A stretch of DNA of 64,000 nt from Ignavibacteriales bacterium (GTDB lineage: Bacteria > Bacteroidota > Ignavibacteria > UBA10030). Shown piece after piece: positions 1 through 64,000 of this stretch. The stretch covers positions 62,001 through 126,000 of the forward strand of contig JAPLFQ010000010.1 of the NCBI GenBank assembly GCA_026390595.1, given 5' to 3'. Position 1 is the first letter of the stretch. Each line of letters opens with the position of its first letter. The notes below the pieces were generated by a model. That model did no database searches. It was not told the DNA's origin and worked only from the letters and a program-made list of their open reading frames with translations. The translations under genes and the position numbers were made by a program.

Positions 1-2
1 TG

Positions 3-464
3 CACATGTCCCAATCCAAGATGGGCCAGTTCGTGCCCAACCAAAAAAGTCAGAAGTGCCTTGTGCTGATTGGCGAAAGCTACGCAGAATAGTATCAGCG
101 GCCGATTGTCCTTGTCGTAGGTGGCAAACGCATTCTCTTCATCGTAAATGAGGTCTGATTTGACTTCGAGATTGTACATCTTCTGCAACCGATTGGTAAC
201 GCGGTGCAGCCGAAACTTCAACATCTCGACAAGCCACCATTCCGTAGTCAACCCAATAAGTATTGCCTGAATCAAGAGTAGAAGTACCACGGGGATCTTG
301 TTGACGAGAAAGATCCAGCATCCCGCTTCTAAGACTACCGCAAGTGCGAGGGTTGAGACCGTAAGGGAAAGAAAGAAATCGCGGTATGGAAGGCCAATAC
401 GTTTTAACTGTCTGATGGCGAGTGCGATATTTAAGGCAGCGACGGCTAGAAAGTAGGCATACAT
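3..464 (-). CDS. Membrane protein with HExxH metallopeptidase motif (partial)
   Basis: This ORF runs off the left edge of the window, so only the N-terminal 154 codons are visible. The start at 464 is preceded by a strong AGGAGG ribosome binding site at 475-480. The first 95 or so residues hold two to three hydrophobic segments (near residues 1-14, 24-45 and 48-65). A basic linker and a soluble part follow, ending in HELAHLGLGH right at the edge. HExxH with a His four residues later resembles the zinc site of ImmA/IrrE-like (M78) or ArdC-type peptidases more than a metzincin site. Such peptidases in mobile elements often cleave repressors, but no substrate can be read here. It is divergent to the DUF6602 gene. 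Membrane metallopeptidase is inferred; the family is not identified. Confidence 0.6.
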   Translation of the reverse strand, partial: MYAYFLAVAALNIALAIRQLKRIGLPYRDFFLSLTVSTLALAVVLEAGCWIFLVNKIPVVLLLLIQAILIGLTTEWWLVEMLKFRLHRVTNRLQKMYNLEVKSDLIYDEENAFATYDKDNRPLILFCVAFANQHKALLTFLVGHELAHLGLGHV

Positions 465-871
465 TTTATACGGACCTCCTTAATCTATGGTGTCAAAAAT
501 GAGCCCTCGATGTGTTTCCGCGTAAGATATATATCTGATTCCTCACAGCATCTGCGAGTGCACAACCCACACTCATTGAGTTGGCTTGAGCCAGTAGATG
601 GGCATTGCTGAGCTGGCATTGATTTTCATCATCCTTCTGATTATTGCTCGAGTTTGGTCGGTGCAAGTGCGTAGGTCACGAATCGAAGATAACAGGATGG
701 ATGACAAAAAGAAAATCAATCGTTCCATTGGGGCTTGTAATATCCACGCTTGTGAGCGTTGATCAACGCTCTGACGGCATTTTGCGGACATTGATTATTA
801 GCAAATGCTACACTATACTCGTGCGCAGTTTCGTTTGTGTTGTCAAATAGGGACTTCAAAAAGGTCGTACA
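465..871. other. Divergent intergenic region
   Basis: About 400 bases lie between the minus-strand metallopeptidase-like gene and the plus-strand DUF6602 gene. Short ORFs occur on both strands, but none has a recognisable product or a convincing ribosome binding site. The space must hold the two divergent promoters, but I see no clear consensus. Confidence 0.4.
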
Positions 872-1639
872 ATGGACATTTTGCAGTATCATCGATCGGT
901 TGCCGAAGAGTTGAACGCCGTCAAGCACAAGATTCGTGATCTGATGAACAATCCTCACTGGCTGACTGACGGAGAGATAAAGGAATCAATCCTGAGAAAT
1001 ATTCTCCGCAGACACTTGCCGGGTAAGTACGAAATCGGACGGGGATTCATATTCACGCCAACTGGATGTTCAAAGCAAATCGACCTACTTGTATATGACT
1101 CTTCTTTTCCCGTGATTTTTCGGGAACAAGACCTGGTGTTCGTAACGCCGGACGCTGTTAGGGCGATTATTGAAGTTAAGACCAAAACTACTGCAAAGTC
1201 CTTATCAAAGGCACTCGACAATTTGATCCATAATGTTCTCATCGTCGAACAACACTATCGGCAATTTACACAGCTCCAACTTAGTCACTACAGTCTATTC
1301 ACCGGCATATTCTCTTTTGAGACCGATATTCAAGACCCCGACATTGTCCTTGAACTGTTATATCATAAGGCAAAGGAAATGCGGAGCAGAGTCGTCAATC
1401 ATCTCTGTCTCAATGATTCTTTGTTTTTCAAGTTTTGGGAGTCCCATGTGTGGACACCATATGAGGAGTGGCACTCGTACCACCTTGAGAGACTAGCGCC
1501 TGCGTATTTCTTGAACAACATAGTGAATGAGGTGGCACCCATCTCTGTGTTTTCAAATATGAAATTTTGGTTTCCCCTCGGATCAAAGGAGATTTACAAG
1601 ACCGGTGCCAAGAGGTTATACAATCAATCGGCAGAGTGA
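872..1639 (+). CDS. DUF6602 family protein, PD-(D/E)XK nuclease-like
   Basis: A 255-residue protein whose N-terminal half matches the DUF6602 pattern: GEIKE..LRN.LRR.LP..YEIGRGFI, then a core with KQIDLLVYD followed about 40 residues later by AIIEVKT. The Asp in IDLLVYD and the Glu-x-Lys in IEVKT have the spacing of a PD-(D/E)XK nuclease site (roughly residues 70-110). The C-terminal half has no motif I recognise. The family is often found in accessory islands, and a nucleic-acid-cleaving role is inferred from the fold motif only. It lies about 360 bases upstream of the biosynthetic-looking operon, so it may be a separate transcription unit. The start at 872 has a weak AGG upstream. Confidence 0.65.
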   Translation: MDILQYHRSVAEELNAVKHKIRDLMNNPHWLTDGEIKESILRNILRRHLPGKYEIGRGFIFTPTGCSKQIDLLVYDSSFPVIFREQDLVFVTPDAVRAIIEVKTKTTAKSLSKALDNLIHNVLIVEQHYRQFTQLQLSHYSLFTGIFSFETDIQDPDIVLELLYHKAKEMRSRVVNHLCLNDSLFFKFWESHVWTPYEEWHSYHLERLAPAYFLNNIVNEVAPISVFSNMKFWFPLGSKEIYKTGAKRLYNQSAE

Positions 1640-1996
1640 AGCGCCCTTCTCTCAAGAGCCAAAAGCAATACGGCCGCTTTGTGCTTTTCAATGGGCCATG
1701 GGCTGTCATTCTTCATATCTGGCAGAAGAGAAAGTTGACTTATTCGCCAAAATTGTCATATTTTGACTTTCGTGACATAGCCTTTGAGCTCGCATTGGAC
1801 TCCGGACCGAAACTGAAAAAGAGAGTAGCACCGCGCTGGAGCCATGTTAGCGGCGCAGCAATCATTCCGATACATCATTCACCCTCCAAGTTGCTTTCTT
1901 AAATGGACCAATCACTTTGGAGTAAACGCGGCCGAAAAGAGTTGTCGAAGGATCCCCGTTTCTGAAAAAACAAGACGAATATGGAGACAGGCTAGC
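1640..1996. other. Gap between DUF6602 gene and SDR operon
   Basis: An ORF in another frame (1567-1902, 111 codons) spans most of this gap and overlaps the end of the DUF6602 gene. It shows no domain I recognise and no clear ribosome binding site. It could be a small gene or a remnant; I do not call it as coding. The promoter for the operon starting at 1997 probably lies here. Confidence 0.3.
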
Positions 1997-2728
1997 ATGA
2001 TATCAAGAACCGTATTAGTAACAGGTGGAACTGGGTCAGTCGGGGAATCGATCGTCAGAGCATTTTCCGCAAAAGGATATGCTGTGACGTTCCAGTATCT
2101 CTCCAACGAGCCGAAGGCGAAAATCTTGTCTCAAGATACCCGCGCTACCCCAATCCGACTTGATTTCCTGTCTGACTTTGATCTTCCTCCGGGAGGGTTT
2201 GACATTGTCGTGAATAACGCTGGAATCAACATCACGAGTTGTCTCTCACACGAAGTCTCGATCGAGAGTTGGGAAAGGACGATGAAGGTGAATCTATTCA
2301 CTCCCTTCCAAATCGTACGCTCTTTGCTACCGGAGATGATGAGGAAAGGATGGGGAAGAATCATAAATATTTCCTCAATTTATGGGCTCAGAGGAGTTGA
2401 ATGGAATCTTCCTTACAACTCATCGAAGCACGGACTTTCAGGATTGACGAAAACTGTCGCCAAAGAATATGCCCAATACGGAATAACGTGCAATGAGATA
2501 TGTCCGGGGGCTATTTCATCCGATCTTATGAATCGAATTGCCACTCGGGAGGGGGAACAGTTGAACCAATCTGCAGACGACTACCTGTCGGAAGTTGCTG
2601 CTGCCATCCCGGCCAAGCGACTGGCGAAGCCACAAGAAATTGCTTCCCTGGCTATCTACCTTGCCTCAGAAGAGGCGGGTTACATTAATGGTGCGTCCAT
2701 CACCGTCGATGGTGGACTCGTTGCATAA
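1997..2728 (+). CDS. Short-chain dehydrogenase/reductase (FabG-like)
   Basis: A 243-residue classical SDR that reduces or oxidises a carbonyl/alcohol with NAD(P)(H). The N-terminal Rossmann motif TGGTGSVG, the VNNAGI motif, the catalytic Ser in NISSIYG and the YNSSK (Tyr-x-x-x-Lys) pair are all present, as is a C-terminal GASITVDGG like FabG-type enzymes. The ORF can be extended upstream to 1844, but the family N-terminus and a GGAG about ten bases upstream favour 1997. It is the first gene of a seven-gene plus-strand operon ending at 8006. The substrate cannot be read from sequence. The following aldolase suggests a shared small-molecule pathway rather than housekeeping fatty-acid synthesis. 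Confidence 0.85.
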   Translation: MISRTVLVTGGTGSVGESIVRAFSAKGYAVTFQYLSNEPKAKILSQDTRATPIRLDFLSDFDLPPGGFDIVVNNAGINITSCLSHEVSIESWERTMKVNLFTPFQIVRSLLPEMMRKGWGRIINISSIYGLRGVEWNLPYNSSKHGLSGLTKTVAKEYAQYGITCNEICPGAISSDLMNRIATREGEQLNQSADDYLSEVAAAIPAKRLAKPQEIASLAIYLASEEAGYINGASITVDGGLVA

Positions 2729-2753
2729 ACTCAAATGAAGGATGGGATTTGTC

Positions 2754-3584
2754 ATGTCATTCGCCATGGTGGGTAAAAACAAGAGGCTTTCCAGATTGTT
2801 TGACCCGAAGACAATGCGAACTGTCATCACTCCGATCGATGACAGCCTGATTTTCGGTCCCTTCGATGGTCTCGCTGATATGCCATCGAAATTGCAGCAG
2901 ATCGTGAATGGCAGACCAAACGGAATTCTCACCTTTCAAGGAATAATTCGTCAAATGCCGGAGGCGTTTCGGTCGACCGGAACTATAATAAACCTCTCCG
3001 CTAGCACATCTAGGATGCAGCACACAAACAAAATACTCGTGTCGAATGTATACGAGGCCATCCGACTTGATGCAGATGCAGTGGCTGTTCATGTTAATAT
3101 CACTTCACGGTTTGAACAAGGCATGTTGGCAACCCTTGGCAAAGTCGTCTCCGAATGTCAGCCGTTGGGTATTCCGGTTTTGGCCATCATGTATCCCCGA
3201 ACGGAAAACAAAGATGGGGATGAGAACTATGATGATCTTCGCGCTGCTGATCCGGTTGAATACGCGAAACTCGTTGCACATGCAGTTCGTGTCGCAACTG
3301 ATTTGGGTGTGGATATAATCAAAACGAAATACACTGGCTCCGCTGATACATTTCGAACTGTCGTACAGGCTTGTGCGCCATTGCCTGTAGTGATCGCGGG
3401 TGGGCCACTTCTTCCGTTTGGTGAGATGTTGAATATGGCTGCGGGGGCAATTGAAGCAGGCGCTGCTGGGGTAAGCTTCGGCCGCAATGTATTCAATCGG
3501 CAAGATTCCGGCAAAGCAATCCGGGCCTTGAAAAAGATTGTATTTGAGAAGGCCTTGCCAAAGGACGTTTTTGAGGATCAATAG
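2754..3584 (+). CDS. Class I aldolase, archaeal-type FBA / AroA'-GriI-like
   Basis: A 276-residue TIM-barrel aldolase of the family that includes archaeal class I fructose-bisphosphate aldolase, 2-amino-3,7-dideoxy-heptulosonate synthase and GriI-type enzymes of aromatic amine biosynthesis. Visible marks are RTVITPIDD near the N-terminus (family VPMDHG-like), the Schiff-base lysine region DIIKTKYTG, the phosphate-binding VIAGGP and GVSFGRNVF near the C-terminus. ATGs at 2742, 2754 and 2766 are possible; 2754 has an AAGG at a usable distance. Only 25 bases separate it from the SDR. In natural-product clusters this family condenses small phosphorylated carbon units, so a biosynthetic role with the SDR is inferred. 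The precise reaction is unknown. Confidence 0.8.
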   Translation: MSFAMVGKNKRLSRLFDPKTMRTVITPIDDSLIFGPFDGLADMPSKLQQIVNGRPNGILTFQGIIRQMPEAFRSTGTIINLSASTSRMQHTNKILVSNVYEAIRLDADAVAVHVNITSRFEQGMLATLGKVVSECQPLGIPVLAIMYPRTENKDGDENYDDLRAADPVEYAKLVAHAVRVATDLGVDIIKTKYTGSADTFRTVVQACAPLPVVIAGGPLLPFGEMLNMAAGAIEAGAAGVSFGRNVFNRQDSGKAIRALKKIVFEKALPKDVFEDQ

Positions 3585-3625
3585 ATTCCCCACTATCGTC
3601 GATCAGCAAAATAGAGGAGATCGCA

Positions 3626-4138
3626 ATGCGCATTTCATTCGCTCATGAAAAGTATTCGGACGAAGAATTGACTGAGAGCATTAGAGGTATTCTCTCACAA
3701 TCGGAACTTTGCTCAATTGCAACAGTCAAAGACAAGAACACCAGCTACATTCACACTGCGTATTTCGCATTCACAGATTCCCTGAAACTCTATTTTCTTT
3801 CTGATCCTAGCACTCAACATTGTGTAAATATTAAGAAGAATCCCAGCGTAGCCGTCGCTATCGCAGACAATCATCAGCCATGGCAAGAACCGAAACGAGG
3901 CCTTCAGTTTTTGGGCACCTGCAAACTTGCACAAGGGAGAGAAAAACTCTCGGCTCAGCTCTCGTATGTTGAGCGTTTTGTGAGCTACAAGGATTGGTAT
4001 TCGCTCTTGACAAAAAAGGACTTGCTTGAGTTCAAGTCTAAGTTTTTTGTTGTTGATGTGCACTGGGTTCGCTTGTTCGACGAGCCGCGATTTGGCGAAG
4101 AGGTGTATATCACGGTTGTACCAAATCGCAAGAAATGA
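3626..4138 (+). CDS. Pyridoxamine 5'-phosphate oxidase-like FMN split-barrel protein
   Basis: A 170-residue protein with the split-barrel fold pattern: CSIATV...IHTAYFAFTDSLKLYFLSDPSTQHCVNIKKNPSVAVAI. This is typical of small PPOX-superfamily (YhbP-like) flavin-binding proteins. AGAGGAG upstream of 3626 is a good ribosome binding site. Family members bind FMN, F420 or heme and carry out oxidoreduction on small molecules; the substrate is not readable. It lies 41 bases after the aldolase and its stop overlaps the ribosome binding site region of the next gene, so it is probably co-translated. Within the operon it would supply a redox step alongside the SDR. Confidence 0.75.
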   Translation: MRISFAHEKYSDEELTESIRGILSQSELCSIATVKDKNTSYIHTAYFAFTDSLKLYFLSDPSTQHCVNIKKNPSVAVAIADNHQPWQEPKRGLQFLGTCKLAQGREKLSAQLSYVERFVSYKDWYSLLTKKDLLEFKSKFFVVDVHWVRLFDEPRFGEEVYITVVPNRKK

Positions 4139-4150
4139 ACGGAGCCGGAA

Positions 4151-4948
4151 TTGGCTACTTGGGATAATATTCAAACCTGGGATCTTGTGTTACCGCCCTC
4201 GCGTCCGTCATTGGATCACTTAGGTTATTTTCGAACAATTCTCAAAGATGTCCCGAAGAAAGAGCCCATCGGAATTCTTGGCTGTACTCCCGAGTTCCGG
4301 GATATGCTATTTGAGCTTCGGTTCACTCGGGTCCACTACATTGATAACAATCGCCATTCAGTCCGAATCATGAACGGCATGAGGGCCTATCCTTCGACAG
4401 ACAAGCTCGAATTTGGTGATTGGATCAAGGTGTTGCCTGAGTTCAAGAACTATTTCGCAGCAATTCTCTCTGATCTGACAAGTGGCAATATAGAATACTC
4501 GGACCGGATGAAATTCTATTATGTTGTCAACCAGAGCCTCGTGAGGGGAGGGATCTTCATAGACAAGGTTCTTACTCATGGAAAGAAAAAAAAGAAACTG
4601 AAGCACCTTGACGACAAATATCGAACCCTTCCCTTAAACTTGCTGCACATTAATCACTTCTCCTGCGAGTACTTGTTCGACAGCGAACTGCTCGACGCGG
4701 AGTATCGAGTTGATTCCTCGAGATTTTACGATCTCTTGGAGGAGCGATTCTCCGATCCCGTGCTGCGCAAATTCGCATTTCTTTCGCGACGAGTAACACC
4801 GCGGGACTGCATTTGGTGGTATGGAAAACCGTGGTCGGACCTAGAAAACGAATACTGTCCAGGTCTACGGCGTGTCCACTCATTCGATGAACGTCTTGAT
4901 AGTCCATATGCCAAGGGGCTCAAGATATTCGTGAGCATCAAGAAATGA
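4151..4948 (+). CDS. Class I SAM methyltransferase-like protein
   Basis: A 265-residue protein with a Rossmann-type methyltransferase layout: IGILGCTPEFRD (SAM loop), VHYIDNNRHSVRIMN (acidic end of strand 2), LEFGDWIKVL, AAILSDLTSGNI and GGIFIDKVL as the following strands (about residues 35-150). The glycine loop is degenerate compared with a canonical GxGxG, so methyl transfer is likely but not proven. A spermidine-synthase or nicotianamine-synthase-like aminopropyl transferase is also possible. The start is TTG at 4151 with GGAG seven bases upstream, 12 bases after the previous stop. No ATG start conserves the N-terminal part. Confidence 0.55.
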   Translation: MATWDNIQTWDLVLPPSRPSLDHLGYFRTILKDVPKKEPIGILGCTPEFRDMLFELRFTRVHYIDNNRHSVRIMNGMRAYPSTDKLEFGDWIKVLPEFKNYFAAILSDLTSGNIEYSDRMKFYYVVNQSLVRGGIFIDKVLTHGKKKKKLKHLDDKYRTLPLNLLHINHFSCEYLFDSELLDAEYRVDSSRFYDLLEERFSDPVLRKFAFLSRRVTPRDCIWWYGKPWSDLENEYCPGLRRVHSFDERLDSPYAKGLKIFVSIKK

Positions 4949-4966
4949 GATATCATTGAGGCCTAA

Positions 4967-5974
4967 ATGGACAAAATACTCTCGTTTTTCAAACTGAATT
5001 TTCCACTGCTGTCGTTAGCCACTCGGCTCGTGATTGGGTTCGGTGCAGCTTACTTAAACCTAGTGCACGGTTGGATGTTTGCGCAGCACCCATTTTTCGG
5101 GGCGTTTTTTTCGTTCCTGTTGGGCTACGTGATTCCTCTGGTTTTCTTGTTCGAGATAGATCGAATAAGGTGGGCAGATGCAGACAAGATTCTTAAGAAC
5201 CTCCGGGCATTGTCTTTTTTGAACACAGTCCAGATGCTAGAGCTTATAGGTCAAAGCACCGACCACCCAAAGTTCTTCAGAAAGCTTCTGGAGAGAGAGC
5301 AGGTAACTTTTCTTGAGAAATTGCAGAAGGCGAGGGATCTCATTATTCGGGTGGAGGATCATAAGTTCGAAGAAACGAATATGATAGTTGAATTGTGCAG
5401 GGACAACAAAGACTCGGTTTTTAGATATACATGGCAGATCGATAGGAGTGAACCTCTATTTGGTGATGTCATGTGGGATGATTTCTTTCGGAAGATCTCG
5501 GATGCAAATGATGATGGAATCAAGGGAATTGCGAAGGTTGAGGTAATACTCGTATTAGAGGACGATGTCAATCCCGGCTGTCCAGCAATGCAGAGCCTTC
5601 TGGATTACTATTCCAGCCGTTCTGGCAAAGGTATGACGGTGAAGTACATCTTCAAAAAAGACTACGACCGTTTCATTGAGCCCTCTGGTTTCTCCAGTGG
5701 CCCTCCCTTTTATGAATTCGGACTCTACGGTGGATTGGTTCTATTTGGGTTGGAAGACTATGTGAAACACATTTCACGACGAAATCCAGGTCCTGGCAAG
5801 TACAAGTCGATTGGAGTGTTCTCAGGCAAACCAGAGGAATTTCGGCAGTACATGGCTTTTTTTGTGAGACTCTGGGACAATTCGGTCGCCCCGACTTCAA
5901 AGGGGAGTCCAACGGGAGCAACACAAGATGTCAAAGCGCTGATTGAATGTTTGAGCAATGTGCCCGTCGTGTGA
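4967..5974 (+). CDS. Membrane-anchored protein of unknown function (paralogue A)
   Basis: A 335-residue protein with two or three N-terminal hydrophobic segments (about residues 14-35 and 45-65), a helical linker, and a C-terminal globular domain from about residue 135. The globular domain aligns with that of the next gene: both share a helix followed by VFRYTW/VIRYVW, then a central strand (VEVILVLED / VKALLVGPD), a PAMQSLLDYY / PMAKQLLGYY block and YEFGLYGG / QDFGIYGT. I recognise no family. The conserved tryptophan and FGxYG motifs suggest a ligand- or phosphoester-related domain, but no catalytic set is obvious. Tandem membrane-anchored paralogues in a biosynthetic operon could be receptors or effectors for the product. 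Confidence 0.6.
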   Translation: MDKILSFFKLNFPLLSLATRLVIGFGAAYLNLVHGWMFAQHPFFGAFFSFLLGYVIPLVFLFEIDRIRWADADKILKNLRALSFLNTVQMLELIGQSTDHPKFFRKLLEREQVTFLEKLQKARDLIIRVEDHKFEETNMIVELCRDNKDSVFRYTWQIDRSEPLFGDVMWDDFFRKISDANDDGIKGIAKVEVILVLEDDVNPGCPAMQSLLDYYSSRSGKGMTVKYIFKKDYDRFIEPSGFSSGPPFYEFGLYGGLVLFGLEDYVKHISRRNPGPGKYKSIGVFSGKPEEFRQYMAFFVRLWDNSVAPTSKGSPTGATQDVKALIECLSNVPVV

Positions 5975-6094
5975 ATAGCCTGCTCTGACGGTGGGATCCG
6001 GTCTAAGCGGTGTCGAGCAAAATAGGTGGATCAGATTTCCTATAGATCACGTTCGCGATAGGATGCGGGGCGACTCGATTAGGAGGCAACTCTA

Positions 6095-7093
6095 ATGGCT
6101 GACAAAGAGACAGCGCAGAGAAGCGGACCTGGTTCTACATTGGTGATGACTTTAGCCAAGTTCGCCGTGTCCATCATAACGCCAATCGCCCTTGGCTATT
6201 CCTCGATTCCAACAAGCCTGGTAGAGAAGATAATCATCGGTTTTCTCACATATCTTTTCTGGACATCCATCGAGCTACTGATCACACTGCAAAAACTATT
6301 TAGGCTTGAAAAAGGGCTTTCAGATCTGCAAAATATTCGAAATGACTTCAACGTCAGACTTCTGAATCTCCGTGTACACTTTGAAGACTTGTCAACGAAA
6401 TTCTACAAGCCCGTTGATTTGTTCCAGGAGCACATCAATAGGAGTATCCAAGATCTCGAGATTCTGTGCACAGATGCAGTTATCAAGGAGGAACTGTATG
6501 TCAAGGATTACCACTTTGACAATGCCGATTTGTTGCTGAGCGCAATGGAAAGCGACAAGGAAAAAGTAATTCGATACGTCTGGGTCCTCGAGTCTGATTC
6601 GAAGTTCTTTGACGAAAAGTGGAAGGAATATTGCAAACAGATTGAAAAGGGAGCAAAGAGGGGGTCAATAAAATCGGTAAAAGCACTTTTGGTTGGCCCG
6701 GACGGCTGGCTAGAAAACCATCCTATGGCAAAACAACTTCTCGGGTATTACGCTCACCAAAAAGGCTTTGACTATAGGTATATCGCTCTCTCCACATATG
6801 AGAAATGGACACGAGATCAGAGGCTTAGTGAGCAATATCAGGACTTCGGGATATATGGCACACGATACATTTATAAGACGCTCCAGTATGCCCCGATTAC
6901 CTCTGGCCACTTTTCGAAAGACCAAAAGACCATCTCTGAATACACTAAGTTCTTCGAGAATGTCTGGAAGTGCGCGGAGGCAAAAACCTTGCCGAAGCGC
7001 GCTTTGCCTAGGATGACTTTGGAGGGTCTGTTCCAATTTGATCAAGAGATTGATCGACAACGAACCGATGCACGAGCGGCTCGGACACCTTGA
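6095..7093 (+). CDS. Membrane-anchored protein of unknown function (paralogue B)
   Basis: A 332-residue paralogue of the preceding gene, with two N-terminal membrane segments (about residues 18-40 and 45-65), a coiled-coil-like linker (LEKGLSDLQNIRNDFNVRL) and the same C-terminal domain ending in DFGIYGTRYIYKTLQY. The start at 6095 has a strong AGGAGG. A 120-base spacer separates it from paralogue A, the widest gap inside the operon, so an extra promoter may lie there. Divergence between the two is high, so the duplication is old. No enzyme motif is visible; an effector or sensor role is inference from topology and context. Confidence 0.6.
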   Translation: MADKETAQRSGPGSTLVMTLAKFAVSIITPIALGYSSIPTSLVEKIIIGFLTYLFWTSIELLITLQKLFRLEKGLSDLQNIRNDFNVRLLNLRVHFEDLSTKFYKPVDLFQEHINRSIQDLEILCTDAVIKEELYVKDYHFDNADLLLSAMESDKEKVIRYVWVLESDSKFFDEKWKEYCKQIEKGAKRGSIKSVKALLVGPDGWLENHPMAKQLLGYYAHQKGFDYRYIALSTYEKWTRDQRLSEQYQDFGIYGTRYIYKTLQYAPITSGHFSKDQKTISEYTKFFENVWKCAEAKTLPKRALPRMTLEGLFQFDQEIDRQRTDARAARTP

Positions 7094-7136
7094 GCAAGAA
7101 CCCAATTTGCTTACAACAAGAAAGAAACCCGAATCT

Positions 7137-8006
7137 ATGTCGATGGTTAGAGGACAGTTGGTAACTTTTGAAAGCTCGCAGGGGGTGAAGCTTGAGGGAC
7201 TATTGTTTGCTGAACCACAAAACGGCACTTGCATTATTCATGTTCACGGAAGCTTCGGGAACTTCTATTCAAATGCCTTTATCTCGGTAATGGCTGAGTT
7301 CTACACGAGAGCTGGATTGAACTTTCTTACCTTCAATACGAGTGCTCACGACGGAATTGCGGAGGGCTATCGAAAAGGAAAATTCGAGTATTTGGGAGGT
7401 GCGCTAAGTTCATTCGGAGAGTGTGTCGCCGACATTGAAGGGGCTGTTGATTTTGTGAGGTCATTCAACTCCCGGATGATTCTGCAAGGCCACAGCCTTG
7501 GGTGCGACAGAGTACTACACTACCTCATCGAGACAAAAGTAGCTCTTCCATTTGTGCTGCTTTGCCCATGCGACAGCTACGAGCTTCAACAGAGGTGGAT
7601 ATTCCCCGAGACGGTCGAATCACAGCTAAAACGATTGCGAGCGACGCTTCCGGAGGAATATCCGCTTTTACCAATCAAAGAATACGGGATACGTCAAGGA
7701 GATGATTGGACTTATCCCATACCAATTTCGATGAAGGCTCTTCTGAGCATAATGGAAGGACCTGTCTACAAATTGATCAGACTCAGGAATCCGGCTCGTT
7801 TTCGAATCAATTCTGATTGCCTGATTTATATCGGTGGAAATGACAGGCTCCAGACGGGTACCGTCGACCAAATGTTTAGCTACTTCGAGGAGCGGACAAG
7901 GAGCGTAAAGAGAGTGTACGATCAGGGGGGAGATCATATGCTGGAACCTGACCCCGCATCTATTGTTGATCAGATCTTGAAGTGGGCGAGACCCATAGCC
8001 CAATGA
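7137..8006 (+). CDS. Alpha/beta hydrolase
   Basis: A 289-residue hydrolase with a readable Ser-Asp-His triad: nucleophile elbow GHSLGCDR, Asp in YIGGNDRLQ and His in GGDHMLEPD. The oxyanion HVHGSFGNFYSN motif sits after the first strands. The open frame extends upstream to 7038, overlapping paralogue B, but family members start shortly before VTFESSQGVKLEGLLF, so 7137 (or 7143) is preferred although the ribosome binding site is weak. It closes the operon starting at 1997. It could release a thioester or ester-bound product, or degrade the operon's product; neither can be decided from sequence. Confidence 0.8.
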   Translation: MSMVRGQLVTFESSQGVKLEGLLFAEPQNGTCIIHVHGSFGNFYSNAFISVMAEFYTRAGLNFLTFNTSAHDGIAEGYRKGKFEYLGGALSSFGECVADIEGAVDFVRSFNSRMILQGHSLGCDRVLHYLIETKVALPFVLLCPCDSYELQQRWIFPETVESQLKRLRATLPEEYPLLPIKEYGIRQGDDWTYPIPISMKALLSIMEGPVYKLIRLRNPARFRINSDCLIYIGGNDRLQTGTVDQMFSYFEERTRSVKRVYDQGGDHMLEPDPASIVDQILKWARPIAQ

Positions 8007-8253
8007 GGCTCGATAGAAGATAGCAAGAATGTGAGGCAAGAATACTCTTTTTTTCAGAGTGTGTGCGCGACCACGAGAGACCTTTTAGGCCCGCCGAATC
8101 GCAAGGTAAAGCAGCCGGGATCCTTGGTCGAAAACTTTTCCGATGCTTCTCGCCTCACCATTTTCATTGCATCGGGTTGAATTGCTTCTGCTTGCACCAG
8201 AAATGTTGACGAAATCAAATACAATAACCTACGCGTGAAATGAAAGTAAAACC

Positions 8254-8841
8254 ATGGATAACTTAAGTCAGTGGTTGCTCGTGCTCGGAGGTATCCTCGG
8301 TGGTGTTGCTACATCCGTGCTCGCCTACATCGCTTGGAGAACTTGGAAAAAGCAGCAGGCCAAACACGTCCTGAAACTCTTTGTTTCAATCCAGATGAAC
8401 AATCTCCAACCAAATGAGTATGAAGAGATACACCGAAATGTCTCAAAGACTATTGATATAATAGAAGGACTAAATCGAGACGTCAAGGTTTATTGGTTCA
8501 ACAAGAAATATCCCTCTCACCATATTGTATCCAGAGATGACATCAATATTGATGAGTACATGATGGCAATCGACAACTGCGATCACTTCCTCGCTGTAAT
8601 TCCAGAGAAGGTCCACAGCAGCATTTTCTTTGAGTCGGGATACGCTCTTGCCAAAGGAAAGGGCTGCTATTTCTTTACGCCCTTGAATAAGCAAGTACTT
8701 CCTAGCATCATGGAAGGATCCTCCGACGTGTATACAAATGCGAAGAAGGTGGTTTATGATGGGATGCCTGATTTCATTCATAAGTTTGTCCAGTTGGTTC
8801 CCCATTTACATTTATCAGCCGATGGAATGCAGATAAATTGA
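8254..8841 (+). CDS. Membrane-anchored nucleoside deoxyribosyltransferase/TIR-like protein
   Basis: A 195-residue protein with one N-terminal membrane helix (residues 7-29, WLLVLGGILGGVATSVLAYI) and a cytoplasmic Rossmann-like domain. The domain has a first strand FVSIQMNN, a polar linker, VYWFNKKYPSH, IDNCDHFLAVIPEKVHSSIFFESGYALAKGK and CYFFTP. The order strand - helix - 'DNCDHFLAV' - ExGxAxxxGK is the nucleoside 2-deoxyribosyltransferase/TIR-related layout, with the Glu of FESGYA as a candidate catalytic residue. Proteins of this fold can cleave NAD+ or nucleosides, and membrane-tethered versions occur as abortive-infection effectors; that role here is inference. About 250 bases separate it from the hydrolase, and a strong terminator follows. 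Confidence 0.55.
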   Translation: MDNLSQWLLVLGGILGGVATSVLAYIAWRTWKKQQAKHVLKLFVSIQMNNLQPNEYEEIHRNVSKTIDIIEGLNRDVKVYWFNKKYPSHHIVSRDDINIDEYMMAIDNCDHFLAVIPEKVHSSIFFESGYALAKGKGCYFFTPLNKQVLPSIMEGSSDVYTNAKKVVYDGMPDFIHKFVQLVPHLHLSADGMQIN

Positions 8842-8875
8842 GCATCAGATCAGTTCAGTGGTGCTGATCCGAAAA

Positions 8876-8905
8876 AAAAGCAGCCAGCAACATTTGGCTG
8901 CTTTT
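8876..8905. terminator. Bidirectional intrinsic terminator
   Basis: AAAAGCAGCCA, an 8-base loop, then TGGCTGCTTTT: a perfect 11-bp stem with A-tract and T-tract on its two sides. It lies between the convergent genes ending at 8841 (plus) and 8911 (minus) and can end transcription in both directions. Confidence 0.85.
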
Positions 8906-8910
8906 CTATT

Positions 8911-9372
8911 TCACGTCAACCGTGTCCGCTGAATGAACAGAGTCGTCGCCAGCTTCTGGATCTCATCATTCGAGAATTGGATGCCTGAATCCCTTACGAT
9001 ATCAACAGCATCACGAACAGACTGAAAAAGAAGTTCTTTCAGATTATCCTTTCGTTGTGATTCCGGTTCCGGCGCCTTGCCCAGAATCGACAGTTCCAGC
9101 CTCGAACTTCCTTTCTTCCCATTCGGTACACGCTTGAGAGCAAATTCACTTCCAACTCCGAGCTGCTTCTCCTCGATGATCGAATGGATCTCATCTGTCG
9201 CAAACAGGCTGCGAGTCTCTCCGGTCTCCAAGTCCTTGACGCTATAGAGATAGAATTTTCCAAAACTGCTCTGTCCAGCGTAGACTGGCTTGAGGATTTT
9301 GAACCGGGCTTCTTGGTTCAGCTCAAGCTCAACCTTCGGTGGGTTGTTGCCATTTCCGTTATTTTGTCCCAT
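8911..9372 (-). CDS. Unknown phage/plasmid-type protein next to Gam
   Basis: A 153-residue soluble protein I do not recognise. The start at 9372 has AAAGGAAAC seven bases upstream; longer ORF starts are not supported. The N-terminus is Asn/Gly-rich (about eight residues), followed by a beta-rich core (FKILKPVYAGQSSFGKFYLYSVKDLETGE) that could be an OB-like or single-strand-binding fold, and a helical C-terminus. It overlaps the end of the Gam-like gene by 14 bases, so the two are translationally linked. Position at the end of a Gam/ligase operon suggests a DNA-recombination accessory role. This is context only. Confidence 0.6.
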   Translation of the reverse strand: MGQNNGNGNNPPKVELELNQEARFKILKPVYAGQSSFGKFYLYSVKDLETGETRSLFATDEIHSIIEEKQLGVGSEFALKRVPNGKKGSSRLELSILGKAPEPESQRKDNLKELLFQSVRDAVDIVRDSGIQFSNDEIQKLATTLFIQRTRLT

Positions 9373-9895
9373 TGCCGTTTCCTTTCGTGAGTTGATATGA
9401 GAAATTGATTGCAGCCGGGATGAGCTTGGTACCGAGAGGAATATCACCCGATGACTTGATGTGTGCTGCGATGGCCTGAAGATCAGGCTCGTGTTTCTCC
9501 GGAGTCGTCCTAAGGAAGCCATACCGAGGAGCGATCTTCATGAAGACAGCCATGTTGTCGATTTCGATCTTGTCTCGACCTTTGCGAAGTGCGAGCGTTC
9601 CGTGTGGTAACCGAAGGGTCTTTTCACCGGTTTGTTCGGATTGCACGCGCCAGAAGCTCTCAACGTTGAAGAGAAGCCATGACCGCTTTTTGTCCAATCG
9701 CTCAATCTCCGATTTGCGATACCGCTCGATGAGTTTGATTTCATCGTCAGCAAGCTTGTTGACATCATCCATCTGTGATTCCAGTTTCGCCACGGCCATT
9801 AGCAATTGATCTGCCTTCAGACGGTCCAGTTCAATCTTGACTTTGTGTTCCTTTTCCTCGACCTCTGCAAGCAACTCATCCATGAACGATGTCAT
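9359..9895 (-). CDS. gam: Mu Gam-like host-nuclease inhibitor / DNA-end-binding protein
   Basis: A 178-residue protein with a long N-terminal coiled coil (about residues 5-75, rich in Lys/Glu/Leu heptads) and the Gam core around LRLPHGTLALRKGRDKIEID. This is the pattern of Mu Gam, which is Ku-like and protects linear phage DNA ends from exonucleases. Several in-frame ATGs exist; 9895 is chosen because AGGAG lies just upstream and the start overlaps the stop of a tiny upstream ORF as ATGA. Together with the DNA ligase it points to an element that handles linear or broken DNA. Phage or integrative-element origin is well supported. Confidence 0.85.
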   Translation of the reverse strand: MTSFMDELLAEVEEKEHKVKIELDRLKADQLLMAVAKLESQMDDVNKLADDEIKLIERYRKSEIERLDKKRSWLLFNVESFWRVQSEQTGEKTLRLPHGTLALRKGRDKIEIDNMAVFMKIAPRYGFLRTTPEKHEPDLQAIAAHIKSSGDIPLGTKLIPAAINFSYQLTKGNGNGTK

Positions 9896-9978
9896 TTGTT
9901 TCTCCTCCATGCGATGATGGATTCGAGCGCTGTAAGCACGCTGCATAGAATCGCATACACGAATTTGAGATGTTTCAC
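9892..9978 (-). CDS. Small membrane-protein ORF (28 aa), GTG start
   Basis: A 28-codon ORF starting GTG with GGAGG six bases upstream. The predicted peptide is a single hydrophobic helix (FVYAILCSVLTALESIIAW) with a basic tail. Its start overlaps the stop of the preceding tiny ORF (GTGA) and its stop overlaps the Gam start (ATGA). This layout is hard to explain unless it is translated. Function unknown; a small phage membrane peptide is likely. Confidence 0.5.
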   Translation of the reverse strand: MKHLKFVYAILCSVLTALESIIAWRRNK

Positions 9979-10064
9979 AGAACCCTCCATGTCTTAATGC
10001 CACTGGCGAGAGTTGCAAAAATGATGCGAAGTGCTCGCCAGATACGTTTCCAGTTGATATTCAT
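9975..10064 (-). CDS. Small basic/hydrophobic ORF (29 aa)
   Basis: A 29-codon ORF starting ATG with AAAGGAG six bases upstream. The peptide begins MNINWKRIWRALRIIF, an amphipathic basic helix. An alternative in-frame ATG at 10070 is too close to the ribosome binding site. Its stop overlaps the GTG start of the next tiny ORF, forming a coupled series into Gam. No homologue is known to me. Confidence 0.4.
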   Translation of the reverse strand: MNINWKRIWRALRIIFATLASGIKTWRVL

Positions 10065-10066
10065 TG

Positions 10067-10198
10067 TCATCTCCTTTGAAATAGAATGAAGCCGCCGCCG
10101 ATCATCACCCCTACGGTTTGAGGTTTAGAGTGTGTCTTTGGCGGCTCCAGATTATTGTTCGTTCTGATACCATCTGCACTGATGCCGGTCTTTGTCAT
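10067..10198 (-). CDS. Small ORF overlapping ligase 3' end (43 aa)
   Basis: A 43-codon ORF beginning inside the ligase gene in another frame and ending just before the next tiny ORF. It has a polar N-terminal part and a short hydrophobic C-terminal segment (VGVMIGGGFILF) followed by two arginines. There is no convincing ribosome binding site. It would fill the otherwise empty gap after the ligase, but the evidence is only continuity and the membrane-like tail. Confidence 0.25.
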   Translation of the reverse strand: MTKTGISADGIRTNNNLEPPKTHSKPQTVGVMIGGGFILFQRR

Positions 10199-11054
10199 TG
10201 CGCATACCAGCAAATTGTGGATGGCGAATCGCCCCACTCTTTAATCTCTCCATTCCTTTGATCATGACAACCTTCCCGATGTAATTGTTAGGACGGAGGG
10301 ACATATCCGCGCGCTCTGCATCGGACATTCCAGACGCCTGCCCCAATTCGGTGAGCTTGCCGTCCACATATTGCCCGAAGATCATGGCACCGATACGGTC
10401 GTTGAACTTGCCCTTTCCTTTTGTAAATCCCATCACCACACAGTCGAACGTCGCTGACTTCTTTGCCTTGAGCCAGTTGTTGGCCGGCCTGCCACCTTGC
10501 ACATACAGAGCGTCGAGGCGTTTTAACATGATTCCTTCACCACCTCGTGAGAGCACGGATTCATACAGACTCCATTTTCCCTTGGCCGTAAAAGCCCACG
10601 GAAGGAAGATCACGTACGGCGATTGCAATGCGCCATTCAGAATATCCAGGACGGCAATTCTCTCTCGCAGCGTTTTGTGTGACAGATCCTCACCCCGATA
10701 TCTCAGAACATCGAACACAAATGCCTTTACCTGTCCGTATGTCCTGCCCACCTCACGGCTGTGGATAGCTCCAGACAGGCTCGCAGCATCGACCCCAGGT
10801 GCCAATATTTCTGTGTCGAGGACTGTGTTCGCAAGTTGTGGAAATCGTAGCGACGCTAGATGAGGAAGTGCAGCGGTCTTTTCCAGTGGCCTCGTTGGAT
10901 CCTCCACCCCAGCGCTTCGAGAAAAAATCCTCAGTCCGGTCTTTGTGACATGGGCAATACAGCGCATCCCGTCCAACTTCTCTTGAGCTGCATAGTTCTC
11001 GTTGCAGATGAGCCAATTGAGATGATCTTGGTTCTTGATCCCTTGAGCGTTCAT
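10152..11054 (-). CDS. ATP-dependent DNA ligase
   Basis: A 300-residue phage-type ligase that seals nicks using ATP. The adenylated lysine is K26 in EKLDGMR (motif I), with FVFDVLRY (motif III), EGIMLKR (motif IV) and NWLKAKK (motif V). A C-terminal OB domain follows (TFDCVVMGFTKGKGKFNDRIGAMIFG...). The length fits compact viral ligases without extra N-terminal domains. The gene starts nine bases after the WGR gene. The WGR protein and Gam beside it suggest an element-encoded DNA end-joining or repair set. No clear ribosome binding site precedes 11054, so coupling to the WGR gene is likely. Confidence 0.92.
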   Translation of the reverse strand: MNAQGIKNQDHLNWLICNENYAAQEKLDGMRCIAHVTKTGLRIFSRSAGVEDPTRPLEKTAALPHLASLRFPQLANTVLDTEILAPGVDAASLSGAIHSREVGRTYGQVKAFVFDVLRYRGEDLSHKTLRERIAVLDILNGALQSPYVIFLPWAFTAKGKWSLYESVLSRGGEGIMLKRLDALYVQGGRPANNWLKAKKSATFDCVVMGFTKGKGKFNDRIGAMIFGQYVDGKLTELGQASGMSDAERADMSLRPNNYIGKVVMIKGMERLKSGAIRHPQFAGMRNDKDRHQCRWYQNEQ

Positions 11055-11062
11055 CGGCCAGA

Positions 11063-11338
11063 TTACGGGAACATCAGTCTTTTTTTTTCTGCAGTGGCTG
11101 GTACAGGCTCACCATTCTGCGTGACGACGATATAGCCCTTCTTCCGTTTCTGATTCAGCTTCTTCTGGAACTCCTCATTGGCTTCTGCCTTGTTATCGCC
11201 ATCGTAGATGATCGAGACCTTGGGAGCCTGGCCAATTGCTCCATACAAGGCCTTCACCGTGAATCGGCCATTGTTTTGCAAGGGGTGAAATTCATAGAAC
11301 TTGTTGTGGCCCCCAGTCGTGCATTCAAGCCGTATCAT
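11063..11338 (-). CDS. Stand-alone WGR domain protein
   Basis: A 91-residue protein. FYEFHPLQNNGRFTVKALYGAIGQAPKVSIIYDG matches the WGR domain pattern (aromatic strand, GRF/V, YGxIG). WGR domains bind DNA ends in PARPs and are fused to bacterial ligases. Here the domain is free and immediately upstream of a ligase, so it may act as a separate DNA-binding partner. The start at 11338 has GAGGAGAAC upstream, and the longer frame from 11404 is not supported. Confidence 0.7.
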   Translation of the reverse strand: MIRLECTTGGHNKFYEFHPLQNNGRFTVKALYGAIGQAPKVSIIYDGDNKAEANEEFQKKLNQKRKKGYIVVTQNGEPVPATAEKKRLMFP

Positions 11339-11452
11339 AGTTCTCCTCTCGTAAACTGGAAACGCCCCAACATTCAAAAGACAATGCAAGGCCGAGCTTG
11401 TCACTGTCCAAGCTGAATGAAGGAGCGTTTCGAATTGAATGGAAAAGGTGGG

Positions 11453-12421
11453 TTAGTTCTTGAGGTAGTCTTCGGCGAGAGAGAAAGCCCGTTGCTTGAG
11501 CTTTTCCCCAGACCCAAACCACATACTCTTCAGGCGTTTGCTCGGATCCTCTGTAGTGCTGACGTGATCCACCAGCTCGGTCACGGCATTGTATGCGCCG
11601 AACAGAGTGCCCCGGTGCATTGTTGCGTCGCGCTGTGTTGCGTGGATATCCAGGATCTTTTTGCGAAGGTTTTCTGTCCGGGTGTAGCTCTCCGCTTCCG
11701 GATTGTCCGGGATGAGTGTTTTCACATATTGCATCAGTTCACGGTCCGTGACCTTCCGAAGCGCCATTCGATTGAACACGAAATCTAGTTGCTGAAAGAG
11801 ATGATTCGTGAGCCCGAGTAGCTTGTGTGCTTCTTCCAGCTTAGCAGGAGCGGTTGCTGTGTGCTTTATCCGGACTTCCTGCTCGGTGCCAGCGAGTGCG
11901 ACTGAAAGTGTATTTTGGCATACTACTCTTACAGGACTGAGCTTTATTCGGATGTGAGAGCTGCCGTCATGAGAGTTATAGAGCAGCAGGTATTTCTCGA
12001 TCAGATCATTTGACTTGCCGACTCGTATGTATCCAGGCAGCTTGGCTAGCAACCAGATCTTTTCGCCCTTGCCCAAGACTCCTCCGGTGTGATAAATCGC
12101 CTCATCACGGTCGACCAACGGATCGAAGAAGCTGAACGCATCGCGATTCTGTACCGGCTCGTAACGTGAACCAACAACTCCTAGGACTGTACCTGTGTCC
12201 AAGCGAACAGTCGCGAAATGATCAGGCACCAAAACACTCTGCCGGCTGATCTTTGTGAACAGAGGTCGCTTGATCACGTTGTAGTCGAGTCCTGCTGCTT
12301 CGATTGCTTGTGCAGCTGTGGCAGGGTCTGCCAGTTTTCGGCCTAGGCGATGCCAGGGGGTTTCCCCAAAATAGAACATGCTGGCTTGACCTGATTTGCC
12401 GACATAAAGATTGTGTGCCAT
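11453..12421 (-). CDS. DUF932 phage/plasmid-like protein
   Basis: A 322-residue DUF932 protein. The N-terminal MFYFGETPWHRLGRKL, the central VGSRYEPVQNRDAFSFFDPLVD and the SPVRVVCQNTLSVAL motif are characteristic. The family is widespread in phages and plasmids, and its biochemical role is not established. AAAGGAAAC precedes the start. It sits between the PUR protein and the WGR/ligase pair in the same leftward operon. Confidence 0.9.
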   Translation of the reverse strand: MAHNLYVGKSGQASMFYFGETPWHRLGRKLADPATAAQAIEAAGLDYNVIKRPLFTKISRQSVLVPDHFATVRLDTGTVLGVVGSRYEPVQNRDAFSFFDPLVDRDEAIYHTGGVLGKGEKIWLLAKLPGYIRVGKSNDLIEKYLLLYNSHDGSSHIRIKLSPVRVVCQNTLSVALAGTEQEVRIKHTATAPAKLEEAHKLLGLTNHLFQQLDFVFNRMALRKVTDRELMQYVKTLIPDNPEAESYTRTENLRKKILDIHATQRDATMHRGTLFGAYNAVTELVDHVSTTEDPSKRLKSMWFGSGEKLKQRAFSLAEDYLKN

Positions 12422-12448
12422 TGCTGTTTCCTTTCTTATGTGATCTGG

Positions 12449-12670
12449 CTATTGCATGATTGCAGCAGCCGCGTCGTTGACTGCCTTGCGGAACTCTTCG
12501 ATGGTCTCGCCGAAAACACGGATTGTCATCTTCTGTTTCTGGTCGCCGTCGATTTTCGATTCCGTTATGGAGAGATATTTGTTCCCGTTCTTCGCCTCTT
12601 TCAAATCCACGAAGTATGTCGTTCGGCCAGATCTAACCATGGTCGAATAGAGTGCGCTGTCGTTTGCCAT
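12449..12670 (-). CDS. Small PUR-domain (DUF3276-like) nucleic-acid-binding protein
   Basis: A 73-residue protein. GRTTYFVDLKEAKNGNKYLSITESK matches the PUR repeat (PurA/DUF3276 type) found in Bacteroidota and related phyla, which binds single-stranded DNA or RNA. AAGGAG supports the start at 12670; the longer frame to 12739 adds unrelated residues. It is the first gene of the leftward phage-type operon, so it could serve as the element's single-strand binder. A promoter is expected just upstream, near 12.7 kb. Confidence 0.7.
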   Translation of the reverse strand: MANDSALYSTMVRSGRTTYFVDLKEAKNGNKYLSITESKIDGDQKQKMTIRVFGETIEEFRKAVNDAAAAIMQ

Positions 12671-13435
12671 CTGGCTTCTCCTTATGATGATTGATGTAAC
12701 GCGGTCACACCCTCTTATACCATAAAATAGGGGACCCATTCTTCCAGAGAATGAGCCTCAACCCAAAGTAATGTTACATCAGATCCTATCGGCGGAGGTA
12801 CTACGACATAGATCCAGGAAGCAAACGAGCGAAGCAGGATGACCGCGGATTTCTACTGGGTGAAGTGAATCCTAAGATTTTTTTGGGTTTTGTAAATCGG
12901 ACCCTATTGGCGCGATGGTACCATCCGACCCGAGTAAGGTGTTTTCATTATTTTTTGTTTGGGTAAAATTGCGGCTATTTATGGTCGAGTGACGACGAGG
13001 GGATTAGAAAGCGTCACAAAAGGATGTCAAAAGGTGGGTGAAGCATTGTAGAAGTCTGACAGATGTGTCAGAAAAGGGTCGCCGAAATGTGACAAAAGCG
13101 TATGCATGCTAAACCATTGCGAATGGAAGAGTTGACCTTCAATTGAGATTAATTCCGAGAGAACTTTGGGCGAAGGACCGGAATTTTCATCGGAGGTGAT
13201 GAGACTAACGCGTCGAATGTGAACGCGGAAAACGATTTGGCACAATAACGCCCAACTTCCCATCAGGATTCGTTGCTATTAGGGCTTGTTTGGCGTAAAT
13301 TCTCACGAAATTCATTGACACCGACAGGCTGTTCATTCCTTAGAGACCGTTCTACGCCAAACAGCTGATCAGATTGCGTTCGAGTGGCGCTTGTAATCGA
13401 ATGTGTGCCTATTCTCAGGCAACTAGTGAAAATAA
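12671..13435. promoter_or_regulatory. Divergent regulatory region between phage-type operon and defence cluster
   Basis: About 765 bases without a gene separate the leftward operon (start 12670) from the rightward defence cluster (start 13436). Visible structure: a run of short direct motifs GTCACAAAAGG, GTCAAAAGG, GTCAGAAAAGGG and GTGACAAAAG between about 13011 and 13100; a palindrome TCTGACA-GATG-TGTCAGA at 13055-13072; and an 11-bp perfect inverted repeat TGTTTGGCGTA/TACGCCAAACA at 13287-13297 and 13353-13363. A TTGACA hexamer sits at 13315-13320 between the inverted-repeat arms, with no good -10. A regulatory role is inferred from position. Confidence 0.5.
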
Positions 13436-16400
13436 ATGCCAAGTGAAGTGATAAAACCTAATATGATTTTGAAGGGCCCAGCATTTCCCGAGGCTGTCCA
13501 GGTCATTGCTGTGATTCCCTTGGGCGGGAACCAAAAAATCATAGGAAAAGGTCTTACTAGTGGGCTCGTCCGCGAATATGTTTTCAACGATGCTCAGATC
13601 AGTAAACTGGACGTTAGCCCCGAAAGACAACCCTTCGACGGTGACCCGAACAAGTTTCGTTTGGGTGTCGAAGCTCTGCGGCTTGGCTTGGCGTATGAGT
13701 ATGATCCCTACTTCACACTTTCGATTGCACGGGTGGATCCCTTGCCTCATCAGCTGGAGGCCGTTTACGATTATTTCATCAAGCTTCCCAGGATCCGGTT
13801 TCTTCTCGCTGACGATCCAGGTGCGGGCAAGACAATTATGGCAGGTCTTTTGATCAAGGAATTGAAGATCAGGGGACTCGTGAAGCGGACTCTCATCGTC
13901 ACTCCTGCCAATCTTTCCTTTCAATGGCAACGGGAACTCAAAGATAAATTCCGTGAGAATTTTGAAGTCATACGGAGTGATGTTCTTAGGGCTAACTACG
14001 GCAGCAATCCCTGGCAAGAAAGAAATCAAGTCATTACATCTGTCTCATGGGTGTCCCGCATAGATGATGCTCGTGAGAGCCTTCTGCGTAGCCACTGGGA
14101 CCTCATCATCGTTGATGAAGCCCACAAGATGAGCGCATACAGTTCGGACAAGAAAACGCTCGCGTATCAGTTGGGCGAATCGTTGTCCCAGATGACCGAC
14201 CATTTTCTGCTGATGACGGCCACTCCGCACAAGGGCGATCCCGAAAACTTCTGTTTGTTCCTCGAACTCCTCGACAAGGATGTCTATGGAGATGTCAAGA
14301 GTCTAGAAGAGGCGATGCGTCGCAATTCCGCCCCGTTCTATCTGCGTCGGGTAAAAGAAGCGCTAGTCAGCTTCCCCAATCCGGATACTGGGGAAGTGAA
14401 GACCCTTTTTACCAAACGGTTTGTCCAGACAACAGAATTCCAGATCAACAACGATGAGTGGGAATTCTATGATGCGCTTACAAGGTACGTAGAGGACCAG
14501 TCTATTAAAGCTGCTGCGGATGATACTTCCAGGGGGCGAGCTCTTGGCTTCACCATGGCTATGCTCCAGCGACGGTTCGCTTCCAGCATATCTGCCGTAA
14601 GAAAGACTCTCGAACGGATGAAATCCAAACGAGAGAGGATTCTCGCAGATCCGGAAGAATACAAAAGAGAACTCGTCGCGAAGCGTTTGCCGGAAGATTT
14701 TGATGATTTGCCTGAGGAAGAGCAGCAAGAAATTGTGGCTCAACTCGAAGACGTGGTCGCCTCCATCGATCCTAATGAATTGAGGGAAGAAATTCTGCAA
14801 TTGGGATTGCTTATCGACCAAGCGAGGATTCTCGAAAAGAAAGAAGTTGAATCAAAGCTCGTAAAGTTGAAAGAGGTTATTTCTGAAAACGGGGTCTTCA
14901 AGGATCCGAAGATGAAGGTCCTCATTTTCACTGAGCACAAGGACACGCTGGACTATCTGGTTGGAAAGCTTCAGGAGTGGGGCTTGTCAGTCACACAAAT
15001 CCACGGCGGGCTGAAGATCGGTGATCGAGATACGCCGGGTTCCCGCATATACGCAGAGAGAGAGTTTAAGGAACAGTGCCAGGTGATGGTAGCAACAGAG
15101 GCTGCCGGCGAGGGGATTAACCTGCAGTTTTGCTGGTTCATGATTAACTATGATATTCCGTGGAACCCTGTGCGCCTCGAACAGCGGATGGGGCGAATCC
15201 ATAGATATGGCCAGGAGAAAGACTGTCTGATATTCAATTTTGTATCCACGAACACAAGAGAAGGGCGTGTTCTTCAGAAGTTGTTTGAAAGGTTGAAGAA
15301 TATTGAAGATGACCTAGATCCTAAGAAAACAGGTAAGATCTTCAATGTTTTGGGCGATGTTTTTCCAGCGAACCAATTGGAAAAGATGTTGCGAGAGATG
15401 TACTCCCGCAATTTGACTGAAGAGGTGATTAAAAGTCGTATCGTTGATCAGGTTGACCCGAATCGGTTCCGCAACATAACGAATTCTACTCTCGAAGGAC
15501 TGGCTAAAAGAGAGTTGAATCTATCAGCTATTATCGGAAGATCTGCAGAGGCAAAAGAACGCAGGTTAGTTCCGGAAGTCATCGAGGATTTCTTTGTAAA
15601 ATCGGCTCCTCACTCGGGAATCCACCCAAAGGAATCAAGCAAAGGGTCCCATGTTTACAGAATAGGTCGCGTTCCGCGAACTCTGTGGCCAACCGGAGAG
15701 TTGCTTGAACCACGGTTTGGGAAGCTTGGGAGAGAGTACAAGACAATTGCATTCGATAAGGAGAAGTTGATTGCCGATCCGACTCTCGATTGGATCACCC
15801 CGGGGCATCCTCTTTTTGAGACTGTCCGTGAGGATCTGCTGGGTAGAGTTCTGCCCGATCTGAAGAAGGGGGCTGTGTTTTTCGATTTGAACCGATCTAA
15901 ACCGGCCTGCTTGGATATACTCTCTGCAGCTATTCGAGATGGACGCGGCAATGTGCTCCATAAGCGTTTGTTTGCAGTCGAATCGAGCGCGGGTGTTTCT
16001 GATATTCGGCAGCCAACCCTGCTCCTTGACCTCATTCCCGCGTTGCCTGGCTACTCTGTTCCAACTGACTCAACCCTGCCGGATATTAGCACAGTTGAAG
16101 CAACGCTCGTGGAAAAGGCTTTGTATCCTTTGTTAAATGAGGTATCTGAACAGCGTCGAAAGGAGACCGACGTAATCGCAAGGCACATCGAGATCAGTTT
16201 GAACGAACTCATAAACCGTCAGAATCTCCGCCTCGCTGAGTTGGTGCAAAGGCAACAGGATGGAGATGCATCACCTTTGATGTCGGCCAACATCAAGACA
16301 GTTGAAAATTGGTTGGACGAGTTGAACGGTAGATTGGAGAGGCGGCGAGAAGAGTTGGAGAAAGAGAGACATTGTGCCATAAGCGATATTGTCCATCAGG

Positions 16401-16840
16401 GACGGGCATGGATACTGCCCCACCCTGATCGATTGTCACCCGAGCTTGCTCCGATGGTGAGGGATGATGATGTGGAAAGGAGAGCGGTTCAAGAGGCAAT
16501 TAAGTATGAAGAAACGCGCGGTTGGATTGTCGAGAGTGTAGAGAAAGACAACCGAGGCTTTGACCTAATTTCAAGGCGACCCCACCCGGAAGACCCACAA
16601 ACAGCAATTGAAGTACGATTCATCGAAGTGAAAGGGCGCTCCGGCGTAGGTGAAGTTCTACTAACTGCCAATGAGTACAAGACTGCTGAACGCCTTAAGA
16701 GCGATTTTTTTCTGTATGTAGTGTTCAATTGTGCGGCTTCGCCAGAGCTCCATGTCATCGAGAATCCGGCGCGATTGAACTGGCAACCAATTATGCAGAT
16801 TGAGCAATATCATATCGGGCCAAGGGAATTATTCGAGTAA
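13436..16840 (+). CDS. SNF2-family helicase with C-terminal DUF3883 (DrmD-like)
   Basis: A 1134-residue SF2/SNF2 ATPase that would translocate on DNA. Walker A is LADDPGAGKTIM (about residues 124-135), the DEAH box is VDEAH (226-230), motif III is TATPHKGD and the second RecA lobe ends in RLEQRMGRIHRYGQ (about 580-593). A helical, charged middle is followed by a C-terminal DUF3883 nuclease-like domain (about 1020-1115, with IEVRFIEVKGRSG). This is the layout of DISARM DrmD and related anti-phage helicases. It is first in a plus-strand cluster running to about 28.1 kb, with 39 bases before the methylase gene. Defence is inferred from family and neighbours. Confidence 0.88.
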   Translation: MPSEVIKPNMILKGPAFPEAVQVIAVIPLGGNQKIIGKGLTSGLVREYVFNDAQISKLDVSPERQPFDGDPNKFRLGVEALRLGLAYEYDPYFTLSIARVDPLPHQLEAVYDYFIKLPRIRFLLADDPGAGKTIMAGLLIKELKIRGLVKRTLIVTPANLSFQWQRELKDKFRENFEVIRSDVLRANYGSNPWQERNQVITSVSWVSRIDDARESLLRSHWDLIIVDEAHKMSAYSSDKKTLAYQLGESLSQMTDHFLLMTATPHKGDPENFCLFLELLDKDVYGDVKSLEEAMRRNSAPFYLRRVKEALVSFPNPDTGEVKTLFTKRFVQTTEFQINNDEWEFYDALTRYVEDQSIKAAADDTSRGRALGFTMAMLQRRFASSISAVRKTLERMKSKRERILADPEEYKRELVAKRLPEDFDDLPEEEQQEIVAQLEDVVASIDPNELREEILQLGLLIDQARILEKKEVESKLVKLKEVISENGVFKDPKMKVLIFTEHKDTLDYLVGKLQEWGLSVTQIHGGLKIGDRDTPGSRIYAEREFKEQCQVMVATEAAGEGINLQFCWFMINYDIPWNPVRLEQRMGRIHRYGQEKDCLIFNFVSTNTREGRVLQKLFERLKNIEDDLDPKKTGKIFNVLGDVFPANQLEKMLREMYSRNLTEEVIKSRIVDQVDPNRFRNITNSTLEGLAKRELNLSAIIGRSAEAKERRLVPEVIEDFFVKSAPHSGIHPKESSKGSHVYRIGRVPRTLWPTGELLEPRFGKLGREYKTIAFDKEKLIADPTLDWITPGHPLFETVREDLLGRVLPDLKKGAVFFDLNRSKPACLDILSAAIRDGRGNVLHKRLFAVESSAGVSDIRQPTLLLDLIPALPGYSVPTDSTLPDISTVEATLVEKALYPLLNEVSEQRRKETDVIARHIEISLNELINRQNLRLAELVQRQQDGDASPLMSANIKTVENWLDELNGRLERRREELEKERHCAISDIVHQGRAWILPHPDRLSPELAPMVRDDDVERRAVQEAIKYEETRGWIVESVEKDNRGFDLISRRPHPEDPQTAIEVRFIEVKGRSGVGEVLLTANEYKTAERLKSDFFLYVVFNCAASPELHVIENPARLNWQPIMQIEQYHIGPRELFE

Positions 16841-16879
16841 CCAGACTCGCGGGCTCGCGACACACACTGATAGAATGAA

Positions 16880-19800
16880 TTGGATAGAAGCGTGGAATAC
16901 TGCAGACGATTAATTGAGGTCGACCTTCCAATAAAGCGGATATCTATCCACGCCCGACGGGAAAAATACATTGGAACTATTACTTCACTGCACCTATGGT
17001 GGGCGCGGCGACCGTTGGCCGCTTGTCGAGCCGTAATATGTGCAGCCCTCTGGCCCGATCCAGCGAGTGAGGGATGTCCAGTCGCGTTCATATCCAAAGC
17101 AAAAACGGAAATGCTTGCGTGGACTTCTCATGAGAGACAGGCTTTGCTGAGTGGCGAAAGTCGCAAACGGTTTGAGCAGGCTCGACAAAAACCTGCTCGG
17201 TTCGATGATCCGATGGAGCTGCGTCAAGCCTTGCTTGATTTCATCGCCGACTTTGCGAACTGGGACAACTCGAGGAAGAACGAATACCTTGGCACAAGTC
17301 GTGCGCTCACGCAATCTGCGCATGAGGCTCTTGGTGGTTCACTTGGCACTAGACCGTTGATAGTGGATCCATTCGCTGGTGGAGGTTCGATTCCTCTTGA
17401 AGCTCTAAGGGTTGGCGCAGATGCATTTGCAAGCGATCTGAATCCGATCCCCGTTCTCCTCAACAGGGTAGTTCTTGAATATGTCCCGAAGTACGGTCAA
17501 CGCCTCGTCGACGAGGTTCGCAAGTGGGGCGAGTGGATCTACAAGGAAGCCGAGAAGGAACTCGCCAAGTTCTACCCAAAAGACTATGACGGGGCAACTC
17601 CCATCGCCTATCTTTGGGCTCGCACGATCAAATGCGAGGGCCCGGGTTGTGGTGCGGAAGTGCCGCTGATCCGATCGCTTTGGCTGGCCAAAAAAAAGGA
17701 TCGATCCGTAGCACTACAACTTGTGCCAAAGCCAAGAGCGAAGCAAGTTGATTTTCAAATCATAGTCAAGAAAGGAAATGTTTGGGCTGATCAGAATAGT
17801 TCCAATACAAGAATCAAGGATCCGAAACTTGATGGCACAGTTAAGCGTGGGTCCGCGACATGCCCATGCTGTGGATTCACGACGCCTGTAACTCGTGTTA
17901 GGGTGCAGCTTAAGGCAAAAAAGGGCGGTGCTAACAGTGCAAGACTGATGGTAGTGGTCACGACGCAAGAGGAAAAAGCAGGGCGGACTTTTAGGCTTCC
18001 CAATTCGAATGACTTTCGATCTATAGACGCTGCTGAGATCAAACTGAGAACGGTCATATCACACTCAAAAAGTGTCCTAAGTTTTACACCCGAAGAACCC
18101 ACACCTCAGGGCGGTGGCAGCGGAGCAGGCAGAGCGTTTTCGCAACGCCATTATGGAATGGACACGTTCGCTGACTTGTTCGCTAGTCGTCAACTACTTA
18201 CACTGGGGCTTCTGGCGCAAGAGGTTCGGAAGGTTGGTGACAAGGTGCGCGAGAGTGATCGTTCGTTTGGAGACGTTGTTCAGACTACACTGGCCCTTGC
18301 CGTGAGTAGGGAAAGCGACCACTTAAACTCCGGCTGCTCATGGAATCCATCCGGACAAAAAATGCAACACCTTTATGCGCGCCAGGCAATACCAATTGTG
18401 TGGGATTTTTGTGAGATCAACCCTTTTGGCGGGTCGGTCGGCGATTGGCAATCTACAGTGGACTGCATAGTCTCAGCCCTTGAGGTGGCGAATTTTGACG
18501 CCAGCCCTGGAACGGCGTCGCAAGACTCGGCGCAGTCGCACTCATTACCAGACGGATCTGCTCACGCGCTAGTTACAGATCCACCCTACTATGATGCTGT
18601 CCCTTATGCTGATCTAGCAGATTTCTTTTATGTTTGGTTGAAGAGAAGTTGTCCGGGTTTCTGGCATGAACAGCTCACACCAAAAGATGACGAATGTATC
18701 GTCGACGAAGTGAAGGGTAAGGACACTGCCTTCTTTGTACGAACGATGAGGATGGCAATGACCGAAGCCCGGCGCATTCTTGCCCAGAATGGAATTGGTC
18801 TCGTCGTTTTTGCACACAAATCGACCTCGGGCTGGGAGGCGCAGCTTCAGGCAATGATCGACGCGGGCTGGACGATTACGGGCTCCTGGCCAATTGACAC
18901 AGAACTCGCAACGCGGCTCCGCGCCCGCGATTCTGCAGCGCTTGCGTCGTCAATTCATCTAGTTTGTCGTCCTCGTGAGACAATGAATGGTGCCAACTTT
19001 GCCAATGACATCGGAAATTGGCGTGATGTCTTGAGTGAGTTACCTGGCCGCATCCATACGTGGATGCCTCGATTAGCCGAGGAAGGTGTCGTCGGTGCAG
19101 ATGCGATTTTTGCATGTTTGGGTCCAGCGCTAGAAATTTTCTCCCGGTATGCTCGAGTCGAGAAAACCAGTGGTGATGTTGTGACTCTGGGAGAATACCT
19201 AGAAAACGTTTGGGCAGCAGTTGCCAAAGAAGCGCTCACCATGATATTCACAGATGCCGATGTCACAGGTTTCGAAGAGGATGCTCGACTCACTGCAATG
19301 TGGCTGTGGACGTTGCGCGGGGATGTGAGTATTGCGCTCGACGATGATGAAGAAGCGAGCGAGAATGACGATGAATCTGAAGGAATCAAGACAAGCTTAT
19401 CAGGCTATTTCTTAGAATATGACGCTGCGAGGAAGATAGCGCAAGGACTTGGTGCCCATCTTGAAAAGCTCGTCTCCTTGATTGAAGTGAAGGGAGAAAA
19501 CGCACGGCTTTTGCCGGTTGCTGAACGAGCATCATATCTTTTTGGAGTAAACGCTTTGGAGGCTGGCTCTCAGAAGAAGAAAACAGCCGACCAAGGTGAT
19601 TTGTTCGGTCTCCTAAAGCAAGCGGAGGAGTCCAAGCCAAAGCTCTCATTAGGGCGAAGTGTGGACGCCCAAGGAACTGTACTCGACAATTTACATAAAT
19701 GCATGATCCTCTTCGCAACGGGAAGGGGAGATGCAATGAAGCGCCTGCTTGTTGATGATGGATTGGGCAAGGATCAACGATTCTGGAAACTTGGCCAAGC

Positions 19801-19885
19801 GTTATCAGCGCTCTATCCAAAAGCCAGCGACGAGAAACGTTGGGTTGATGGTGTGATGGCGCGAAAAAAAGGACTCGGTTTCTAA
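16880..19885 (+). CDS. DUF1156-containing DNA methylase
   Basis: A 1001-residue DNA methyltransferase. The N-terminus is the DUF1156 signature (RLIEVDLPIKRIS.HARREK...LHLWWARRPLAACRAVICAALWPDP). The SAM motif is VDPFAGGGSIPLE (about residue 162) and the catalytic motif is TDPPYYD (about 566), roughly 400 residues later. The insertion carries two CxxC-type zinc ribbons (CEGPGCG; CPCCG). Such enzymes modify adenine N6 or cytosine N4. The start is TTG at 16880 with no strong ribosome binding site, probably coupled to the helicase gene. It likely marks self DNA for the helicase/DUF499 machinery, as in restriction-like systems; target site unknown. Confidence 0.9.
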   Translation: MDRSVEYCRRLIEVDLPIKRISIHARREKYIGTITSLHLWWARRPLAACRAVICAALWPDPASEGCPVAFISKAKTEMLAWTSHERQALLSGESRKRFEQARQKPARFDDPMELRQALLDFIADFANWDNSRKNEYLGTSRALTQSAHEALGGSLGTRPLIVDPFAGGGSIPLEALRVGADAFASDLNPIPVLLNRVVLEYVPKYGQRLVDEVRKWGEWIYKEAEKELAKFYPKDYDGATPIAYLWARTIKCEGPGCGAEVPLIRSLWLAKKKDRSVALQLVPKPRAKQVDFQIIVKKGNVWADQNSSNTRIKDPKLDGTVKRGSATCPCCGFTTPVTRVRVQLKAKKGGANSARLMVVVTTQEEKAGRTFRLPNSNDFRSIDAAEIKLRTVISHSKSVLSFTPEEPTPQGGGSGAGRAFSQRHYGMDTFADLFASRQLLTLGLLAQEVRKVGDKVRESDRSFGDVVQTTLALAVSRESDHLNSGCSWNPSGQKMQHLYARQAIPIVWDFCEINPFGGSVGDWQSTVDCIVSALEVANFDASPGTASQDSAQSHSLPDGSAHALVTDPPYYDAVPYADLADFFYVWLKRSCPGFWHEQLTPKDDECIVDEVKGKDTAFFVRTMRMAMTEARRILAQNGIGLVVFAHKSTSGWEAQLQAMIDAGWTITGSWPIDTELATRLRARDSAALASSIHLVCRPRETMNGANFANDIGNWRDVLSELPGRIHTWMPRLAEEGVVGADAIFACLGPALEIFSRYARVEKTSGDVVTLGEYLENVWAAVAKEALTMIFTDADVTGFEEDARLTAMWLWTLRGDVSIALDDDEEASENDDESEGIKTSLSGYFLEYDAARKIAQGLGAHLEKLVSLIEVKGENARLLPVAERASYLFGVNALEAGSQKKKTADQGDLFGLLKQAEESKPKLSLGRSVDAQGTVLDNLHKCMILFATGRGDAMKRLLVDDGLGKDQRFWKLGQALSALYPKASDEKRWVDGVMARKKGLGF

Positions 19886-19902
19886 TCATTCGAATCGGCG
19901 CT

Positions 19903-20478
19903 ATGTTCTCCAATGATTGGCGAAATGTATTTACGGAAGTCGTGAAAGGCGATAACCTTCAGGATCTCCTGCGAGTCGCCGCAACTTCGGGCAATCTGAC
20001 TGACTGGACGAGAGGTTTGACAACCGCCGTTGTGAAATCATTCCAAGGCATGGGGTGGGAGGCGAGCGCAAAAGGTAATAAAGCAACCATATTGCCAGTA
20101 GCGAGGAGTGAGTATCTTTCACTGGATGTAGTCGCCTTTCGGAGGAGCGACAAGCACTGGGCATTTCCCGTGGCGGTAGCTGAGCTAGAAAACAGTCGTG
20201 ATGAAGACAAGATTGCATATTCACTTTGGAAGGTCATGTGCATAAGAGCTGATTTCCGCTTGGTGTTCTGCTACCGTGATCAGGTATCGGAAATCCCTTC
20301 ACTCATTTCACATCTCAAAGAAAAAGTTGTCGGATCCATGGCATTGACCGACCGAGCAGGATTTAGCGGAGAAACAGTGCTCGTGGTGGGTCACAGAGGC
20401 GACGCAGAGATCTTTCCATATGGATATTTTAAGTGGTGGATATTAGATGCCAATACATCTTCTCTCAGCTTAATGTAG
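19903..20478 (+). CDS. Small protein of defence cluster, possible nuclease fold
   Basis: A 191-residue protein I do not recognise, 17 bases after the methylase and 11 before the DUF499 gene, so it is part of the same unit. The central part reads YLSLDVVAFRR...FPVAVAELENSRDEDKIAYSLWKV. An Asp on one strand, then a strand with Glu-Leu-Glu and a following helix, is compatible with a PD-(D/E)XK-like core but lacks the usual Lys. A structural or substrate-binding version is therefore equally likely. A role as a small subunit with the methylase or ATPase is inferred from position only. Confidence 0.55.
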   Translation: MFSNDWRNVFTEVVKGDNLQDLLRVAATSGNLTDWTRGLTTAVVKSFQGMGWEASAKGNKATILPVARSEYLSLDVVAFRRSDKHWAFPVAVAELENSRDEDKIAYSLWKVMCIRADFRLVFCYRDQVSEIPSLISHLKEKVVGSMALTDRAGFSGETVLVVGHRGDAEIFPYGYFKWWILDANTSSLSLM

Positions 20479-20489
20479 GAAAGCACGTC

Positions 20490-23408
20490 ATGAAACTAAG
20501 ACCATGGTACGATGTTGTGAAGCCTCGCTCAGACCTCAGAGAAGGCAAGCCTCTGGATGCAGCAGAGTTTGCGGTCCACCTTGACCAGGTGCGTGATGGA
20601 CGTGCTCCCGATGTGTATCAGAATCCCAAGGAGTTCTTTGAGCGCACTTACCTGACACAAAACTTGGCGGGACTGGCCGCAGAAGTGGTTCGACGTCTCA
20701 ATGGTGAGAGAACGGAAACGTCGGCTGTGTTTAATCTGGCAACACAGTTTGGGGGTGGCAAAACGCACGCTCTCACACTTCTATATCATCTAGCTGCCCA
20801 TGGCCCCGCTTCAAAGGAGTGGCCCGGCGTTAAACAAATCATTGAGAAATCGGGGATGCCAGATATCCCAAAGGCCGCTACTGCGGTATTTGTTGGAACT
20901 GAATTCGACTCCCTGACCGGAAGGGGTGGAAAAGATGGGAACCCTCTTCGGAAAACGCCGTGGGGAGAGATTGCCTTTCAATTGGGAGGTGCAGATGCAT
21001 TGGCTGTCCTTGCTGAACACGAAAAGCAGTTGATTGCTCCAGCTGGGGATGTAATTCGATTGTTTTTGCCGAAAGACAAGCCCTGTCTAATCCTTTTCGA
21101 TGAGGTGCTCAACTATGTGGGGCGAAATCGAAAATCCGGCCTGTCGGCCCAGCTCTTCACCTTCCTCCAAAACCTATCAGAAGAAGCACGTGGTCGGTCC
21201 AATCTGGTTTTGGTTGTTTCAATACCAAAGTCTGAAATCGAGATGACTCCCGAGGATCAATCAGATCATGAGCGGTTCAAAAACGTTTTGAATCGGTTAG
21301 GGAAGGCAGTCTTCATGTCTGCTGAAACTGAGACATCGGAAATTATCCGACGCCGATTGTTCGAATGGCACGGTCTACCCGAGGATGCGAACAAGACAAT
21401 TGCAGCATACGTTGAATGGATTAGTGCCCACAAAAAGCAGTTGCCGGATGATTTCGCAAAAGGAAAGATCCGAGATGAATTTGCAGCGACATATCCATTT
21501 CATCCTACGGTAATTTCTGTCTTCGAGCGCAAATGGCAAGCATTGCCGAGATTCCAACGCACACGAGGTGTTCTTCGCCTTCTGGCACTCTGGGTCTCAA
21601 AAGCCTATAGCGAAGGCTACAAAGGGGCACACAAAGATCCTTTGATCAGCCTGGGGACGGCTCCCCTCGATGATCCGATTTTCCGCGCAGCAATTTTCGA
21701 ACAGCTCGGTGAATCGCGACTTGAAGTCTCTGTAACTACGGATATTGTCGGAAAGAGCTCATCGCATGCCTCGCGTCTGGACGAAGAGGCCGTCCAAACC
21801 ATCAAAGACGCCAGATTACATCGCAAAGCCTCGACAGCAATCTTTTTTGAGTCCAACGGAGGGCAGGCGAGGACGGAAGCCACGATTCCGGAGATTAGGT
21901 TAGATGTAGCGGACCCAGATCTTGACATCGGCAATGTTGAAACAATCCTCGAAGCACTAACGGAGACGAGCTATTTTCTCAATGTCGACAAAAACCGATA
22001 TCGCTACGGTCTCACGCCCAATCTCAATAAGCTACTAGCAGATAGAAGGGCGAGCATTCAATCTTCACGTATTGACGAGAGAGTAAAGGCCGAAGTTCAG
22101 AAAGCTTTCCCCCCTGCCGCGGGTGTCGAAAGAATATTCTTTCCGGAAAAGAGCGGACAAATTTCGGACAGGCCAATCATCACATTCGTAATTCTTTCCG
22201 CAGATCAGTCAAGGACGGAACCTGGGACAGTTCCTATGATTGAGGCAATGACCCGGGATTGCGGGACTTCTGCACGCACATTTAAGAGCGCGTTGATTTG
22301 GTGTGTTCCGGAATCTGGGGATCTTATGAAAGAGGATGCCCGTAAGACCCTTGCTTGGGAAGACATTCAAGTAGAAGCTCAAGAACTTCAACTCGACGAA
22401 TCACAAACGCGTCAACTATCTGAGAATCTGAAGAAAGCGTTGCGCGACCTTCGAGAGAGCGCTTGGAGGACCTACAAGAATCTGTATTTGCTTGGGAAAG
22501 ATAATCAGATTCGTTTCATCGATCTTGGAATGATCAACTCAAGCGCCTCAGAGTCCATTATGTCTTATGTGATTAATCGCCTGCGACAGGATGATGAAAT
22601 CGTCAAGGATGTCAGTCCAACATTTCTTGTGAAGAATTGGCCTGGCGCGTTCAAAGAGTGGAGCACCAAGTCTGCTAGGGATGCATTCTTTGCATCACCA
22701 CAGTTTCCTCGCCTCTTGAATTCAGAAGCCATTAGGGAATCCATAACCAAGGGTGTTGAGAATGGCTATCTCGCATACGTTGGAAAGGACCCTAGCGGCA
22801 AGTATGATCCATTCTTCTTCAAGAAGGCTATGAGCAGCACGGAGGTAGATGTATCTGATCAGATGTTCATCATCACTGGAACAGAAGCAGAGAAGCACCT
22901 TGAACCGCCAAAACTAGTTTCCATTCAAATCCTGCCAGCCTATGCTCACCTAAAGCCGGGAGTGCAGCAAGCGTTCTCGGCAAAAGGAATTGACCAGCAC
23001 GGAAACGATTTAAAATTGACGCAGTCGTCCTGGAAGGCAACGGGTGGCCGCTTTATCGAGAATGAAGTTTTCGAGGCAGGGGAAAAAGAAGGTAACTATT
23101 TGATCACGGTGTCTTGTGGGGTGGTCTCCGCGACAGCACAGGTTGTCGTCTCGAAGGAGGAGACTCCCCCTCCACAGCCGCCGCCGGCTACCGGCGTGGC
23201 TACACTCCGCTGGTCCGGAGAAGTACCTCCGCAAAAGTGGATGAACTTCTATACCAAAATATTGGCAAAGTTCGTGTCTGGAAAAGGACTAAAACTTTCC
23301 GTCAATTTCGATGTGGCTCCTGAGGGAGGGGTTTCTACGCAACAGGTAGAAGAGACCAAAGTGGCCTTGCGTGAAATTGGGCTCGATGACAAGCTGACGG
23401 TCGAATAA
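20490..23408 (+). CDS. DUF499 P-loop ATPase of anti-phage type
   Basis: A 972-residue ATPase. The N-terminal LRPWYDVVKPRSDLREG and the Walker A variant NLATQFGGGKTHAL (about residues 83-95) are diagnostic of DUF499; Walker B is LILFDEVLNYV (about 198-208). The C-terminal region (after about 800) is beta-rich with a Pro-rich linker (PPPQPPPA) before a last small domain. The track-length frame begins at 20433, but the family N-terminus and AGGAAAG support 20490. DUF499 genes are commonly found beside DUF1156 methylases in defence islands, where they are thought to power DNA recognition or translocation; mechanism unproven. Confidence 0.88.
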   Translation: MKLRPWYDVVKPRSDLREGKPLDAAEFAVHLDQVRDGRAPDVYQNPKEFFERTYLTQNLAGLAAEVVRRLNGERTETSAVFNLATQFGGGKTHALTLLYHLAAHGPASKEWPGVKQIIEKSGMPDIPKAATAVFVGTEFDSLTGRGGKDGNPLRKTPWGEIAFQLGGADALAVLAEHEKQLIAPAGDVIRLFLPKDKPCLILFDEVLNYVGRNRKSGLSAQLFTFLQNLSEEARGRSNLVLVVSIPKSEIEMTPEDQSDHERFKNVLNRLGKAVFMSAETETSEIIRRRLFEWHGLPEDANKTIAAYVEWISAHKKQLPDDFAKGKIRDEFAATYPFHPTVISVFERKWQALPRFQRTRGVLRLLALWVSKAYSEGYKGAHKDPLISLGTAPLDDPIFRAAIFEQLGESRLEVSVTTDIVGKSSSHASRLDEEAVQTIKDARLHRKASTAIFFESNGGQARTEATIPEIRLDVADPDLDIGNVETILEALTETSYFLNVDKNRYRYGLTPNLNKLLADRRASIQSSRIDERVKAEVQKAFPPAAGVERIFFPEKSGQISDRPIITFVILSADQSRTEPGTVPMIEAMTRDCGTSARTFKSALIWCVPESGDLMKEDARKTLAWEDIQVEAQELQLDESQTRQLSENLKKALRDLRESAWRTYKNLYLLGKDNQIRFIDLGMINSSASESIMSYVINRLRQDDEIVKDVSPTFLVKNWPGAFKEWSTKSARDAFFASPQFPRLLNSEAIRESITKGVENGYLAYVGKDPSGKYDPFFFKKAMSSTEVDVSDQMFIITGTEAEKHLEPPKLVSIQILPAYAHLKPGVQQAFSAKGIDQHGNDLKLTQSSWKATGGRFIENEVFEAGEKEGNYLITVSCGVVSATAQVVVSKEETPPPQPPPATGVATLRWSGEVPPQKWMNFYTKILAKFVSGKGLKLSVNFDVAPEGGVSTQQVEETKVALREIGLDDKLTVE

Positions 23409-23503
23409 GGTCTCGTCACCAAAACCTAGATCATGCTCTGTAAATAGTCTGCTCCTGACTACATTAGCCAATGTCCATCACATTCTTGTGGAGATAAGAC
23501 CCT

Positions 23504-24253
23504 ATGCCGAGCAAGCGCGAGTCAATCAGAAAGAAAGCCATAGAATTGCTGAAGGCCAATCCTGAAGGCCTTCGCTGGACGGAACTCCTCAAAGGGTTGC
23601 AAAAGGCATTGCCGGACATTGTGCCAAAGACTATCGCAGGCAGTACTTGGAATTTGGACTTGGTAGCACCCGATCAAGTATACAAACCTGCACGAGGTCT
23701 CTGGAAATACAAGGGGAAAGAAACTGATGAGGTGGTCGAAGAGGTTGTCGTCCCGGCCAGCGTAAAGGAAGAAAACTTCTACGCGCCATTTGCTGAGTGG
23801 ATCAAAAATGAGCTCGGTGAATGTACCGAAGCCGTTGCCTTTGGTGGCAATTCTCTGAGCAAGAAATGGGGAACACCAGATGTGATAGGTGTCTATCGCC
23901 CGAGAAAGCGGGATGTCGTACAATTCGATCCTGAGGTTCTTTCGGCCGAAATCAAAGTGTCGGCGCAGGACCCGACTACGGCATTTGGTCAGGCGATAGC
24001 TTATAGATTGTTCAGTTCGAAGGTTTATATCGTGGAACCGGTCACTTTGAGTCCGGCAGATCTCGACAGACTTGAAGCGCTATGCTTGTTGTTTGGCGTT
24101 GGCTTGGTTCTATTCACACCCGATATCCAGAATCCGAATTTCACCATTCGAACACGAGCCCAGAAGTACAATCCGGACATGTTTTGGGTAAACGAGTTTG
24201 CGGATAAGCTCTATTCTGTGAACAAAGATGCTTTCAGCCTTTTGTTTGGTTAG
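23504..24253 (+). CDS. Winged-helix / PD-(D/E)XK nuclease-like protein
   Basis: A 249-residue protein with two parts. Residues 1-70 look like a HARE-type or winged-helix domain (IRKKAIELLKANPEGLRWTELLKGL...GSTWNLDL). Residues 95-220 carry a clear nuclease core: WGTPDVIGVYRP, then VLSAEIKVSA, then AFGQAIAYRLF. The Asp, Glu-x-Lys and Gln match the PD-(D/E)XK active site, so this is the best candidate for the DNA-cutting subunit of the cluster. GGAGATAAG precedes the start. It lies 95 bases after DUF499. Target specificity is unknown. Confidence 0.7.
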   Translation: MPSKRESIRKKAIELLKANPEGLRWTELLKGLQKALPDIVPKTIAGSTWNLDLVAPDQVYKPARGLWKYKGKETDEVVEEVVVPASVKEENFYAPFAEWIKNELGECTEAVAFGGNSLSKKWGTPDVIGVYRPRKRDVVQFDPEVLSAEIKVSAQDPTTAFGQAIAYRLFSSKVYIVEPVTLSPADLDRLEALCLLFGVGLVLFTPDIQNPNFTIRTRAQKYNPDMFWVNEFADKLYSVNKDAFSLLFG

Positions 24254-24379
24254 AATGGGTTCAATGTCGAGGAGTTTCTCCTTGTGATGCCAATTCTATC
24301 TTGGTTGTCAATCTAACGCGTTACTATGTTGAACCAGCTGTGTTGATTAAGTGCCGTCTCTAATATGGCGAGATTCTAA

Positions 24380-25009
24380 TTGGATAAACCGACGATATTC
24401 ACTGTAGGACACTCGACTCACACCTTGGAGTATTTTCTAGAGCTTCTGCAAGCTCATTCCATCAATTGTCTCGTTGATGTGAGGAGTGTTGCAGCAAGCT
24501 CATACAACCCGCAGTACAATAAGGACATCCTATCACATTTCTTGGATGAACACAGTATCATTTATATGCACTTTGCCGAGGAATTCGGTGCCAGACATTC
24601 TGAACCCGAACTCCTCGATGAAGATGGGAAAGTCGATTTTGACAAGGTAAGGGAGACAGAGGCATTCAAGCGTGGTGTAGTGAGGATAAAGCAAGGGGTA
24701 GATAAAGGATACATCATTGCTTTGATGTGCTCTGAGGCAGAGCCATTCGATTGTCACCGATTTTCTATGGTGTCAATAGCCTTGGATCGGGAGGGGTTTG
24801 ACGTCATTCACATATTGAAAGACAAGACTACAAAACGTAACGCTCAATTGGAGAACCAACTGCTCAAGAAATACGACAAGAAAATCCCGAAGCCCGATAT
24901 ATTCGAACCAGATGTTACCCTTGATCAACAATTGGCGGTTGCGTATAGGCTGCGGAACAAGGACATCGCATTTTCTCCATTCGACAAAGAAACTGAAGAG
25001 GGAGCATGA
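24380..25009 (+). CDS. DUF488 family protein (first copy)
   Basis: A 209-residue DUF488 protein with TVGHSTHTLEYFLELLQAH..CLVDVRS near the N-terminus and MCSEAEPFDCHR at about residue 115-126. The conserved CSE...CHR suggests a nucleotide- or metal-related active site, but the family function is not settled. The start is TTG at 24380 without a strong ribosome binding site. An upstream gap of 126 bases separates it from the nuclease-like gene, so it may begin a second transcription unit. Its stop overlaps the next DUF488 gene as ATGA. Confidence 0.8.
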   Translation: MDKPTIFTVGHSTHTLEYFLELLQAHSINCLVDVRSVAASSYNPQYNKDILSHFLDEHSIIYMHFAEEFGARHSEPELLDEDGKVDFDKVRETEAFKRGVVRIKQGVDKGYIIALMCSEAEPFDCHRFSMVSIALDREGFDVIHILKDKTTKRNAQLENQLLKKYDKKIPKPDIFEPDVTLDQQLAVAYRLRNKDIAFSPFDKETEEGA

Positions 25010-25446
25010 TCAAACTGTTCACTATCGGATTTACAAACAAATCAGCAGAGAAATTTTTTGGCCTTCTGACCAAGAACGGTGTCAGGAAAGTTATTGATAC
25101 CCGCTTAAACAATGTGTCACAACTCGCCGGTTTTTCGAAAGGATCCGATCTTCAGTTCTTCCTTTCACAGATTGGAGACATCAATTATGAGCATAGGATA
25201 GACCTCGCCCCAACGAAAGAACTACTCTCGGGTTATCGTGCAAAAGAGATGACTTGGGCCAATTATGAGGAACAATACCTCAAGCTGTTGAAAACAAGAG
25301 ACATTGCGGGCAAGATGGTATTCGAGGGGTTGGATAAGAGTTGCCTGCTGTGTAGCGAGCATGAACCGGACAAGTGTCATAGAAGATTGCTCGCAGAGTA
25401 TCTTCAGTCCCTTCGCAATGATATCGAAATAGTTCACCTAAAGTGA
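25006..25446 (+). CDS. DUF488 family protein (second, shorter copy)
   Basis: A 146-residue DUF488 protein: LFTIGFTNKSAEKFFGLLTKNGVRKVIDTRL at the N-terminus and LLCSEHEPDKCHRRLLAEYL near the C-terminus. It is clearly related to the preceding gene but shorter and diverged, so this is an old duplication or two separate subfamilies. The start overlaps the upstream stop (ATGA) and GAGGGAG serves as ribosome binding site. The dual-OB gene follows after 12 bases. DUF488 and DuOB proteins occur together in many genomes, which implies a common function that is not yet named. Confidence 0.82.
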   Translation: MIKLFTIGFTNKSAEKFFGLLTKNGVRKVIDTRLNNVSQLAGFSKGSDLQFFLSQIGDINYEHRIDLAPTKELLSGYRAKEMTWANYEEQYLKLLKTRDIAGKMVFEGLDKSCLLCSEHEPDKCHRRLLAEYLQSLRNDIEIVHLK

Positions 25447-25458
25447 GTAACCACCCGC

Positions 25459-26103
25459 ATGCCTACTAAGTTTGTTTGTCTCGCGAATTCATACAAGGAG
25501 GGAGGGCGTTGTCTAGCAGGGATTGAGATTGATAATCACTATAATGCGGTCAGGGATCGTGGGAGGCCGAAATGGATCAGACCGATTTGCAACACTCAAC
25601 ACGGTCAGGTTCCTACAGGTCTGGTACAGGGGCTGAACGTTCTGGATATTCTTGGCGTGCAGGTCACGCAGAGGCTGAACAATGGATATCAGTCAGAGAA
25701 TGTCTACTTCGATGAAAAATCGCTGGAAAGAACTGGCGTCTTCAATAAAACGCTGCTCAATAACCTATGTTCAGACCAGACTAAGATATTTGGAAACTAC
25801 GGGAAGGCGGTAGCACCTGACGCCATAACCACTCTTTCACATTCACTGATGTTCGTCAAACTATCAGTTTACGAGGTTATCGAGCGAACATATTCAGATT
25901 CTCCTGGACGAGCTCAGGTCAGGCTTGTCTTCAAGTATTACGAACATACCTACGACCTGCCAGTGACGGATCCACAATTCCTGCATAAGTACAAATTAAA
26001 TCCGGATGTTCTGACAGGTGTTCGTGAACTATTCATTACTCTGTCCCTTGGGGTCCTTCATCAAGGGTGGTACTCTAAACTGGTCGCCGCAATAATATGG
26101 TAA
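25459..26103 (+). CDS. Dual-OB (DuOB) domain protein
   Basis: A 214-residue protein whose N-terminus KFVCLANSYKEGGRCLAGIEI...RPKWIRPI matches the dual-OB domain signature: a first strand FVCLANS, GGRCLAG, then WIRP. The second half has VYFDEKSLERTGVF and a C-terminal strand-rich region. OB folds bind nucleic acids or nucleotides, and this family is often paired with DUF488. It follows the DUF488 genes closely and its stop overlaps the ACP-fusion start as ATGGTAA, so translation is coupled. Ligand unknown. Confidence 0.65.
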   Translation: MPTKFVCLANSYKEGGRCLAGIEIDNHYNAVRDRGRPKWIRPICNTQHGQVPTGLVQGLNVLDILGVQVTQRLNNGYQSENVYFDEKSLERTGVFNKTLLNNLCSDQTKIFGNYGKAVAPDAITTLSHSLMFVKLSVYEVIERTYSDSPGRAQVRLVFKYYEHTYDLPVTDPQFLHKYKLNPDVLTGVRELFITLSLGVLHQGWYSKLVAAIIW

Positions 26104-27224
26104 ACAACTGTCGGGAGCGAATTTTGGAGGTTGTTCCCAAAATGCAGCTTCAGGATATTGATAGTCCTGTCCGTCAAACTGGCCTGGATAGTCTCGATTT
26201 GGTGGTTGTGAGGGTTACGTTGGAAAAGGATTTTGGGCTGGAGATTCCTGACGGGGATTGGTTCGGGTTCGATTCGATTGGGGAGGCAATCCAGTATTGC
26301 GAGCAGATGGGATCTCACCGAGAGATTTCTCAACATATTGATCAACCACCTTCTCTTGCCAGGAAATATTCGATCAACATGCCCCAGATGGCCATATCGG
26401 GCTTGTCGGAAAATTGGCTATTCAAAGAATTGGGGGATATACACTGGGACCTTCTGTTTCGAGGATTGGGCAAATGTTCCAGCGAAGTAGTTGACGAGGA
26501 TGGCAACAGGCTCTATGCCACATTCGCACGTATCCAATTCTGCTCAGCTTCGCTTAGCGCCTACAAGGAGAATGACGAAATCACGATCGATGCGGCTATT
26601 CGACGTTTCGGCAAAGGTACTTTCGTATCTGAGGCAGCGCTAAAGAATACCCGAATTGCTCTAGAAGCCAGACTCATGACTTGTTTTGCGTCAAGGGAAA
26701 TGACTGACAACACGAAATTGTTGAAGTGTCAGCCATCCGAGCAGATCAGAGGGATACCTGAATATGCTACGACCCCGGAGTTCCTGAATGAGTACCGTTT
26801 GATCAAGAAAGGACTATCGGATCAGATCGATATTGCTGGTCATTCATTTAGAGTTGGCGATGACTATATCTACGAGCGCGAATACACTCTGAATCCTTAT
26901 TATGACCTCAATGGTGTGGGTTTGCTCTACTTCGCATCTTATCCCGTGATCGCTGACTTTTGTGAATCTAAGTACTTCAACGGTGGCCATGGGTCATCAA
27001 GGTGGGAAACAGATTATTCGACGAGTTGTCGTGACGTTCACTATTTTGCGAACTGCAATATTGAGGACTCGATCATATTCCGACTCAATAGCCATGACAG
27101 CGTAGCGGATGGGAAAGTGAAGTCTGCATCATCGCTCTATCGAAAAAGCGACATGACTCTAATGGCGAGAATCTTCACGGTCAAAGATCGCGAACAAGGA
27201 AGGCACCAAACCAACGAACACTGA
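26097..27224 (+). CDS. Acyl-carrier domain fused to LnmK/Pnap_2097-type hot-dog enzyme
   Basis: A 375-residue fusion. Residues 1-75 are acyl-carrier-like with VRQTGLDSLDLVVVRVTLEKDFGLEIPDGDW; the Ser of GLDSLD would carry phosphopantetheine. Residues 90-370 resemble LnmK/Pnap_2097 biosynthetic proteins (NMPQMAISGLSENWLFKELGDIHWDLL..., DDYIYEREYTLNPYYDLNGVGLLYFASYPVIADFCE), hot-dog enzymes acting on carrier-bound acyl groups. LnmK itself is an acyltransferase/decarboxylase. Such a gene is unexpected between DuOB and unknown genes of a defence cluster. It may work with the SDR/aldolase operon 18 kb upstream or modify a cluster component; both are inference. Confidence 0.7.
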   Translation: MVNNCRERILEVVPKMQLQDIDSPVRQTGLDSLDLVVVRVTLEKDFGLEIPDGDWFGFDSIGEAIQYCEQMGSHREISQHIDQPPSLARKYSINMPQMAISGLSENWLFKELGDIHWDLLFRGLGKCSSEVVDEDGNRLYATFARIQFCSASLSAYKENDEITIDAAIRRFGKGTFVSEAALKNTRIALEARLMTCFASREMTDNTKLLKCQPSEQIRGIPEYATTPEFLNEYRLIKKGLSDQIDIAGHSFRVGDDYIYEREYTLNPYYDLNGVGLLYFASYPVIADFCESKYFNGGHGSSRWETDYSTSCRDVHYFANCNIEDSIIFRLNSHDSVADGKVKSASSLYRKSDMTLMARIFTVKDREQGRHQTNEH

Positions 27225-27316
27225 AGGTCGAGAATGTGGAGTTAGGGTGTGGTTTGATTCTGCCCTGTGCTCCTCTGCAGAAGATACGGATATGCCAACC
27301 ATGAAGAGACATCGCA

Positions 27317-27886
27317 ATGCCTGAAGTGATGACTTGGGAAGATGTCGGCCCGGTTGCCCAGAACGCCCTTAATGTCTGGGTCGGAGGAGCTGAGCAGCGA
27401 TGGGCTGAAAGGGCTTGGGTTGCCATCTTAGACGCGGGTCTGGCAGAATACTCGACTGAGCTAGAGCGTCATAAAGTTGGTCTTCGTTTCATTTCTCTTT
27501 GCGACATATATCTTGATTTCTGCAAGGTGGGACGTGAGGAAGAATGTGAGTCGGACTATTCCGCGTGGATTGCAGATCTTGGCTTTTCGGATTTTATCCT
27601 CGGAGTTCTAATCGGTCGCTCGAAGGATATCGATGACAATGATATCGAGGATTATGCCTCCGATGATTTGATCCGGGTTCTGGCGTCAAGCGTTCGGGAA
27701 GAAGTGGTTACGGCGATTACCAAAGGACTTGGAGGGCGCAACGGCCTATTTGAATCCCTTTGGTTGAGTCGATTCGATGAGAAAGAGACGGTTGACGAGG
27801 AACGTGATTCCGTGTTTACAGAACTGACTGGAGACAAGATGGCTCTCTGGTCTTGGATTGATCAAGGCTGCTACCCGTATCGGTGA
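27317..27886 (+). CDS. Acidic protein of unknown function
   Basis: A 189-residue acidic, mostly helical protein I do not recognise. The composition is rich in Asp/Glu and Trp (MTWEDVGPVAQNALNVWVGG near the start). A conserved-looking C-terminus WSWIDQGCYPYR and a DDNDIEDYASDD acidic stretch near residue 110 stand out. AAGAGA lies nine bases before the start. It is 92 bases after the acyl-carrier fusion and in the same direction, so it may be the last or next-to-last gene of the cluster. It could be an immunity or inhibitor-type protein because of its charge, but nothing specific supports that. Confidence 0.5.
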   Translation: MPEVMTWEDVGPVAQNALNVWVGGAEQRWAERAWVAILDAGLAEYSTELERHKVGLRFISLCDIYLDFCKVGREEECESDYSAWIADLGFSDFILGVLIGRSKDIDDNDIEDYASDDLIRVLASSVREEVVTAITKGLGGRNGLFESLWLSRFDEKETVDEERDSVFTELTGDKMALWSWIDQGCYPYR

Positions 27887-27932
27887 TGATTCTCGACAAA
27901 TAACAGACTACTGAAACATCAATGAGGCAACA

Positions 27933-28118
27933 ATGGAAGAAGAGCAAAAGGAAGTAGGGCCTACGTTTGGTGAATATCAGGGCAAGCCGATCATACGCAT
28001 CCCAACCGTCGACAAGCCAAATCCCGATACCACCTGGCATTGGATGTCGTTTGGAAAGAATAAAGCGAAAGCGATCGTGAAGTATTTTGATTCGATAAAG
28101 AAGTTTGCGGAAGAATGA
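27933..28118 (+). CDS. Small conserved-looking protein (61 aa)
   Basis: A 61-residue protein with an acidic N-terminus, GKPIIRIPTVDKPNPDTTWHWMSFGKNKAKAIV in the middle and an amphipathic basic helix at the end. The 'IRIP...SFGxxKAKAI' pattern resembles short uncharacterised bacterial proteins. A GAGGCAACA element precedes the ATG. A hairpin (28158-28197) follows, so it likely ends the cluster's transcript. Confidence 0.55.
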   Translation: MEEEQKEVGPTFGEYQGKPIIRIPTVDKPNPDTTWHWMSFGKNKAKAIVKYFDSIKKFAEE

Positions 28119-28157
28119 ACATCCAGGCGAATGGTGGTAGGCAAGTAGCAATTCGAA

Positions 28158-28197
28158 AAAGGTCAAACCATCCGCCTAGTCCCCTCGCTTGACCTTT
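28158..28197 (+). terminator. Inverted repeat, possible end of defence-cluster transcript
   Basis: AAAGGTCAA at 28158-28166 pairs with TTGACCTTT at 28189-28197 across a 22-base loop. The position, 40 bases after the last cluster gene and before a new gene at 28231, suits a terminator, although the T-tract is only three bases and the loop is long. Confidence 0.4.
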
Positions 28198-28230
28198 CAT
28201 CCTGAACAAATCTAGACGCGGATTGAAAAA

Positions 28231-29148
28231 ATGACTCTCGGCTTACGCGGACTCCGGAGAAAGACAATCACATTCTTTGAGGGCCCGCCCTCTAGCTCAT
28301 TTGGCAAAGTCACCGAAAACCGCAAGACCTCCAAACTTTCGGACCTTAACAACTTCTTGCATAACAGGATGATGCTGGGGCAAAGAGCGAGAGGGATCAA
28401 GTTCCAGAAAGGAGACAAGAACCATTACTTTCGGAACTTAAACGAGTTCGAAGAGCTTTCACAATGGATCGATCAGCTCGGTGAGATTGCCGCTCAATAC
28501 CCACCCGATTCAACAGTCAAGCCTGCCGTCGAGAGCTTGAAGGTAACCCTCGGCCAAGAACTTGAGAATTTCAGCAAGGAATTCAAAAACCAATATGGTG
28601 AATTACCACAAGGTGCTCGTCGAAAGGTTGCCAAGTATTCTAATCAGGAACTCGCTTTGATGTATTTGGAGTATTGTTCGCAAAGTGGGAAATCACTCCC
28701 CTCTACCCCTGAGTTGGAATCTGGCACTCCTGTGTCGCAGCCCACCTGGCATAGAGCTTACAAACGAAAAAGCTTCTGGCTCGAAGTGCGTGAGCTTGGC
28801 AATCAAAGAGTCGATGAAGAAGTGAAGGAATTGAAGAAGGCTAACGACCGAAAAGACCTGATGGTGAAAGCAGCAAATGACGCTGATGACAAGTTGCTCA
28901 AGCTTAAGGAGGTGACTGAAACCAATAAACGCGATGATGTTGACTTGGTGAATGTTGCGAGTATCGAGGAAATCGACTCCTATGACATCGATGACAAGAT
29001 TGATGCTAAGGACCTTATTGATGAAATGACCAGACCTCAGCTCATTCGTGCGATAGTTAACGAACGCCCTGATATTATTCCTGGAGATCTCGAGAGAGAA
29101 CCGTTGTTCAAGCTGAGAACTCTACTAGCCAAGCTACTGTTCCCGTGA
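28231..29148 (+). CDS. Unknown element protein with possible HTH
   Basis: A 305-residue protein I do not recognise. It is highly charged, with helical stretches and a central segment (LALMYLEYCSQSGKSLPSTPELESGTPVSQPTWHRAYKRKSFW, about residues 145-190) that reads like a DNA-binding helix-turn-helix. An Asp/Lys-rich linker and a C-terminal LeuArg-rich helix pair follow. The ribosome binding site is weak. It stands apart between the defence cluster and the replication genes and is followed by a strong terminator, so it is probably monocistronic. A regulatory or partition role is possible. Confidence 0.5.
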   Translation: MTLGLRGLRRKTITFFEGPPSSSFGKVTENRKTSKLSDLNNFLHNRMMLGQRARGIKFQKGDKNHYFRNLNEFEELSQWIDQLGEIAAQYPPDSTVKPAVESLKVTLGQELENFSKEFKNQYGELPQGARRKVAKYSNQELALMYLEYCSQSGKSLPSTPELESGTPVSQPTWHRAYKRKSFWLEVRELGNQRVDEEVKELKKANDRKDLMVKAANDADDKLLKLKEVTETNKRDDVDLVNVASIEEIDSYDIDDKIDAKDLIDEMTRPQLIRAIVNERPDIIPGDLEREPLFKLRTLLAKLLFP

Positions 29149-29200
29149 AAGGGCTGGATGAATAGCCGCTGAAACACCACATTGAATAGCTGTTGAATAG

Positions 29201-29229
29201 AACGCCAGCCTCCCGGTTGGCGTTTTTTG
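29201..29229 (+). terminator. Intrinsic terminator
   Basis: AACGCCAGCC, loop TCCC, GGTTGGCGTT followed by further T residues. The stem is about ten pairs with one or two wobble/mismatch positions. It ends the transcript of the gene stopping at 29148. Confidence 0.8.
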
Positions 29230-29290
29230 TTTGTATTGACCAGTTCGCCCCTTCCGCACACCCATCCCTGAATATCCTCTCTTCTAGTGA

Positions 29291-29304
29291 GCGCGATAAC
29301 GCGC
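29291..29304. promoter_or_regulatory. Small palindrome upstream of duplicated gene pair
   Basis: GCGCG-ATAA-CGCGC lies 32 bases before the start at 29336 and after the terminator at 29229. Its place in the promoter-leader region suggests an operator or leader hairpin. No regulator is identified. Confidence 0.35.
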
Positions 29305-29335
29305 AAAACTACACACCACTACTTCAGAGGATATC

Positions 29336-29785
29336 ATGAACCAGATCACCAGTTGCCAGTCCAAGGCGATCAGCCTTAACCAGATTCTCACATCTAGCTT
29401 CATTCAGCTCCCAGTATATACCCGGTTCCAGAAAACAGACTTGTACCTGACAGTTCCGGTGACTTCTATTGAAGTCTCAAACTCTGGGATCACGGTCCAC
29501 ACCTCGAACGGCGCACCATCCCAGATTGCTTGGGACGAATTGCTGGACATAGTCACTTTCGTCGACGGTAATGGCAAGCCAGTGTTCCTGGCTGAAATAT
29601 CCAACGGCAGCGACATCGCCGCAACCATTTTCTCTGAGCTTGAGGAAAACTCAGATCAAATGCTCCTTATCCGCTTCAAGCATCAGCATGAGTATATGTC
29701 GGAGGATGATGCTCGTGAGGCCTGGTGGGAAGCAAGGAGAATGGCTTCACGCAAACGTGCGTACCGATTTGCACTAGCAGCATAA
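29336..29785 (+). CDS. Unknown protein, member 1 of tandem paralogue pair
   Basis: A 149-residue protein whose core (about residues 20-90: QLPVYTRFQKTDLYLTVPVTSIEVS...ITVHT...QIAWDELLDIVTFVDGNGKPVF) is shared with the next gene. The beta-rich pattern ends with a unique helical, Arg-rich C-terminus. GAGGATATC precedes the start. I know no family. Located at the head of the rightward replication-gene operon of the element, it may be an early regulatory or DNA-binding protein. The stop codon sits inside a 30-base repeat also present at the end of the paralogue. Confidence 0.6.
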   Translation: MNQITSCQSKAISLNQILTSSFIQLPVYTRFQKTDLYLTVPVTSIEVSNSGITVHTSNGAPSQIAWDELLDIVTFVDGNGKPVFLAEISNGSDIAATIFSELEENSDQMLLIRFKHQHEYMSEDDAREAWWEARRMASRKRAYRFALAA

Positions 29786-29834
29786 TCAGCAACCAAACAA
29801 AACCAATCGCCGGGCGTCAGCTGATTCGCCCGGC
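29777..29834 (+). repeat. Gene-end repeat with RNA hairpin, copy 1
   Basis: A 30-base segment (29777-29806) covering the last codons and stop of the gene is identical to 30250-30279. It is followed by a perfect 8-bp hairpin GCCGGGCG (29809-29816) / CGCCCGGC (29827-29834) with a 10-base loop, just before the next ribosome binding site. It may control translation or mRNA processing between the genes. Confidence 0.7.
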
Positions 29835-29859
29835 ACAATTCAATCACACGGAGGTTCCT

Positions 29860-30258
29860 ATGTCACATACAGCGCTTTCTTATATCAGTTCAAACCACAT
29901 ACCCAGTCGGACTTTGATTTCCACCAACGGGTCCACTGGCCAAGGCCGTCATCTTCACGAAGTAAAGAAGCTCGTCAGGCTCTTGGCCCGCAAATCGGCT
30001 CAATTGCCTATTTACACCAGGTTTCAAACAATCTCCGGATATCAGACAGTCCCAGTGATGTCGGTGCAAGTCACGGGACGAGAAATCGTAGCTCGCATCG
30101 AAAATGCAGAGCCTCTGCTGATTACCTGGGAACAGCTTGTTGGACTTGTCGTTTTCGCTGACGACAAAGGCCGGCCGTATTTTGACGCCAACTCCGCATT
30201 CATGCAGGAAGAGATTTTCGAATTGGACGAAACAATGGAGCTTGAACTCGCAGCATAA
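29860..30258 (+). CDS. Unknown protein, member 2 of tandem paralogue pair
   Basis: A 132-residue paralogue of the preceding gene. The shared core is QLPIYTRFQTISGYQTVPVMSVQVTGREIVARI...LITWEQLVGLVVFADDKGRPYF; the N-terminus (about 45 residues) and the acidic C-terminus ending ELDETMELELAA differ. CGGAGGTTCC places the start at 29860 rather than the longer frame from 29725. The stop again falls inside the 30-base repeat followed by a hairpin, so gene plus downstream region were duplicated as a unit. Function unknown. Confidence 0.6.
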   Translation: MSHTALSYISSNHIPSRTLISTNGSTGQGRHLHEVKKLVRLLARKSAQLPIYTRFQTISGYQTVPVMSVQVTGREIVARIENAEPLLITWEQLVGLVVFADDKGRPYFDANSAFMQEEIFELDETMELELAA

Positions 30259-30306
30259 TCAGCAACCAAACAAAACCAACTGCTGGGCGTCGCTGATTCG
30301 CTTGGC
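30250..30306 (+). repeat. Gene-end repeat with RNA hairpin, copy 2
   Basis: Identical to copy 1 over 30 bases (30250-30279). The hairpin arms GCTGGGCG (30282-30289) and CGCTTGGC (30299-30306) differ from copy 1, but still pair over all eight positions if three G-U pairs are allowed. Pairing kept while the sequence changed points to selection on RNA structure. Confidence 0.65.
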
Positions 30307-30332
30307 GCATTTCAAACATAAAGGGCAACACC

Positions 30333-30926
30333 ATGAGCAAACCAAAAGGAAATACAGATTCACCGGCTAACGGTGGCAATCATCACGAACGCAAATCCAG
30401 CGAGAAAGGAAAAGTGGCAGTTGCTGGGAAGGAATATCCCATTGTCCGCGGAGCGATTAAGATGGATCGAAGAGACGCTGAGAGCATCAGCCTGTCCGAT
30501 TTTCCCCCAGGCTCGATAGTCGAATTCCCCGATAAAGGGGCCGGCTTTCACGTCCAGGCGATCCAGAAAATCACCAAAACGGGAGCAGAGGTAGTCATCC
30601 TCACTCGCACTTCGCCAGATGATCCAATGCTTCTCGACCGCAGCGTGCACTTCGGTCTGGCAGCAAATCTCATACGGCAACGCGAGGAAAAACAGAAAGA
30701 CATCCAGCTCCTCGTTGACCATTGCTGCGAGCACAGCTCACTTGTTGCGGCGGTGATTCCCTGCAAGGGTCACACGGTGGGAGCAGTTGTAGCGGCTGGT
30801 GAGAAGATCTTCTCTGACACACTGAGCGGACTGGAGTCCATAGAGAAAGGAGTAGTAAGAAGAATCCAGTACTTGGAAGAAAGGGGCATATTGCCCGGTC
30901 CTTCCATCACTACAAACATGCATTAA
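30333..30926 (+). CDS. Unknown element protein
   Basis: A 197-residue protein I do not recognise. The first 35 residues are low-complexity and polar (Asn/Gly/Lys-rich), then a beta-rich stretch (GKEYPIVRGAIKMDRRDAESISLSDFPPGSIVEF) and a C-terminal half with DHCCEHSSLVAAVIPCKGHTVGAVVAAGEKI. Two adjacent Cys plus two His (CCEH) might bind metal. AAAGGGCAACACC precedes the start. It belongs to the same rightward operon as the paralogue pair and the coiled-coil gene. Confidence 0.5.
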   Translation: MSKPKGNTDSPANGGNHHERKSSEKGKVAVAGKEYPIVRGAIKMDRRDAESISLSDFPPGSIVEFPDKGAGFHVQAIQKITKTGAEVVILTRTSPDDPMLLDRSVHFGLAANLIRQREEKQKDIQLLVDHCCEHSSLVAAVIPCKGHTVGAVVAAGEKIFSDTLSGLESIEKGVVRRIQYLEERGILPGPSITTNMH

Positions 30927-31015
30927 AGTTATTCACTCTGAAAACCAGCACCCAAACAATAACGACTGAGAGTAAGCTGGATCTCTCAGCAAAGTACCAA
31001 GAAAGGAACGAAGCA

Positions 31016-31729
31016 ATGAAAAATATGTCTGCTTTAGATAATACAATCAACGATTCTGATACCGACAAAACCGTCGTGGTCAGATCAATTCCTGCTCGAA
31101 AGGTGGCCCAGTTGAAGTTGGCGATGGACGGAGCCGAGAGGCGCATGCTCCGTCTCAAGACCGAGCTACTTGAGTGCCGTGCCATTATCCGGCGCAAATA
31201 TGTCGAGCGTCAGGATAGCAAAGGAAATGCGACCACGCAGCTTCAGCTAAATCCTGCGCAGGTCGAGGGTTATCGGTTGAAACGTACTGGCATCGAAGAG
31301 CAACTGGCCATTGCATCTGGGGACTATCTCCAATGGAAGAGAGCCTACCGAAAGGCAGTGGAACAGAACATCCAGGTGGCACGCAAATCGGTGAAAATGG
31401 TGCGTGAAGAAAACCGGCTTCGCCGTGATGCAAGAGCGCTTCTCAGAAAGACCAAAGCCATTCTAGAGAAAGAAGGTAGGAATGGTGGAGCTCTGGAACT
31501 CGACCTCCTGACAACTCTTGCAGTCAACGATGATGTAAAGGGTTTCAGATCGGCGTTTGATGAGTTTGTCGAGAAGTTCGATCCGTCACACTACGTGACC
31601 ATCTCAGGTATCAGTAGCGTGAAGACCGAGATTATCCATGCCCTTATGGATGAGTTCTCGGCAGGTAAAGCGAATGACAACTCCGAAACCCTTACCGGTG
31701 CAGTTGCAGCAGTTGAAGGAGGTGTCTAA
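31016..31729 (+). CDS. Coiled-coil protein upstream of primase-helicase
   Basis: A 237-residue, strongly basic and helical protein. Long coiled-coil segments cover about residues 28-60 and 85-155 (RLKTELLECRAIIRRKY; KMVREENRLRRDARALLRKTKAILEKEG). No domain is recognised. AAAGGAACGAAGC is the ribosome binding site. Its stop overlaps the primase-helicase start (TAATG), so the two are made together. A DNA-binding, replication or recombination accessory role (for example a helicase loader or annealing protein) is inferred from position. Confidence 0.6.
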   Translation: MKNMSALDNTINDSDTDKTVVVRSIPARKVAQLKLAMDGAERRMLRLKTELLECRAIIRRKYVERQDSKGNATTQLQLNPAQVEGYRLKRTGIEEQLAIASGDYLQWKRAYRKAVEQNIQVARKSVKMVREENRLRRDARALLRKTKAILEKEGRNGGALELDLLTTLAVNDDVKGFRSAFDEFVEKFDPSHYVTISGISSVKTEIIHALMDEFSAGKANDNSETLTGAVAAVEGGV

Positions 31730-34146
31730 TGAATTACTACAATCTCAAAGATACCAAACGAAAGGCGACCCCGAAGCTGGGGTCGCTGATTGCATCCCTG
31801 AAAGATCGGGTGACTTTGGAGGAGGTGGTTGAGCGACTAGGCCTTCCAAAGAAACTCAATCTTCAGAAGACAGGTAGTTCACTTCAGGGGGAGTGCCCAA
31901 CCGGGCACTCCTCTACCAGTGGGCGATGCTTCAGTCTGGATACAGCTAACAATCTCTACCACTGCTTTCACTGTGGTGAGGCAGGAGACATTGTAGAGCT
32001 CGTCGCTTTAGTCAATCACATTGGGAGGTTTCAGGCCGTCCGGTGGATTGCTGAACAGTTCGATCAGAGCGTTATCTCTCAGTTGGATGCCGCCGCTGAC
32101 CAGGAGACGCCCGAGCAAAAGGAATATCACCAACGAGGCGTCCTGTACCAAATGATTTTCGAAGAAGGGAAACGTCAGCTCTCTTTACCAAATGCTCAAC
32201 TGGTGATGGACTACTTGGTGAAGGATCGTGGGTATGATGCTACAAAGTTGGCGGATACGGAGTTCATCTATTGGGACACGGACAAGGACATCCGGGCGTA
32301 TCTGGTCTCAAAAGCACCTCAAATGCAGGATCAGATCGAAGCTCTCAGACTGCAGGGCGGATACGGTGACAATTTCCGTCTAGCAATTCCGTTCAGAGAC
32401 CGTCATGGAGTCATCACTGGTTTTATGAAACGGGCCCACGAGAAGGCTGGATTCACTTTGAGGGGCAAACCAGGTATTCGGTGGGATTCAACTCCTGGAC
32501 TCGACAAGTCGGATCTATTTGGTCTAAATCGGATCCGAAAAGCCGAGGATCTCGTCGTGGTGGAGGGATATCCGGACGCTACGTACCTACCGGCATTGGG
32601 TCTGACGAATATTGTCGCTTTGGGGCAAGCTGCATTTTCGGACAAGTACATCAACGGCTTGCTGTCAAAAGAGGTCAGGCGAATTATCCTTGCACTCGAC
32701 AATGACGGTGGTACAGGTGACAAAAACACGGAAGATATATGCCAGCGTTTGGCCGATTCTGACATCGGGGTATTCGTTATCGATCCGCCAACCATGGGGA
32801 AAGAGAAAGATCCTGATGAGTATGTGCAGATCAATGGAATCGATGCGTTCAAAAAGTTGGTGGCGAACGCAGAGAGTGCCTCGAAGTGGATGGCGAAACG
32901 CCTGATGTCTAAGCACGATCTCAAGTCTGATCTTGGCCGAACACATGCAATCGATGAGGCACTCGACTATGCCGATTCGCTGAAGAACGCACTGGAAGCT
33001 GAGGCTATCGTCGGGGCTCTTGCACTAGAACTCAGCCTGACACCGGAGAACCTGGAGAAAGAGTTCGAGCGCACGCAGCAGAAAAAGGCAGCCGAGCGTC
33101 TGCAGGAAGGCATCGCGAATGTCGGTTCACAGGTGAGGCAGCTCATCCAAAATGGTGAGCCGGAGGAAGCTGCTCGACTTGTAGCCGTAGCGCCTCTCGA
33201 CCTGTTGGCGGATTTTCGGAAGACAAAGCAAGCGCCACAGACCCCGTTGTCGGAATATCTTGGCGAAAAGAAACTGGCTGATCGCAATCGGACTGCTGGA
33301 AAACGGATCGGTTATCAGCTCAACACCTTCTCAGAGGTCGATTCAAAGCTGTGTGGGCTCCAGGCAGGGTTATACATTGCAGCAGCTGATCCGAATATCG
33401 GTAAGACCGCATTCATGGTCAGTCTGGCCATCGATGTCCTGAAAGCCAATCCAGACGTTCATTCTCTGTTCTATACGATGGATGATAGCCGGGATACAAT
33501 AATTAATCGATTCCTGGCGAACCGGACAGATATGGCAATCAACTCGATCCGCTTTAAGCCAGTCGGCACACCCGAGGAACAGATGATCGACACAGCCTAC
33601 AAAGAAATGGGACAGTGGGCGTCCTCAGGGAGACTCGACATAAAGGAGATCTCAGAATGGCTAACGATGAGCGCAATACAGAATGACATCCAAAGTCATC
33701 CACATCGGGATAAACTTGTGGTTTTCATCGATGGACTCTATAACGTTCCGATGGACGAGAACTTCCGGTCGTTGCGTGAAGAGAACATTCAACGTGCTAA
33801 TCAAGTGAAGCAGCTGGTGAAACTCTTCAAGATTCCAGTCATCGCAACCGCAGAATTCCGCAAGCAAGGGCGTGAAGAGCCAGCCGCAGGTCGGGGAGCC
33901 AGAACTATTCACGATATCATGGAAACTGGCAAGTACGGTTACAACGCGGATTTGATCTGGTTGCTGTCTCCGAAAGATCCAGACAAATATGCCACTGAGG
34001 ATGAACCGATCATCTTGATGGAGTTCGGCAAGAACAAGCTGGAGTCATTCCGTGGCAGAATCGAACTCAAATTCATTCGTGCGAAATCCACAATGATTCC
34101 AATGGGTGGAATCGTTACGACAACTGCTTCTCAACAACTTTTCTGA
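31729..34146 (+). CDS. Primase-helicase fusion (CHC2, Toprim and DnaB-like domains)
   Basis: An 805-residue replication protein combining primase and helicase, as in T7 gp4. The zinc finger is C56-x3-H60 ... C79-x2-C82 (GECPTGH...YHCFHCGEAGD). The Toprim domain has VVVEGYPD at about 270-280 and LALDNDGG for the metal site. The helicase Walker A is AADPNIGKTAF (about 548-558), with Ala where DnaB usually has Gly, and VVFIDGLYN as Walker B. It would open DNA and lay primers for the element's own replication. Coupled to the coiled-coil gene upstream; 13 bases before the next gene. Confidence 0.92.
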   Translation: MNYYNLKDTKRKATPKLGSLIASLKDRVTLEEVVERLGLPKKLNLQKTGSSLQGECPTGHSSTSGRCFSLDTANNLYHCFHCGEAGDIVELVALVNHIGRFQAVRWIAEQFDQSVISQLDAAADQETPEQKEYHQRGVLYQMIFEEGKRQLSLPNAQLVMDYLVKDRGYDATKLADTEFIYWDTDKDIRAYLVSKAPQMQDQIEALRLQGGYGDNFRLAIPFRDRHGVITGFMKRAHEKAGFTLRGKPGIRWDSTPGLDKSDLFGLNRIRKAEDLVVVEGYPDATYLPALGLTNIVALGQAAFSDKYINGLLSKEVRRIILALDNDGGTGDKNTEDICQRLADSDIGVFVIDPPTMGKEKDPDEYVQINGIDAFKKLVANAESASKWMAKRLMSKHDLKSDLGRTHAIDEALDYADSLKNALEAEAIVGALALELSLTPENLEKEFERTQQKKAAERLQEGIANVGSQVRQLIQNGEPEEAARLVAVAPLDLLADFRKTKQAPQTPLSEYLGEKKLADRNRTAGKRIGYQLNTFSEVDSKLCGLQAGLYIAAADPNIGKTAFMVSLAIDVLKANPDVHSLFYTMDDSRDTIINRFLANRTDMAINSIRFKPVGTPEEQMIDTAYKEMGQWASSGRLDIKEISEWLTMSAIQNDIQSHPHRDKLVVFIDGLYNVPMDENFRSLREENIQRANQVKQLVKLFKIPVIATAEFRKQGREEPAAGRGARTIHDIMETGKYGYNADLIWLLSPKDPDKYATEDEPIILMEFGKNKLESFRGRIELKFIRAKSTMIPMGGIVTTTASQQLF

Positions 34147-34159
34147 AAGGAACAAAATC

Positions 34160-34507
34160 ATGGGACACGTGCATAACATAATCCAACAAATGAAACAAAA
34201 ACAGGTGCAGGCTACCACAGCTGCACCTGCTGTTCCACAAGTATTCGACCTTCCTGGGGATCATCGTCTGGTCAAGATTATACAGGCGCAAATCCTCGCG
34301 ACCAAACAGGAATACACGCGTAGTTTGAAATGGCTGCGAGATGCGAATCAGAAGTATCTGCGCCTGAGAGCAAAGGACAAGCGGGAATACCTACGGAAGC
34401 AGATCGTGGCAACAAAAGAACATATGGCCAAATTACTCACGCAGATTGGGTCATACTCCGCCGACGAGCGAATGCATGGATTCGTGGAGGTGCAAAATGC
34501 CAACTGA
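34160..34507 (+). CDS. Small helical protein between primase-helicase and Rep-like gene
   Basis: A 115-residue basic, helical protein. A Gln-rich N-terminus with an Ala/Pro stretch (TTAAPAVPQVF) is followed by a long amphipathic helix (KIIQAQILATKQEYTRSLKWLRDANQKYLRLRAKDKREYLRKQIV). GAAAGGAAC supports 34160 over the longer frame from 34106. Its last codons overlap the next gene's start (ATGCCAACTGA). No family known; probably a replication accessory. Confidence 0.55.
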   Translation: MGHVHNIIQQMKQKQVQATTAAPAVPQVFDLPGDHRLVKIIQAQILATKQEYTRSLKWLRDANQKYLRLRAKDKREYLRKQIVATKEHMAKLLTQIGSYSADERMHGFVEVQNAN

Positions 34508-35492
34508 ATGCATTCGAGTAAGCATACATTCTGAGGCGTTGAAGTTTGGGCAAACACCAGATCCGCTCAAGCCTGATCTGAAGGACCTTGTGGTTGACAA
34601 TTCCGTCCTTGCTGACGCCCAGAAAGAAGGGATCACGAGTATAGGATACAATCTGAGCTATGCCGAGGATAGGGCTCTCTTTGCTGTCCAGAAACTGCTC
34701 GACAGAACAGACTTCAAGGGTAATTCACGGCCGGTCAAATCAACCATGCCGGACACGTACTATTACTATGACGAGCTGCCGGTTCTCGAGATCAAATCGA
34801 CCGAGTATCTTGACGCATATGGTGTTCGGAAGTTGAAAACACAGCGGCATAAGAATGAATACAGTCCAGAAGCGAGGCGGGACGCTCTCGACGTTCTGCG
34901 GAGCTTAGACGAGCAGAAATATCTTTTAGCGTACGACAAGAGCCGAGGCCAAGACACTCGAAAAATGCACCGAGTTGAGGCTGTGGCCCCATTGATAAAA
35001 CTCGAATGGATGAAGGGGAACCGGATGATAAGAATTGTCCCCAATCCTGTTCTTGTGGATCACATTGACAGTTACTATGTTCTAAAGCCAGCTGACATCT
35101 TCACATTGGTTGACGGACGATCACCGACTCGATTACGCTTTCTCGAGTTTCTGCTATACCAAGCGGAAATGAAAAGGCGGAAAGAGGTCAGAGACGAAGA
35201 ATCCTCAGATTACGAAGTTAGGCTTCAACCAGGAGTGATTGCTCATCGGCTTCGGCTTGAAGGCCTGATATCGGCAAATCAGAGGTCAAGATTGCGGGGG
35301 ACGATAAACGATCTCTATGCGTTTGGCAAGGAGATCGGTTTCCTGGATTCATACTCAGTGGATCAACCGGGCTCCAAAGCCAGATTTGTCGACGTCCTCG
35401 GCCTGAACAAGACCAAGTTCGAAGAAATCAGAGGGAAGTTGGGTCTAGTACCTATGGTAGGAAAGTCTACCATCATCAGTAGCGGAGTCTAG
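34497..35492 (+). CDS. Putative replication initiator / winged-helix protein
   Basis: A 331-residue basic protein. The C-terminal part (RLRFLEFLLYQAEMKRRKE...YEVRLQPGVIAHRLRLEGLISANQRSRLRGTINDLYAFGKEIGFL, about residues 210-295) reads like a winged-helix domain of plasmid replication initiators. The N-terminal half has no clear motif. GTGGAGG places the start at 34497, inside the previous gene's end. The presence of three tandem 11-bp repeats 180 bases downstream fits an initiator binding its own iterons. A transcription regulator is the main alternative. Confidence 0.5.
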   Translation: MPTECIRVSIHSEALKFGQTPDPLKPDLKDLVVDNSVLADAQKEGITSIGYNLSYAEDRALFAVQKLLDRTDFKGNSRPVKSTMPDTYYYYDELPVLEIKSTEYLDAYGVRKLKTQRHKNEYSPEARRDALDVLRSLDEQKYLLAYDKSRGQDTRKMHRVEAVAPLIKLEWMKGNRMIRIVPNPVLVDHIDSYYVLKPADIFTLVDGRSPTRLRFLEFLLYQAEMKRRKEVRDEESSDYEVRLQPGVIAHRLRLEGLISANQRSRLRGTINDLYAFGKEIGFLDSYSVDQPGSKARFVDVLGLNKTKFEEIRGKLGLVPMVGKSTIISSGV

Positions 35493-35559
35493 TACTGTTG
35501 GTAGTGTGAGCATCATATCGATCCATGTCCATCGCGGTTTCATCGACCATTTGGACCTT

Positions 35560-35613
35560 TATGATATATCTATGATATATTAATACCCACCCTCTGCTAC
35601 CGCGGCGGGTGGG
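35560..35613. repeat. AT-rich direct repeat and GC hairpin downstream of Rep-like gene
   Basis: TATGATATATC (35560-35570) is followed directly by TATGATATATT (35571-35581). Next comes an inverted repeat CCCACCC (35586-35592) / GGGTGGG (35607-35613) with a 14-base loop. An AT-rich block next to a hairpin and iterons is typical of replication origins, but the hairpin could also be a terminator for the operon. Confidence 0.45.
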
Positions 35614-35674
35614 AAGGATTTTCCTGATTGCAGACGGAACTCCTTTTTAGTATATTGAAAACACACCGAGACAG

Positions 35675-35707
35675 GTGGTAACAAAGTGGTAACAAGGTGG
35701 TAACACT
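35675..35707. repeat. Three tandem 11-bp iterons
   Basis: GTGGTAACAAA, GTGGTAACAAG and GTGGTAACACT follow each other without spacer. They share GTGGTAACA. They lie between the Rep-like gene and the tRNA, so they may be initiator iterons or integrase arm-type sites. Confidence 0.65.
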
Positions 35708-35829
35708 TTTTACCCAGTTCTTTCAAAGCAGGCTAGAAAGTAATGATAGTGGCATTTGAAGCGCTCTCAATTTCTGAGCAAATTCAGGGATTCTGAGAGG
35801 CGTGTACCGAAAAATGCCGGGAAAGACCT

Positions 35830-35903
35830 CGGAACGTAGCGCAGCCCGGTAGCGCACTTGCTTGGGGTGCAAGGGGTCGCGGGTTCAAATCCCGCCGTTC
35901 CGA
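35830..35903 (+). tRNA. tRNA-Pro (anticodon GGG)
   Basis: A complete cloverleaf can be folded: acceptor arm CGGAACG / CGTTCCG with discriminator A, D-arm region AGCGCAGCCCGGTAGCGC, anticodon stem CTTGC / GCAAG around loop TTGGGGT (anticodon GGG), and T-arm GCGGGTTCAAATCCCGC. No CCA is encoded. It sits directly before a truncated tyrosine integrase, so its 3' end is a probable attachment site. Confidence 0.93.
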
Positions 35904-35930
35904 CGAAAAGCGGCAATTTCACGAGCACTG

Positions 35931-35981
35931 AAACCCACTGCTAATAGACTGCTCATAACAGTCGAGGTAGCCAGTGGGTTT
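35931..35981 (+). terminator. Hairpin after tRNA-Pro
   Basis: AAACCCACTG (35931-35940) pairs with CAGTGGGTTT (35972-35981), and inner CTA/TAG bases extend the stem. T residues follow. It is a likely terminator for the tRNA. The integrase remnant's GTG start (35974) lies in its 3' arm. Confidence 0.6.
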
Positions 35982-36222
35982 TCTATTTGCATCTCTCTTC
36001 AAACGCGCCAACGGCGTTTGGTATATCCTCTACACCCATCAGGGTCGTCAACGTTGGATTTCAACGAAGACGAAGCAGAAAGCTGAAGCCCTGAAGCGTC
36101 TCAAAAGTTTCCAGGAGCCTCCCTCCGATCAGCCCAAATCAATAAGCCTCTCAGAGTTCACGAAGGAGTTCCTTGCCTTTGCAGAAGCGAACGACTTTCG
36201 CGGCTCGTACGAGCTCGGTTGA
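35974..36222 (+). pseudogene. Truncated tyrosine-type integrase (N-terminal fragment)
   Basis: An 82-codon fragment. LFKRANGVWYILYTHQGRQRWISTKTKQKAEALKRL is the arm-binding N-terminal pattern of tyrosine recombinases, and SISLSEFTKEFLAFAEANDF is the beginning of the core-binding domain. The frame then stops; the catalytic domain (about 200 more residues) is absent, and I find no continuation in other frames to 36.7 kb. The start is GTG with GAGGTAG upstream. It is 70 bases from the tRNA 3' end, the normal place for an integrase, so this is a decayed or deleted element end. Confidence 0.7.
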
Positions 36223-36694
36223 CGTTTTCGCTGCTTCCGTCCAGCCTCGCGGACCAACAGATTGTCACGGCGGTTTCTCCAGAGGATTGATCACGCCGCT
36301 TGTGAAGAATTGTTGAGTTATCTGACGATTGCCCAACGTGAGAGCGAACAAAAAAAATACGCTTTATCGTGTATTGTGAGATGCTTGCCATATCGATAGC
36401 TTACTTTGTTGCGGAAAATGCACAGCTCTCATAGTCGAAGCCGTTGATCGAAGTGTGCGAACCCTCCTCGCACAGAAGACGGCTTCCCCCTTCTATTGAG
36501 TGTTGGGGCAACAGCCACATTTGAAACAATGTGGGACGTATGTCATCCCGGATGGCGGTTGACCTGTGCACCATGATACCCACCGTGGCGAATCAGGCCC
36601 CTCATTGTTCAAACGAGGCGACGTGCCATGATGCGGAGTATCCTCTTAAAGGCGACCATAGCGCCTCTGTAAACTCAACCCTCAAAGGTATGTA
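36223..36694. other. Gene-free stretch after integrase remnant
   Basis: No ORF here has a recognisable product on either strand. It may be scar DNA from loss of the integrase gene together with the promoter for the following sensor kinase. An ATG with a weak AAAGG element begins the next gene at 36695. Confidence 0.4.
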
Positions 36695-39600
36695 ATGAAG
36701 ACTATTTGGCAACGCCTGCGAAGCCTTGCAAGACCTCCCGGCAAGTGGAACGACGAACAACAACGTCAGGCCGAGGTACTCCATATTTCTTTTATCCTCA
36801 TCTTTGTTGCCGGGCTTCTCTATGCCATCCTGCCGTCATCAATCCTCGCCGGACAAGGCATGTACTACGGTGCGGCGATGCTGTGCGGCATGATTGGGAG
36901 TCTTCTCCTCCGCTTTCGCTATCTCCATCTCTCGAGTGTTCTGACAGTTTCCACGCTTTGGATTGTCTTCACAGCTGGAGCGTTTACGGAGGGGGGCATC
37001 ACGTCGAGTTCCTTCGCAGGGAACGTAGCGATCATCATTTTCGCGGGGCTGGTGCTTGGCCTGCGGGGCGCCATTACCACCGCCGGTGTAAGTATTGTTG
37101 CGGCGGGACTCCTTGTCTACCTCTCACATCACGATTTGTTGCCTCCGCCGGTGCTTATATATTCGGAGATGAATATCTTCGCCGATTTCGCCGTGTATCT
37201 TTCATTCACTGCACTTTTTACCGGAATCGCCATTCACCGCATTGACCAATCCACTGCCCGCACGAAGCAGGAACTTGAGCAGCGAAAGAAGGCGGAGGAA
37301 TCACTGAGTCTGAATGAAAAGCGGATGAACGATATCATGTTCAGCATGGCAGAGTGGGTGTGGGAGGTTGACGAGAATGGTGTCTATACGTACACTTCGC
37401 AGAAGCGCGCTGACCTTTTTGGGCAATCCCATGAAGAGATTATCGGGAAGACACCATTCAATTTCATGCCACCCGATGAAGCCAAGAGAGTGGCAGCGAT
37501 ATTCTCTGAGATCGCGGCAACCAAGGCGCCCATCAAGGATCTCGAAAACTGGATCATTGGGAACGATGGCGAGAGAATCTGCCTCCTCACCAATGGTGTG
37601 CCCATACTCGACGAAGAGGGGAATCTTAAAGGTTACCGCGGCGTGGACAAGGACATCACCGAGCGCAAGAAGGCGGAGAAAGCTCTCGAACAGCAAAACC
37701 TTGTGCTGGTCAAATTGAACGCGCTGGCACTTGGACTTGCATCGTTACCTTCGAGTCAGGATATGCATGAGTTTATCGCGAAGAAGCTCAAAGAGACAAC
37801 CGGTGCCTATGCGGTTGCATTCAGTGTGTACGAGCCGGACAACAGAGTTCTCAGAACGACGAATCTCGAAGTGGATCCTGGAATACTTGAGAAGGTTACC
37901 AAAATATTGGGGAACAAGATAGGCGATCTCAAATACTCTGTCAATGACGACATCTACAAAAAGATAACCACTGAGGTAGTTGGGACACGACACACATTAA
38001 CCGACGTGAGTTTTGGAACGATTCCACCAATCATCGGTGCTGCCATAGAGAAACTGACGGGCGTCGATCGATTCATCGGTATCGCTTCAGTCATTGAAGG
38101 TGAACTCTATGGCGCCTCAATGCTGGTTCTCAAGACCGGTGAACCGGAGCCAGCTGCTGAATTCCTTGAGTCGTGTGCGAACATCATAGCTGTCTCGTTA
38201 CGTCGCAGGCGGGCCGAGGACGCGTTGCGGGAAAGCGAACAGAACTACAGAACGTTGGCCGACTCGGGCCTGGCGCTCATTTGGACCGCAGGGACTGACA
38301 AGCTCTGCAATTATTTCAATAACACTTGGCTGAACTTCACAGGACGCACCTTGGAACAGGAGTTGGGGAATGGCTGGGCGGATGGCGTCTATGCAGACGA
38401 CCTGCAGCATTGCTTCGACATCTATGTGGGCGCATTCGATCGGCGCGAACCTTTCAGCATGGAGTATCGACTCCGCCGACACGACGGCGAGTATCGCTGG
38501 ATTCTGGACAATGGCAACCCACGCTACGACAGCAAAGGGCTTTTCATCGGCTATATAGGCCATTGCCTTGACATCACCGAGCGCAAGCAGGCGGAGAGAA
38601 TGTTGAACGAAATTGTGCTCAAGAATCCGATGTCGATTCAAATTCTGGATAAGGAGGGGTTCACACTGGAAGTGAACACGTCGTTCAAAGTGCTTTTCGG
38701 ATCTGTTCCACCTTCGGACTATTCGATGTTTCATGATCTTCAATTAGCACAACTCGGAATGGGAGAGATCTTCGAACATCTAAGAAATGGTGAGATTGTT
38801 CACTTTCCTGATACGTATTTCAACGCGCATGATTCGGTCCCGGAGTTCCCGGATGTCCCTGCCTGGATAAGGGCTATCGGTTTCCCGCTCAACGACAGCG
38901 ATGACAAGCCTGAAAAATTCGTTCTCATGCATGAGAACATCACCGAACGTAAACGGGCGGAAGAAAAACTACTTCATTCAGAACTGCGGTTCCGATCCGT
39001 ATGGAACAATTCCGCGGATGGTATGCGATTGACTGATCGTGAGGGTCGGATCCTGGATGTGAACGACGCATACTGCAAACTTGTGAAGATACCGCGTGAA
39101 GAGTTGTTGGGCCAACTATTCTCAATCACCTACCAGAGAGAAGGTCCGACTGATGATCTCAGCGTGTACCAAAAACGATTCGATAGAAGCGAGACTATTA
39201 CCAATCTGATCGGCAGGGCGACGCTCCGAACTGGTGAAGTGGTTCACCTTGAGGTGACGAGCTCATTTATCGAGATCACCGGTCACGGAACAATGCTCCT
39301 TTCCCTTTTTCGCGACATCACCCAACGCGAGCGTTCTGAAGAGGCCTTGCGTCAGGCACAGAAGTCGGAAAGTATCGGAACGCTGGCGGGCGGTATTGCG
39401 CACGACTTCAACAATCTTCTCAATGCAATGCTCGGTCAATCGAGCCTCGCCTTGGGAAAACTGTCTCACGAAAGTCCGGCAAGGAGTCACATCGAAAAGT
39501 CGATCAAGGCGGCTGATAGGGCGGCCGATCTGACGAGGCAGTTGCTCGCCTACTCGGGCAAGGGGAGGTTCCTCGTCGAAGAAATCGATCTCAACCTCGT

Positions 39601-40489
39601 CGTGAAAGAAAACGTCCAGATACTCGAAGTCTCAGTCCCCAAGACTACTCAGATACGTTTTGAATTGGGCTCTCCCCCTCCCCGTATTCAGGGAGACGTC
39701 GGTCAGATCCAGCAAGTTATCATGAACCTCATCATCAATGCCGGTGAGGCCGTGGGGCCGAATCCCGGAACCGTCACCGTTCGCACAGGCCGCATCGAGC
39801 TCGCGCAGAATGAAACGAAGTATTGGAAGTATTCCGCCACTCCGCTCGCACCAGGCAGCTATGCCTTGTTGCAGGTAAGCGACAATGGACACGGGATGAA
39901 GCAAGAGGTGCTGGATCGCATTTTCGATCCTTTTTTCACCACCAAGTTCACGGGCCGGGGACTCGGTCTGGCAGCCGTTCTGGGTATCATCCGGGGACAC
40001 AAAGGAGGTGTCCACATCACAAGTGAAGAAGGAAAAGGAACGCGGTTTGACGTAGTCTTCCCGCTGGTGGGGACTTCTCTGACTGCCGATGCCCGGGAAA
40101 AGCAGATGGCACCGGTGACCGATGGCGCAGGAAAAACCATTCTTGTGATCGATGACGAAGCTTCCGTGCTCGAGCTCTTGACGGATATCTTCTCTGACGC
40201 CAAGTTCACGGTGATCGGAGCACTCAACCCGTTGGAAGGTATCGAACTCTATCGCCGTCACCAGCCTGACATCGCCGCGGTGGTACTGGACTACTCCATG
40301 CCGGGAATGGACGGAAAGGCAGCCTTTGAGGAACTGGCGAGAATTAACAAAGACGTCAAGGTTCTTCTGTGCTCGGGATATTCGGAGGAGGAAACGTCAG
40401 CTGTCTTTGGTGATATCCGGCCGGCTGGGTTCATACAGAAACCGTACCAGCCAGCTGCACTCCTGGAACGAATTTCACGCCTGATTTGA
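36695..40489 (+). CDS. Hybrid sensor histidine kinase (membrane, multiple PAS, GAF, REC)
   Basis: A 1264-residue signalling protein. Five or six membrane helices lie at about 30-180, followed by a short coiled coil, a PAS domain (about 210-330, ending in ITERKKAEKAL), a GAF-like domain (about 335-505), three further PAS units (about 510-890), a dimerisation helix with the phospho-acceptor His in GGIAHDFNNLL, an ATPase domain ([33 protein letters not shown]) and a receiver with Asp in VVLDYSMPGMDG. No output domain follows, so a separate phosphotransfer protein or regulator is expected. The signal is unknown. It is the first clear chromosomal-type gene to the right of the element. Confidence 0.9.
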   Translation: MKTIWQRLRSLARPPGKWNDEQQRQAEVLHISFILIFVAGLLYAILPSSILAGQGMYYGAAMLCGMIGSLLLRFRYLHLSSVLTVSTLWIVFTAGAFTEGGITSSSFAGNVAIIIFAGLVLGLRGAITTAGVSIVAAGLLVYLSHHDLLPPPVLIYSEMNIFADFAVYLSFTALFTGIAIHRIDQSTARTKQELEQRKKAEESLSLNEKRMNDIMFSMAEWVWEVDENGVYTYTSQKRADLFGQSHEEIIGKTPFNFMPPDEAKRVAAIFSEIAATKAPIKDLENWIIGNDGERICLLTNGVPILDEEGNLKGYRGVDKDITERKKAEKALEQQNLVLVKLNALALGLASLPSSQDMHEFIAKKLKETTGAYAVAFSVYEPDNRVLRTTNLEVDPGILEKVTKILGNKIGDLKYSVNDDIYKKITTEVVGTRHTLTDVSFGTIPPIIGAAIEKLTGVDRFIGIASVIEGELYGASMLVLKTGEPEPAAEFLESCANIIAVSLRRRRAEDALRESEQNYRTLADSGLALIWTAGTDKLCNYFNNTWLNFTGRTLEQELGNGWADGVYADDLQHCFDIYVGAFDRREPFSMEYRLRRHDGEYRWILDNGNPRYDSKGLFIGYIGHCLDITERKQAERMLNEIVLKNPMSIQILDKEGFTLEVNTSFKVLFGSVPPSDYSMFHDLQLAQLGMGEIFEHLRNGEIVHFPDTYFNAHDSVPEFPDVPAWIRAIGFPLNDSDDKPEKFVLMHENITERKRAEEKLLHSELRFRSVWNNSADGMRLTDREGRILDVNDAYCKLVKIPREELLGQLFSITYQREGPTDDLSVYQKRFDRSETITNLIGRATLRTGEVVHLEVTSSFIEITGHGTMLLSLFRDITQRERSEEALRQAQKSESIGTLAGGIAHDFNNLLNAMLGQSSLALGKLSHESPARSHIEKSIKAADRAADLTRQLLAYSGKGRFLVEEIDLNLVVKENVQILEVSVPKTTQIRFELGSPPPRIQGDVGQIQQVIMNLIINAGEAVGPNPGTVTVRTGRIELAQNETKYWKYSATPLAPGSYALLQVSDNGHGMKQEVLDRIFDPFFTTKFTGRGLGLAAVLGIIRGHKGGVHITSEEGKGTRFDVVFPLVGTSLTADAREKQMAPVTDGAGKTILVIDDEASVLELLTDIFSDAKFTVIGALNPLEGIELYRRHQPDIAAVVLDYSMPGMDGKAAFEELARINKDVKVLLCSGYSEEETSAVFGDIRPAGFIQKPYQPAALLERISRLI

Positions 40490-40623
40490 AAAACGACTGC
40501 TTTCATCCTGTATTGTCGTTTCAACTAGACTGCCATTTCGACCGATAGGGTGAAATCTGATCAGAGCCCGTGTAAGATTTCTCATCGCGGGGCTCCTCGA
40601 AATGACGGCAGCGTGGGAAGTTG

Positions 40624-43600
40624 TCATTCCTTCCCTTCCACAATCTTGATTTCTTCTTCCGTCAATCCATACAGCTCGTAAACAGCCTCATCAATCTGAC
40701 GATCAAGGCTTTCGCATTGTAATTCCAGTCGATTCTTTTCGGCATCGGTTTTTGCTCCTGCAAGCTTCTCCTTCGATTGAAGCATTTCATTGGCAAGTTT
40801 CACTATCTGATCGTGCGCTTGTTTGTCTCTTGGATCTTCCAGATCCACGGTCCTAATTGGAAGTTTCAGAAGGTACTTGTTCTCAAAGGACCAGAAGTTA
40901 CCTCGCAGCGCCGTTGAGATATTCTTGATTACAAAGAACGTCAGGCTCGAATTCAATATGGCCAAGAGGAATTCATAAGAGGCTTTAGCTTCATGCTTAA
41001 GCACAATTCCATACGCCCCGCTGACCCCCGCACTGAAAACAAAGTCACCGCGATCGTCCAGTCCGAAGGAACATTTGAAAGCATTAAAGGGCGTAAGAAT
41101 CTTCCTATGCCAAAGAATCTTCATGTTCTGAGGTCTGCTATAGCACCACCAATTCTTCCCGAACCTCCCCTCTTCTCTTTGATTCAAGATCTTCTTGTTC
41201 GCTGAATCGTTTAGGTATTGCCAAGTCAATGGAAATTCTTTTGCCATATGTTCAGCGGACAACAATGTCGCGTTACTGTCGTATGGAAAAATTGTCACTT
41301 CATTGGCTTCGCGGTGAATATTGTATCTCCTTATGAACTTGCCCTTTACATAGGTTCGTAGAATCCCGGCTTCTAGATCAACTTCCCTATCGAGAGATTC
41401 GGAATAGCAGCGGCATTTGCCTGTGCCTCTCGTCAGAAGCTTCAAAATGAAGACATTGTCAGCACCCGCCTTGGGTCCCTGGAAGATATTTGTTGTGAGA
41501 TCGCCCAGCCTTGGAAGTGCACTTAGTCTTCCGAATATGTTCTCAGATTTCAAGTCCTGAATCAACCAATCCTGCTCGCTCCATTTTCCAATTGCAATCT
41601 TCTCAAATTGCGGATTGAGAAGGAACCTTTCCGGCGCTTCATCTCCCTGAAGCTTTGCAACCTCGATTGATTCGTGATAATCTTTCATTAGAAACAGGAG
41701 ACACGTATAGGTTGTTGCCCCTTCAAAAACTTGGTGATCACCAAAGTGAATCGCTCTCGAGACCAGTTTGTTTTTCCACAAGAAATCTCTCAGTCCTACG
41801 CCGTAACCAGAATTGAAAAACTTGTAAGGAAGAATATAACCCACTAGGGCTCCACTCTTCGATGTAGCGGCTGCTTTCTCGACAAAAGCTACATAAATAT
41901 CATAGTTACCACTCTTTGCGCTCTCATAGTGCGATTTCAAGTAATGGACAGTTATTGGATCGTTCTCTGTTATCGCCTGAATCTTGATGTACGGCGGGTT
42001 GCCAACAATTGCGTCAAATCCTCCTCGCTTCATGACTTTCCGAAACACCTCATTGAAGTTCATCGGCTTCAACTTCGCCTCATCCACATTCGAGAACAAT
42101 GAACCCTCAGCGATATCACGCCCGATAAGCGAGTTTCCACATACAATATTCTGCTTCAAATCAGGAAGAATCGTTTCCTTGAACAGCCCAAACTGATGAG
42201 CATCGCTCATCGTCGCATCTTCGAGCAGCTTCAGATACAACGAAAGCTGCGTCACCTCCGTTGCCTGGAAATCTATGTCCACTCCGTAAATATTGTTAAG
42301 GAGAATCTCCTTTTTCTTCTTCAGCGTGAGCTGTAGATGCCCGTCACGCTCAAAGACCTCATCCGGCTTCGCTTTCTCCCGGTTCGCCTCATAATAGCGA
42401 ACGTGATAGTCGAGCAGTTGGGCATACACTTCGATCAGGAATGAGCCCGAGCCGCAAGCGATGTCTGCGAAAGCCATCGGCGCAATCTCGGCGGGAGTCT
42501 TGCCTTCGATGAGCTTCCCCACAGTCTCTTTCACGATGTACCGAACGATGTACTCGGGAGTATAATAAACGCCCCCCGCCTTGCGCACCTCTGGTTTCTC
42601 CTCGACCTTTACCCGCTTATCGGTTGCATGCACGACCTTCCCGAGAAAGCGCTCGTAGATGCTGCCAAGAATTGAAATCGGTATCTGGTTGAAATCATAC
42701 GGCGATGCCGGGTCGGCCAGCTCGGCGCAGATCCCGGCAAACGTCTTCTCCTCTGCTGGTCCAAACGTAATCTCGTCGAGTATGCGATGCGGCTTGAAAA
42801 CAAGTCCGTTGTATTTCGGCTCGTATTTCTTGCAGATATTAACGAAGGCCTTCCGCGCCGATTTCTGCCCCTTGATGCCGATGATTCCCTTCTCTTCGAT
42901 CCCCTTATCCTCGAGGAAGCGAATGAACACAAGCCGGTCAATGGTTCGCTGAACGGCTTCGGTGAGCTCCTCTCCGTCCAGTTTGTCGTCCGCTTTCTTG
43001 AATGCTTTTGCGAGCGTCGACCGGTACGCATCAAGCTCTTCCAGAAACGCTTCATCGACGGCCTGGTACGCGCCTCTGGAGGCTCCTTTCTGTCCGCCTT
43101 TGCCGCGGGGCTTGGGCAATTCTGCAGCCCGCTTTTCGATCGAGCCTGCAGCAACCGCCTCCCGTGAAAAGAGGTAATTGATATAGGCGAACGTATCTGC
43201 GTCCGCGTAGTCGGCATAGTGGAAGGAGGCCACTTTGCGGTTCAATGCATCGTTGATGTCCGGCTTGAAGCGGCAATCGAGGATGTGGAATTCCTCAAAG
43301 TCTGTCAGCACGGCAAGCGGGGTTTTGGCGTTCCAGGCGTAGCGGATCGCCTGATAATAGTCGTCGCGGTTGGCAAGGTTGCGGGAGGGCTTCTTTGCCT
43401 CGACAAAGAACTTCGGATCACGGAAATTCGGGTTGAGGAAGAACGCATAGTCGGCTCTCCTTTGCGACGATCCGGCCATCTTCACTTTGTTTTCAATGTG
43501 GACTTCCTGCTCGTATGGATTTTTCTGTTTCTCGTGTGTGACATCCCAGCCCAGCGCCGTGAAAAACTTATCGATGAAATCCTGGCGTACCTGAGATTCC

Positions 43601-43683
43601 TGATAGCCCGGCGCGAGGTAAGCGCTTTCCTGCGCCTTGAAATCGGTCACGAGTCGCTTTACTGCATCGAATGCTCGGTCCAT
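40624..43683 (-). CDS. Type IIG restriction-modification enzyme (Eco57I-like)
   Basis: A 1019-residue single-chain restriction and methylation enzyme. The N-terminal nuclease core has RADYAFFLN...KFFVEAKKP (about residues 75-100, PD-(D/E)XK). A helical linker leads to the methylase with DIACGSGSF (about 405) and VGNPPYIK (about 558), the N6-adenine motif. The C-terminal part (about 650-950) is the target recognition domain, ending in a coiled-coil tail. Length and order fit type IIG/Eco57I enzymes that need no partner. It is bounded by intergenic repeats and the mobile mystery pair, so it probably came as accessory DNA. Recognition site unknown. Confidence 0.92.
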   Translation of the reverse strand: MDRAFDAVKRLVTDFKAQESAYLAPGYQESQVRQDFIDKFFTALGWDVTHEKQKNPYEQEVHIENKVKMAGSSQRRADYAFFLNPNFRDPKFFVEAKKPSRNLANRDDYYQAIRYAWNAKTPLAVLTDFEEFHILDCRFKPDINDALNRKVASFHYADYADADTFAYINYLFSREAVAAGSIEKRAAELPKPRGKGGQKGASRGAYQAVDEAFLEELDAYRSTLAKAFKKADDKLDGEELTEAVQRTIDRLVFIRFLEDKGIEEKGIIGIKGQKSARKAFVNICKKYEPKYNGLVFKPHRILDEITFGPAEEKTFAGICAELADPASPYDFNQIPISILGSIYERFLGKVVHATDKRVKVEEKPEVRKAGGVYYTPEYIVRYIVKETVGKLIEGKTPAEIAPMAFADIACGSGSFLIEVYAQLLDYHVRYYEANREKAKPDEVFERDGHLQLTLKKKKEILLNNIYGVDIDFQATEVTQLSLYLKLLEDATMSDAHQFGLFKETILPDLKQNIVCGNSLIGRDIAEGSLFSNVDEAKLKPMNFNEVFRKVMKRGGFDAIVGNPPYIKIQAITENDPITVHYLKSHYESAKSGNYDIYVAFVEKAAATSKSGALVGYILPYKFFNSGYGVGLRDFLWKNKLVSRAIHFGDHQVFEGATTYTCLLFLMKDYHESIEVAKLQGDEAPERFLLNPQFEKIAIGKWSEQDWLIQDLKSENIFGRLSALPRLGDLTTNIFQGPKAGADNVFILKLLTRGTGKCRCYSESLDREVDLEAGILRTYVKGKFIRRYNIHREANEVTIFPYDSNATLLSAEHMAKEFPLTWQYLNDSANKKILNQREEGRFGKNWWCYSRPQNMKILWHRKILTPFNAFKCSFGLDDRGDFVFSAGVSGAYGIVLKHEAKASYEFLLAILNSSLTFFVIKNISTALRGNFWSFENKYLLKLPIRTVDLEDPRDKQAHDQIVKLANEMLQSKEKLAGAKTDAEKNRLELQCESLDRQIDEAVYELYGLTEEEIKIVEGKE

Positions 43684-43995
43684 GTGATCTCTATCCTTAT
43701 GATGAGAAGCTGTCTCAAAAACATACTAGCAGGTTGTTGAAATTCATATTTCAATTGACAGAATCAAACCGCCAAGTCCCGCTCTCGGATTCCGCTCATA
43801 AGCGGGATTCAGAAAGCGAAACCGCAGAGAGACGCAAAGTCATTGTTTTTGGAATAGAATCACCACTCATTTTTTTCTTGGCGCCTCTTGGCGTCCTTGC
43901 TTGCCCCGAACGATGTTGGTTCGGGGGCGGTTCATCTTATTCTTTGAAACTAGAATTTCAACAGCCTGCCAGAGGTTATCTCAAAAACCTTCAAA

Positions 43996-44132
43996 GTCAT
44001 TGCGAGCGATGCCCCGCAAGGGCGAGCGAAGCCTGCCCGCCTCCGCGAATCGAAGAGGGCAGGCGGGCAATCTCACCAACGTATGCCGGGGCAAAAGAGA
44101 GATTGCTTTGGCAAGAAACGCCTCGCAATGAC
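43996..44132. repeat. Long imperfect palindrome of the GTCATTGCGAG type
   Basis: GTCATTGCGAG at 43996-44006 is matched by its complement CTCGCAATGAC at 44122-44132. Inside, GCAATCTC and AGATTGC also face each other. Palindromes with these ends are dispersed in many bacterial genomes. It lies in the 640-base gene-free region between the type IIG gene and the Fic gene; no gene is seen there on either strand. Confidence 0.65.
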
Positions 44133-44200
44133 GCGGTTGGCGTTTTTGAGATGGGCCCTAGTGGCCCATCTCGTAAGCACCTTGAATAATTTGAGATGTC

Positions 44201-44267
44201 ACTCCTGACGGAGTTCTCAGAAGACAGCTTGTTTTCAGATCAATGTACATCTCGTCCCTGACGGGAC
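44201..44267. repeat. Two short REP-like hairpins
   Basis: ACTCC-TGAC-GGAGT (44201-44214) and GTCCC-TGAC-GGGAC (44254-44267). Both have a 5-bp stem and the same TGAC loop. On the other strand the first reads ACTCC-GTCA-GGAGT, the same core as hairpins in the repeats around the RAYT gene at 60-61.7 kb. Confidence 0.55.
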
Positions 44268-44326
44268 TTCTTCAGACAACTTCAGAGACAAGATACTAGA
44301 ATTGCTTTATCTGCAGGGTCCTGGTC

Positions 44327-44923
44327 TTATGACCTCGCAAAAGCAACGAGCGGGGCGATTGTTCCACCGTCTGCTTCGCGTATCGCCGACAGATATACAC
44401 TTCTTGGATCACCCTGCTTCACAAGATTTGCACTTCCCCAGGTAAAGACGGGGCGATCGAGGAGGTGACTCACAAGAATGTCTGCCATCAGGCGTGAGTG
44501 CCTTCCATTGCCGTTGGAGAAGCAATGAATGCTCACAACCCTGTGGCTGAAGCGGACGGCGATCTCGTCTGCAGGAAAAGTGATATTGTCGAGCCAGAAC
44601 GCTGTGTCGTCCAGAAGTTTGCGGAGCTCGATTCCGATTTCTTGTTTATCCACGCCGATGTTCTTGTTTGTCTTACGAAATTCTCCTGCCCATCTCCATA
44701 CCTCATCGTACATCCGGCGATGCAGTTCCTTCACAAAAGACTCACTCAGCAGAGTTTCACGGCTCAACGATCTTCGTATCGACCACTCAACCGCTTTCTC
44801 GATGTTCAGCTGCTCGAACTCGTCAAGTTCGCCACGCGTGGTAACGGACTTTACGAGGAGTCCTTCTCTTTCGTCCTCTTCCAGCGGCGTCTGGCCATTG
44901 GTGATGTCAAAATCTAGTCCCAT
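44327..44923 (-). CDS. Mobile mystery protein B (Fic/DOC domain)
   Basis: A 198-residue protein with a Fic motif HCFSNGNGRHSRLMAD (about residues 140-155), matching HxFx(D/N)GNGRxxR with Asn at the acidic position. Fic enzymes usually transfer AMP or another phosphate group to a protein hydroxyl. The Arg/Glu-containing N-terminal helix typical of the mobile mystery B family is present (SIRRSLSRETLLSESFVKELHRRMY). The start overlaps the end of the HTH partner by ten bases, so they are co-translated. Together they resemble a mobile toxin-antitoxin-like pair, but the activity is not established. Confidence 0.88.
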   Translation of the reverse strand: MGLDFDITNGQTPLEEDEREGLLVKSVTTRGELDEFEQLNIEKAVEWSIRRSLSRETLLSESFVKELHRRMYDEVWRWAGEFRKTNKNIGVDKQEIGIELRKLLDDTAFWLDNITFPADEIAVRFSHRVVSIHCFSNGNGRHSRLMADILVSHLLDRPVFTWGSANLVKQGDPRSVYLSAIREADGGTIAPLVAFARS

Positions 44924-45384
44924 AAATATTTTGGCATCTCCCTTTTGATTTCGCTTGCCCTCTCTTTGATAGCTTTCGCTATTCGTTCGCCGACGTTTTC
45001 CTGATCCTCCAGTTTCATGCTCTGAGAAGTGCGCGTGACTATCTCGCTGGCAACCTGGAGCGCACGTTTTTCTATCAGCTTCTCGAGGGACTCTCCGCAC
45101 GGCACGAATCCGTAGACGAGTTTCATATCCAGGGCTCTGCCCGCCTCGCGCAGAGATTTGATTGTGATGGACCCGCTTGACTCGGCCCTTTCGAGGTCGT
45201 TCACTGTCTGCGCTGTTTTTCCGATCCTCTTTCCGAGTTGTCTCATCGACATTCTCATGGCGGTCCTGATCGTGTGTATCCACCCTCTCTGCGGGGTTTC
45301 TACGGTCTCAACAGGTGCGAATCTCTTCATTTTCTTCTCGAGTTGATCGATCAGAAGTTTCTGTTTTGGTATTTTTGAAGCCAT
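44914..45384 (-). CDS. Mobile mystery protein A (HTH)
   Basis: A 156-residue DNA-binding protein of the mobile mystery A family: QRGWIHTIRTAMRMSMRQLGKRIGKTAQTVNDLERAESSGSITIKSLREAGRALDMKLVYGFVP is an Xre-type HTH followed by a family-specific segment. GAGGGTGAC precedes the start at 45384; the longer frame to 45588 would run through the operator region. It probably represses its own promoter at the palindromes 30-105 bases upstream and may neutralise the Fic partner. Confidence 0.88.
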   Translation of the reverse strand: MASKIPKQKLLIDQLEKKMKRFAPVETVETPQRGWIHTIRTAMRMSMRQLGKRIGKTAQTVNDLERAESSGSITIKSLREAGRALDMKLVYGFVPCGESLEKLIEKRALQVASEIVTRTSQSMKLEDQENVGERIAKAIKERASEIKREMPKYLWD

Positions 45385-45413
45385 GTCACCCTCAATTGTT
45401 CCATTGAAATTAA

Positions 45414-45490
45414 GGCTATAGCCTGAAACAAGCAAGTCAATTTTATGGCTATAGCCATAAGAAAATAAGATGGTTTTATGGCTAAAACCA
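45414..45490. promoter_or_regulatory. Palindromic operator array upstream of mobile mystery A/B
   Basis: Three related palindromes: GGCTATAGCC (45414-45423), TTATGGCTATAGCCATAA (45443-45460) and TGGTTTTATGGCTAAAACCA (45471-45490). All contain a GGCT(A) half-site. They lie directly upstream of the HTH gene, where its own product is expected to bind. Confidence 0.7.
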
Positions 45491-45688
45491 GAAATAAGGA
45501 TAACGTATACCGCTATACGCATAGTAATCCCAAGGAAATCAAGGCAGACCTTAGGACGGGTATCCTGTTTCCCCGCGTTTGCTTTCAAACATGAGGAGTG
45601 CTAGATTCCTCCGCCGGAATTCTTGACATACCTTTCACGCGACCGGCGAACCAGCCACCACCGTATCCAATCATCATCACGAGGGCAC

Positions 45689-47500
45689 ATGAAACTCCCT
45701 TCCATCACCCAGGCCGTGCGCGATGCACGCCTCACGTTCGTTCGTTTCCCTTTGGTGATCACAGATGCCTTGATCGGAACGGTCGCAATGTTGATCCTGA
45801 TAGATCATGAGCAGCCCCCGAATCCATCCTTCCTTTTCCAGGTGGTGTCTGCCGCTGTTCTGGGCTTTCCTCTCCTCGCCTGTCTGGCCATCACGGCCGA
45901 AAAAAAGAAGTGGGGCAAATCGATTTCACTTGGTGCCCAGTTCGTAGGCCTGGTCCTGGTGGCGCTATATTCGCTTTCGGTTCCTCAGGATCTCATCAAC
46001 GCACCGGCAATCCACATGATCCGCATGGCACTTCTGGGGACGGGACTGGTTCTGGCCGCGCTCGTGGCTCCGTACATGTTGACAGGAAGCGTGCATGGAT
46101 TCTGGCAGTACTGCAAGACGATTGTGCTCAGACTTCTCATCGCTTTTCTCTACGCCGTGGTTCTCTGGATAGGACTTGCCCTTGCACTCGCTGCCCTCAA
46201 CAACCTGTTCGGAGTCGAAATCCCGGGGAGACGCTACTTCGAACTCTGGGTGGCACTCCAGGGGATCTTCACGCCCTGGTTTTTCCTGGCGGGCATGCCC
46301 GATGATCTTAACGAACTGGACACGCTGACCGAGTACCCGAAAGGGCTCAAAATCTTTTCTCAATACATTCTTCTTCCTCTCGTCCTTACGTACCTTGTTA
46401 TTCTCTACGCATATCTGGGGAAAATTCTACTCGCGTGGGATTGGCCTCAGGGCTGGGTCAGCGCTCTCATACTTGGATTCATCAGTACCGGCTTGTTCTC
46501 CATCGTACTCCTCCACCCGATCAACGGCCGGACCGAAAATGTCTGGATCAACACCGCTTCCCGATGGTTCTTTGTTGTCATCATTCCTCTTATCATCATG
46601 CTTTTCCTGGCAATCTGGCGGCGTGTGTCTGAATATGGCGTCACCGAGGGGAGATATCTCGCGATTGCGCTTGGGATATGGCTTTGCATCATCGTGGTGT
46701 ACTTCATCATCAGCAAGGCGAAAAACATCATGATGCTGCCCGCTTCCCTCTGCCTCGCGTCGTTTCTTGTGACCTTTGGCCCGTGGAGCACGTTCGCCGT
46801 CTCGGAGCGGAGTCAGATTGCGCGCCTTCAGGACTTGCTGACGAAGAACAAGATTCTCGTCAATGGTTCGGTCCACGCACAGCGCGACTCGATCCCATTC
46901 GAGGACACGAAACAGATTAGTGCGATCATCTCGTATCTGCATGACATTCATGGGTACAGCCGGATTCAGCCCTGGTTCGCGCAAAGTCTGCTGAAAGACT
47001 CAGGCGGCTCCCTGTCGGCCTACCAGGATCCCGCAGGGATCGCGAAGCTCATGGGCGTTGAGTATGTCGAGGTGTGGAGAACCGGAGGGGGAGGAATGAT
47101 GGTCTTCTTCACCGACAAGGAACGCCCGATGGAGATCGGCGGCTACGATCAGATGTGGCGCGGCCAGCGTTTTATTGCCGGCGAAACGAAATCCGTTTCA
47201 AACGGAACCATTCGTTACCGTCTGGATGCCGGGATGAATTCCGTGACGATCTTTGCCCCGGGCGATGGAACGCCGTCAGACTCGCTCGTGGTTGATCTCG
47301 GTCCTGCGATCGACGGACTTGTGAAGAGCTACGGCTTCGGCAACAACAACCGGGTGGCACCGGAGAAAATGAGTGCGGGTGCCGCCAACGAGCACTTCAA
47401 GGTCAAAGTGAATCTGACGTTTCTGAGGATCGAGCGAAAGGCGGGAGTGTTGAAGCCGATGGCGTACGACGGGGATATCCTCTACACGATTGGCCGGTGA
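45689..47500 (+). CDS. DUF4153 membrane protein
   Basis: A 603-residue integral membrane protein with about ten to twelve hydrophobic segments in its first 370 residues, including the conserved GIFTPWFFLAGMP region, and a soluble C-terminal part (about 400-600) of beta-rich character. This is the DUF4153 layout. The family role is not known; genomic neighbours in other bacteria are variable. GAGGG precedes the ATG at 45689, better than the upstream start at 45623. Confidence 0.82.
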   Translation: MKLPSITQAVRDARLTFVRFPLVITDALIGTVAMLILIDHEQPPNPSFLFQVVSAAVLGFPLLACLAITAEKKKWGKSISLGAQFVGLVLVALYSLSVPQDLINAPAIHMIRMALLGTGLVLAALVAPYMLTGSVHGFWQYCKTIVLRLLIAFLYAVVLWIGLALALAALNNLFGVEIPGRRYFELWVALQGIFTPWFFLAGMPDDLNELDTLTEYPKGLKIFSQYILLPLVLTYLVILYAYLGKILLAWDWPQGWVSALILGFISTGLFSIVLLHPINGRTENVWINTASRWFFVVIIPLIIMLFLAIWRRVSEYGVTEGRYLAIALGIWLCIIVVYFIISKAKNIMMLPASLCLASFLVTFGPWSTFAVSERSQIARLQDLLTKNKILVNGSVHAQRDSIPFEDTKQISAIISYLHDIHGYSRIQPWFAQSLLKDSGGSLSAYQDPAGIAKLMGVEYVEVWRTGGGGMMVFFTDKERPMEIGGYDQMWRGQRFIAGETKSVSNGTIRYRLDAGMNSVTIFAPGDGTPSDSLVVDLGPAIDGLVKSYGFGNNNRVAPEKMSAGAANEHFKVKVNLTFLRIERKAGVLKPMAYDGDILYTIGR

Positions 47501-47557
47501 TACGTTCTTTCGAACAGAATCTTGATTCGACGACCGCATCATCAAGCCGGCAGGCAA

Positions 47558-50458
47558 CTACTTCTGATTCAACGCCGTCCGCATCATACGAAGGAGAGCG
47601 CTCGCGAGATAAGGTTTCTGTATGAAGAACTCCAGGCCCGCTTTGTCCAGAGCGCTTTTTTCCTCGGGTTGCATGAAACCGCTGGCAAGGATAAACTGAA
47701 CGTTCGGTTTGATCGCACGGATCCTTCGAAACACCTCAATACCGTTCAACTTCGGCAATCCTAAATCTGACAGGACAAGAGCGATTTCGTCTTTGTGCCT
47801 CTCAAAGGTCTCCACACCCTCAATTCCATCACTGGCCAACAGGACGCGATAGCCGCTGGCCTCAATCATCTCCATGGTCGCATCGCTCACCAGGATTTCA
47901 TCCTCGATAAGAAGGATGAGTTCACCGTTGCCGCGAACATCGCCCATACGGGAGACTTGCGGTTCTTTCTGGTTCTCCGGTCCGGGCGCACTGACCGGAA
48001 GATAGATCAGGAACTCCGTTCCTTTTCCGACCTTGCTCCTGACATCGATGAAGCCGCGATGACTTTGCACAATGGCAAAGACAACAGCAAGACCGAGGCC
48101 CGTCCCCTCACCGACCCCCTTCGTTGTGAAAAACGGATCGAAGATATTCTTCAACAACTCATCTCTGATTCCTGTCCCGCTGTCGGCGATGATGACACGA
48201 ACGTACGCGCTGTCATCCCCCGTCTGGAACTTCTCCGGCAGCTCTTCCCCGCGAACAACATCCGATGAGAATGACAGAACGCCGCCGGCAGGCATGGCAT
48301 CTCTCGCATTCACGCTCAGGTTGAGGAACACCTGATGAAGCTGCCCCCAATCACCGATGATCTCCGGCACCCCGGGCTGCACGTCGACCCGGACTACAAT
48401 CGTTTTCGGTAACGTCTCCTCGAGCAGTTTTGTGGTCTCCCGAATTACATCACCGATGCCGAGCGATACCATCTTGGTGTCAGTTTTGCGGGCAAAGGTC
48501 AGCAATTGTCTGACGACATCAGCGCCGCGCTGAGCAGCCGATGATATCGCATGGAGGCGTCGTTCGAGCTTTTCCTTGTTGTCGGGACTGCCAGCGATAA
48601 GGTCTGCATTGCCGATAATTGCAGCAAGGATGTTGTTGAAATCGTGCGCCACTCCACCAGCCAGCAAGCCGATGCTTTCCATTTTTTGCGCTTCACGGAT
48701 CTGCTCTTCGAACTTTCTACGGGCGGTGATGTCCCTGGCGATCCCGAGGAAACCGACAGTTTTCCCATGCCGGATTTCGGGCGTAATGGAAACCTCGGCC
48801 ACAGTCACTCCGCCGTTTTTCGACAGCACCCGAAGTTCCATGGGACCGTGAAACCGACCTGCCAGATTCTCCCGGAATCGTTCGACCGCCCCTGCCACAT
48901 CTTTCGGATGAAGGAATTTCTCCATCGAGGCCCCCTTGCATTCTTCTTCTGGCCATCCTGTGATCTCTCCAAAAGTCCTGTTCGCTGTGACAATCGTTCC
49001 TTCGAGGGAAAGGGTGAACATTGCATCACGGGCGGATTGGAAGAGGTTGCCATATCGCCGTTCGCTCAACCCGAGAGCTTCCGCTGTCTTCTCACGTTCT
49101 GCGATGGCAAGTTCAAGCTCCCGGTTCTTGTGCTGCAATTCTGCGTTGAATGCATCCTTCAATGTCAGCGCATCACGCTGCCCGCGCAGGAGATCCTCCT
49201 TGGCCCGATCTTTTTCTCTCGTCGTAACCGTGATCCGATCTGCAAGCGCGAGAGACCACAGTGTGACGAGGACGACCGTTCCGGCCCAGGCCATCTGACT
49301 CGTGATCGGGTCGCTGGGAATGACAGAAAGGCGGGCCAGGAGATACAGAATAAATCCGATTCCAACCGGGGGCCACGCGATCAGCAGAAAGACTGCCGGT
49401 CTGAATCCTCTCCGCCACGCGATGACTGCAAGTGCGCTCAATGTAGAAACAGCCGTCAGGAACAAGAACGCCAGGACAAATCTTGGCACCGTCCACACCG
49501 TAGTGAAGACCATGAAAATATCGACAGCAAGAAGTACAAGCAGCCAGCGAATGACCCGGTCAGCAAGAGGGAAACTGGTTTTCGTCACGAGAAACGATCG
49601 TGTAAACCAGAAGAGAGCTGCGATTGCCAGAGCGATGAACCCGGGACCTGCGTAGAGGCTGAGAGGATGATTCGGCCAAACGTATTGCTGATTTATTCCA
49701 CGACCGTCGGCATACATTCCTGCGAGCGCGAAGAGAAAGAGTGCAAACGAGAGGTATCCCACGTCGCGCAACATCACGCCCAGGATCAGATTGTACACCA
49801 GCATGATGAGGAGGACGCCGAGAAGAAGTCCAATGATAAGAAGCTCATTGCGGTCTTTGGCACCGAACTCTTCGCTGGCCCAGAGCACAAGCGGGATACT
49901 CACGGGTCCGTCATCCTCAACCCGCAGATACAACGTGGTCTCTTTCCCAAAGGGAAGTTCCGCTTTGAAAACAAGATTGCGGTGCGGGACATCCCGCGAA
50001 CTGAAAGGATACGCGCTCCCGGTCGTCTTGATCGTGAAGCCGGTGCTGTCTTCCCTCGGGACATAATACCGAATGGAGTTCGCCCCGGATCCGGGATATT
50101 CAAGCATCCAACGGTATTCCTTGTCGCTTTCATTCTTCACTTTCAGTCGAACCCAAAAAGCGGACCTCGTGATGCCAAAGTTCGGAACTTCGAAATCGCT
50201 TTTGACGAATCGGCCTGCGAAACCCAGCGAACTCACATCCTGGATTGTCAATGATCGATCTTTGTCTTCGAGATACTCCAGATGCAATCCAAGCCTGTAG
50301 GAACCTTGCGAGTTCGTCAGAATCAAGGGACCGCGATGCTGAGCGTGCAGAACGGGCGGAATCAAGACCCCGAAGACCGATACGATCAGGAGAATCGGGA
50401 CCAAGTGCAGGCCGTGACGATGGAACGCTATCGCAGTGTTGTCTCTCCCAGATTTCAA
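47558..50458 (-). CDS. 7TMR-DISM hybrid histidine kinase with PAS and receiver
   Basis: A 966-residue sensor. After a signal-like segment comes an extracellular 7TMR-DISMED2-type domain (about 40-180; [16 protein letters not shown]), seven membrane helices (about 195-400), a coiled coil, a PAS domain (about 450-575), the His in [14 protein letters not shown], the ATPase ([37 protein letters not shown]) and a receiver with Asp in [13 protein letters not shown]. The frame stays open to 50563, but a TTG at 50458 has GGGGAG five bases upstream and gives a normal N-terminus. DISM domains sense extracellular, probably carbohydrate-like ligands. Confidence 0.88.
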
Positions 50459-50593
50459 GTTTTCTCCCCTTTGGCCAATTCGAAATGGATTGCCATTAAT
50501 CTCTCCATAGCAATTGTCTGAAAAAGATAAACGATTCATTGTATGAAAGCAACTTGACCACAACGCTGGTTTCGGCGCAGGAAGGACAGTCTG

Positions 50594-51499
50594 TTAGCGG
50601 GAAGGCATCGTCGTTGGGACGAGACTCGAATGATGCTCAATGTAGTTGTTCACCTCCGGAATCGCCAGCGGCCCGATTGCTTTGGAAGCCGCCTTCATAT
50701 GAGAGTGAACTTCGAGATAGATCTGTTCGCTCGCCGCCAGAACGCGGAGACCGCTGATAATTTCATCGGTCCCTCCACTTGATAGCATTCGATTCTCTGA
50801 GCGGGAAAGGACCTTCGCAGCGTAATTGTGGCGGTTTCGCACAAGGTCTTCGTTCAAATCACGGAGATCGTCAATGAGTTGCCCTGCCTTCGCCATTTCA
50901 TTACAAAAAGAGGATACTCGCCTGTAGACTGACTTCTGATGAAGCTTCGCGCACACCGCAGCGGAGCCGACCTTCAGGATCGAGCTCACGTTGACGTATC
51001 CCCCGAGAAGATCTTCAGGCCGGGAGGTGGACTTGCATTGCAGCGCGTCCACCTCCACGATCGATTGTGTCGTCAGGATAAGGGAGCGGCGGTATTCCCT
51101 CCAGAACCAGGATCTCCGATCGAAGTACTTCGCGAATATGCGCTCCGCTTCGAACAGACACTGGTCGGAAGCATAGATCATCGCAGAATCAGCAGATTGC
51201 CCGTCGAAGACGTCGTCCTGGAAACGGATGAAGAGAAAGAGGCAGTACTGCGCCCACTGGATGTCTCTGAGGAATCCGGACGGCACCGGGATTCGCCGAC
51301 GGTTCATGCCAGGGTGCCTATGAAGCGCGACCGGCAGGATTCGCCAGTACGGCAGGCGCAACCAGTAGTCCGATCCGGACTTGCGTTTCTGCGCGCCGGC
51401 GGACTTCCTTCGAAAGAACGAGTTGAAGACTTTTCGAACTCCACCTGGCTGTGCCGCTACGAAAGCCCTGCGTAGAAGTAACGTGCTTGGAATTTTCAT
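50594..51499 (-). CDS. Class I isoprenoid synthase-like protein
   Basis: A 301-residue all-helical protein with two acidic motifs: FQDDVFD (about residue 93-99, DDxxD-like) and QLIDDLRDLNED (about 210-221). These match the diphosphate-Mg binding sites of polyprenyl synthases or terpene cyclases. Overall sequence similarity to housekeeping prenyltransferases is low, so a non-canonical or cyclase-like role is likely. The N-terminal 50 residues are basic. It is about 45 bases from the next gene's start region on the same strand side, but with no tight operon partner. Confidence 0.6.
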   Translation of the reverse strand: MKIPSTLLLRRAFVAAQPGGVRKVFNSFFRRKSAGAQKRKSGSDYWLRLPYWRILPVALHRHPGMNRRRIPVPSGFLRDIQWAQYCLFLFIRFQDDVFDGQSADSAMIYASDQCLFEAERIFAKYFDRRSWFWREYRRSLILTTQSIVEVDALQCKSTSRPEDLLGGYVNVSSILKVGSAAVCAKLHQKSVYRRVSSFCNEMAKAGQLIDDLRDLNEDLVRNRHNYAAKVLSRSENRMLSSGGTDEIISGLRVLAASEQIYLEVHSHMKAASKAIGPLAIPEVNNYIEHHSSLVPTTMPSR

Positions 51500-51544
51500 G
51501 CGCTTGATGTCACCGTGGTCATTCGTCCGCTGTAATACCCGATG

Positions 51545-51982
51545 CTATGTCTTCTCATCCGGGCAGTCGGGCCAGGCACACATGATTTCCCCGCGGGTTG
51601 TGCCAAGCACGTACTTTCGTAAGGTCTTGCTCTTGGCCTGTTTTTTTGCAGCTTTCTGCATCTTCTTCCAGTCCACTTTGACCTCCAGAAGCGGCCTGAC
51701 GAAAGCGACGAGCTTCTCGTCGTTGAGCCTTGTGAAGAGTTCGTCGAAACATTTGAGCGGCAAAACCCTGTTGTCCTTGAGTAGCAGAATGCCGAGGTTC
51801 TTGCTTCTGCTGTCTGCATCTTCTTGGGATGTAGCGGCTGCGACAAGTTGATCAAAATACGACACGTTTCCCGAGCAAGCGTTGTACAAGTGCATCAACG
51901 ATATGAGAGAGTACTGATCTACGTCCCCCACCTGAAGTTGGAGGGGTATTCGGATCTTGGTGAGTGTCCCTGTTTCTGGCAT
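51545..51982 (-). CDS. Protein of unknown function (145 aa)
   Basis: A 145-residue, mostly helical, soluble protein I do not recognise. It contains a short motif ATSQEDADSRSKNLGILLLKDNRVLPL and a Lys-rich helix (WKKMQKAAKKQAKSKTLRKYV) near residue 105-125, then C-terminal MCAWPDCPDEKT with two cysteines. GAGGTTCTC lies upstream of the start. It sits 26 bases downstream of the Ser/Thr kinase stop on the same strand, so both may be co-transcribed. Confidence 0.55.
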   Translation of the reverse strand: MPETGTLTKIRIPLQLQVGDVDQYSLISLMHLYNACSGNVSYFDQLVAAATSQEDADSRSKNLGILLLKDNRVLPLKCFDELFTRLNDEKLVAFVRPLLEVKVDWKKMQKAAKKQAKSKTLRKYVLGTTRGEIMCAWPDCPDEKT

Positions 51983-52008
51983 GAGAACCTCCTCAGATTG
52001 TGATTACG

Positions 52009-54405
52009 TTACTGGTGGTTTTCGGCAATCCATTTCTGAATCTGTCTCGAATCATAGCTGGTTGAATCCTGCTGGAGATACTTTCTGAAGTATTCGTATG
52101 CTCGTGGTATGTTTCCTTTCATACGATAGATGTTCCCCAGCTTCAGTGTCAATCCCTTCGATGGAGGAATGAGCTGTGCCGCAAGACTCAGTTCCTGAAG
52201 TGCGGTATCGATCTTACCGTACTGCAACAACACGTATCCATATTTTTGATGGTAGGCAGCGTTGCGGCTGTCCAGTGAAATGGCGAACTGCATCAACGAA
52301 TCCCCTTCTGTAAACATGCCCGCATCGGCATAACATGCTCCAAGCGTGAAGGCGATCGGACCAACGCCGGCGAGATCCGAGCAGGCCATGTCGAACCGGT
52401 CTTTCCACTTCTTTGCCTCTTTGAGTTCCCCCGAACGAAGGTGGAGTGCGTGAAGCCAGCCGAACATCTCCGGAGAATACGCATGGACCGACGTATCGAC
52501 CTGAGTCCAATTGTGCAAGGCGACTTTGGCTGAGTCATACCAGCGAACACTGAGCTGGAGGGGAACCGCGGCCCGGTATATGGGCTTATGCTCCCATTTG
52601 CTCGTCACGCAGTATCTATATGCTTCGAGGGCGCGCAGCGTGTCGTGTTTTTCCAAGAATGGAACCGCGAGGTTCGCGAGGAGGATGCGATTGGCAGGTT
52701 CAAAACCAAGCGCACGGCGGAGATGGCGGATCTGGTTCTCACTATCATAGGAAATAGAAGCCCCGGCCCAATCTATCATGGCTTGCTCGAATTTGTCGGC
52801 CGCCGGCCGCAACCGAAGAAGCGTATTCTGATTCTGCCGCGCAGCTTCCGGATTCACCTTTCGGTAGTACGATGAGATCCACACGCGGGGAGAGATGAAC
52901 GTTGAATCAAGCGCGACCGCTTCCTGAAGCGCTGCACTCCCCGCCGACAACTCCCCATCACAATAGAACTCATATGCTCTGTACAGCCGTTCGAGTGCGC
53001 CATAGTTGGCGGGCTTGTTCTTGCTCCAAATGCCCAGATTCGGTTTCTCCTCGAGAATCTCCAGACGCAGGAACGCGCTTGCTTGCCGGGCAAGATTCCG
53101 GCAGAGCGAGTCGAGTTGCCGCGGGGAAGCAAACGCACCCTGAAACACCTGAACCGGGTCAAAGGAACTCGCCTTCACCAGACTTGCCTGAAGGATTCTT
53201 CCTCCCCCGGGCGAATTGGTAATGCTTCCATCGATCACATAGTCGACCGTCTGGTTTCTCAGGAAGGAGAGGAATCTGTCGGTACGGGGCGGATTCTCTT
53301 CCCCGAACGATTCCCTGATGTTCGCATTCAGTCGCAGCAGCGGTTTTGTGATGATGCGATGAACATTGACAAATTCCCCTTCGAACTGCCGCTGCATCTC
53401 CGGTTTGTAGGCCTGAAGTAATGTGTCTCTCGGCTCGTCCACGAACTGGAGCACGGCAATTCTGATCGTCTGCGGCGGAGGCGGAAAGAAAAGATCCCAG
53501 CCGAGATACAAACCAACGGCAGCGACCGCCATCGCAGCGCCGGTGACGGCGGCAATCCGGCCGAGGCGTTTCCGCGTGAGATGGCTCGTGCGAACTTCGG
53601 TAAGTACACGCAGCGCGTCGAGGATTTCATCCATCGACTGCGGACGCTTGGTCTTCTCCTTCTGCAGGCAATGCATCACGAGATCGGAGAGGGCTGTCGG
53701 AACACCAGGCTGTACCGTCGCAACCGGCAGCGGTTCGTCAGTGATCACCCGGTACATTACGCTTTCGTCAAACTCTGCGTCGAATGGATGTATACCCGTC
53801 AGCATTTGATACAGCAGCACGCCGAAAGACCAGATGTCTGTCCGCGCGTCAATTGGTTCTCCTTTCAATTGCTCGGGCGACATATACAGCGTCGTCCCGG
53901 CTCTCCTTCCCTCCCGGGATACCTGCGGAGAGTAGATGAACTTCGCCAGTCCGAAATCGACGATCTTGACGACGCCGGCTTTCGTCACAAGGATGTTCGC
54001 AGGCTTGACATCCCGGTGCACGAGACCTTTCTCGTGCGCACGCGCAAGGCCTTCCGCAATCTGTGCGGTGAGAGACGCAGCTTCATGTGGTTGGATTGGG
54101 CCGCGGGCAATTGTCTTTTTAAGAGTCTCGCCCTCGTAGAGATCCATCACCATGAATATCTGTCCATCTCTGCTCTCGTCAATGTCGTGGACTGTACAGA
54201 TATTGTTATGCTGAAGGGCAGATGCCGCCTGCGCTTCCCGGATGAAACGCTCCTTGGCATCTTCGTCGGTGGTGAGTTCGGGAGGAAGGAACTTCAGGGC
54301 TACTTGACGCTTGAGCTTTGTGTCCTCGGCTTTATAGACAACACCCATCCCGCCTCCTCCGAGCTTTTCAAGGATGCGGTAATGTGATATCGTCTGCCCT
54401 ATCAT
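52009..54405 (-). CDS. Ser/Thr protein kinase with TPR-like C-terminal region
   Basis: A 798-residue membrane kinase. The kinase domain is at about 8-270 with the glycine loop LGGGGMGVVYKAED, the Lys in VALKFL, catalytic HRDVKPANI and DFGLAKF. One membrane helix follows at about 285-305. The extracytoplasmic part (310-798) has a FlgO/TolB-like beginning (IRIAVLQFVDEPRD) and tetratricopeptide-like repeats near the C-terminus (LAAQLIPPSKGLTLKLGNIYRMKGNIPRAYEYF). It probably senses partner proteins outside and phosphorylates targets inside. Substrate unknown. Confidence 0.9.
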   Translation of the reverse strand: MIGQTISHYRILEKLGGGGMGVVYKAEDTKLKRQVALKFLPPELTTDEDAKERFIREAQAASALQHNNICTVHDIDESRDGQIFMVMDLYEGETLKKTIARGPIQPHEAASLTAQIAEGLARAHEKGLVHRDVKPANILVTKAGVVKIVDFGLAKFIYSPQVSREGRRAGTTLYMSPEQLKGEPIDARTDIWSFGVLLYQMLTGIHPFDAEFDESVMYRVITDEPLPVATVQPGVPTALSDLVMHCLQKEKTKRPQSMDEILDALRVLTEVRTSHLTRKRLGRIAAVTGAAMAVAAVGLYLGWDLFFPPPPQTIRIAVLQFVDEPRDTLLQAYKPEMQRQFEGEFVNVHRIITKPLLRLNANIRESFGEENPPRTDRFLSFLRNQTVDYVIDGSITNSPGGGRILQASLVKASSFDPVQVFQGAFASPRQLDSLCRNLARQASAFLRLEILEEKPNLGIWSKNKPANYGALERLYRAYEFYCDGELSAGSAALQEAVALDSTFISPRVWISSYYRKVNPEAARQNQNTLLRLRPAADKFEQAMIDWAGASISYDSENQIRHLRRALGFEPANRILLANLAVPFLEKHDTLRALEAYRYCVTSKWEHKPIYRAAVPLQLSVRWYDSAKVALHNWTQVDTSVHAYSPEMFGWLHALHLRSGELKEAKKWKDRFDMACSDLAGVGPIAFTLGACYADAGMFTEGDSLMQFAISLDSRNAAYHQKYGYVLLQYGKIDTALQELSLAAQLIPPSKGLTLKLGNIYRMKGNIPRAYEYFRKYLQQDSTSYDSRQIQKWIAENHQ

Positions 54406-54838
54406 CGCTCATGCCTCCCGCCAATGTGTCCCGGCAGAGTTCCTCCTTTGAGAAACGCAGTCGTGAGCTTCCCTATAATCCTGCAATGGGACAGAGTGGT
54501 GCCCGGCATGAGGGCTGCTCCATGCGGGTGAGCGAAGGGTGGCTAAGTTAGGTGTATACTTTTCGGGGCGGAGGGGGAGCTGCGGGGCGCCTCGAAAAGA
54601 CGGTGCTGATGGATGCTAACATAGCGAATCGGGGAGGAAATATCAAATTGTCTGGAAGCAACGAAACCCAATGCCAATATCCAAAATCGCCCAACAATAT
54701 TGAGGCTTTTCGTCTACCCCTTTACTCGGCGCGGACGATGCTTGAAAAGAAATCAAAACTGATAGCGAAGGCTTGTGATTGGGCCGCATCGACAGTGGAT
54801 CCTCTCTTCTGCCTTCTGGATTCTGGATTCTTTCCCCC
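54406..54838. other. Intergenic region without recognised gene
   Basis: About 430 bases between two minus-strand genes. A 131-codon frame on the plus strand (54552-54947) overlaps the DUF1846 end and shows no homology that I recognise, so I do not call it. A promoter for the kinase gene is expected at the left side. Confidence 0.4.
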
Positions 54839-56356
54839 CTACCCCATAAACAGCTGCTTCGTCACGAAATTGGGATCGGTCGTCAGGTTCACGCCCAGCT
54901 TTCTCAGTCCGGCATCGTCACCTGGAGTAGGTATGTGTGTTAAATGAACCTCACATCCGCGGAGTTCTTTGAGCTTTTCCACCGCAGCCTGTGCAGCGGG
55001 ATTCGTCGTGCCGCTGATGCTCAATGCAATAAGGGTTTCTTCGAGGTCCAGGCTGAGCATAGTACCCTGCAGCACATCCTTCTTGAAATGACTCAATGAT
55101 GCAATGATCTCAGGCGCAAGGAGATGAACCGAATCCGGCAGATTGGCCATCTGTTTGATCGCATTCAGGATCAGCGCTGACGATGAGTGCATGAGCGGAG
55201 AGTTTTTGCCCGTCACGATTGTCCCATCCCGAAGCTCAATTGCCGCTCCGCAGTAGACACCTTCATTCCCTTTTTGATTCCCTTCTGCTTCAGCCGCCGC
55301 CTTGCGGGCGGGGAGCACGGTGCTGCGATCCTCCGGGTGCGCTCCGAGTTCATTCATCAACAGTTCGGCGCGCTGGACAGTCCCTTTGTCTGTGAGACCC
55401 ATCGCGTACTCACAGGCGTAGCGAAAATAACGGCGGATGACTTCCTGCGTCGCCGCAAACCGGACCGCTCCGTCATCGATGATTCCAAATCCCGCCCGAT
55501 TGACGCCCATGTCAGTCGGCGATTTGTAGAAGGAAGGTTCTCCGGTGATTTTCTCAATGATCCGCTTCAGGAGTGGAAATGCTTCTACATCGCGATTATA
55601 GTTGACCGCCTTCTGGTCATACGCCTCAAGGTGAAATGAATCGATCACGTTGAAATCCCGTATGTCCGCAGTTGCAGCCTCATAGGCGACGTTGATCGGG
55701 TGCTTCAGGGGCAGGTTCCAGATTGGGAACGTTTCGAACTTCGCGTATCCGGCATGCGTCCCTCGCCGCCATTCGTGATACAATTGGGAGAGACACGTGG
55801 CGAGCTTGCCGCTGAGCGGCCCCGGCCCGGTGATCACGACAATCGGTTGCGTCGTACGGATGTAGTCATTGGCGCCGTAGCCTTCATCGCTCACAACCAC
55901 GTCCACATCCGTGGGATACCCTCGCGTATACCGATGGATGTACACCTGGATGTTGCGACGCTCCAGTTTGTTCTTGAAGAGCAACGCAGACGGCTGGTTC
56001 TCAAATCTCGTGATCACGACACCGGTCACATTGATGCCGCGCGAGCGAAGGTCGTCGATGAGCTTCAGTGCGTCGGCATCATACGTAATGCCGAAATCTG
56101 CCCGCATCTTCTTTCTCTCGATGTCCCCTGCGTAGATGCAGAGCACAACTTCTGATTTGTCCCGCAGTTCCTGTAATAATCGGATTTTGACATTGGGATC
56201 GAACCCCGGCAACACACGTGCAGCGTGAAAATCATACACGAGTTTCCCCCCGAACTCCAGATAGAGCTTGTTCTCAAACCGTTTGACGCGTTCAAGGATG
56301 GCCGCAGTTTGCTCGGCAAGGTACTTGTCGCTGTCGAAACCAATGCGCGCAGGCAT
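54839..56356 (-). CDS. DUF1846 family protein
   Basis: A 505-residue soluble protein with the DUF1846 signature: N-terminal IGFDSDKYLAEQTAAILERV, central VVITGPGPLSGKLATCLSQLYHE and FETFPIWNLPLKHPINVAYEAATADI. The family is widely conserved, with a known fold but no firmly established reaction. The start at 56356 is the family start; the longer frame to 56467 is not supported. It is divergent to the POT transporter, with a poly-C tract in between. Confidence 0.88.
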   Translation of the reverse strand: MPARIGFDSDKYLAEQTAAILERVKRFENKLYLEFGGKLVYDFHAARVLPGFDPNVKIRLLQELRDKSEVVLCIYAGDIERKKMRADFGITYDADALKLIDDLRSRGINVTGVVITRFENQPSALLFKNKLERRNIQVYIHRYTRGYPTDVDVVVSDEGYGANDYIRTTQPIVVITGPGPLSGKLATCLSQLYHEWRRGTHAGYAKFETFPIWNLPLKHPINVAYEAATADIRDFNVIDSFHLEAYDQKAVNYNRDVEAFPLLKRIIEKITGEPSFYKSPTDMGVNRAGFGIIDDGAVRFAATQEVIRRYFRYACEYAMGLTDKGTVQRAELLMNELGAHPEDRSTVLPARKAAAEAEGNQKGNEGVYCGAAIELRDGTIVTGKNSPLMHSSSALILNAIKQMANLPDSVHLLAPEIIASLSHFKKDVLQGTMLSLDLEETLIALSISGTTNPAAQAAVEKLKELRGCEVHLTHIPTPGDDAGLRKLGVNLTTDPNFVTKQLFMG

Positions 56357-56566
56357 AAAGTATTCCCCAATGTAAGCGTGTGTTGAACGATTTGTAGACT
56401 TGGCTGTTACAACGAAGCGGAAGGATGTCGCCCACACAAACGGTGCTGATGCGTGCCAATGTACCAAATGCAGCAGGAGAATACAAGCCGAATGACCCCG
56501 AGGCTGACAACTGACCGCGGTGCCGTCTGCCAGCTGCTGTTTGTTTTGTTTCTTCTGAATTAAGCA

Positions 56567-56584
56567 CCCCCCCCCCTACCCCCC
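56567..56584. repeat. Poly-C tract in divergent promoter region
   Basis: Ten C residues (56567-56576), then TA, then six C (56579-56584). It lies between DUF1846 (minus) and the POT transporter (plus), about 70 bases from the transporter start. Homopolymers of this length can vary by slippage. Confidence 0.6.
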
Positions 56585-56651
56585 TCCTTGTCTTTCACTC
56601 CTTCCTTCTCTACATTGGACGGTCACCGTGCTCTCACAGGAAGGAGCCCTT

Positions 56652-58133
56652 ATGCCCACATCGTCATCCGGCTTGATGAAATCATTCCCGCGCGTGTTCT
56701 GGATCGCGAACACGATGGAACTGTTCGAACGCGCTGCATACTATGGCATGAACTCCGTTCTTGCCATTTACCTTACCGATTCTGTTCAGTCCGGCGGGCT
56801 CGGATTCTCGGAACAATCGGTAGGCTTTCTGCAAGGTCTGATCTACGCTATGACGTATGTCGTCCCGATTCTCGGCGGCGCGCTAGCCGATCGATACGGA
56901 TACAGACGGATGCTCATGGTGGCGTTTTCGTTCCTCACTGCGGGATACTTCGCAACCGGACATATGAGTTCCTACGGTGCTGTCTTCGCGAGCTTGCTCG
57001 TGATGGCCTCGGGGGCCGGGCTGTTCAAACCGATCATCAGCGGAACCATCGCCAGGAGCACCAACGAAGGCAACTCTGGATTCGGTTTCGGTATCTATTA
57101 CTGGATGATCAATCTCGGCGCGTTTATCGCTCCGTTCGTCGTCAGCTACATCAAAGACTTCTCATGGACGTACGTGTTCACTGCCTCCTCCCTCTATTGT
57201 GCGGCCATGCTGCTCCCTACTATCTTCATGTTCAAGGATCCCCCAAAACCCGAAAATACTCGTTCGTTCAAGGACGTGCTCCAGGGGGCGGCGATGGTTC
57301 TTGGCGATGCCCGGTTCATGCTGATGATTGTAGTCTACTCCGGTTTCTGGATTTTGTACTTTCAGAACTTTGGTTCAGTGCTATGGTATCTGCGCGACTT
57401 TATTCCCACTGCGCCCATTGATCAGTTGTTCGCTTCGATCGGACTTCCGCTCAAGTTCGGACCCGAGTACGTCACCATCGTGAACGCCGGCACTATCATA
57501 CTGCTTCAGGTATTCGTCAGCAGGATCGTAAAGAACGCCAAACCTCTGCCGACGATGATCTCCGGCATGTTCCTCGGGTTCCTCGGCTTCATTCTCCTCG
57601 CGTTCTCTTCGAACATCTGGATCTTCGTGGCAGGCATCGTCGTGTTTTCCATCGGTGAAATGACCGCTCACCCGAAGTATTACAGTTACGTCGGGCTGGT
57701 TGCTCCGGCGGACAAGAAAGCGGTCTACATGGGATATGCGTTCCTCTATGGTGTCATCGGCAGTCTTGTCGGCTCGAGCATCGGCGGTGCGCTGTACGAA
57801 TCGATCATGAAACCCGTCATCGGTCAACCGGACTCCATCGGCACCACACGATTGTTCTGGTTGATGTTCGCAGGACTGGACATCGCTGCGGTAGTCGGTC
57901 TCATGTTCTACAATCGTGCGTTCGCCATCGATACGCCGGAAACCAACGCACGTGCGCGCACCATCATGATCGGTGTATATGTTCTCCTTCTGATTGTCGG
58001 CTGCTGGTTCCTGTACATCTCAGCCTTCACCGGAGCAACGGTGAACTACAAAACAATGATTCAGGCGGTTATCATGCTGTTGATTGGAGGAGGAGGAGTC
58101 GTGATCAGCCTGAAGGGACCGGCAAGAAGTTGA
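56652..58133 (+). CDS. POT/PTR-family peptide transporter
   Basis: A 493-residue MFS-type proton-coupled oligopeptide transporter. The N-terminal motif FERAAYYGMNSVLAIYL corresponds to the family's E-x-x-E-R-F-x-x-Y-like first helix (here MELFERAAYYG), followed by GGALADRYGYRR in the loop between helices 2 and 3. About 12-14 membrane helices are visible. AAGGAG sets the start at 56652. It would import di- and tripeptides; the downstream M13 peptidase (69 bases later) suits peptide use. Confidence 0.85.
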   Translation: MPTSSSGLMKSFPRVFWIANTMELFERAAYYGMNSVLAIYLTDSVQSGGLGFSEQSVGFLQGLIYAMTYVVPILGGALADRYGYRRMLMVAFSFLTAGYFATGHMSSYGAVFASLLVMASGAGLFKPIISGTIARSTNEGNSGFGFGIYYWMINLGAFIAPFVVSYIKDFSWTYVFTASSLYCAAMLLPTIFMFKDPPKPENTRSFKDVLQGAAMVLGDARFMLMIVVYSGFWILYFQNFGSVLWYLRDFIPTAPIDQLFASIGLPLKFGPEYVTIVNAGTIILLQVFVSRIVKNAKPLPTMISGMFLGFLGFILLAFSSNIWIFVAGIVVFSIGEMTAHPKYYSYVGLVAPADKKAVYMGYAFLYGVIGSLVGSSIGGALYESIMKPVIGQPDSIGTTRLFWLMFAGLDIAAVVGLMFYNRAFAIDTPETNARARTIMIGVYVLLLIVGCWFLYISAFTGATVNYKTMIQAVIMLLIGGGGVVISLKGPARS

Positions 58134-58201
58134 TTTTCCCTCTCCCTTTCACTATATAACACACATCCAAGAGTTTCTATTTCTGCATCCCAGGGAGTAA
58201 C

Positions 58202-60244
58202 ATGAAACAAATCCATCTTTCGTTGTTCATCCTCATTCTTGCGGCACTTTCAATTTCGTGCCAATCAAAGAACGCTTCACAGAAGCCCGACGCCCTGGCA
58301 GCACACATCGATTCCACGGTGACGCCCGGCAACGATTTTTTTCTCTTCGCAAACGGGAAATGGTTCAAGGACAATCCTATTCCGGCGAGCGAAACGAGCA
58401 ACGGACTCTGGCAGCTCATTCAGGACACCATCAACGCTCAGATCCGCAACATCTGTGAGTCGTCTTCGGCATTGACGAATGCTCCGAAAGGAAGCAACAA
58501 GCAGAAGATCGGCGATTTCTTCTTCAGCGGAATGGATAGCGTGACACTCAACAAGAACGGAATCGCCGACCTGAGGAGCGATCTCGATATGATCGATGGC
58601 TTGAAGGATGTGCAGGGCGTGGTCAAAGCTGCTGCTTATATTCGTACTGTTTCGGGCTCTCCGTTGTTTTCCTTCAGTGTCGGACAGGATGACCGGATCA
58701 GCAGCAAGAACGCCGTGTTCATCTACCAGGGAGGGCTCAGTCTCCCGGACCGCCGGTACTATTTCGACACCGACGCCGGCGCGGTGAAGATTCGCCAGAA
58801 GTTTGTCGAGCACCTCAATAACATGTTCGTGATCCTCGGCTATGACAATGCCAGAGCGAAAATGGCCGCAGGCAGCCTGATGAAACTCGAAACCAGCCTT
58901 GCCAAGGCCGCCCGGAAGCGCGAGGACACGCGGGACCCGATCAAGAACTACAACAAGATGTCGTTCAAGCAGCTCGCCAGTTCGACACCCGGCCTGGATT
59001 GGGCCGTGTTCATGGCAGGCTCAGGATTGCAGAACGTCGACACCGTCATCGTCGGACAGCCGGAGTTTCTCACCGCCCTGAACGGGACGCTGAAAACCGT
59101 ACCGCTCGCTGATTGGAAGAACTACCTCAAATACCATCTCGTACGCGGACTCGCCCGGTACATGGACGACAAGACCTACCTCGAGGCCTTCAGCTTCTAC
59201 TCCACCACCCTCCGGGGCGTCAAAGAGCCGAAGCCGCGATGGAAACGCGTCGTGGAACAGTCCGACGGCTCGCTGGGTGAGCTCATTGGACAGGTCTATG
59301 TCGACGAGTACCTGCCGAAGGGAACGAAGGAAAAGCTCCAGGAAATCGGAAACGCCATCAGAGAAGCGTACGCCGAACGGATTAAAGCCCTCGACTGGAT
59401 GAGCGAGGCGACAAAGGCGAAAGCCCTCGTGAAACTCAATTCCATCATTATGAAAGTCGGATATCCCGACAAATGGAAAGACCTGAGCACGCTCCAGACC
59501 GACCGCTCGTCGTTTGTCCACAACGTGATGAATGCGAACACATGGCGGCACAAGTATATGATTTCGAAGTTCGGCAAACCGGTCGACCGGACGGAATGGG
59601 GTATGGAACCTCAAACCTACAACGCGTACTACAACCCCTCCAACAACGAAATAGTCGTTCCGGGATGTAACATCATCGTGCCGGGCTATGAACGCGTGCT
59701 CGCGGACGATGCCCTGCTGTATTCCATCATCGGCGGGTCCACGTTTGGTCACGAGATCACGCATGGGTTCGACGATCAGGGGAGCAAGTATGATGAGATG
59801 GGGAATCTCAACAACTGGTGGACCGCCGACGACAGCGCAAAGTTCACAGCGAAGACCAAGATGGTTGTCAAACAGTTCAACGACTACATCGCCGTCGACA
59901 GCCTCCACATCAATGGAGAACTGACGCAAGGTGAAAATATTGCCGACATCGGCGGTATCATGATGGGATATGATGCGTTCAAAAAAACCAAGCAGTACAA
60001 AAACAAGGAGATCATCGCCGGGCTGAATCCGGATCAGCGCTTTTTCCTCGGGTACGCCCTCGCGTGGATGATCAATGAACGCCCGGAGTCGATCGCGAAT
60101 CAGGTTCGAAGCAATGAACACTCCCCTGCGAAGTTCCGTGTCATTGGTCCGCTGGCCGATATGCCCGAGTTCTATCAGACGTTCGGAGTGAAAGAGGGGA
60201 ATGCGATGTGGCGGCCTGAGAGTCTGAGAGTGAAGATCTGGTAA
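58202..60244 (+). CDS. M13 family metallopeptidase (neprilysin-like lipoprotein)
   Basis: A 680-residue zinc endopeptidase. The signal peptide ends in a lipobox (LSISC, Cys at residue 20), so the enzyme is membrane-anchored outside the cytoplasm. The zinc site is HEITHGFDDQG (about residue 516) with the third ligand in ENIADIGG (about 580), and a family N-A-Y-Y-type substrate motif, NAYYNPSNNEIVVPG, precedes it. Length fits PepO/neprilysin enzymes. It follows the peptide transporter and may supply it with peptides. Confidence 0.92.
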   Translation: MKQIHLSLFILILAALSISCQSKNASQKPDALAAHIDSTVTPGNDFFLFANGKWFKDNPIPASETSNGLWQLIQDTINAQIRNICESSSALTNAPKGSNKQKIGDFFFSGMDSVTLNKNGIADLRSDLDMIDGLKDVQGVVKAAAYIRTVSGSPLFSFSVGQDDRISSKNAVFIYQGGLSLPDRRYYFDTDAGAVKIRQKFVEHLNNMFVILGYDNARAKMAAGSLMKLETSLAKAARKREDTRDPIKNYNKMSFKQLASSTPGLDWAVFMAGSGLQNVDTVIVGQPEFLTALNGTLKTVPLADWKNYLKYHLVRGLARYMDDKTYLEAFSFYSTTLRGVKEPKPRWKRVVEQSDGSLGELIGQVYVDEYLPKGTKEKLQEIGNAIREAYAERIKALDWMSEATKAKALVKLNSIIMKVGYPDKWKDLSTLQTDRSSFVHNVMNANTWRHKYMISKFGKPVDRTEWGMEPQTYNAYYNPSNNEIVVPGCNIIVPGYERVLADDALLYSIIGGSTFGHEITHGFDDQGSKYDEMGNLNNWWTADDSAKFTAKTKMVVKQFNDYIAVDSLHINGELTQGENIADIGGIMMGYDAFKKTKQYKNKEIIAGLNPDQRFFLGYALAWMINERPESIANQVRSNEHSPAKFRVIGPLADMPEFYQTFGVKEGNAMWRPESLRVKIW

Positions 60245-60257
60245 CAAGAACAGTGTG

Positions 60258-60303
60258 GACCCGTCAGGTTTCCACGGTGATCCGGGAGCAAACCTGAAGG
60301 TCT
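60258..60303. repeat. Dispersed inverted repeat (diverged copy)
   Basis: GACCCGTCAGGTTT (60258-60271) and AAACCTGAAGGTC (60290-60302) can pair with one mismatch and a single-base slip. A perfect version with the same arms occurs at 63625-63672, also directly after a gene. Confidence 0.6.
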
Positions 60304-60320
60304 ACTTGGTACCCAGGTTG

Positions 60321-60349
60321 AAAAGCCTCAGCACGTGCTGGGGCTTTTC
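60321..60349 (+). terminator. Intrinsic terminator after M13 peptidase
   Basis: AAAAGCCTCAGCAC pairs with GTGCTGGGGCTTTT in a stem of about 13 pairs with one wobble or mismatch. T residues follow. It ends the transporter/peptidase transcript. Confidence 0.75.
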
Positions 60350-60470
60350 TCTGCAATCGCGCAGTGGCTGCATGTCGCTGGTCGGGACATGACACAAGAT
60401 CGGGCTCCATCTGCGCGATAGGAGATCGCGATCGGATGCTATGATCGGAATCGGTAAGTCTAACTGTGCA

Positions 60471-60655
60471 GCTCCTCTGGAGCTTCCTTTAATGTGATTT
60501 GCGTAGTTACAGACATTGCGCTCCCAGCCGAGCGCTTTCGTGACTCAATACAGAGAGCACTGACACACCGGGATCCTGGATGTCGGGCCTGACAGCCCCG
60601 TAGGGGCGGAATGTCTCTATCCAGGAAATAGCACTTGATCGAGCTCCGTCAGGAG
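60471..60655. repeat. Composite hairpin repeat, copy 1
   Basis: A 185-base unit with hairpins GCTCC-TCT-GGAGC, CGCTC..GAGCG, GCCCC-GTA-GGGGC and a final CTCC-GTCA-GGAG. Its last 141 bases (60515-60655) are identical to 61606-61746. It stands just before the RAYT gene. Confidence 0.85.
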
Positions 60656-60676
60656 GTCAGACTGATTGGTGTCGTC

Positions 60677-61138
60677 ATGGCCAATACATACACTCAACTA
60701 TACGTACATGTAGTCTTTGCGGTCAAGGGAAGACTTGGTCTCATCCGGAAACAATGGAAGGAGGAATTGCATAAATACATCGCGGGTATTGTACGGAATC
60801 AGGGTCAGAAACTGATAGGCATCAATAGCATGCCTGACCACGTGCACGTGCTTCTTGGCTTGAGACCTGATATTGCACTCTCCGAGTTGGTTCGTGACAT
60901 CAAGGCAAATTCGTCAAGATTTGTCAATGAACGACGATGGGTTCGAGGCAAATTCAATTGGCAAGAGGGCTTTGGGGCCTTCACCCGGTCACATGAAGAA
61001 CTGGAGAGGGTGATCAAGTACATTGAGAATCAAGAAGCGCATCATTCAAGAAAGTGCTTCCTCGATGAATATCTCCAGATGCTCCAGGATTCTCACATTG
61101 AATTCGACAAGAAGTACGTTTTCGAACAAACCGACTAA
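60677..61138 (+). CDS. REP-associated tyrosine transposase (RAYT, IS200-like)
   Basis: A 153-residue HUH-type enzyme of the IS200/RAYT group. The N-terminus YTQLYVHVVFAVKGR, the metal-binding PDHVHVL (about residue 54-60; HUH) and the catalytic-helix region RVIKYIENQEAHH near residue 118-131 (candidate Tyr) are visible. It would nick single-stranded hairpin DNA and is thought to spread REP elements. The start at 60677 follows the family; the longer frame from 60635 lies in the repeat. Hairpin repeats flank it on both sides. Confidence 0.88.
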   Translation: MANTYTQLYVHVVFAVKGRLGLIRKQWKEELHKYIAGIVRNQGQKLIGINSMPDHVHVLLGLRPDIALSELVRDIKANSSRFVNERRWVRGKFNWQEGFGAFTRSHEELERVIKYIENQEAHHSRKCFLDEYLQMLQDSHIEFDKKYVFEQTD

Positions 61139-61181
61139 TTGCATGTTCGGTCTCGGAGAATGTTTTGTAGATTGGTGTGCC

Positions 61182-61367
61182 GCTCCTCTGGAGCTTCCTT
61201 TAATGTGATTTGCGTAGTTACAGACATTGCGCTCCTAACGGAGCGCTTTCGTGGCTCAACGCACAGAGTCCCAACGCACGCGAATCCTTGATTCCGGGCC
61301 GAACAGCCCCGTAGGGGCGGAATGTCTCTAACCAGGAAATGGAACTTGATCGAGCTCCGTCAAGGAG
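61182..61367. repeat. Composite hairpin repeat, copy 2
   Basis: The first 54 bases (61182-61235) are identical to 60471-60524; the rest differs at many positions. It has a perfect CGCTCC-TAAC-GGAGCG hairpin, GCCCC-GTA-GGGGC, and a final CTCC-GTCAA-GGAG. Confidence 0.8.
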
Positions 61368-61372
61368 TTGAA

Positions 61373-61548
61373 CTCAGCTGTCTTGTTCCTACGGAGCTTC
61401 CCATGATATTATTTCACTTGGTACTAGATATTCCGCTCCCAGCCCAGCGCTTCCGTGACTCAACACACTGAGTCCCACCGCACGCGAATCCTTGATTCCG
61501 GGCCCAACAGCCCCGTAGGTGCGGAATGTCTCTAACCAAGAAGATGAG
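61373..61548. repeat. Composite hairpin repeat, copy 3
   Basis: A diverged copy with a different first part (CTCAGCTGTCTTGTTCCT, shared with copy 4) and without the terminal CTCC-GTCA-GGAG hairpin. Confidence 0.7.
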
Positions 61549-61746
61549 CTCAGCTGTCTTGTTCCTATGGATCTTCCCATGATCTTGTTTCACCTGGTAA
61601 TAAATATTGCGCTCCCAGCCGAGCGCTTTCGTGACTCAATACAGAGAGCACTGACACACCGGGATCCTGGATGTCGGGCCTGACAGCCCCGTAGGGGCGG
61701 AATGTCTCTATCCAGGAAATAGCACTTGATCGAGCTCCGTCAGGAG
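61549..61746. repeat. Composite hairpin repeat, copy 4
   Basis: Begins like copy 3, but its last 141 bases (61606-61746) equal the end of copy 1. It ends one base before the first homologous codon of the ABC-F gene. Confidence 0.85.
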
Positions 61747-61795
61747 CATCCTCATCGCTGCACGCGATCTGTCCGTCCACTTCGGAGAACAGGTT

Positions 61796-63613
61796 GTGTT
61801 AAAGAACGCGTCCATCAGCATTCATCAGGACGACAGGATCGGGCTCATCGGAAACAACGGCTCCGGAAAGACCACGCTCCTGAGGATCATCGCCGCGGTG
61901 ATGGAGCCTGATTCAGGATCCGTCGAACGCCGGCGCGCAATGATCCTTGGGTATTTGTCCCAGGATTTTCAGCTCGATCAGACGAAAACGGTGTACGACA
62001 ATATTGTGGAGGGGGCTCACGACGTCATCGACATCCTGAGAGAATATGAATCTCTCCCCTACACCTCTGACCGGCGTCACCTCCTCGAAGAGCAGATCCA
62101 TCATCGGGACGGATGGAATCTCGAGAACAGGATTCAGACCGCGATGCACTCCTTGAATGTACCGGAGCGGAGTCGCGGCATTCAGACTCTTTCCGGCGGC
62201 GAGAAACGCCGCGTCGCATTGTGCAAAGCGATCATCTCTCGTCCCGACCTGCTCATCCTCGATGAACCGACGAACCACCTCGACACACAATCCATCGAAT
62301 GGATGGAGAGCTTCCTGGAGAACTATTCAGGCGCCTGCCTTTTCGTCACGCACGACAGATATTTCCTTGACTCGATCGCGACCAGAATTGTTGAACTCTC
62401 CAACGGGGAATGCTATTCACACGAAGGCAACTACACCGATTTCCTCATCGACAAAGCTGAACGCGAAGCTCAGCTCGAAACCGAGGAGAGGAAGCGGAAC
62501 AGGTTTCTCCGGCGCGAACTCGATTGGGTCCGCCGCGGGCCGCGGGCCCGGCGCACAAAAGCAAAGAGCCGTCTCAAGAGTTATTTCGAGACACTTGCCG
62601 AAGACGGATACGAAGCTGACGCGGAAGTTGACCTGATTCTTCCCCCCGCCCCTCCGTTCGGATCAAGGGTCCTGAACCTGAAGAACCTGGGGATTGAGCT
62701 GGGAGGAAGACAACTGTTTTCTGGGTTGAATTTCAATTTCGAGAGGCACCGGAAACTCGGAATCATAGGCCGGAACGGGCTCGGCAAAACGACGCTGCTG
62801 CGGATCATCCTGGGAGAACTGCAGCCGGGTGACGGACATACGGACCTCGGAGACAAAACTGTCTTCAACTACGTCGACCAATCCCGGCTGGCGTTGAACG
62901 ACAAGAACACGGTCCTTCAGGAAATCGGCGATGGACGCGAGTGGATCATGTTCGGCGAGGAGCGCCTCACCGTCTGGAAATACCTCCGGCGATTTCTCTT
63001 CACGGACGACAGGATCAACACCAAGGTAGAGAAACTCTCAGGCGGTGAGCGGAGCAGGCTTCTGCTCGCAAAGATCCTGATGAACGGGGGAAATTTTCTG
63101 ATCCTGGATGAGCCGACGAATGATCTTGATTTGGCGACGCTCCGCGTCCTGGAGGAAGCCCTGGTCGCATTCGAGGGGTGTGTGATCATCGTGAGCCACG
63201 ATCGGTACTTTCTGAACAGGGTCTGCAACGGGATTCTGGCGTTTGAAGGAGAGGGAGAAGTTCACTTCAGTGAGGGCGATTATGATTACTACCTCGAGAA
63301 GAGGGAACTCCGCACGGCCGCGGACGTGCCCGCGGACATCCCATCGAAGAAGCAGGAGACTACGACAAAGACTCAGCCGAAGGGTTTGAAGTGGAAGGAA
63401 GCGCGCGAGCTTGAATCTATCGAGCGCGGCATTGTGGATGCAGAAGCGGAAGTTGAGCGTCTTGAAGCGATTTTCTCCGAGCCGGATTTCTACCAGAAGC
63501 GCGGAGACCAAATTGCTCAACTAATGGGCGAACTCGAGACCGCGAAAGCAACCGTGGATCGTCTCTATACACGATGGAATGAACTCGAGGAATTGAAGTC
63601 CAACCTGAGCTGA
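61796..63613 (+). CDS. ABC-F family ATPase (Uup/EttA-like)
   Basis: A soluble twin-ATPase of about 605 residues acting on ribosomes or DNA-related processes. The two ATP sites have GNNGSGKTT, LSGGEKRR, LLILDEPTNHLD and GRNGLGKTT, LSGGERSR, FLILDEPTNDLD, with a linker of charged helices between and a C-terminal coiled coil (about 530-605) as in Uup. Family similarity actually begins upstream at codon ATC 61748 (ILIAARDLSVHFGEQVVL), but there is no in-frame ATG before a stop at 61727. The repeat copy ends at 61746. GTG at 61796, with GGAG upstream, is the only usable start and would remove about 16 residues of the first strand. Confidence 0.85.
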   Translation: MLKNASISIHQDDRIGLIGNNGSGKTTLLRIIAAVMEPDSGSVERRRAMILGYLSQDFQLDQTKTVYDNIVEGAHDVIDILREYESLPYTSDRRHLLEEQIHHRDGWNLENRIQTAMHSLNVPERSRGIQTLSGGEKRRVALCKAIISRPDLLILDEPTNHLDTQSIEWMESFLENYSGACLFVTHDRYFLDSIATRIVELSNGECYSHEGNYTDFLIDKAEREAQLETEERKRNRFLRRELDWVRRGPRARRTKAKSRLKSYFETLAEDGYEADAEVDLILPPAPPFGSRVLNLKNLGIELGGRQLFSGLNFNFERHRKLGIIGRNGLGKTTLLRIILGELQPGDGHTDLGDKTVFNYVDQSRLALNDKNTVLQEIGDGREWIMFGEERLTVWKYLRRFLFTDDRINTKVEKLSGGERSRLLLAKILMNGGNFLILDEPTNDLDLATLRVLEEALVAFEGCVIIVSHDRYFLNRVCNGILAFEGEGEVHFSEGDYDYYLEKRELRTAADVPADIPSKKQETTTKTQPKGLKWKEARELESIERGIVDAEAEVERLEAIFSEPDFYQKRGDQIAQLMGELETAKATVDRLYTRWNELEELKSNLS

Positions 63614-63624
63614 AGTTGCATTGC

Positions 63625-63672
63625 AGACCCGTCAGGTTTCCCGGGAGTCACCTTGGCAAACCTGACGGGTCT
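63625..63672. repeat. Dispersed 15-bp inverted repeat (perfect copy), likely terminator
   Basis: AGACCCGTCAGGTTT (63625-63639) and AAACCTGACGGGTCT (63658-63672), perfect over 15 bp, loop 18. It lies between convergent genes, so it may terminate both. A diverged copy occurs at 60258-60303. Confidence 0.75.
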
Positions 63673-63678
63673 ACCGGC

Positions 63679-64000
63679 TTACTGGCGCACCGCGTCAACG
63701 AAGGCAAGCACGTTTTCCCAAGGCACATCAGGCTCCAGTATATGCGATGGAGCGATCAGCAGTCCCCCCTTTGCTCCCAATTGCCCCTGAATCTGCTTCA
63801 CCGTTCGCGCAATCTCTTCTGGCGCGCTGTAGGGCATCGTCGTCTGCGTCCCGATGCCTCCCCAGAACGAAATCTTGCCACTGAACCGGCGACCGATTTC
63901 TTCCAGATCGTTGCACTCCGGCTGGACCGGGTTTACGATGTCGACCCCGATGTCGATGTACTCCGGGATGAAGTCCATGATGGCTCCGTCAGAGTGCATG
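63679..64000 (-). CDS. Uroporphyrinogen decarboxylase-family protein (partial)
   Basis: Only the C-terminal 107 codons are inside the window; the gene continues to the right. HSDGAIMDFIPEYIDIGVDIVNPVQPE, then FSGKISFWGGIGTQTTMPYSAPEEI and GGLLIAPSHILEPDVPWENVLAFVDAV are the pattern of UroD-like methyltransferases (MtaA/MtbA type) rather than heme-pathway HemE. These enzymes move methyl groups with corrinoid proteins or act on unknown substrates. The ATG at 63999 is internal, not the start. Confidence 0.8.
   Translation of the reverse strand, partial: MHSDGAIMDFIPEYIDIGVDIVNPVQPECNDLEEIGRRFSGKISFWGGIGTQTTMPYSAPEEIARTVKQIQGQLGAKGGLLIAPSHILEPDVPWENVLAFVDAVRQ

Follow-up and report, generated by a model that had tools for sequence, protein, structure and literature searches.

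Hma genes and a separate four-gene DUF488/DUF488/DuOB/ACP-LnmK cassette side by side in a variable region of an Ignavibacteriales genome

The Hma system has been described previously (PMC8565338), and the same systems have been termed DUF499-centred BREX-related (type-1) systems, in which a helicase with a C-terminal PD-(D/E)XK nuclease occurs in 79% of type-1 taxa (PMC12839542). DuOB together with two DUF488 proteins is listed by PADLOC as the phage-defence candidate PDC-M45, and no paper that mentions it was found in a literature search that left aside most subscription papers. Leinamycin LnmK, an acyltransferase/decarboxylase, works with an acyl carrier protein (ACP), and FkbH, a glyceryl-ACP loader, differs from LnmK in fold and substrate.

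In the window, i.e., the whole stretch of 64,000 nucleotides of an Ignavibacteriales bacterium analysed here, two separate gene sets stand side by side in a variable region, namely an Hma system (13436-24253) and a four-gene cassette (24380-27224):

13436..16840, + strand: HmaA, SNF2 helicase with C-terminal NOV_C (PD-(D/E)XK-like), Hma system
16880..19885, + strand: HmaB, DUF1156 DNA methylase with DPPY motif (PF06634, PADLOC HmaB)
19903..20478, + strand: g191, small 191-aa gene of this Hma branch
20433..23408, + strand: HmaC, DUF499 AAA+ ATPase (PADLOC HmaC, PF04465)
23504..24253, + strand: g249, accessory nuclease-like protein, by eye
24380..25009, + strand: DUF488-B, cassette gene 1, PDC-M45B (PF04343)
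25006..25446, + strand: DUF488-C, cassette gene 2, PDC-M45C (PF04343)
25459..26103, + strand: DuOB, cassette gene 3, PDC-M45A, tandem OB-like protein (PF22557)
26097..27224, + strand: ACP-LnmK fusion, cassette gene 4, probable self-loading acyl carrier module (PF00550, TIGR04098)
27317..27886, + strand: 189-aa gene, neighbour assigned to neither module
27933-28118, + strand: 61-aa frame

The genes named in the sequence-only reading were confirmed as + strand open reading frames at these positions, and so were its domain calls, with matches to SNF2 plus NOV_C, DUF1156 methylase, DUF499, DUF488 (two), DuOB and ACP-LnmK. Its description of overlapping starts is correct in part: DUF488-B/DUF488-C overlap by 4 nt and DuOB/ACP-LnmK by 7 nt, and there are gaps of 95 nt before g249, 126 nt before DUF488-B and 92 nt before the 189-aa gene. 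A consensus scan for promoters and terminators gave no signal above shuffles.

HmaA matched the PADLOC HmaA model (629.5 bits) and the Pfam domains Helicase_C, SNF2-rel_dom and NOV_C, the last at residues 1013-1108 (63.8 bits), with D...EVK read in the translation. We take NOV_C to be the DUF3883 region, and in HmaA it presumably belongs to the PD-(D/E)XK superfamily; with this predicted C-terminal nuclease, HmaA fits the type-1 feature. A further feature of the type-1 helicase is a TUDOR domain at the N-terminus. HmaB (PADLOC HmaB, 382.3 bits; PF06634, 64.3 bits; DPPY read in the translation) and HmaC (PADLOC HmaC, 399.4 bits; PF04465, 71.4 bits) are encoded together with HmaA, which is the Hma gene set of PADLOC, and the restriction-like defence core seen from the letters thereby received a name. 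On the cyanobacterial plasmids L089 and L146-L149, helicases share 64-66% identity with HmaA over the best segment. As listed, HmaC begins within g191, and it may be that the true start lies downstream of g191, near 20490, because for most of the homologues listed the alignment starts no earlier than about residue 15-22, the exceptions beginning at residues 9 (H33), 13 (H37) and 2 (H38).

The window thus shares with Hma/type-1 BREX-related systems the PD-(D/E)XK-like helicase, the DUF1156 methylase and the DUF499 ATPase, but includes two further genes, g191 in the interval from methylase to ATPase and g249 behind the ATPase. The former is conserved, a homologue (48% identical) occupying the same DUF1156-DUF499 slot on a Planktothrix pseudagardhii plasmid; a D...E-x-E-N pattern seen by eye makes g191 nuclease-like, and its single-sequence AlphaFold model (pLDDT 45) was too poor for fold assignment. 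Likewise by eye, g249 has a winged-helix-like N-terminus and a TPD...E-x-K motif; it matched nothing in Pfam, PADLOC or NCBIfam, and its 39% identical homologue, in which TPD and EIK are kept as in g249, lies directly 3' of an Eco57I-type methylase on a Novosphingobium plasmid (L090). The ten proteins gave no Pfam match (E up to 0.1) to the type-2 BREX-related features, stand-alone DUF3780 and a helicase HKD nuclease, and no match in Pfam, PADLOC or NCBIfam to PglZ, which is found in type-3 BREX-related systems and the BREX core. Canonical DISARM had been ruled out from the outset, rightly so: the PADLOC models DrmD (445.2) and DrmA (232) scored HmaA below the HmaA model, NCBIfam DrmD reached 361.5 of 610 bits, below its cut-off, and the rows listed for the ten proteins, which for HmaA were the 25 best of 63 in PADLOC, included neither DrmB nor DrmC. 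The sequence-only reading also mentioned DUF1156 and DUF499 proteins as anti-phage-associated families; the corresponding NCBIfam anti-phage equivalogs were matched only at scores well under the curated cut-offs (DUF1156, 207.3 of 1000 bits; DUF499, 120.3 of 1200 bits). In such a system, HmaB would mark self DNA by methylation, the ATPase HmaC would assemble on foreign DNA and the helicase-nuclease HmaA would cut it, with g191 and g249 as putative nuclease-like accessories. This part of the region is an ordinary, known type of anti-phage gene cluster.

The defence-model search proposed earlier gave Hma for the core and the PDC-M45 candidate for DUF488/DUF488/DuOB. DUF488-B (PF04343, 74 bits; PDC-M45B, 179.2 bits), DUF488-C (PF04343, 75.3 bits; PDC-M45C, 204 bits) and DuOB (PF22557, 148.6 bits; PDC-M45A, 113.8 bits) match all three PDC-M45 proteins and are encoded together, as also in L031, L131 and L024. 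The window differs in its order, B-C-A against A-B-C in most other triads seen, and in an added fused or adjacent ACP or acyl-loading gene that matches no PADLOC model. A CSE...CHR motif was present in 24/24 DUF488-B copies extracted, the window included, and in 24/24 of DUF488-C; the latter had no PDB match up to E 1. For DuOB, the AlphaFold model (pLDDT 71.8) gave baculovirus LEF-3 and RPA as best Foldseek matches (TM 0.37 by query). Its structural scores are modest throughout, with one Foldseek match under E 0.001 and a best Z of 6.7. In a second structural list, varied OB proteins, tRNA synthetases and superantigens scored alike, which supports an OB fold and no specific ligand. The DuOB model resembles tandem-OB single-strand DNA binders, at modest scores.

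The fourth cassette gene combines an N-terminal ACP (PF00550, 31.5 bits) with an LnmK domain (TIGR04098, 155.1 bits, cut-off 100) that has a profile match to the LnmK structures 4hzo and 6x7l. Tyr140 and Asn272, invariant in 14/14 aligned proteins, align with both structures, the Tyr stretch with only 2.7 bits; the catalytic Tyr of LnmK we take to be Tyr62. The position of ACP Ser32 is kept in all 13 aligned proteins that have an ACP. With a domain above the curated cut-off and the active-site Tyr and Asn aligned, as in the leinamycin enzyme, the protein belongs to the LnmK family and is a probable self-loading acyl carrier module; the window LnmK is fused to its own ACP and adjoins DUF488/DuOB genes, whereas leinamycin LnmK lies with polyketide genes. 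A whole ACP-LnmK query matched 124/395 genomes of the phylum; apart from those in the window and in G358 (where L004 and L032 are one gene), the matches listed were short or weak and at the ACP end. Among plasmids, 54 records matched, in one of which a single place covered 80% or more of the query, and the plasmid match examined sits in a sugar-gene region. A viral origin of the cassette was considered and rejected, since neither the ACP-LnmK alignment nor the window DuOB query, which finds close relatives only, gave a relative in viral_contigs, and DuOB had no match in phages.

The same four genes, in identical order and with spacing of -8 to 53 nt, were found in the window, L031, L033, L034 and L035, and L133 also carries them in this order. 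The LnmK domains of the first five, plus edge contig L032, form one clade (95/84; 35-row tree, without L133 and without L042, L059 and L066, which, of 37 loci, failed frame picking). Moreover, the cassette belongs to a branch of the triad tree in which the 12 loci comprise six with ACP-LnmK, two with a stand-alone ACP (L131, L132), one FkbH-like (L137), one ligase-ACP-aminotransferase (L141) and two with none (L134 and L135, both from genome G655, where LnmK had no match). An acyl-carrier-related gene is hence adjacent in 10/12 branch loci versus 0/11 other triads on the tree, the latter counted with our own profiles within three frames of each triad. The count leaves out DuOB matches lacking DUF488 by profiles (L118, L119, L138), and the tree leaves out L114, in which DuOB is broken and a single DUF488 was found, and L026, which lacks a B copy; L123 and L139 (same genome as L031) and L004/L028 (same contig as L032) were not counted again, and L140 is contained in L141. 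In L137, the FkbH-like gene lies directly 5' of the DUF488-B frame, so that it, like LnmK, would be an ACP-loading type of enzyme beside the triad; it is a single case, below the curated cut-off (107.6 of 146.65) and on a long branch (3.94), and no ACP was seen at this locus, whose contig begins just upstream. In L141, the genes upstream of the triad may be a lipid-making operon adjacent by chance, the ACP scoring 16.6 of 20.8 bits, under the Pfam cut-off. The coupling of a DUF488/DUF488/DuOB branch to acyl-carrier genes is new.

Taken whole, the best explanation is an independent Hma system beside a cassette that acylates a nucleic-acid or nucleotide target, to which we give a probability of roughly 45%. 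LnmK would decarboxylate a (methyl)malonyl thioester and load the acyl group onto the ACP to which it is fused; from there, one DUF488 protein or both would take the group over via the conserved cysteines and place it on the target held by the tandem-OB DuOB. The comparisons show the gene composition, the separateness of the two modules, a single clade of cassette ACP-LnmK and a recurrent association of the triad branch with acyl-carrier genes; acyl transfer, a nucleic-acid target and a defence role for the cassette we infer. More tentatively, and on the doubtful side, the triad branch as a whole could use interchangeable loaders (LnmK, FkbH, others) to feed an ACP, the DUF488 cysteines and OB-bound nucleic acid in turn, this phosphopantetheine-dependent acylation serving either to mark self or to attack nucleic acid, be it that of an invader or of the cell. 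If the DUF488/DuOB core does use acyl-ACP, four small proteins and a CoA thioester would allow its chemistry to be assayed in vitro, and in this way the cassette offers a practical entry to a candidate defence family that is still uncharacterised. If true, the proposal would link polyketide-type loading enzymes to nucleic-acid modification and possibly immunity, a link with no paper among the matches listed in the same largely subscription-free literature search.

Alternatively, the acyl group could be attached to a sugar, lipid, protein or small molecule, with DuOB only a binding platform. At L030, the nearest ACP-LnmK outside the cassette, one neighbouring gene resembles hexapeptide acetyltransferases (97.6 of 243 bits with the WbbJ model) and another, judged by eye, a glycosyltransferase, and several proteobacterial relatives look, from their sequence, like hexapeptide transferase-ACP-LnmK fusions. 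However, hexapeptide transferase, ketosynthase and glycosyltransferase are absent from the four cassette genes and the DuOB model resembles single-strand DNA binders, and this chemistry appears unlikely for the cassette. Rather unlikely, too, is a role outside defence, in which the module would modify nucleic acid or tRNA for housekeeping or for a niche function. This would agree with the cassettes of L031, L033 and L034 lying, by eye, among ordinary genes, and the sparse occurrence of DuOB (4/98 genomes of the order) fits any mobile trait; against it, other triads lie near CRISPR type III (L024) and CBASS (L027) genes and PADLOC has the triad as a defence candidate. By eye, no known defence system was recognised beside L031, L033, L034, L035 or L133; L133 does have a neighbouring gene pair that resembles toxin-antitoxin genes, and L035 a neighbouring gene that resembles Fic. 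We consider it improbable that ACP-LnmK is a passenger, gained once and kept by chance beside a triad that works without acyl carriers: triads in which no ACP was found are indeed common (11 of the 23 tree loci, all outside the branch, and within it L134 and L135), but two different loaders and stand-alone ACPs occur within one triad branch, and the ACP Ser is conserved, as are the aligned Tyr and Asn.

That the whole region forms one extended defence system, with the 3' genes serving the Hma core as accessories or effectors, as the sequence-only reading had proposed, is largely refuted and highly improbable despite the shared strand, short gaps and common variable region, since DUF488, DuOB and LnmK were found by tblastn in 0/20 HmaC regions sampled elsewhere in the phylum (15 of them extending 2.3 kb or more past HmaC, five 1 kb or less) and in 0/6 close plasmid relatives, and five further genomes have the cassette but no Hma gene in the stretch examined. 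Searches of the whole genome gave no HmaC match in four of these five (L031, L033, L034, L035), and for the fifth, G529, part of the genome was covered; HmaC occurs in 1/6 genomes behind L030-L035, on a different contig. Across the triad and cassette loci tested, the sole Hma match was a weak HmaA match (28%, E 2e-4) to a giant SNF2 gene of L025. The opposite possibility raised at the time, that the 3' genes are mere neighbours, applies with respect to Hma membership, since the refuting condition set there speaks against one system, but four of these genes make up a separate conserved module. Only a neighbour, and a member of neither module, is the 189-aa gene: tblastn gave no match to it at any of the triad and cassette loci compared, and its one plasmid match (30% identity) lies among phage structural genes in Peptoclostridium.

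The observation behind the sequence-only reading, which had joined 13436-28118 into one extended anti-phage-type cluster related to DISARM, is right, and its one-system interpretation is wrong. Each named gene is a real open reading frame, all lie on the same strand, and the domain names given to them stand, with Pfam, PADLOC and NCBIfam profile matches. The window lies in a 204-kb contig, the whole genome having 4.77 Mb, and the genes at issue are as follows.

13436-16840, +, HmaA helicase
16880-19885, +, HmaB DUF1156 methylase
19903-20478, +, g191
20433-23408, +, HmaC DUF499 ATPase
23504-24253, +, g249
24380-25009, +, DUF488-B
25006-25446, +, DUF488-C
25459-26103, +, DuOB
26097-27224, +, ACP-LnmK
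27317-27886, +, 189-aa gene
27933-28118, +, 61-aa frame

The best PADLOC models were HmaA for the helicase (629.5 bits), HmaB for the methylase (382.3 bits) and HmaC for the ATPase (399.4 bits). The two DUF488 proteins matched PDC-M45B (179.2 bits) and PDC-M45C (204 bits), and DuOB matched PDC-M45A (113.8 bits); these three form a triad. The gene after DuOB encodes an acyl carrier protein (ACP; PF00550, 31.5 bits) fused to an LnmK domain (TIGR04098, 155.1 bits, cut-off 100), and completes what we call the cassette.

An ACP-LnmK alignment scan, with one genome per species, returned 37 loci, four of which hold the same four cassette genes in unchanged order, with 41-71% identity and spacings of -8 to 53 nt.

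Cassette loci from the LnmK scan
L031, Ignavibacteriales
L033, Prolixibacteraceae
L034, Chitinophagales
L035, Paludibacter

A fifth cassette locus, L133 (genome G529), was found by the DuOB search; its ACP-LnmK (L133:10632-11677) is split over two reading frames, a sign of decay or assembly error. No Hma genes were detected in the stretches covered of these five loci, with little upstream sequence at L033 and L035. When the six genomes behind L030-L035, a set that does not include G529, were searched whole, HmaC turned up in one, that of L032, on a different contig. For the reverse test, 20 HmaC regions were sampled out of 34 other genomes of the phylum with an HmaC match (15 extend 2.3 kb or more past the 3' end of HmaC, five 1 kb or less), and tblastn gave no match to DUF488, DuOB, LnmK, g191 or g249 in any of them. 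Six cyanobacterial plasmid relatives of Hma likewise lacked DUF488, DuOB and LnmK. The cassette thus occurs in five other genomes without Hma in the stretches covered, and none of the 20 phylum Hma regions carries the 3' genes, which separates the two modules. The 189-aa gene, which matched none of the cassette and triad loci tested and whose sole plasmid match sits among phage structural genes, we take as a neighbour.

The first module is an already known kind of system. Hma entered the literature as a candidate system of helicase, methylase and ATPase (PMC8565338) and was later classed among DUF499-centred BREX-related systems, in which most type-1 helicases end in a PD-(D/E)XK nuclease (PMC12839542). 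The window system fits type 1, its helicase ending in NOV_C; in contrast to type 2, its proteins showed no HKD or DUF3780 in Pfam, and, in contrast to type 3, no PglZ. Of the phylum's 395 genomes, 35 contain HmaC relatives, the window's own counted in, as do 134 plasmid records, of which the seven closest (51-57% identity) are all cyanobacterial. Six of these seven loci were examined: five carry a helicase and a methylase 50-66% identical to those of the window, and in the sixth, L145, the helicase match is weaker and the stretch covered shows no match to the methylase. Elsewhere in the window's genome, another DUF1156 match that passes the cut-off (G000:C6:119065-119235) has an open frame of only 63 aa and is probably a methylase fragment.

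We count g191 to this Hma branch, since the Planktothrix pseudagardhii plasmid carries a homologue (48%) in the same methylase-ATPase slot. In the cyanobacterial plasmid loci L146-L149, that slot holds other small genes, annotated as nucleotidyltransferase, HsdR-like/type I restriction, Uma2 or VapC-like, and some as hypothetical, so that accessory genes appear to be exchanged at this site. For g249 there was no tblastn match in the six plasmid Hma loci; in a plasmid from Novosphingobium, a homologue (39%) directly follows an Eco57I-type methylase. As TPD and E-x-K are kept in both copies, we read g249, from motifs judged by eye, as a putative accessory restriction-type nuclease.

The second module belongs to a candidate defence family, of which it is a new form. 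DuOB (PF22557) was found in 11/395 genomes of the phylum, 10/391 of the class, 4/98 of the order, and 4/80 and 1/54 in two families. The five sets are overlapping, and the first, second and fourth of them count the window in where it is a member. Besides the window, DuOB is accompanied by two DUF488 genes in seven of ten genomes of the first search (one DUF488 in one, none in two) and in 8/9 loci of the second. In a tree of 23 triads built on the three aligned proteins, twelve form one branch (support 94/97, or 95/94 without L137, whose placement is unsure because of its very long branch). All twelve have the order B-C-DuOB, which is not diagnostic alone, because L112 and L113, outside the branch, share it without ACP.

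Within this branch, ACP-LnmK accompanies six triads (window, L031, L033, L034, L035 and L133). L131 and L132, of one genus, carry a stand-alone ACP of 73-75 aa with the DS motif; that of L131 matches PF00550 (31.1 bits), and that of L132, with no Pfam or NCBIfam match, resembles the ACP end of the window protein (blastp E 9e-7). At L137:186-3530, an FkbH-like gene (TIGR01686, 107.6 bits, cut-off 146.65; HAD-IIIC, 57.6 bits, cut-off 35.75) ends directly 5' of the DUF488-B frame, which DUF488-C and DuOB follow, possibly a version of the cassette with another loader. At L141:5351-9396 (-), the triad lies downstream of an AMP-ligase C-terminus, a weak ACP (PF00550, 16.6 of 20.8 bits; own profile E 4e-7) and a class I/II aminotransferase; a second aminotransferase-like copy was seen by eye at 378-1643. 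L134 and L135, both from genome G655, have no acyl-carrier gene, and G655 gave no LnmK match. Overall, an acyl-carrier-related gene accompanies 10/12 branch triads versus 0/11 others in the tree (Fisher p 7e-5), a count biased by the discovery of L031, L033, L034 and L035 via LnmK, and whose 0/11 covers ACP, LnmK and FkbH as sought by profile up to three frames from each triad, with ligases and other loaders outside that search and short stretches at L111 and L120. Restricted to DuOB-search loci, the counts are 7/9 versus 0/9 (p 0.002; the others include L114, absent from the tree), or 6/8 versus 0/9 minus the window (p 0.002). These p-values take no account of common descent; the clustering is that of one lineage, and it is the different loaders within it that carry the argument.

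The LnmK tree comprised 35 domains: the window's and those of 34 loci out of the 37. One of its clades (95/84) unites the copies from the window, L031, L033, L034, L035 and the edge contig L032; L032, with only a DuOB-like tail 5' of the gene, not in one clean frame, likely belongs to the cassette set. The next relative, L030 (92/84), has two neighbours of note, one a hexapeptide-acetyltransferase-like gene (97.6 of 243 bits with the WbbJ model) and the other, as judged by eye, a glycosyltransferase. The proteobacterial L041, L044, L047 and L055 are apparent hexapeptide acyltransferase-ACP-LnmK fusions, the first domain judged by eye, and are perhaps self-loading surface-sugar acylation enzymes. 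Other relatives look, by eye, like the starts of giant proteins, which we take for polyketide synthases. Given these contexts, the cassette LnmK seems to go back to a single uptake of an acyl-loading device that served surface-sugar or polyketide chemistry.

The ACP serine of the DS motif is kept in all 13 aligned proteins having ACP, and 14/14 have Tyr140 (motif GNRLYATF) and Asn272 (motif NGVGLLYFA). Both align with the LnmK structures 4hzo and 6x7l, the Tyr stretch with a low score (2.7 bits); this Tyr is presumably the catalytic Tyr62 of LnmK. LnmK is described as decarboxylating with an Asn on a loop (PMC8666670). The motif C-[S/A/V]-E...CHR is kept in 24/24 copies of both DUF488-B and DUF488-C, consistent with active enzymes. 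DUF488 belongs to a cysteine-using superfamily. The DuOB model (5 sequences, pLDDT 71.8) found tandem-OB single-strand binders as top structural matches, with LEF-3 first (E 9e-4, the sole match under 0.001), followed by RPA and HIN-200 proteins, at a query-based TM of about 0.37; a second aligner gave OB proteins modest scores, Z 6.7 at best. Most likely, a CoA thioester would yield a Tyr ester on LnmK, decarboxylation would give acyl-ACP, and a DUF488 cysteine would then relay the acyl group to a target that DuOB holds. Only the opening steps derive from known LnmK chemistry; we infer the DUF488 transfer and the DuOB-held target, which go beyond it.

A defence role for the cassette is suggested by the PADLOC candidate listing, by the adjacent Hma and by two triads, L024 near type III CRISPR genes and L027 near CBASS genes. 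Against it, no known defence system was recognised by eye beside the five other cassettes, where next-door genes include a toxin-antitoxin-like pair (L133) and a Fic-like gene (L035). The part of the literature covered, on DUF488, PDC-M45, DuOB, LnmK and carrier proteins in an anti-phage setting, yielded no paper that joins acyl-carrier genes to this candidate defence family.

Phage/plasmid-type genes (an ATP-dependent DNA ligase, a DUF932 protein and a primase fused to a DnaB-like helicase) flank the cluster at 10152-12421 (-) and 31729-34146 (+), so a mobile element may have integrated here. Farther out, 40627-43683 (-) encodes a Type IIG-like restriction-modification protein (Eco57I methylase with an HSDR_N-like N-terminus and a TaqI_C specificity domain), and 872-1639 (+) a DUF6602 protein, an annotation also given to a gene by the CBASS genes near the L027 triad.
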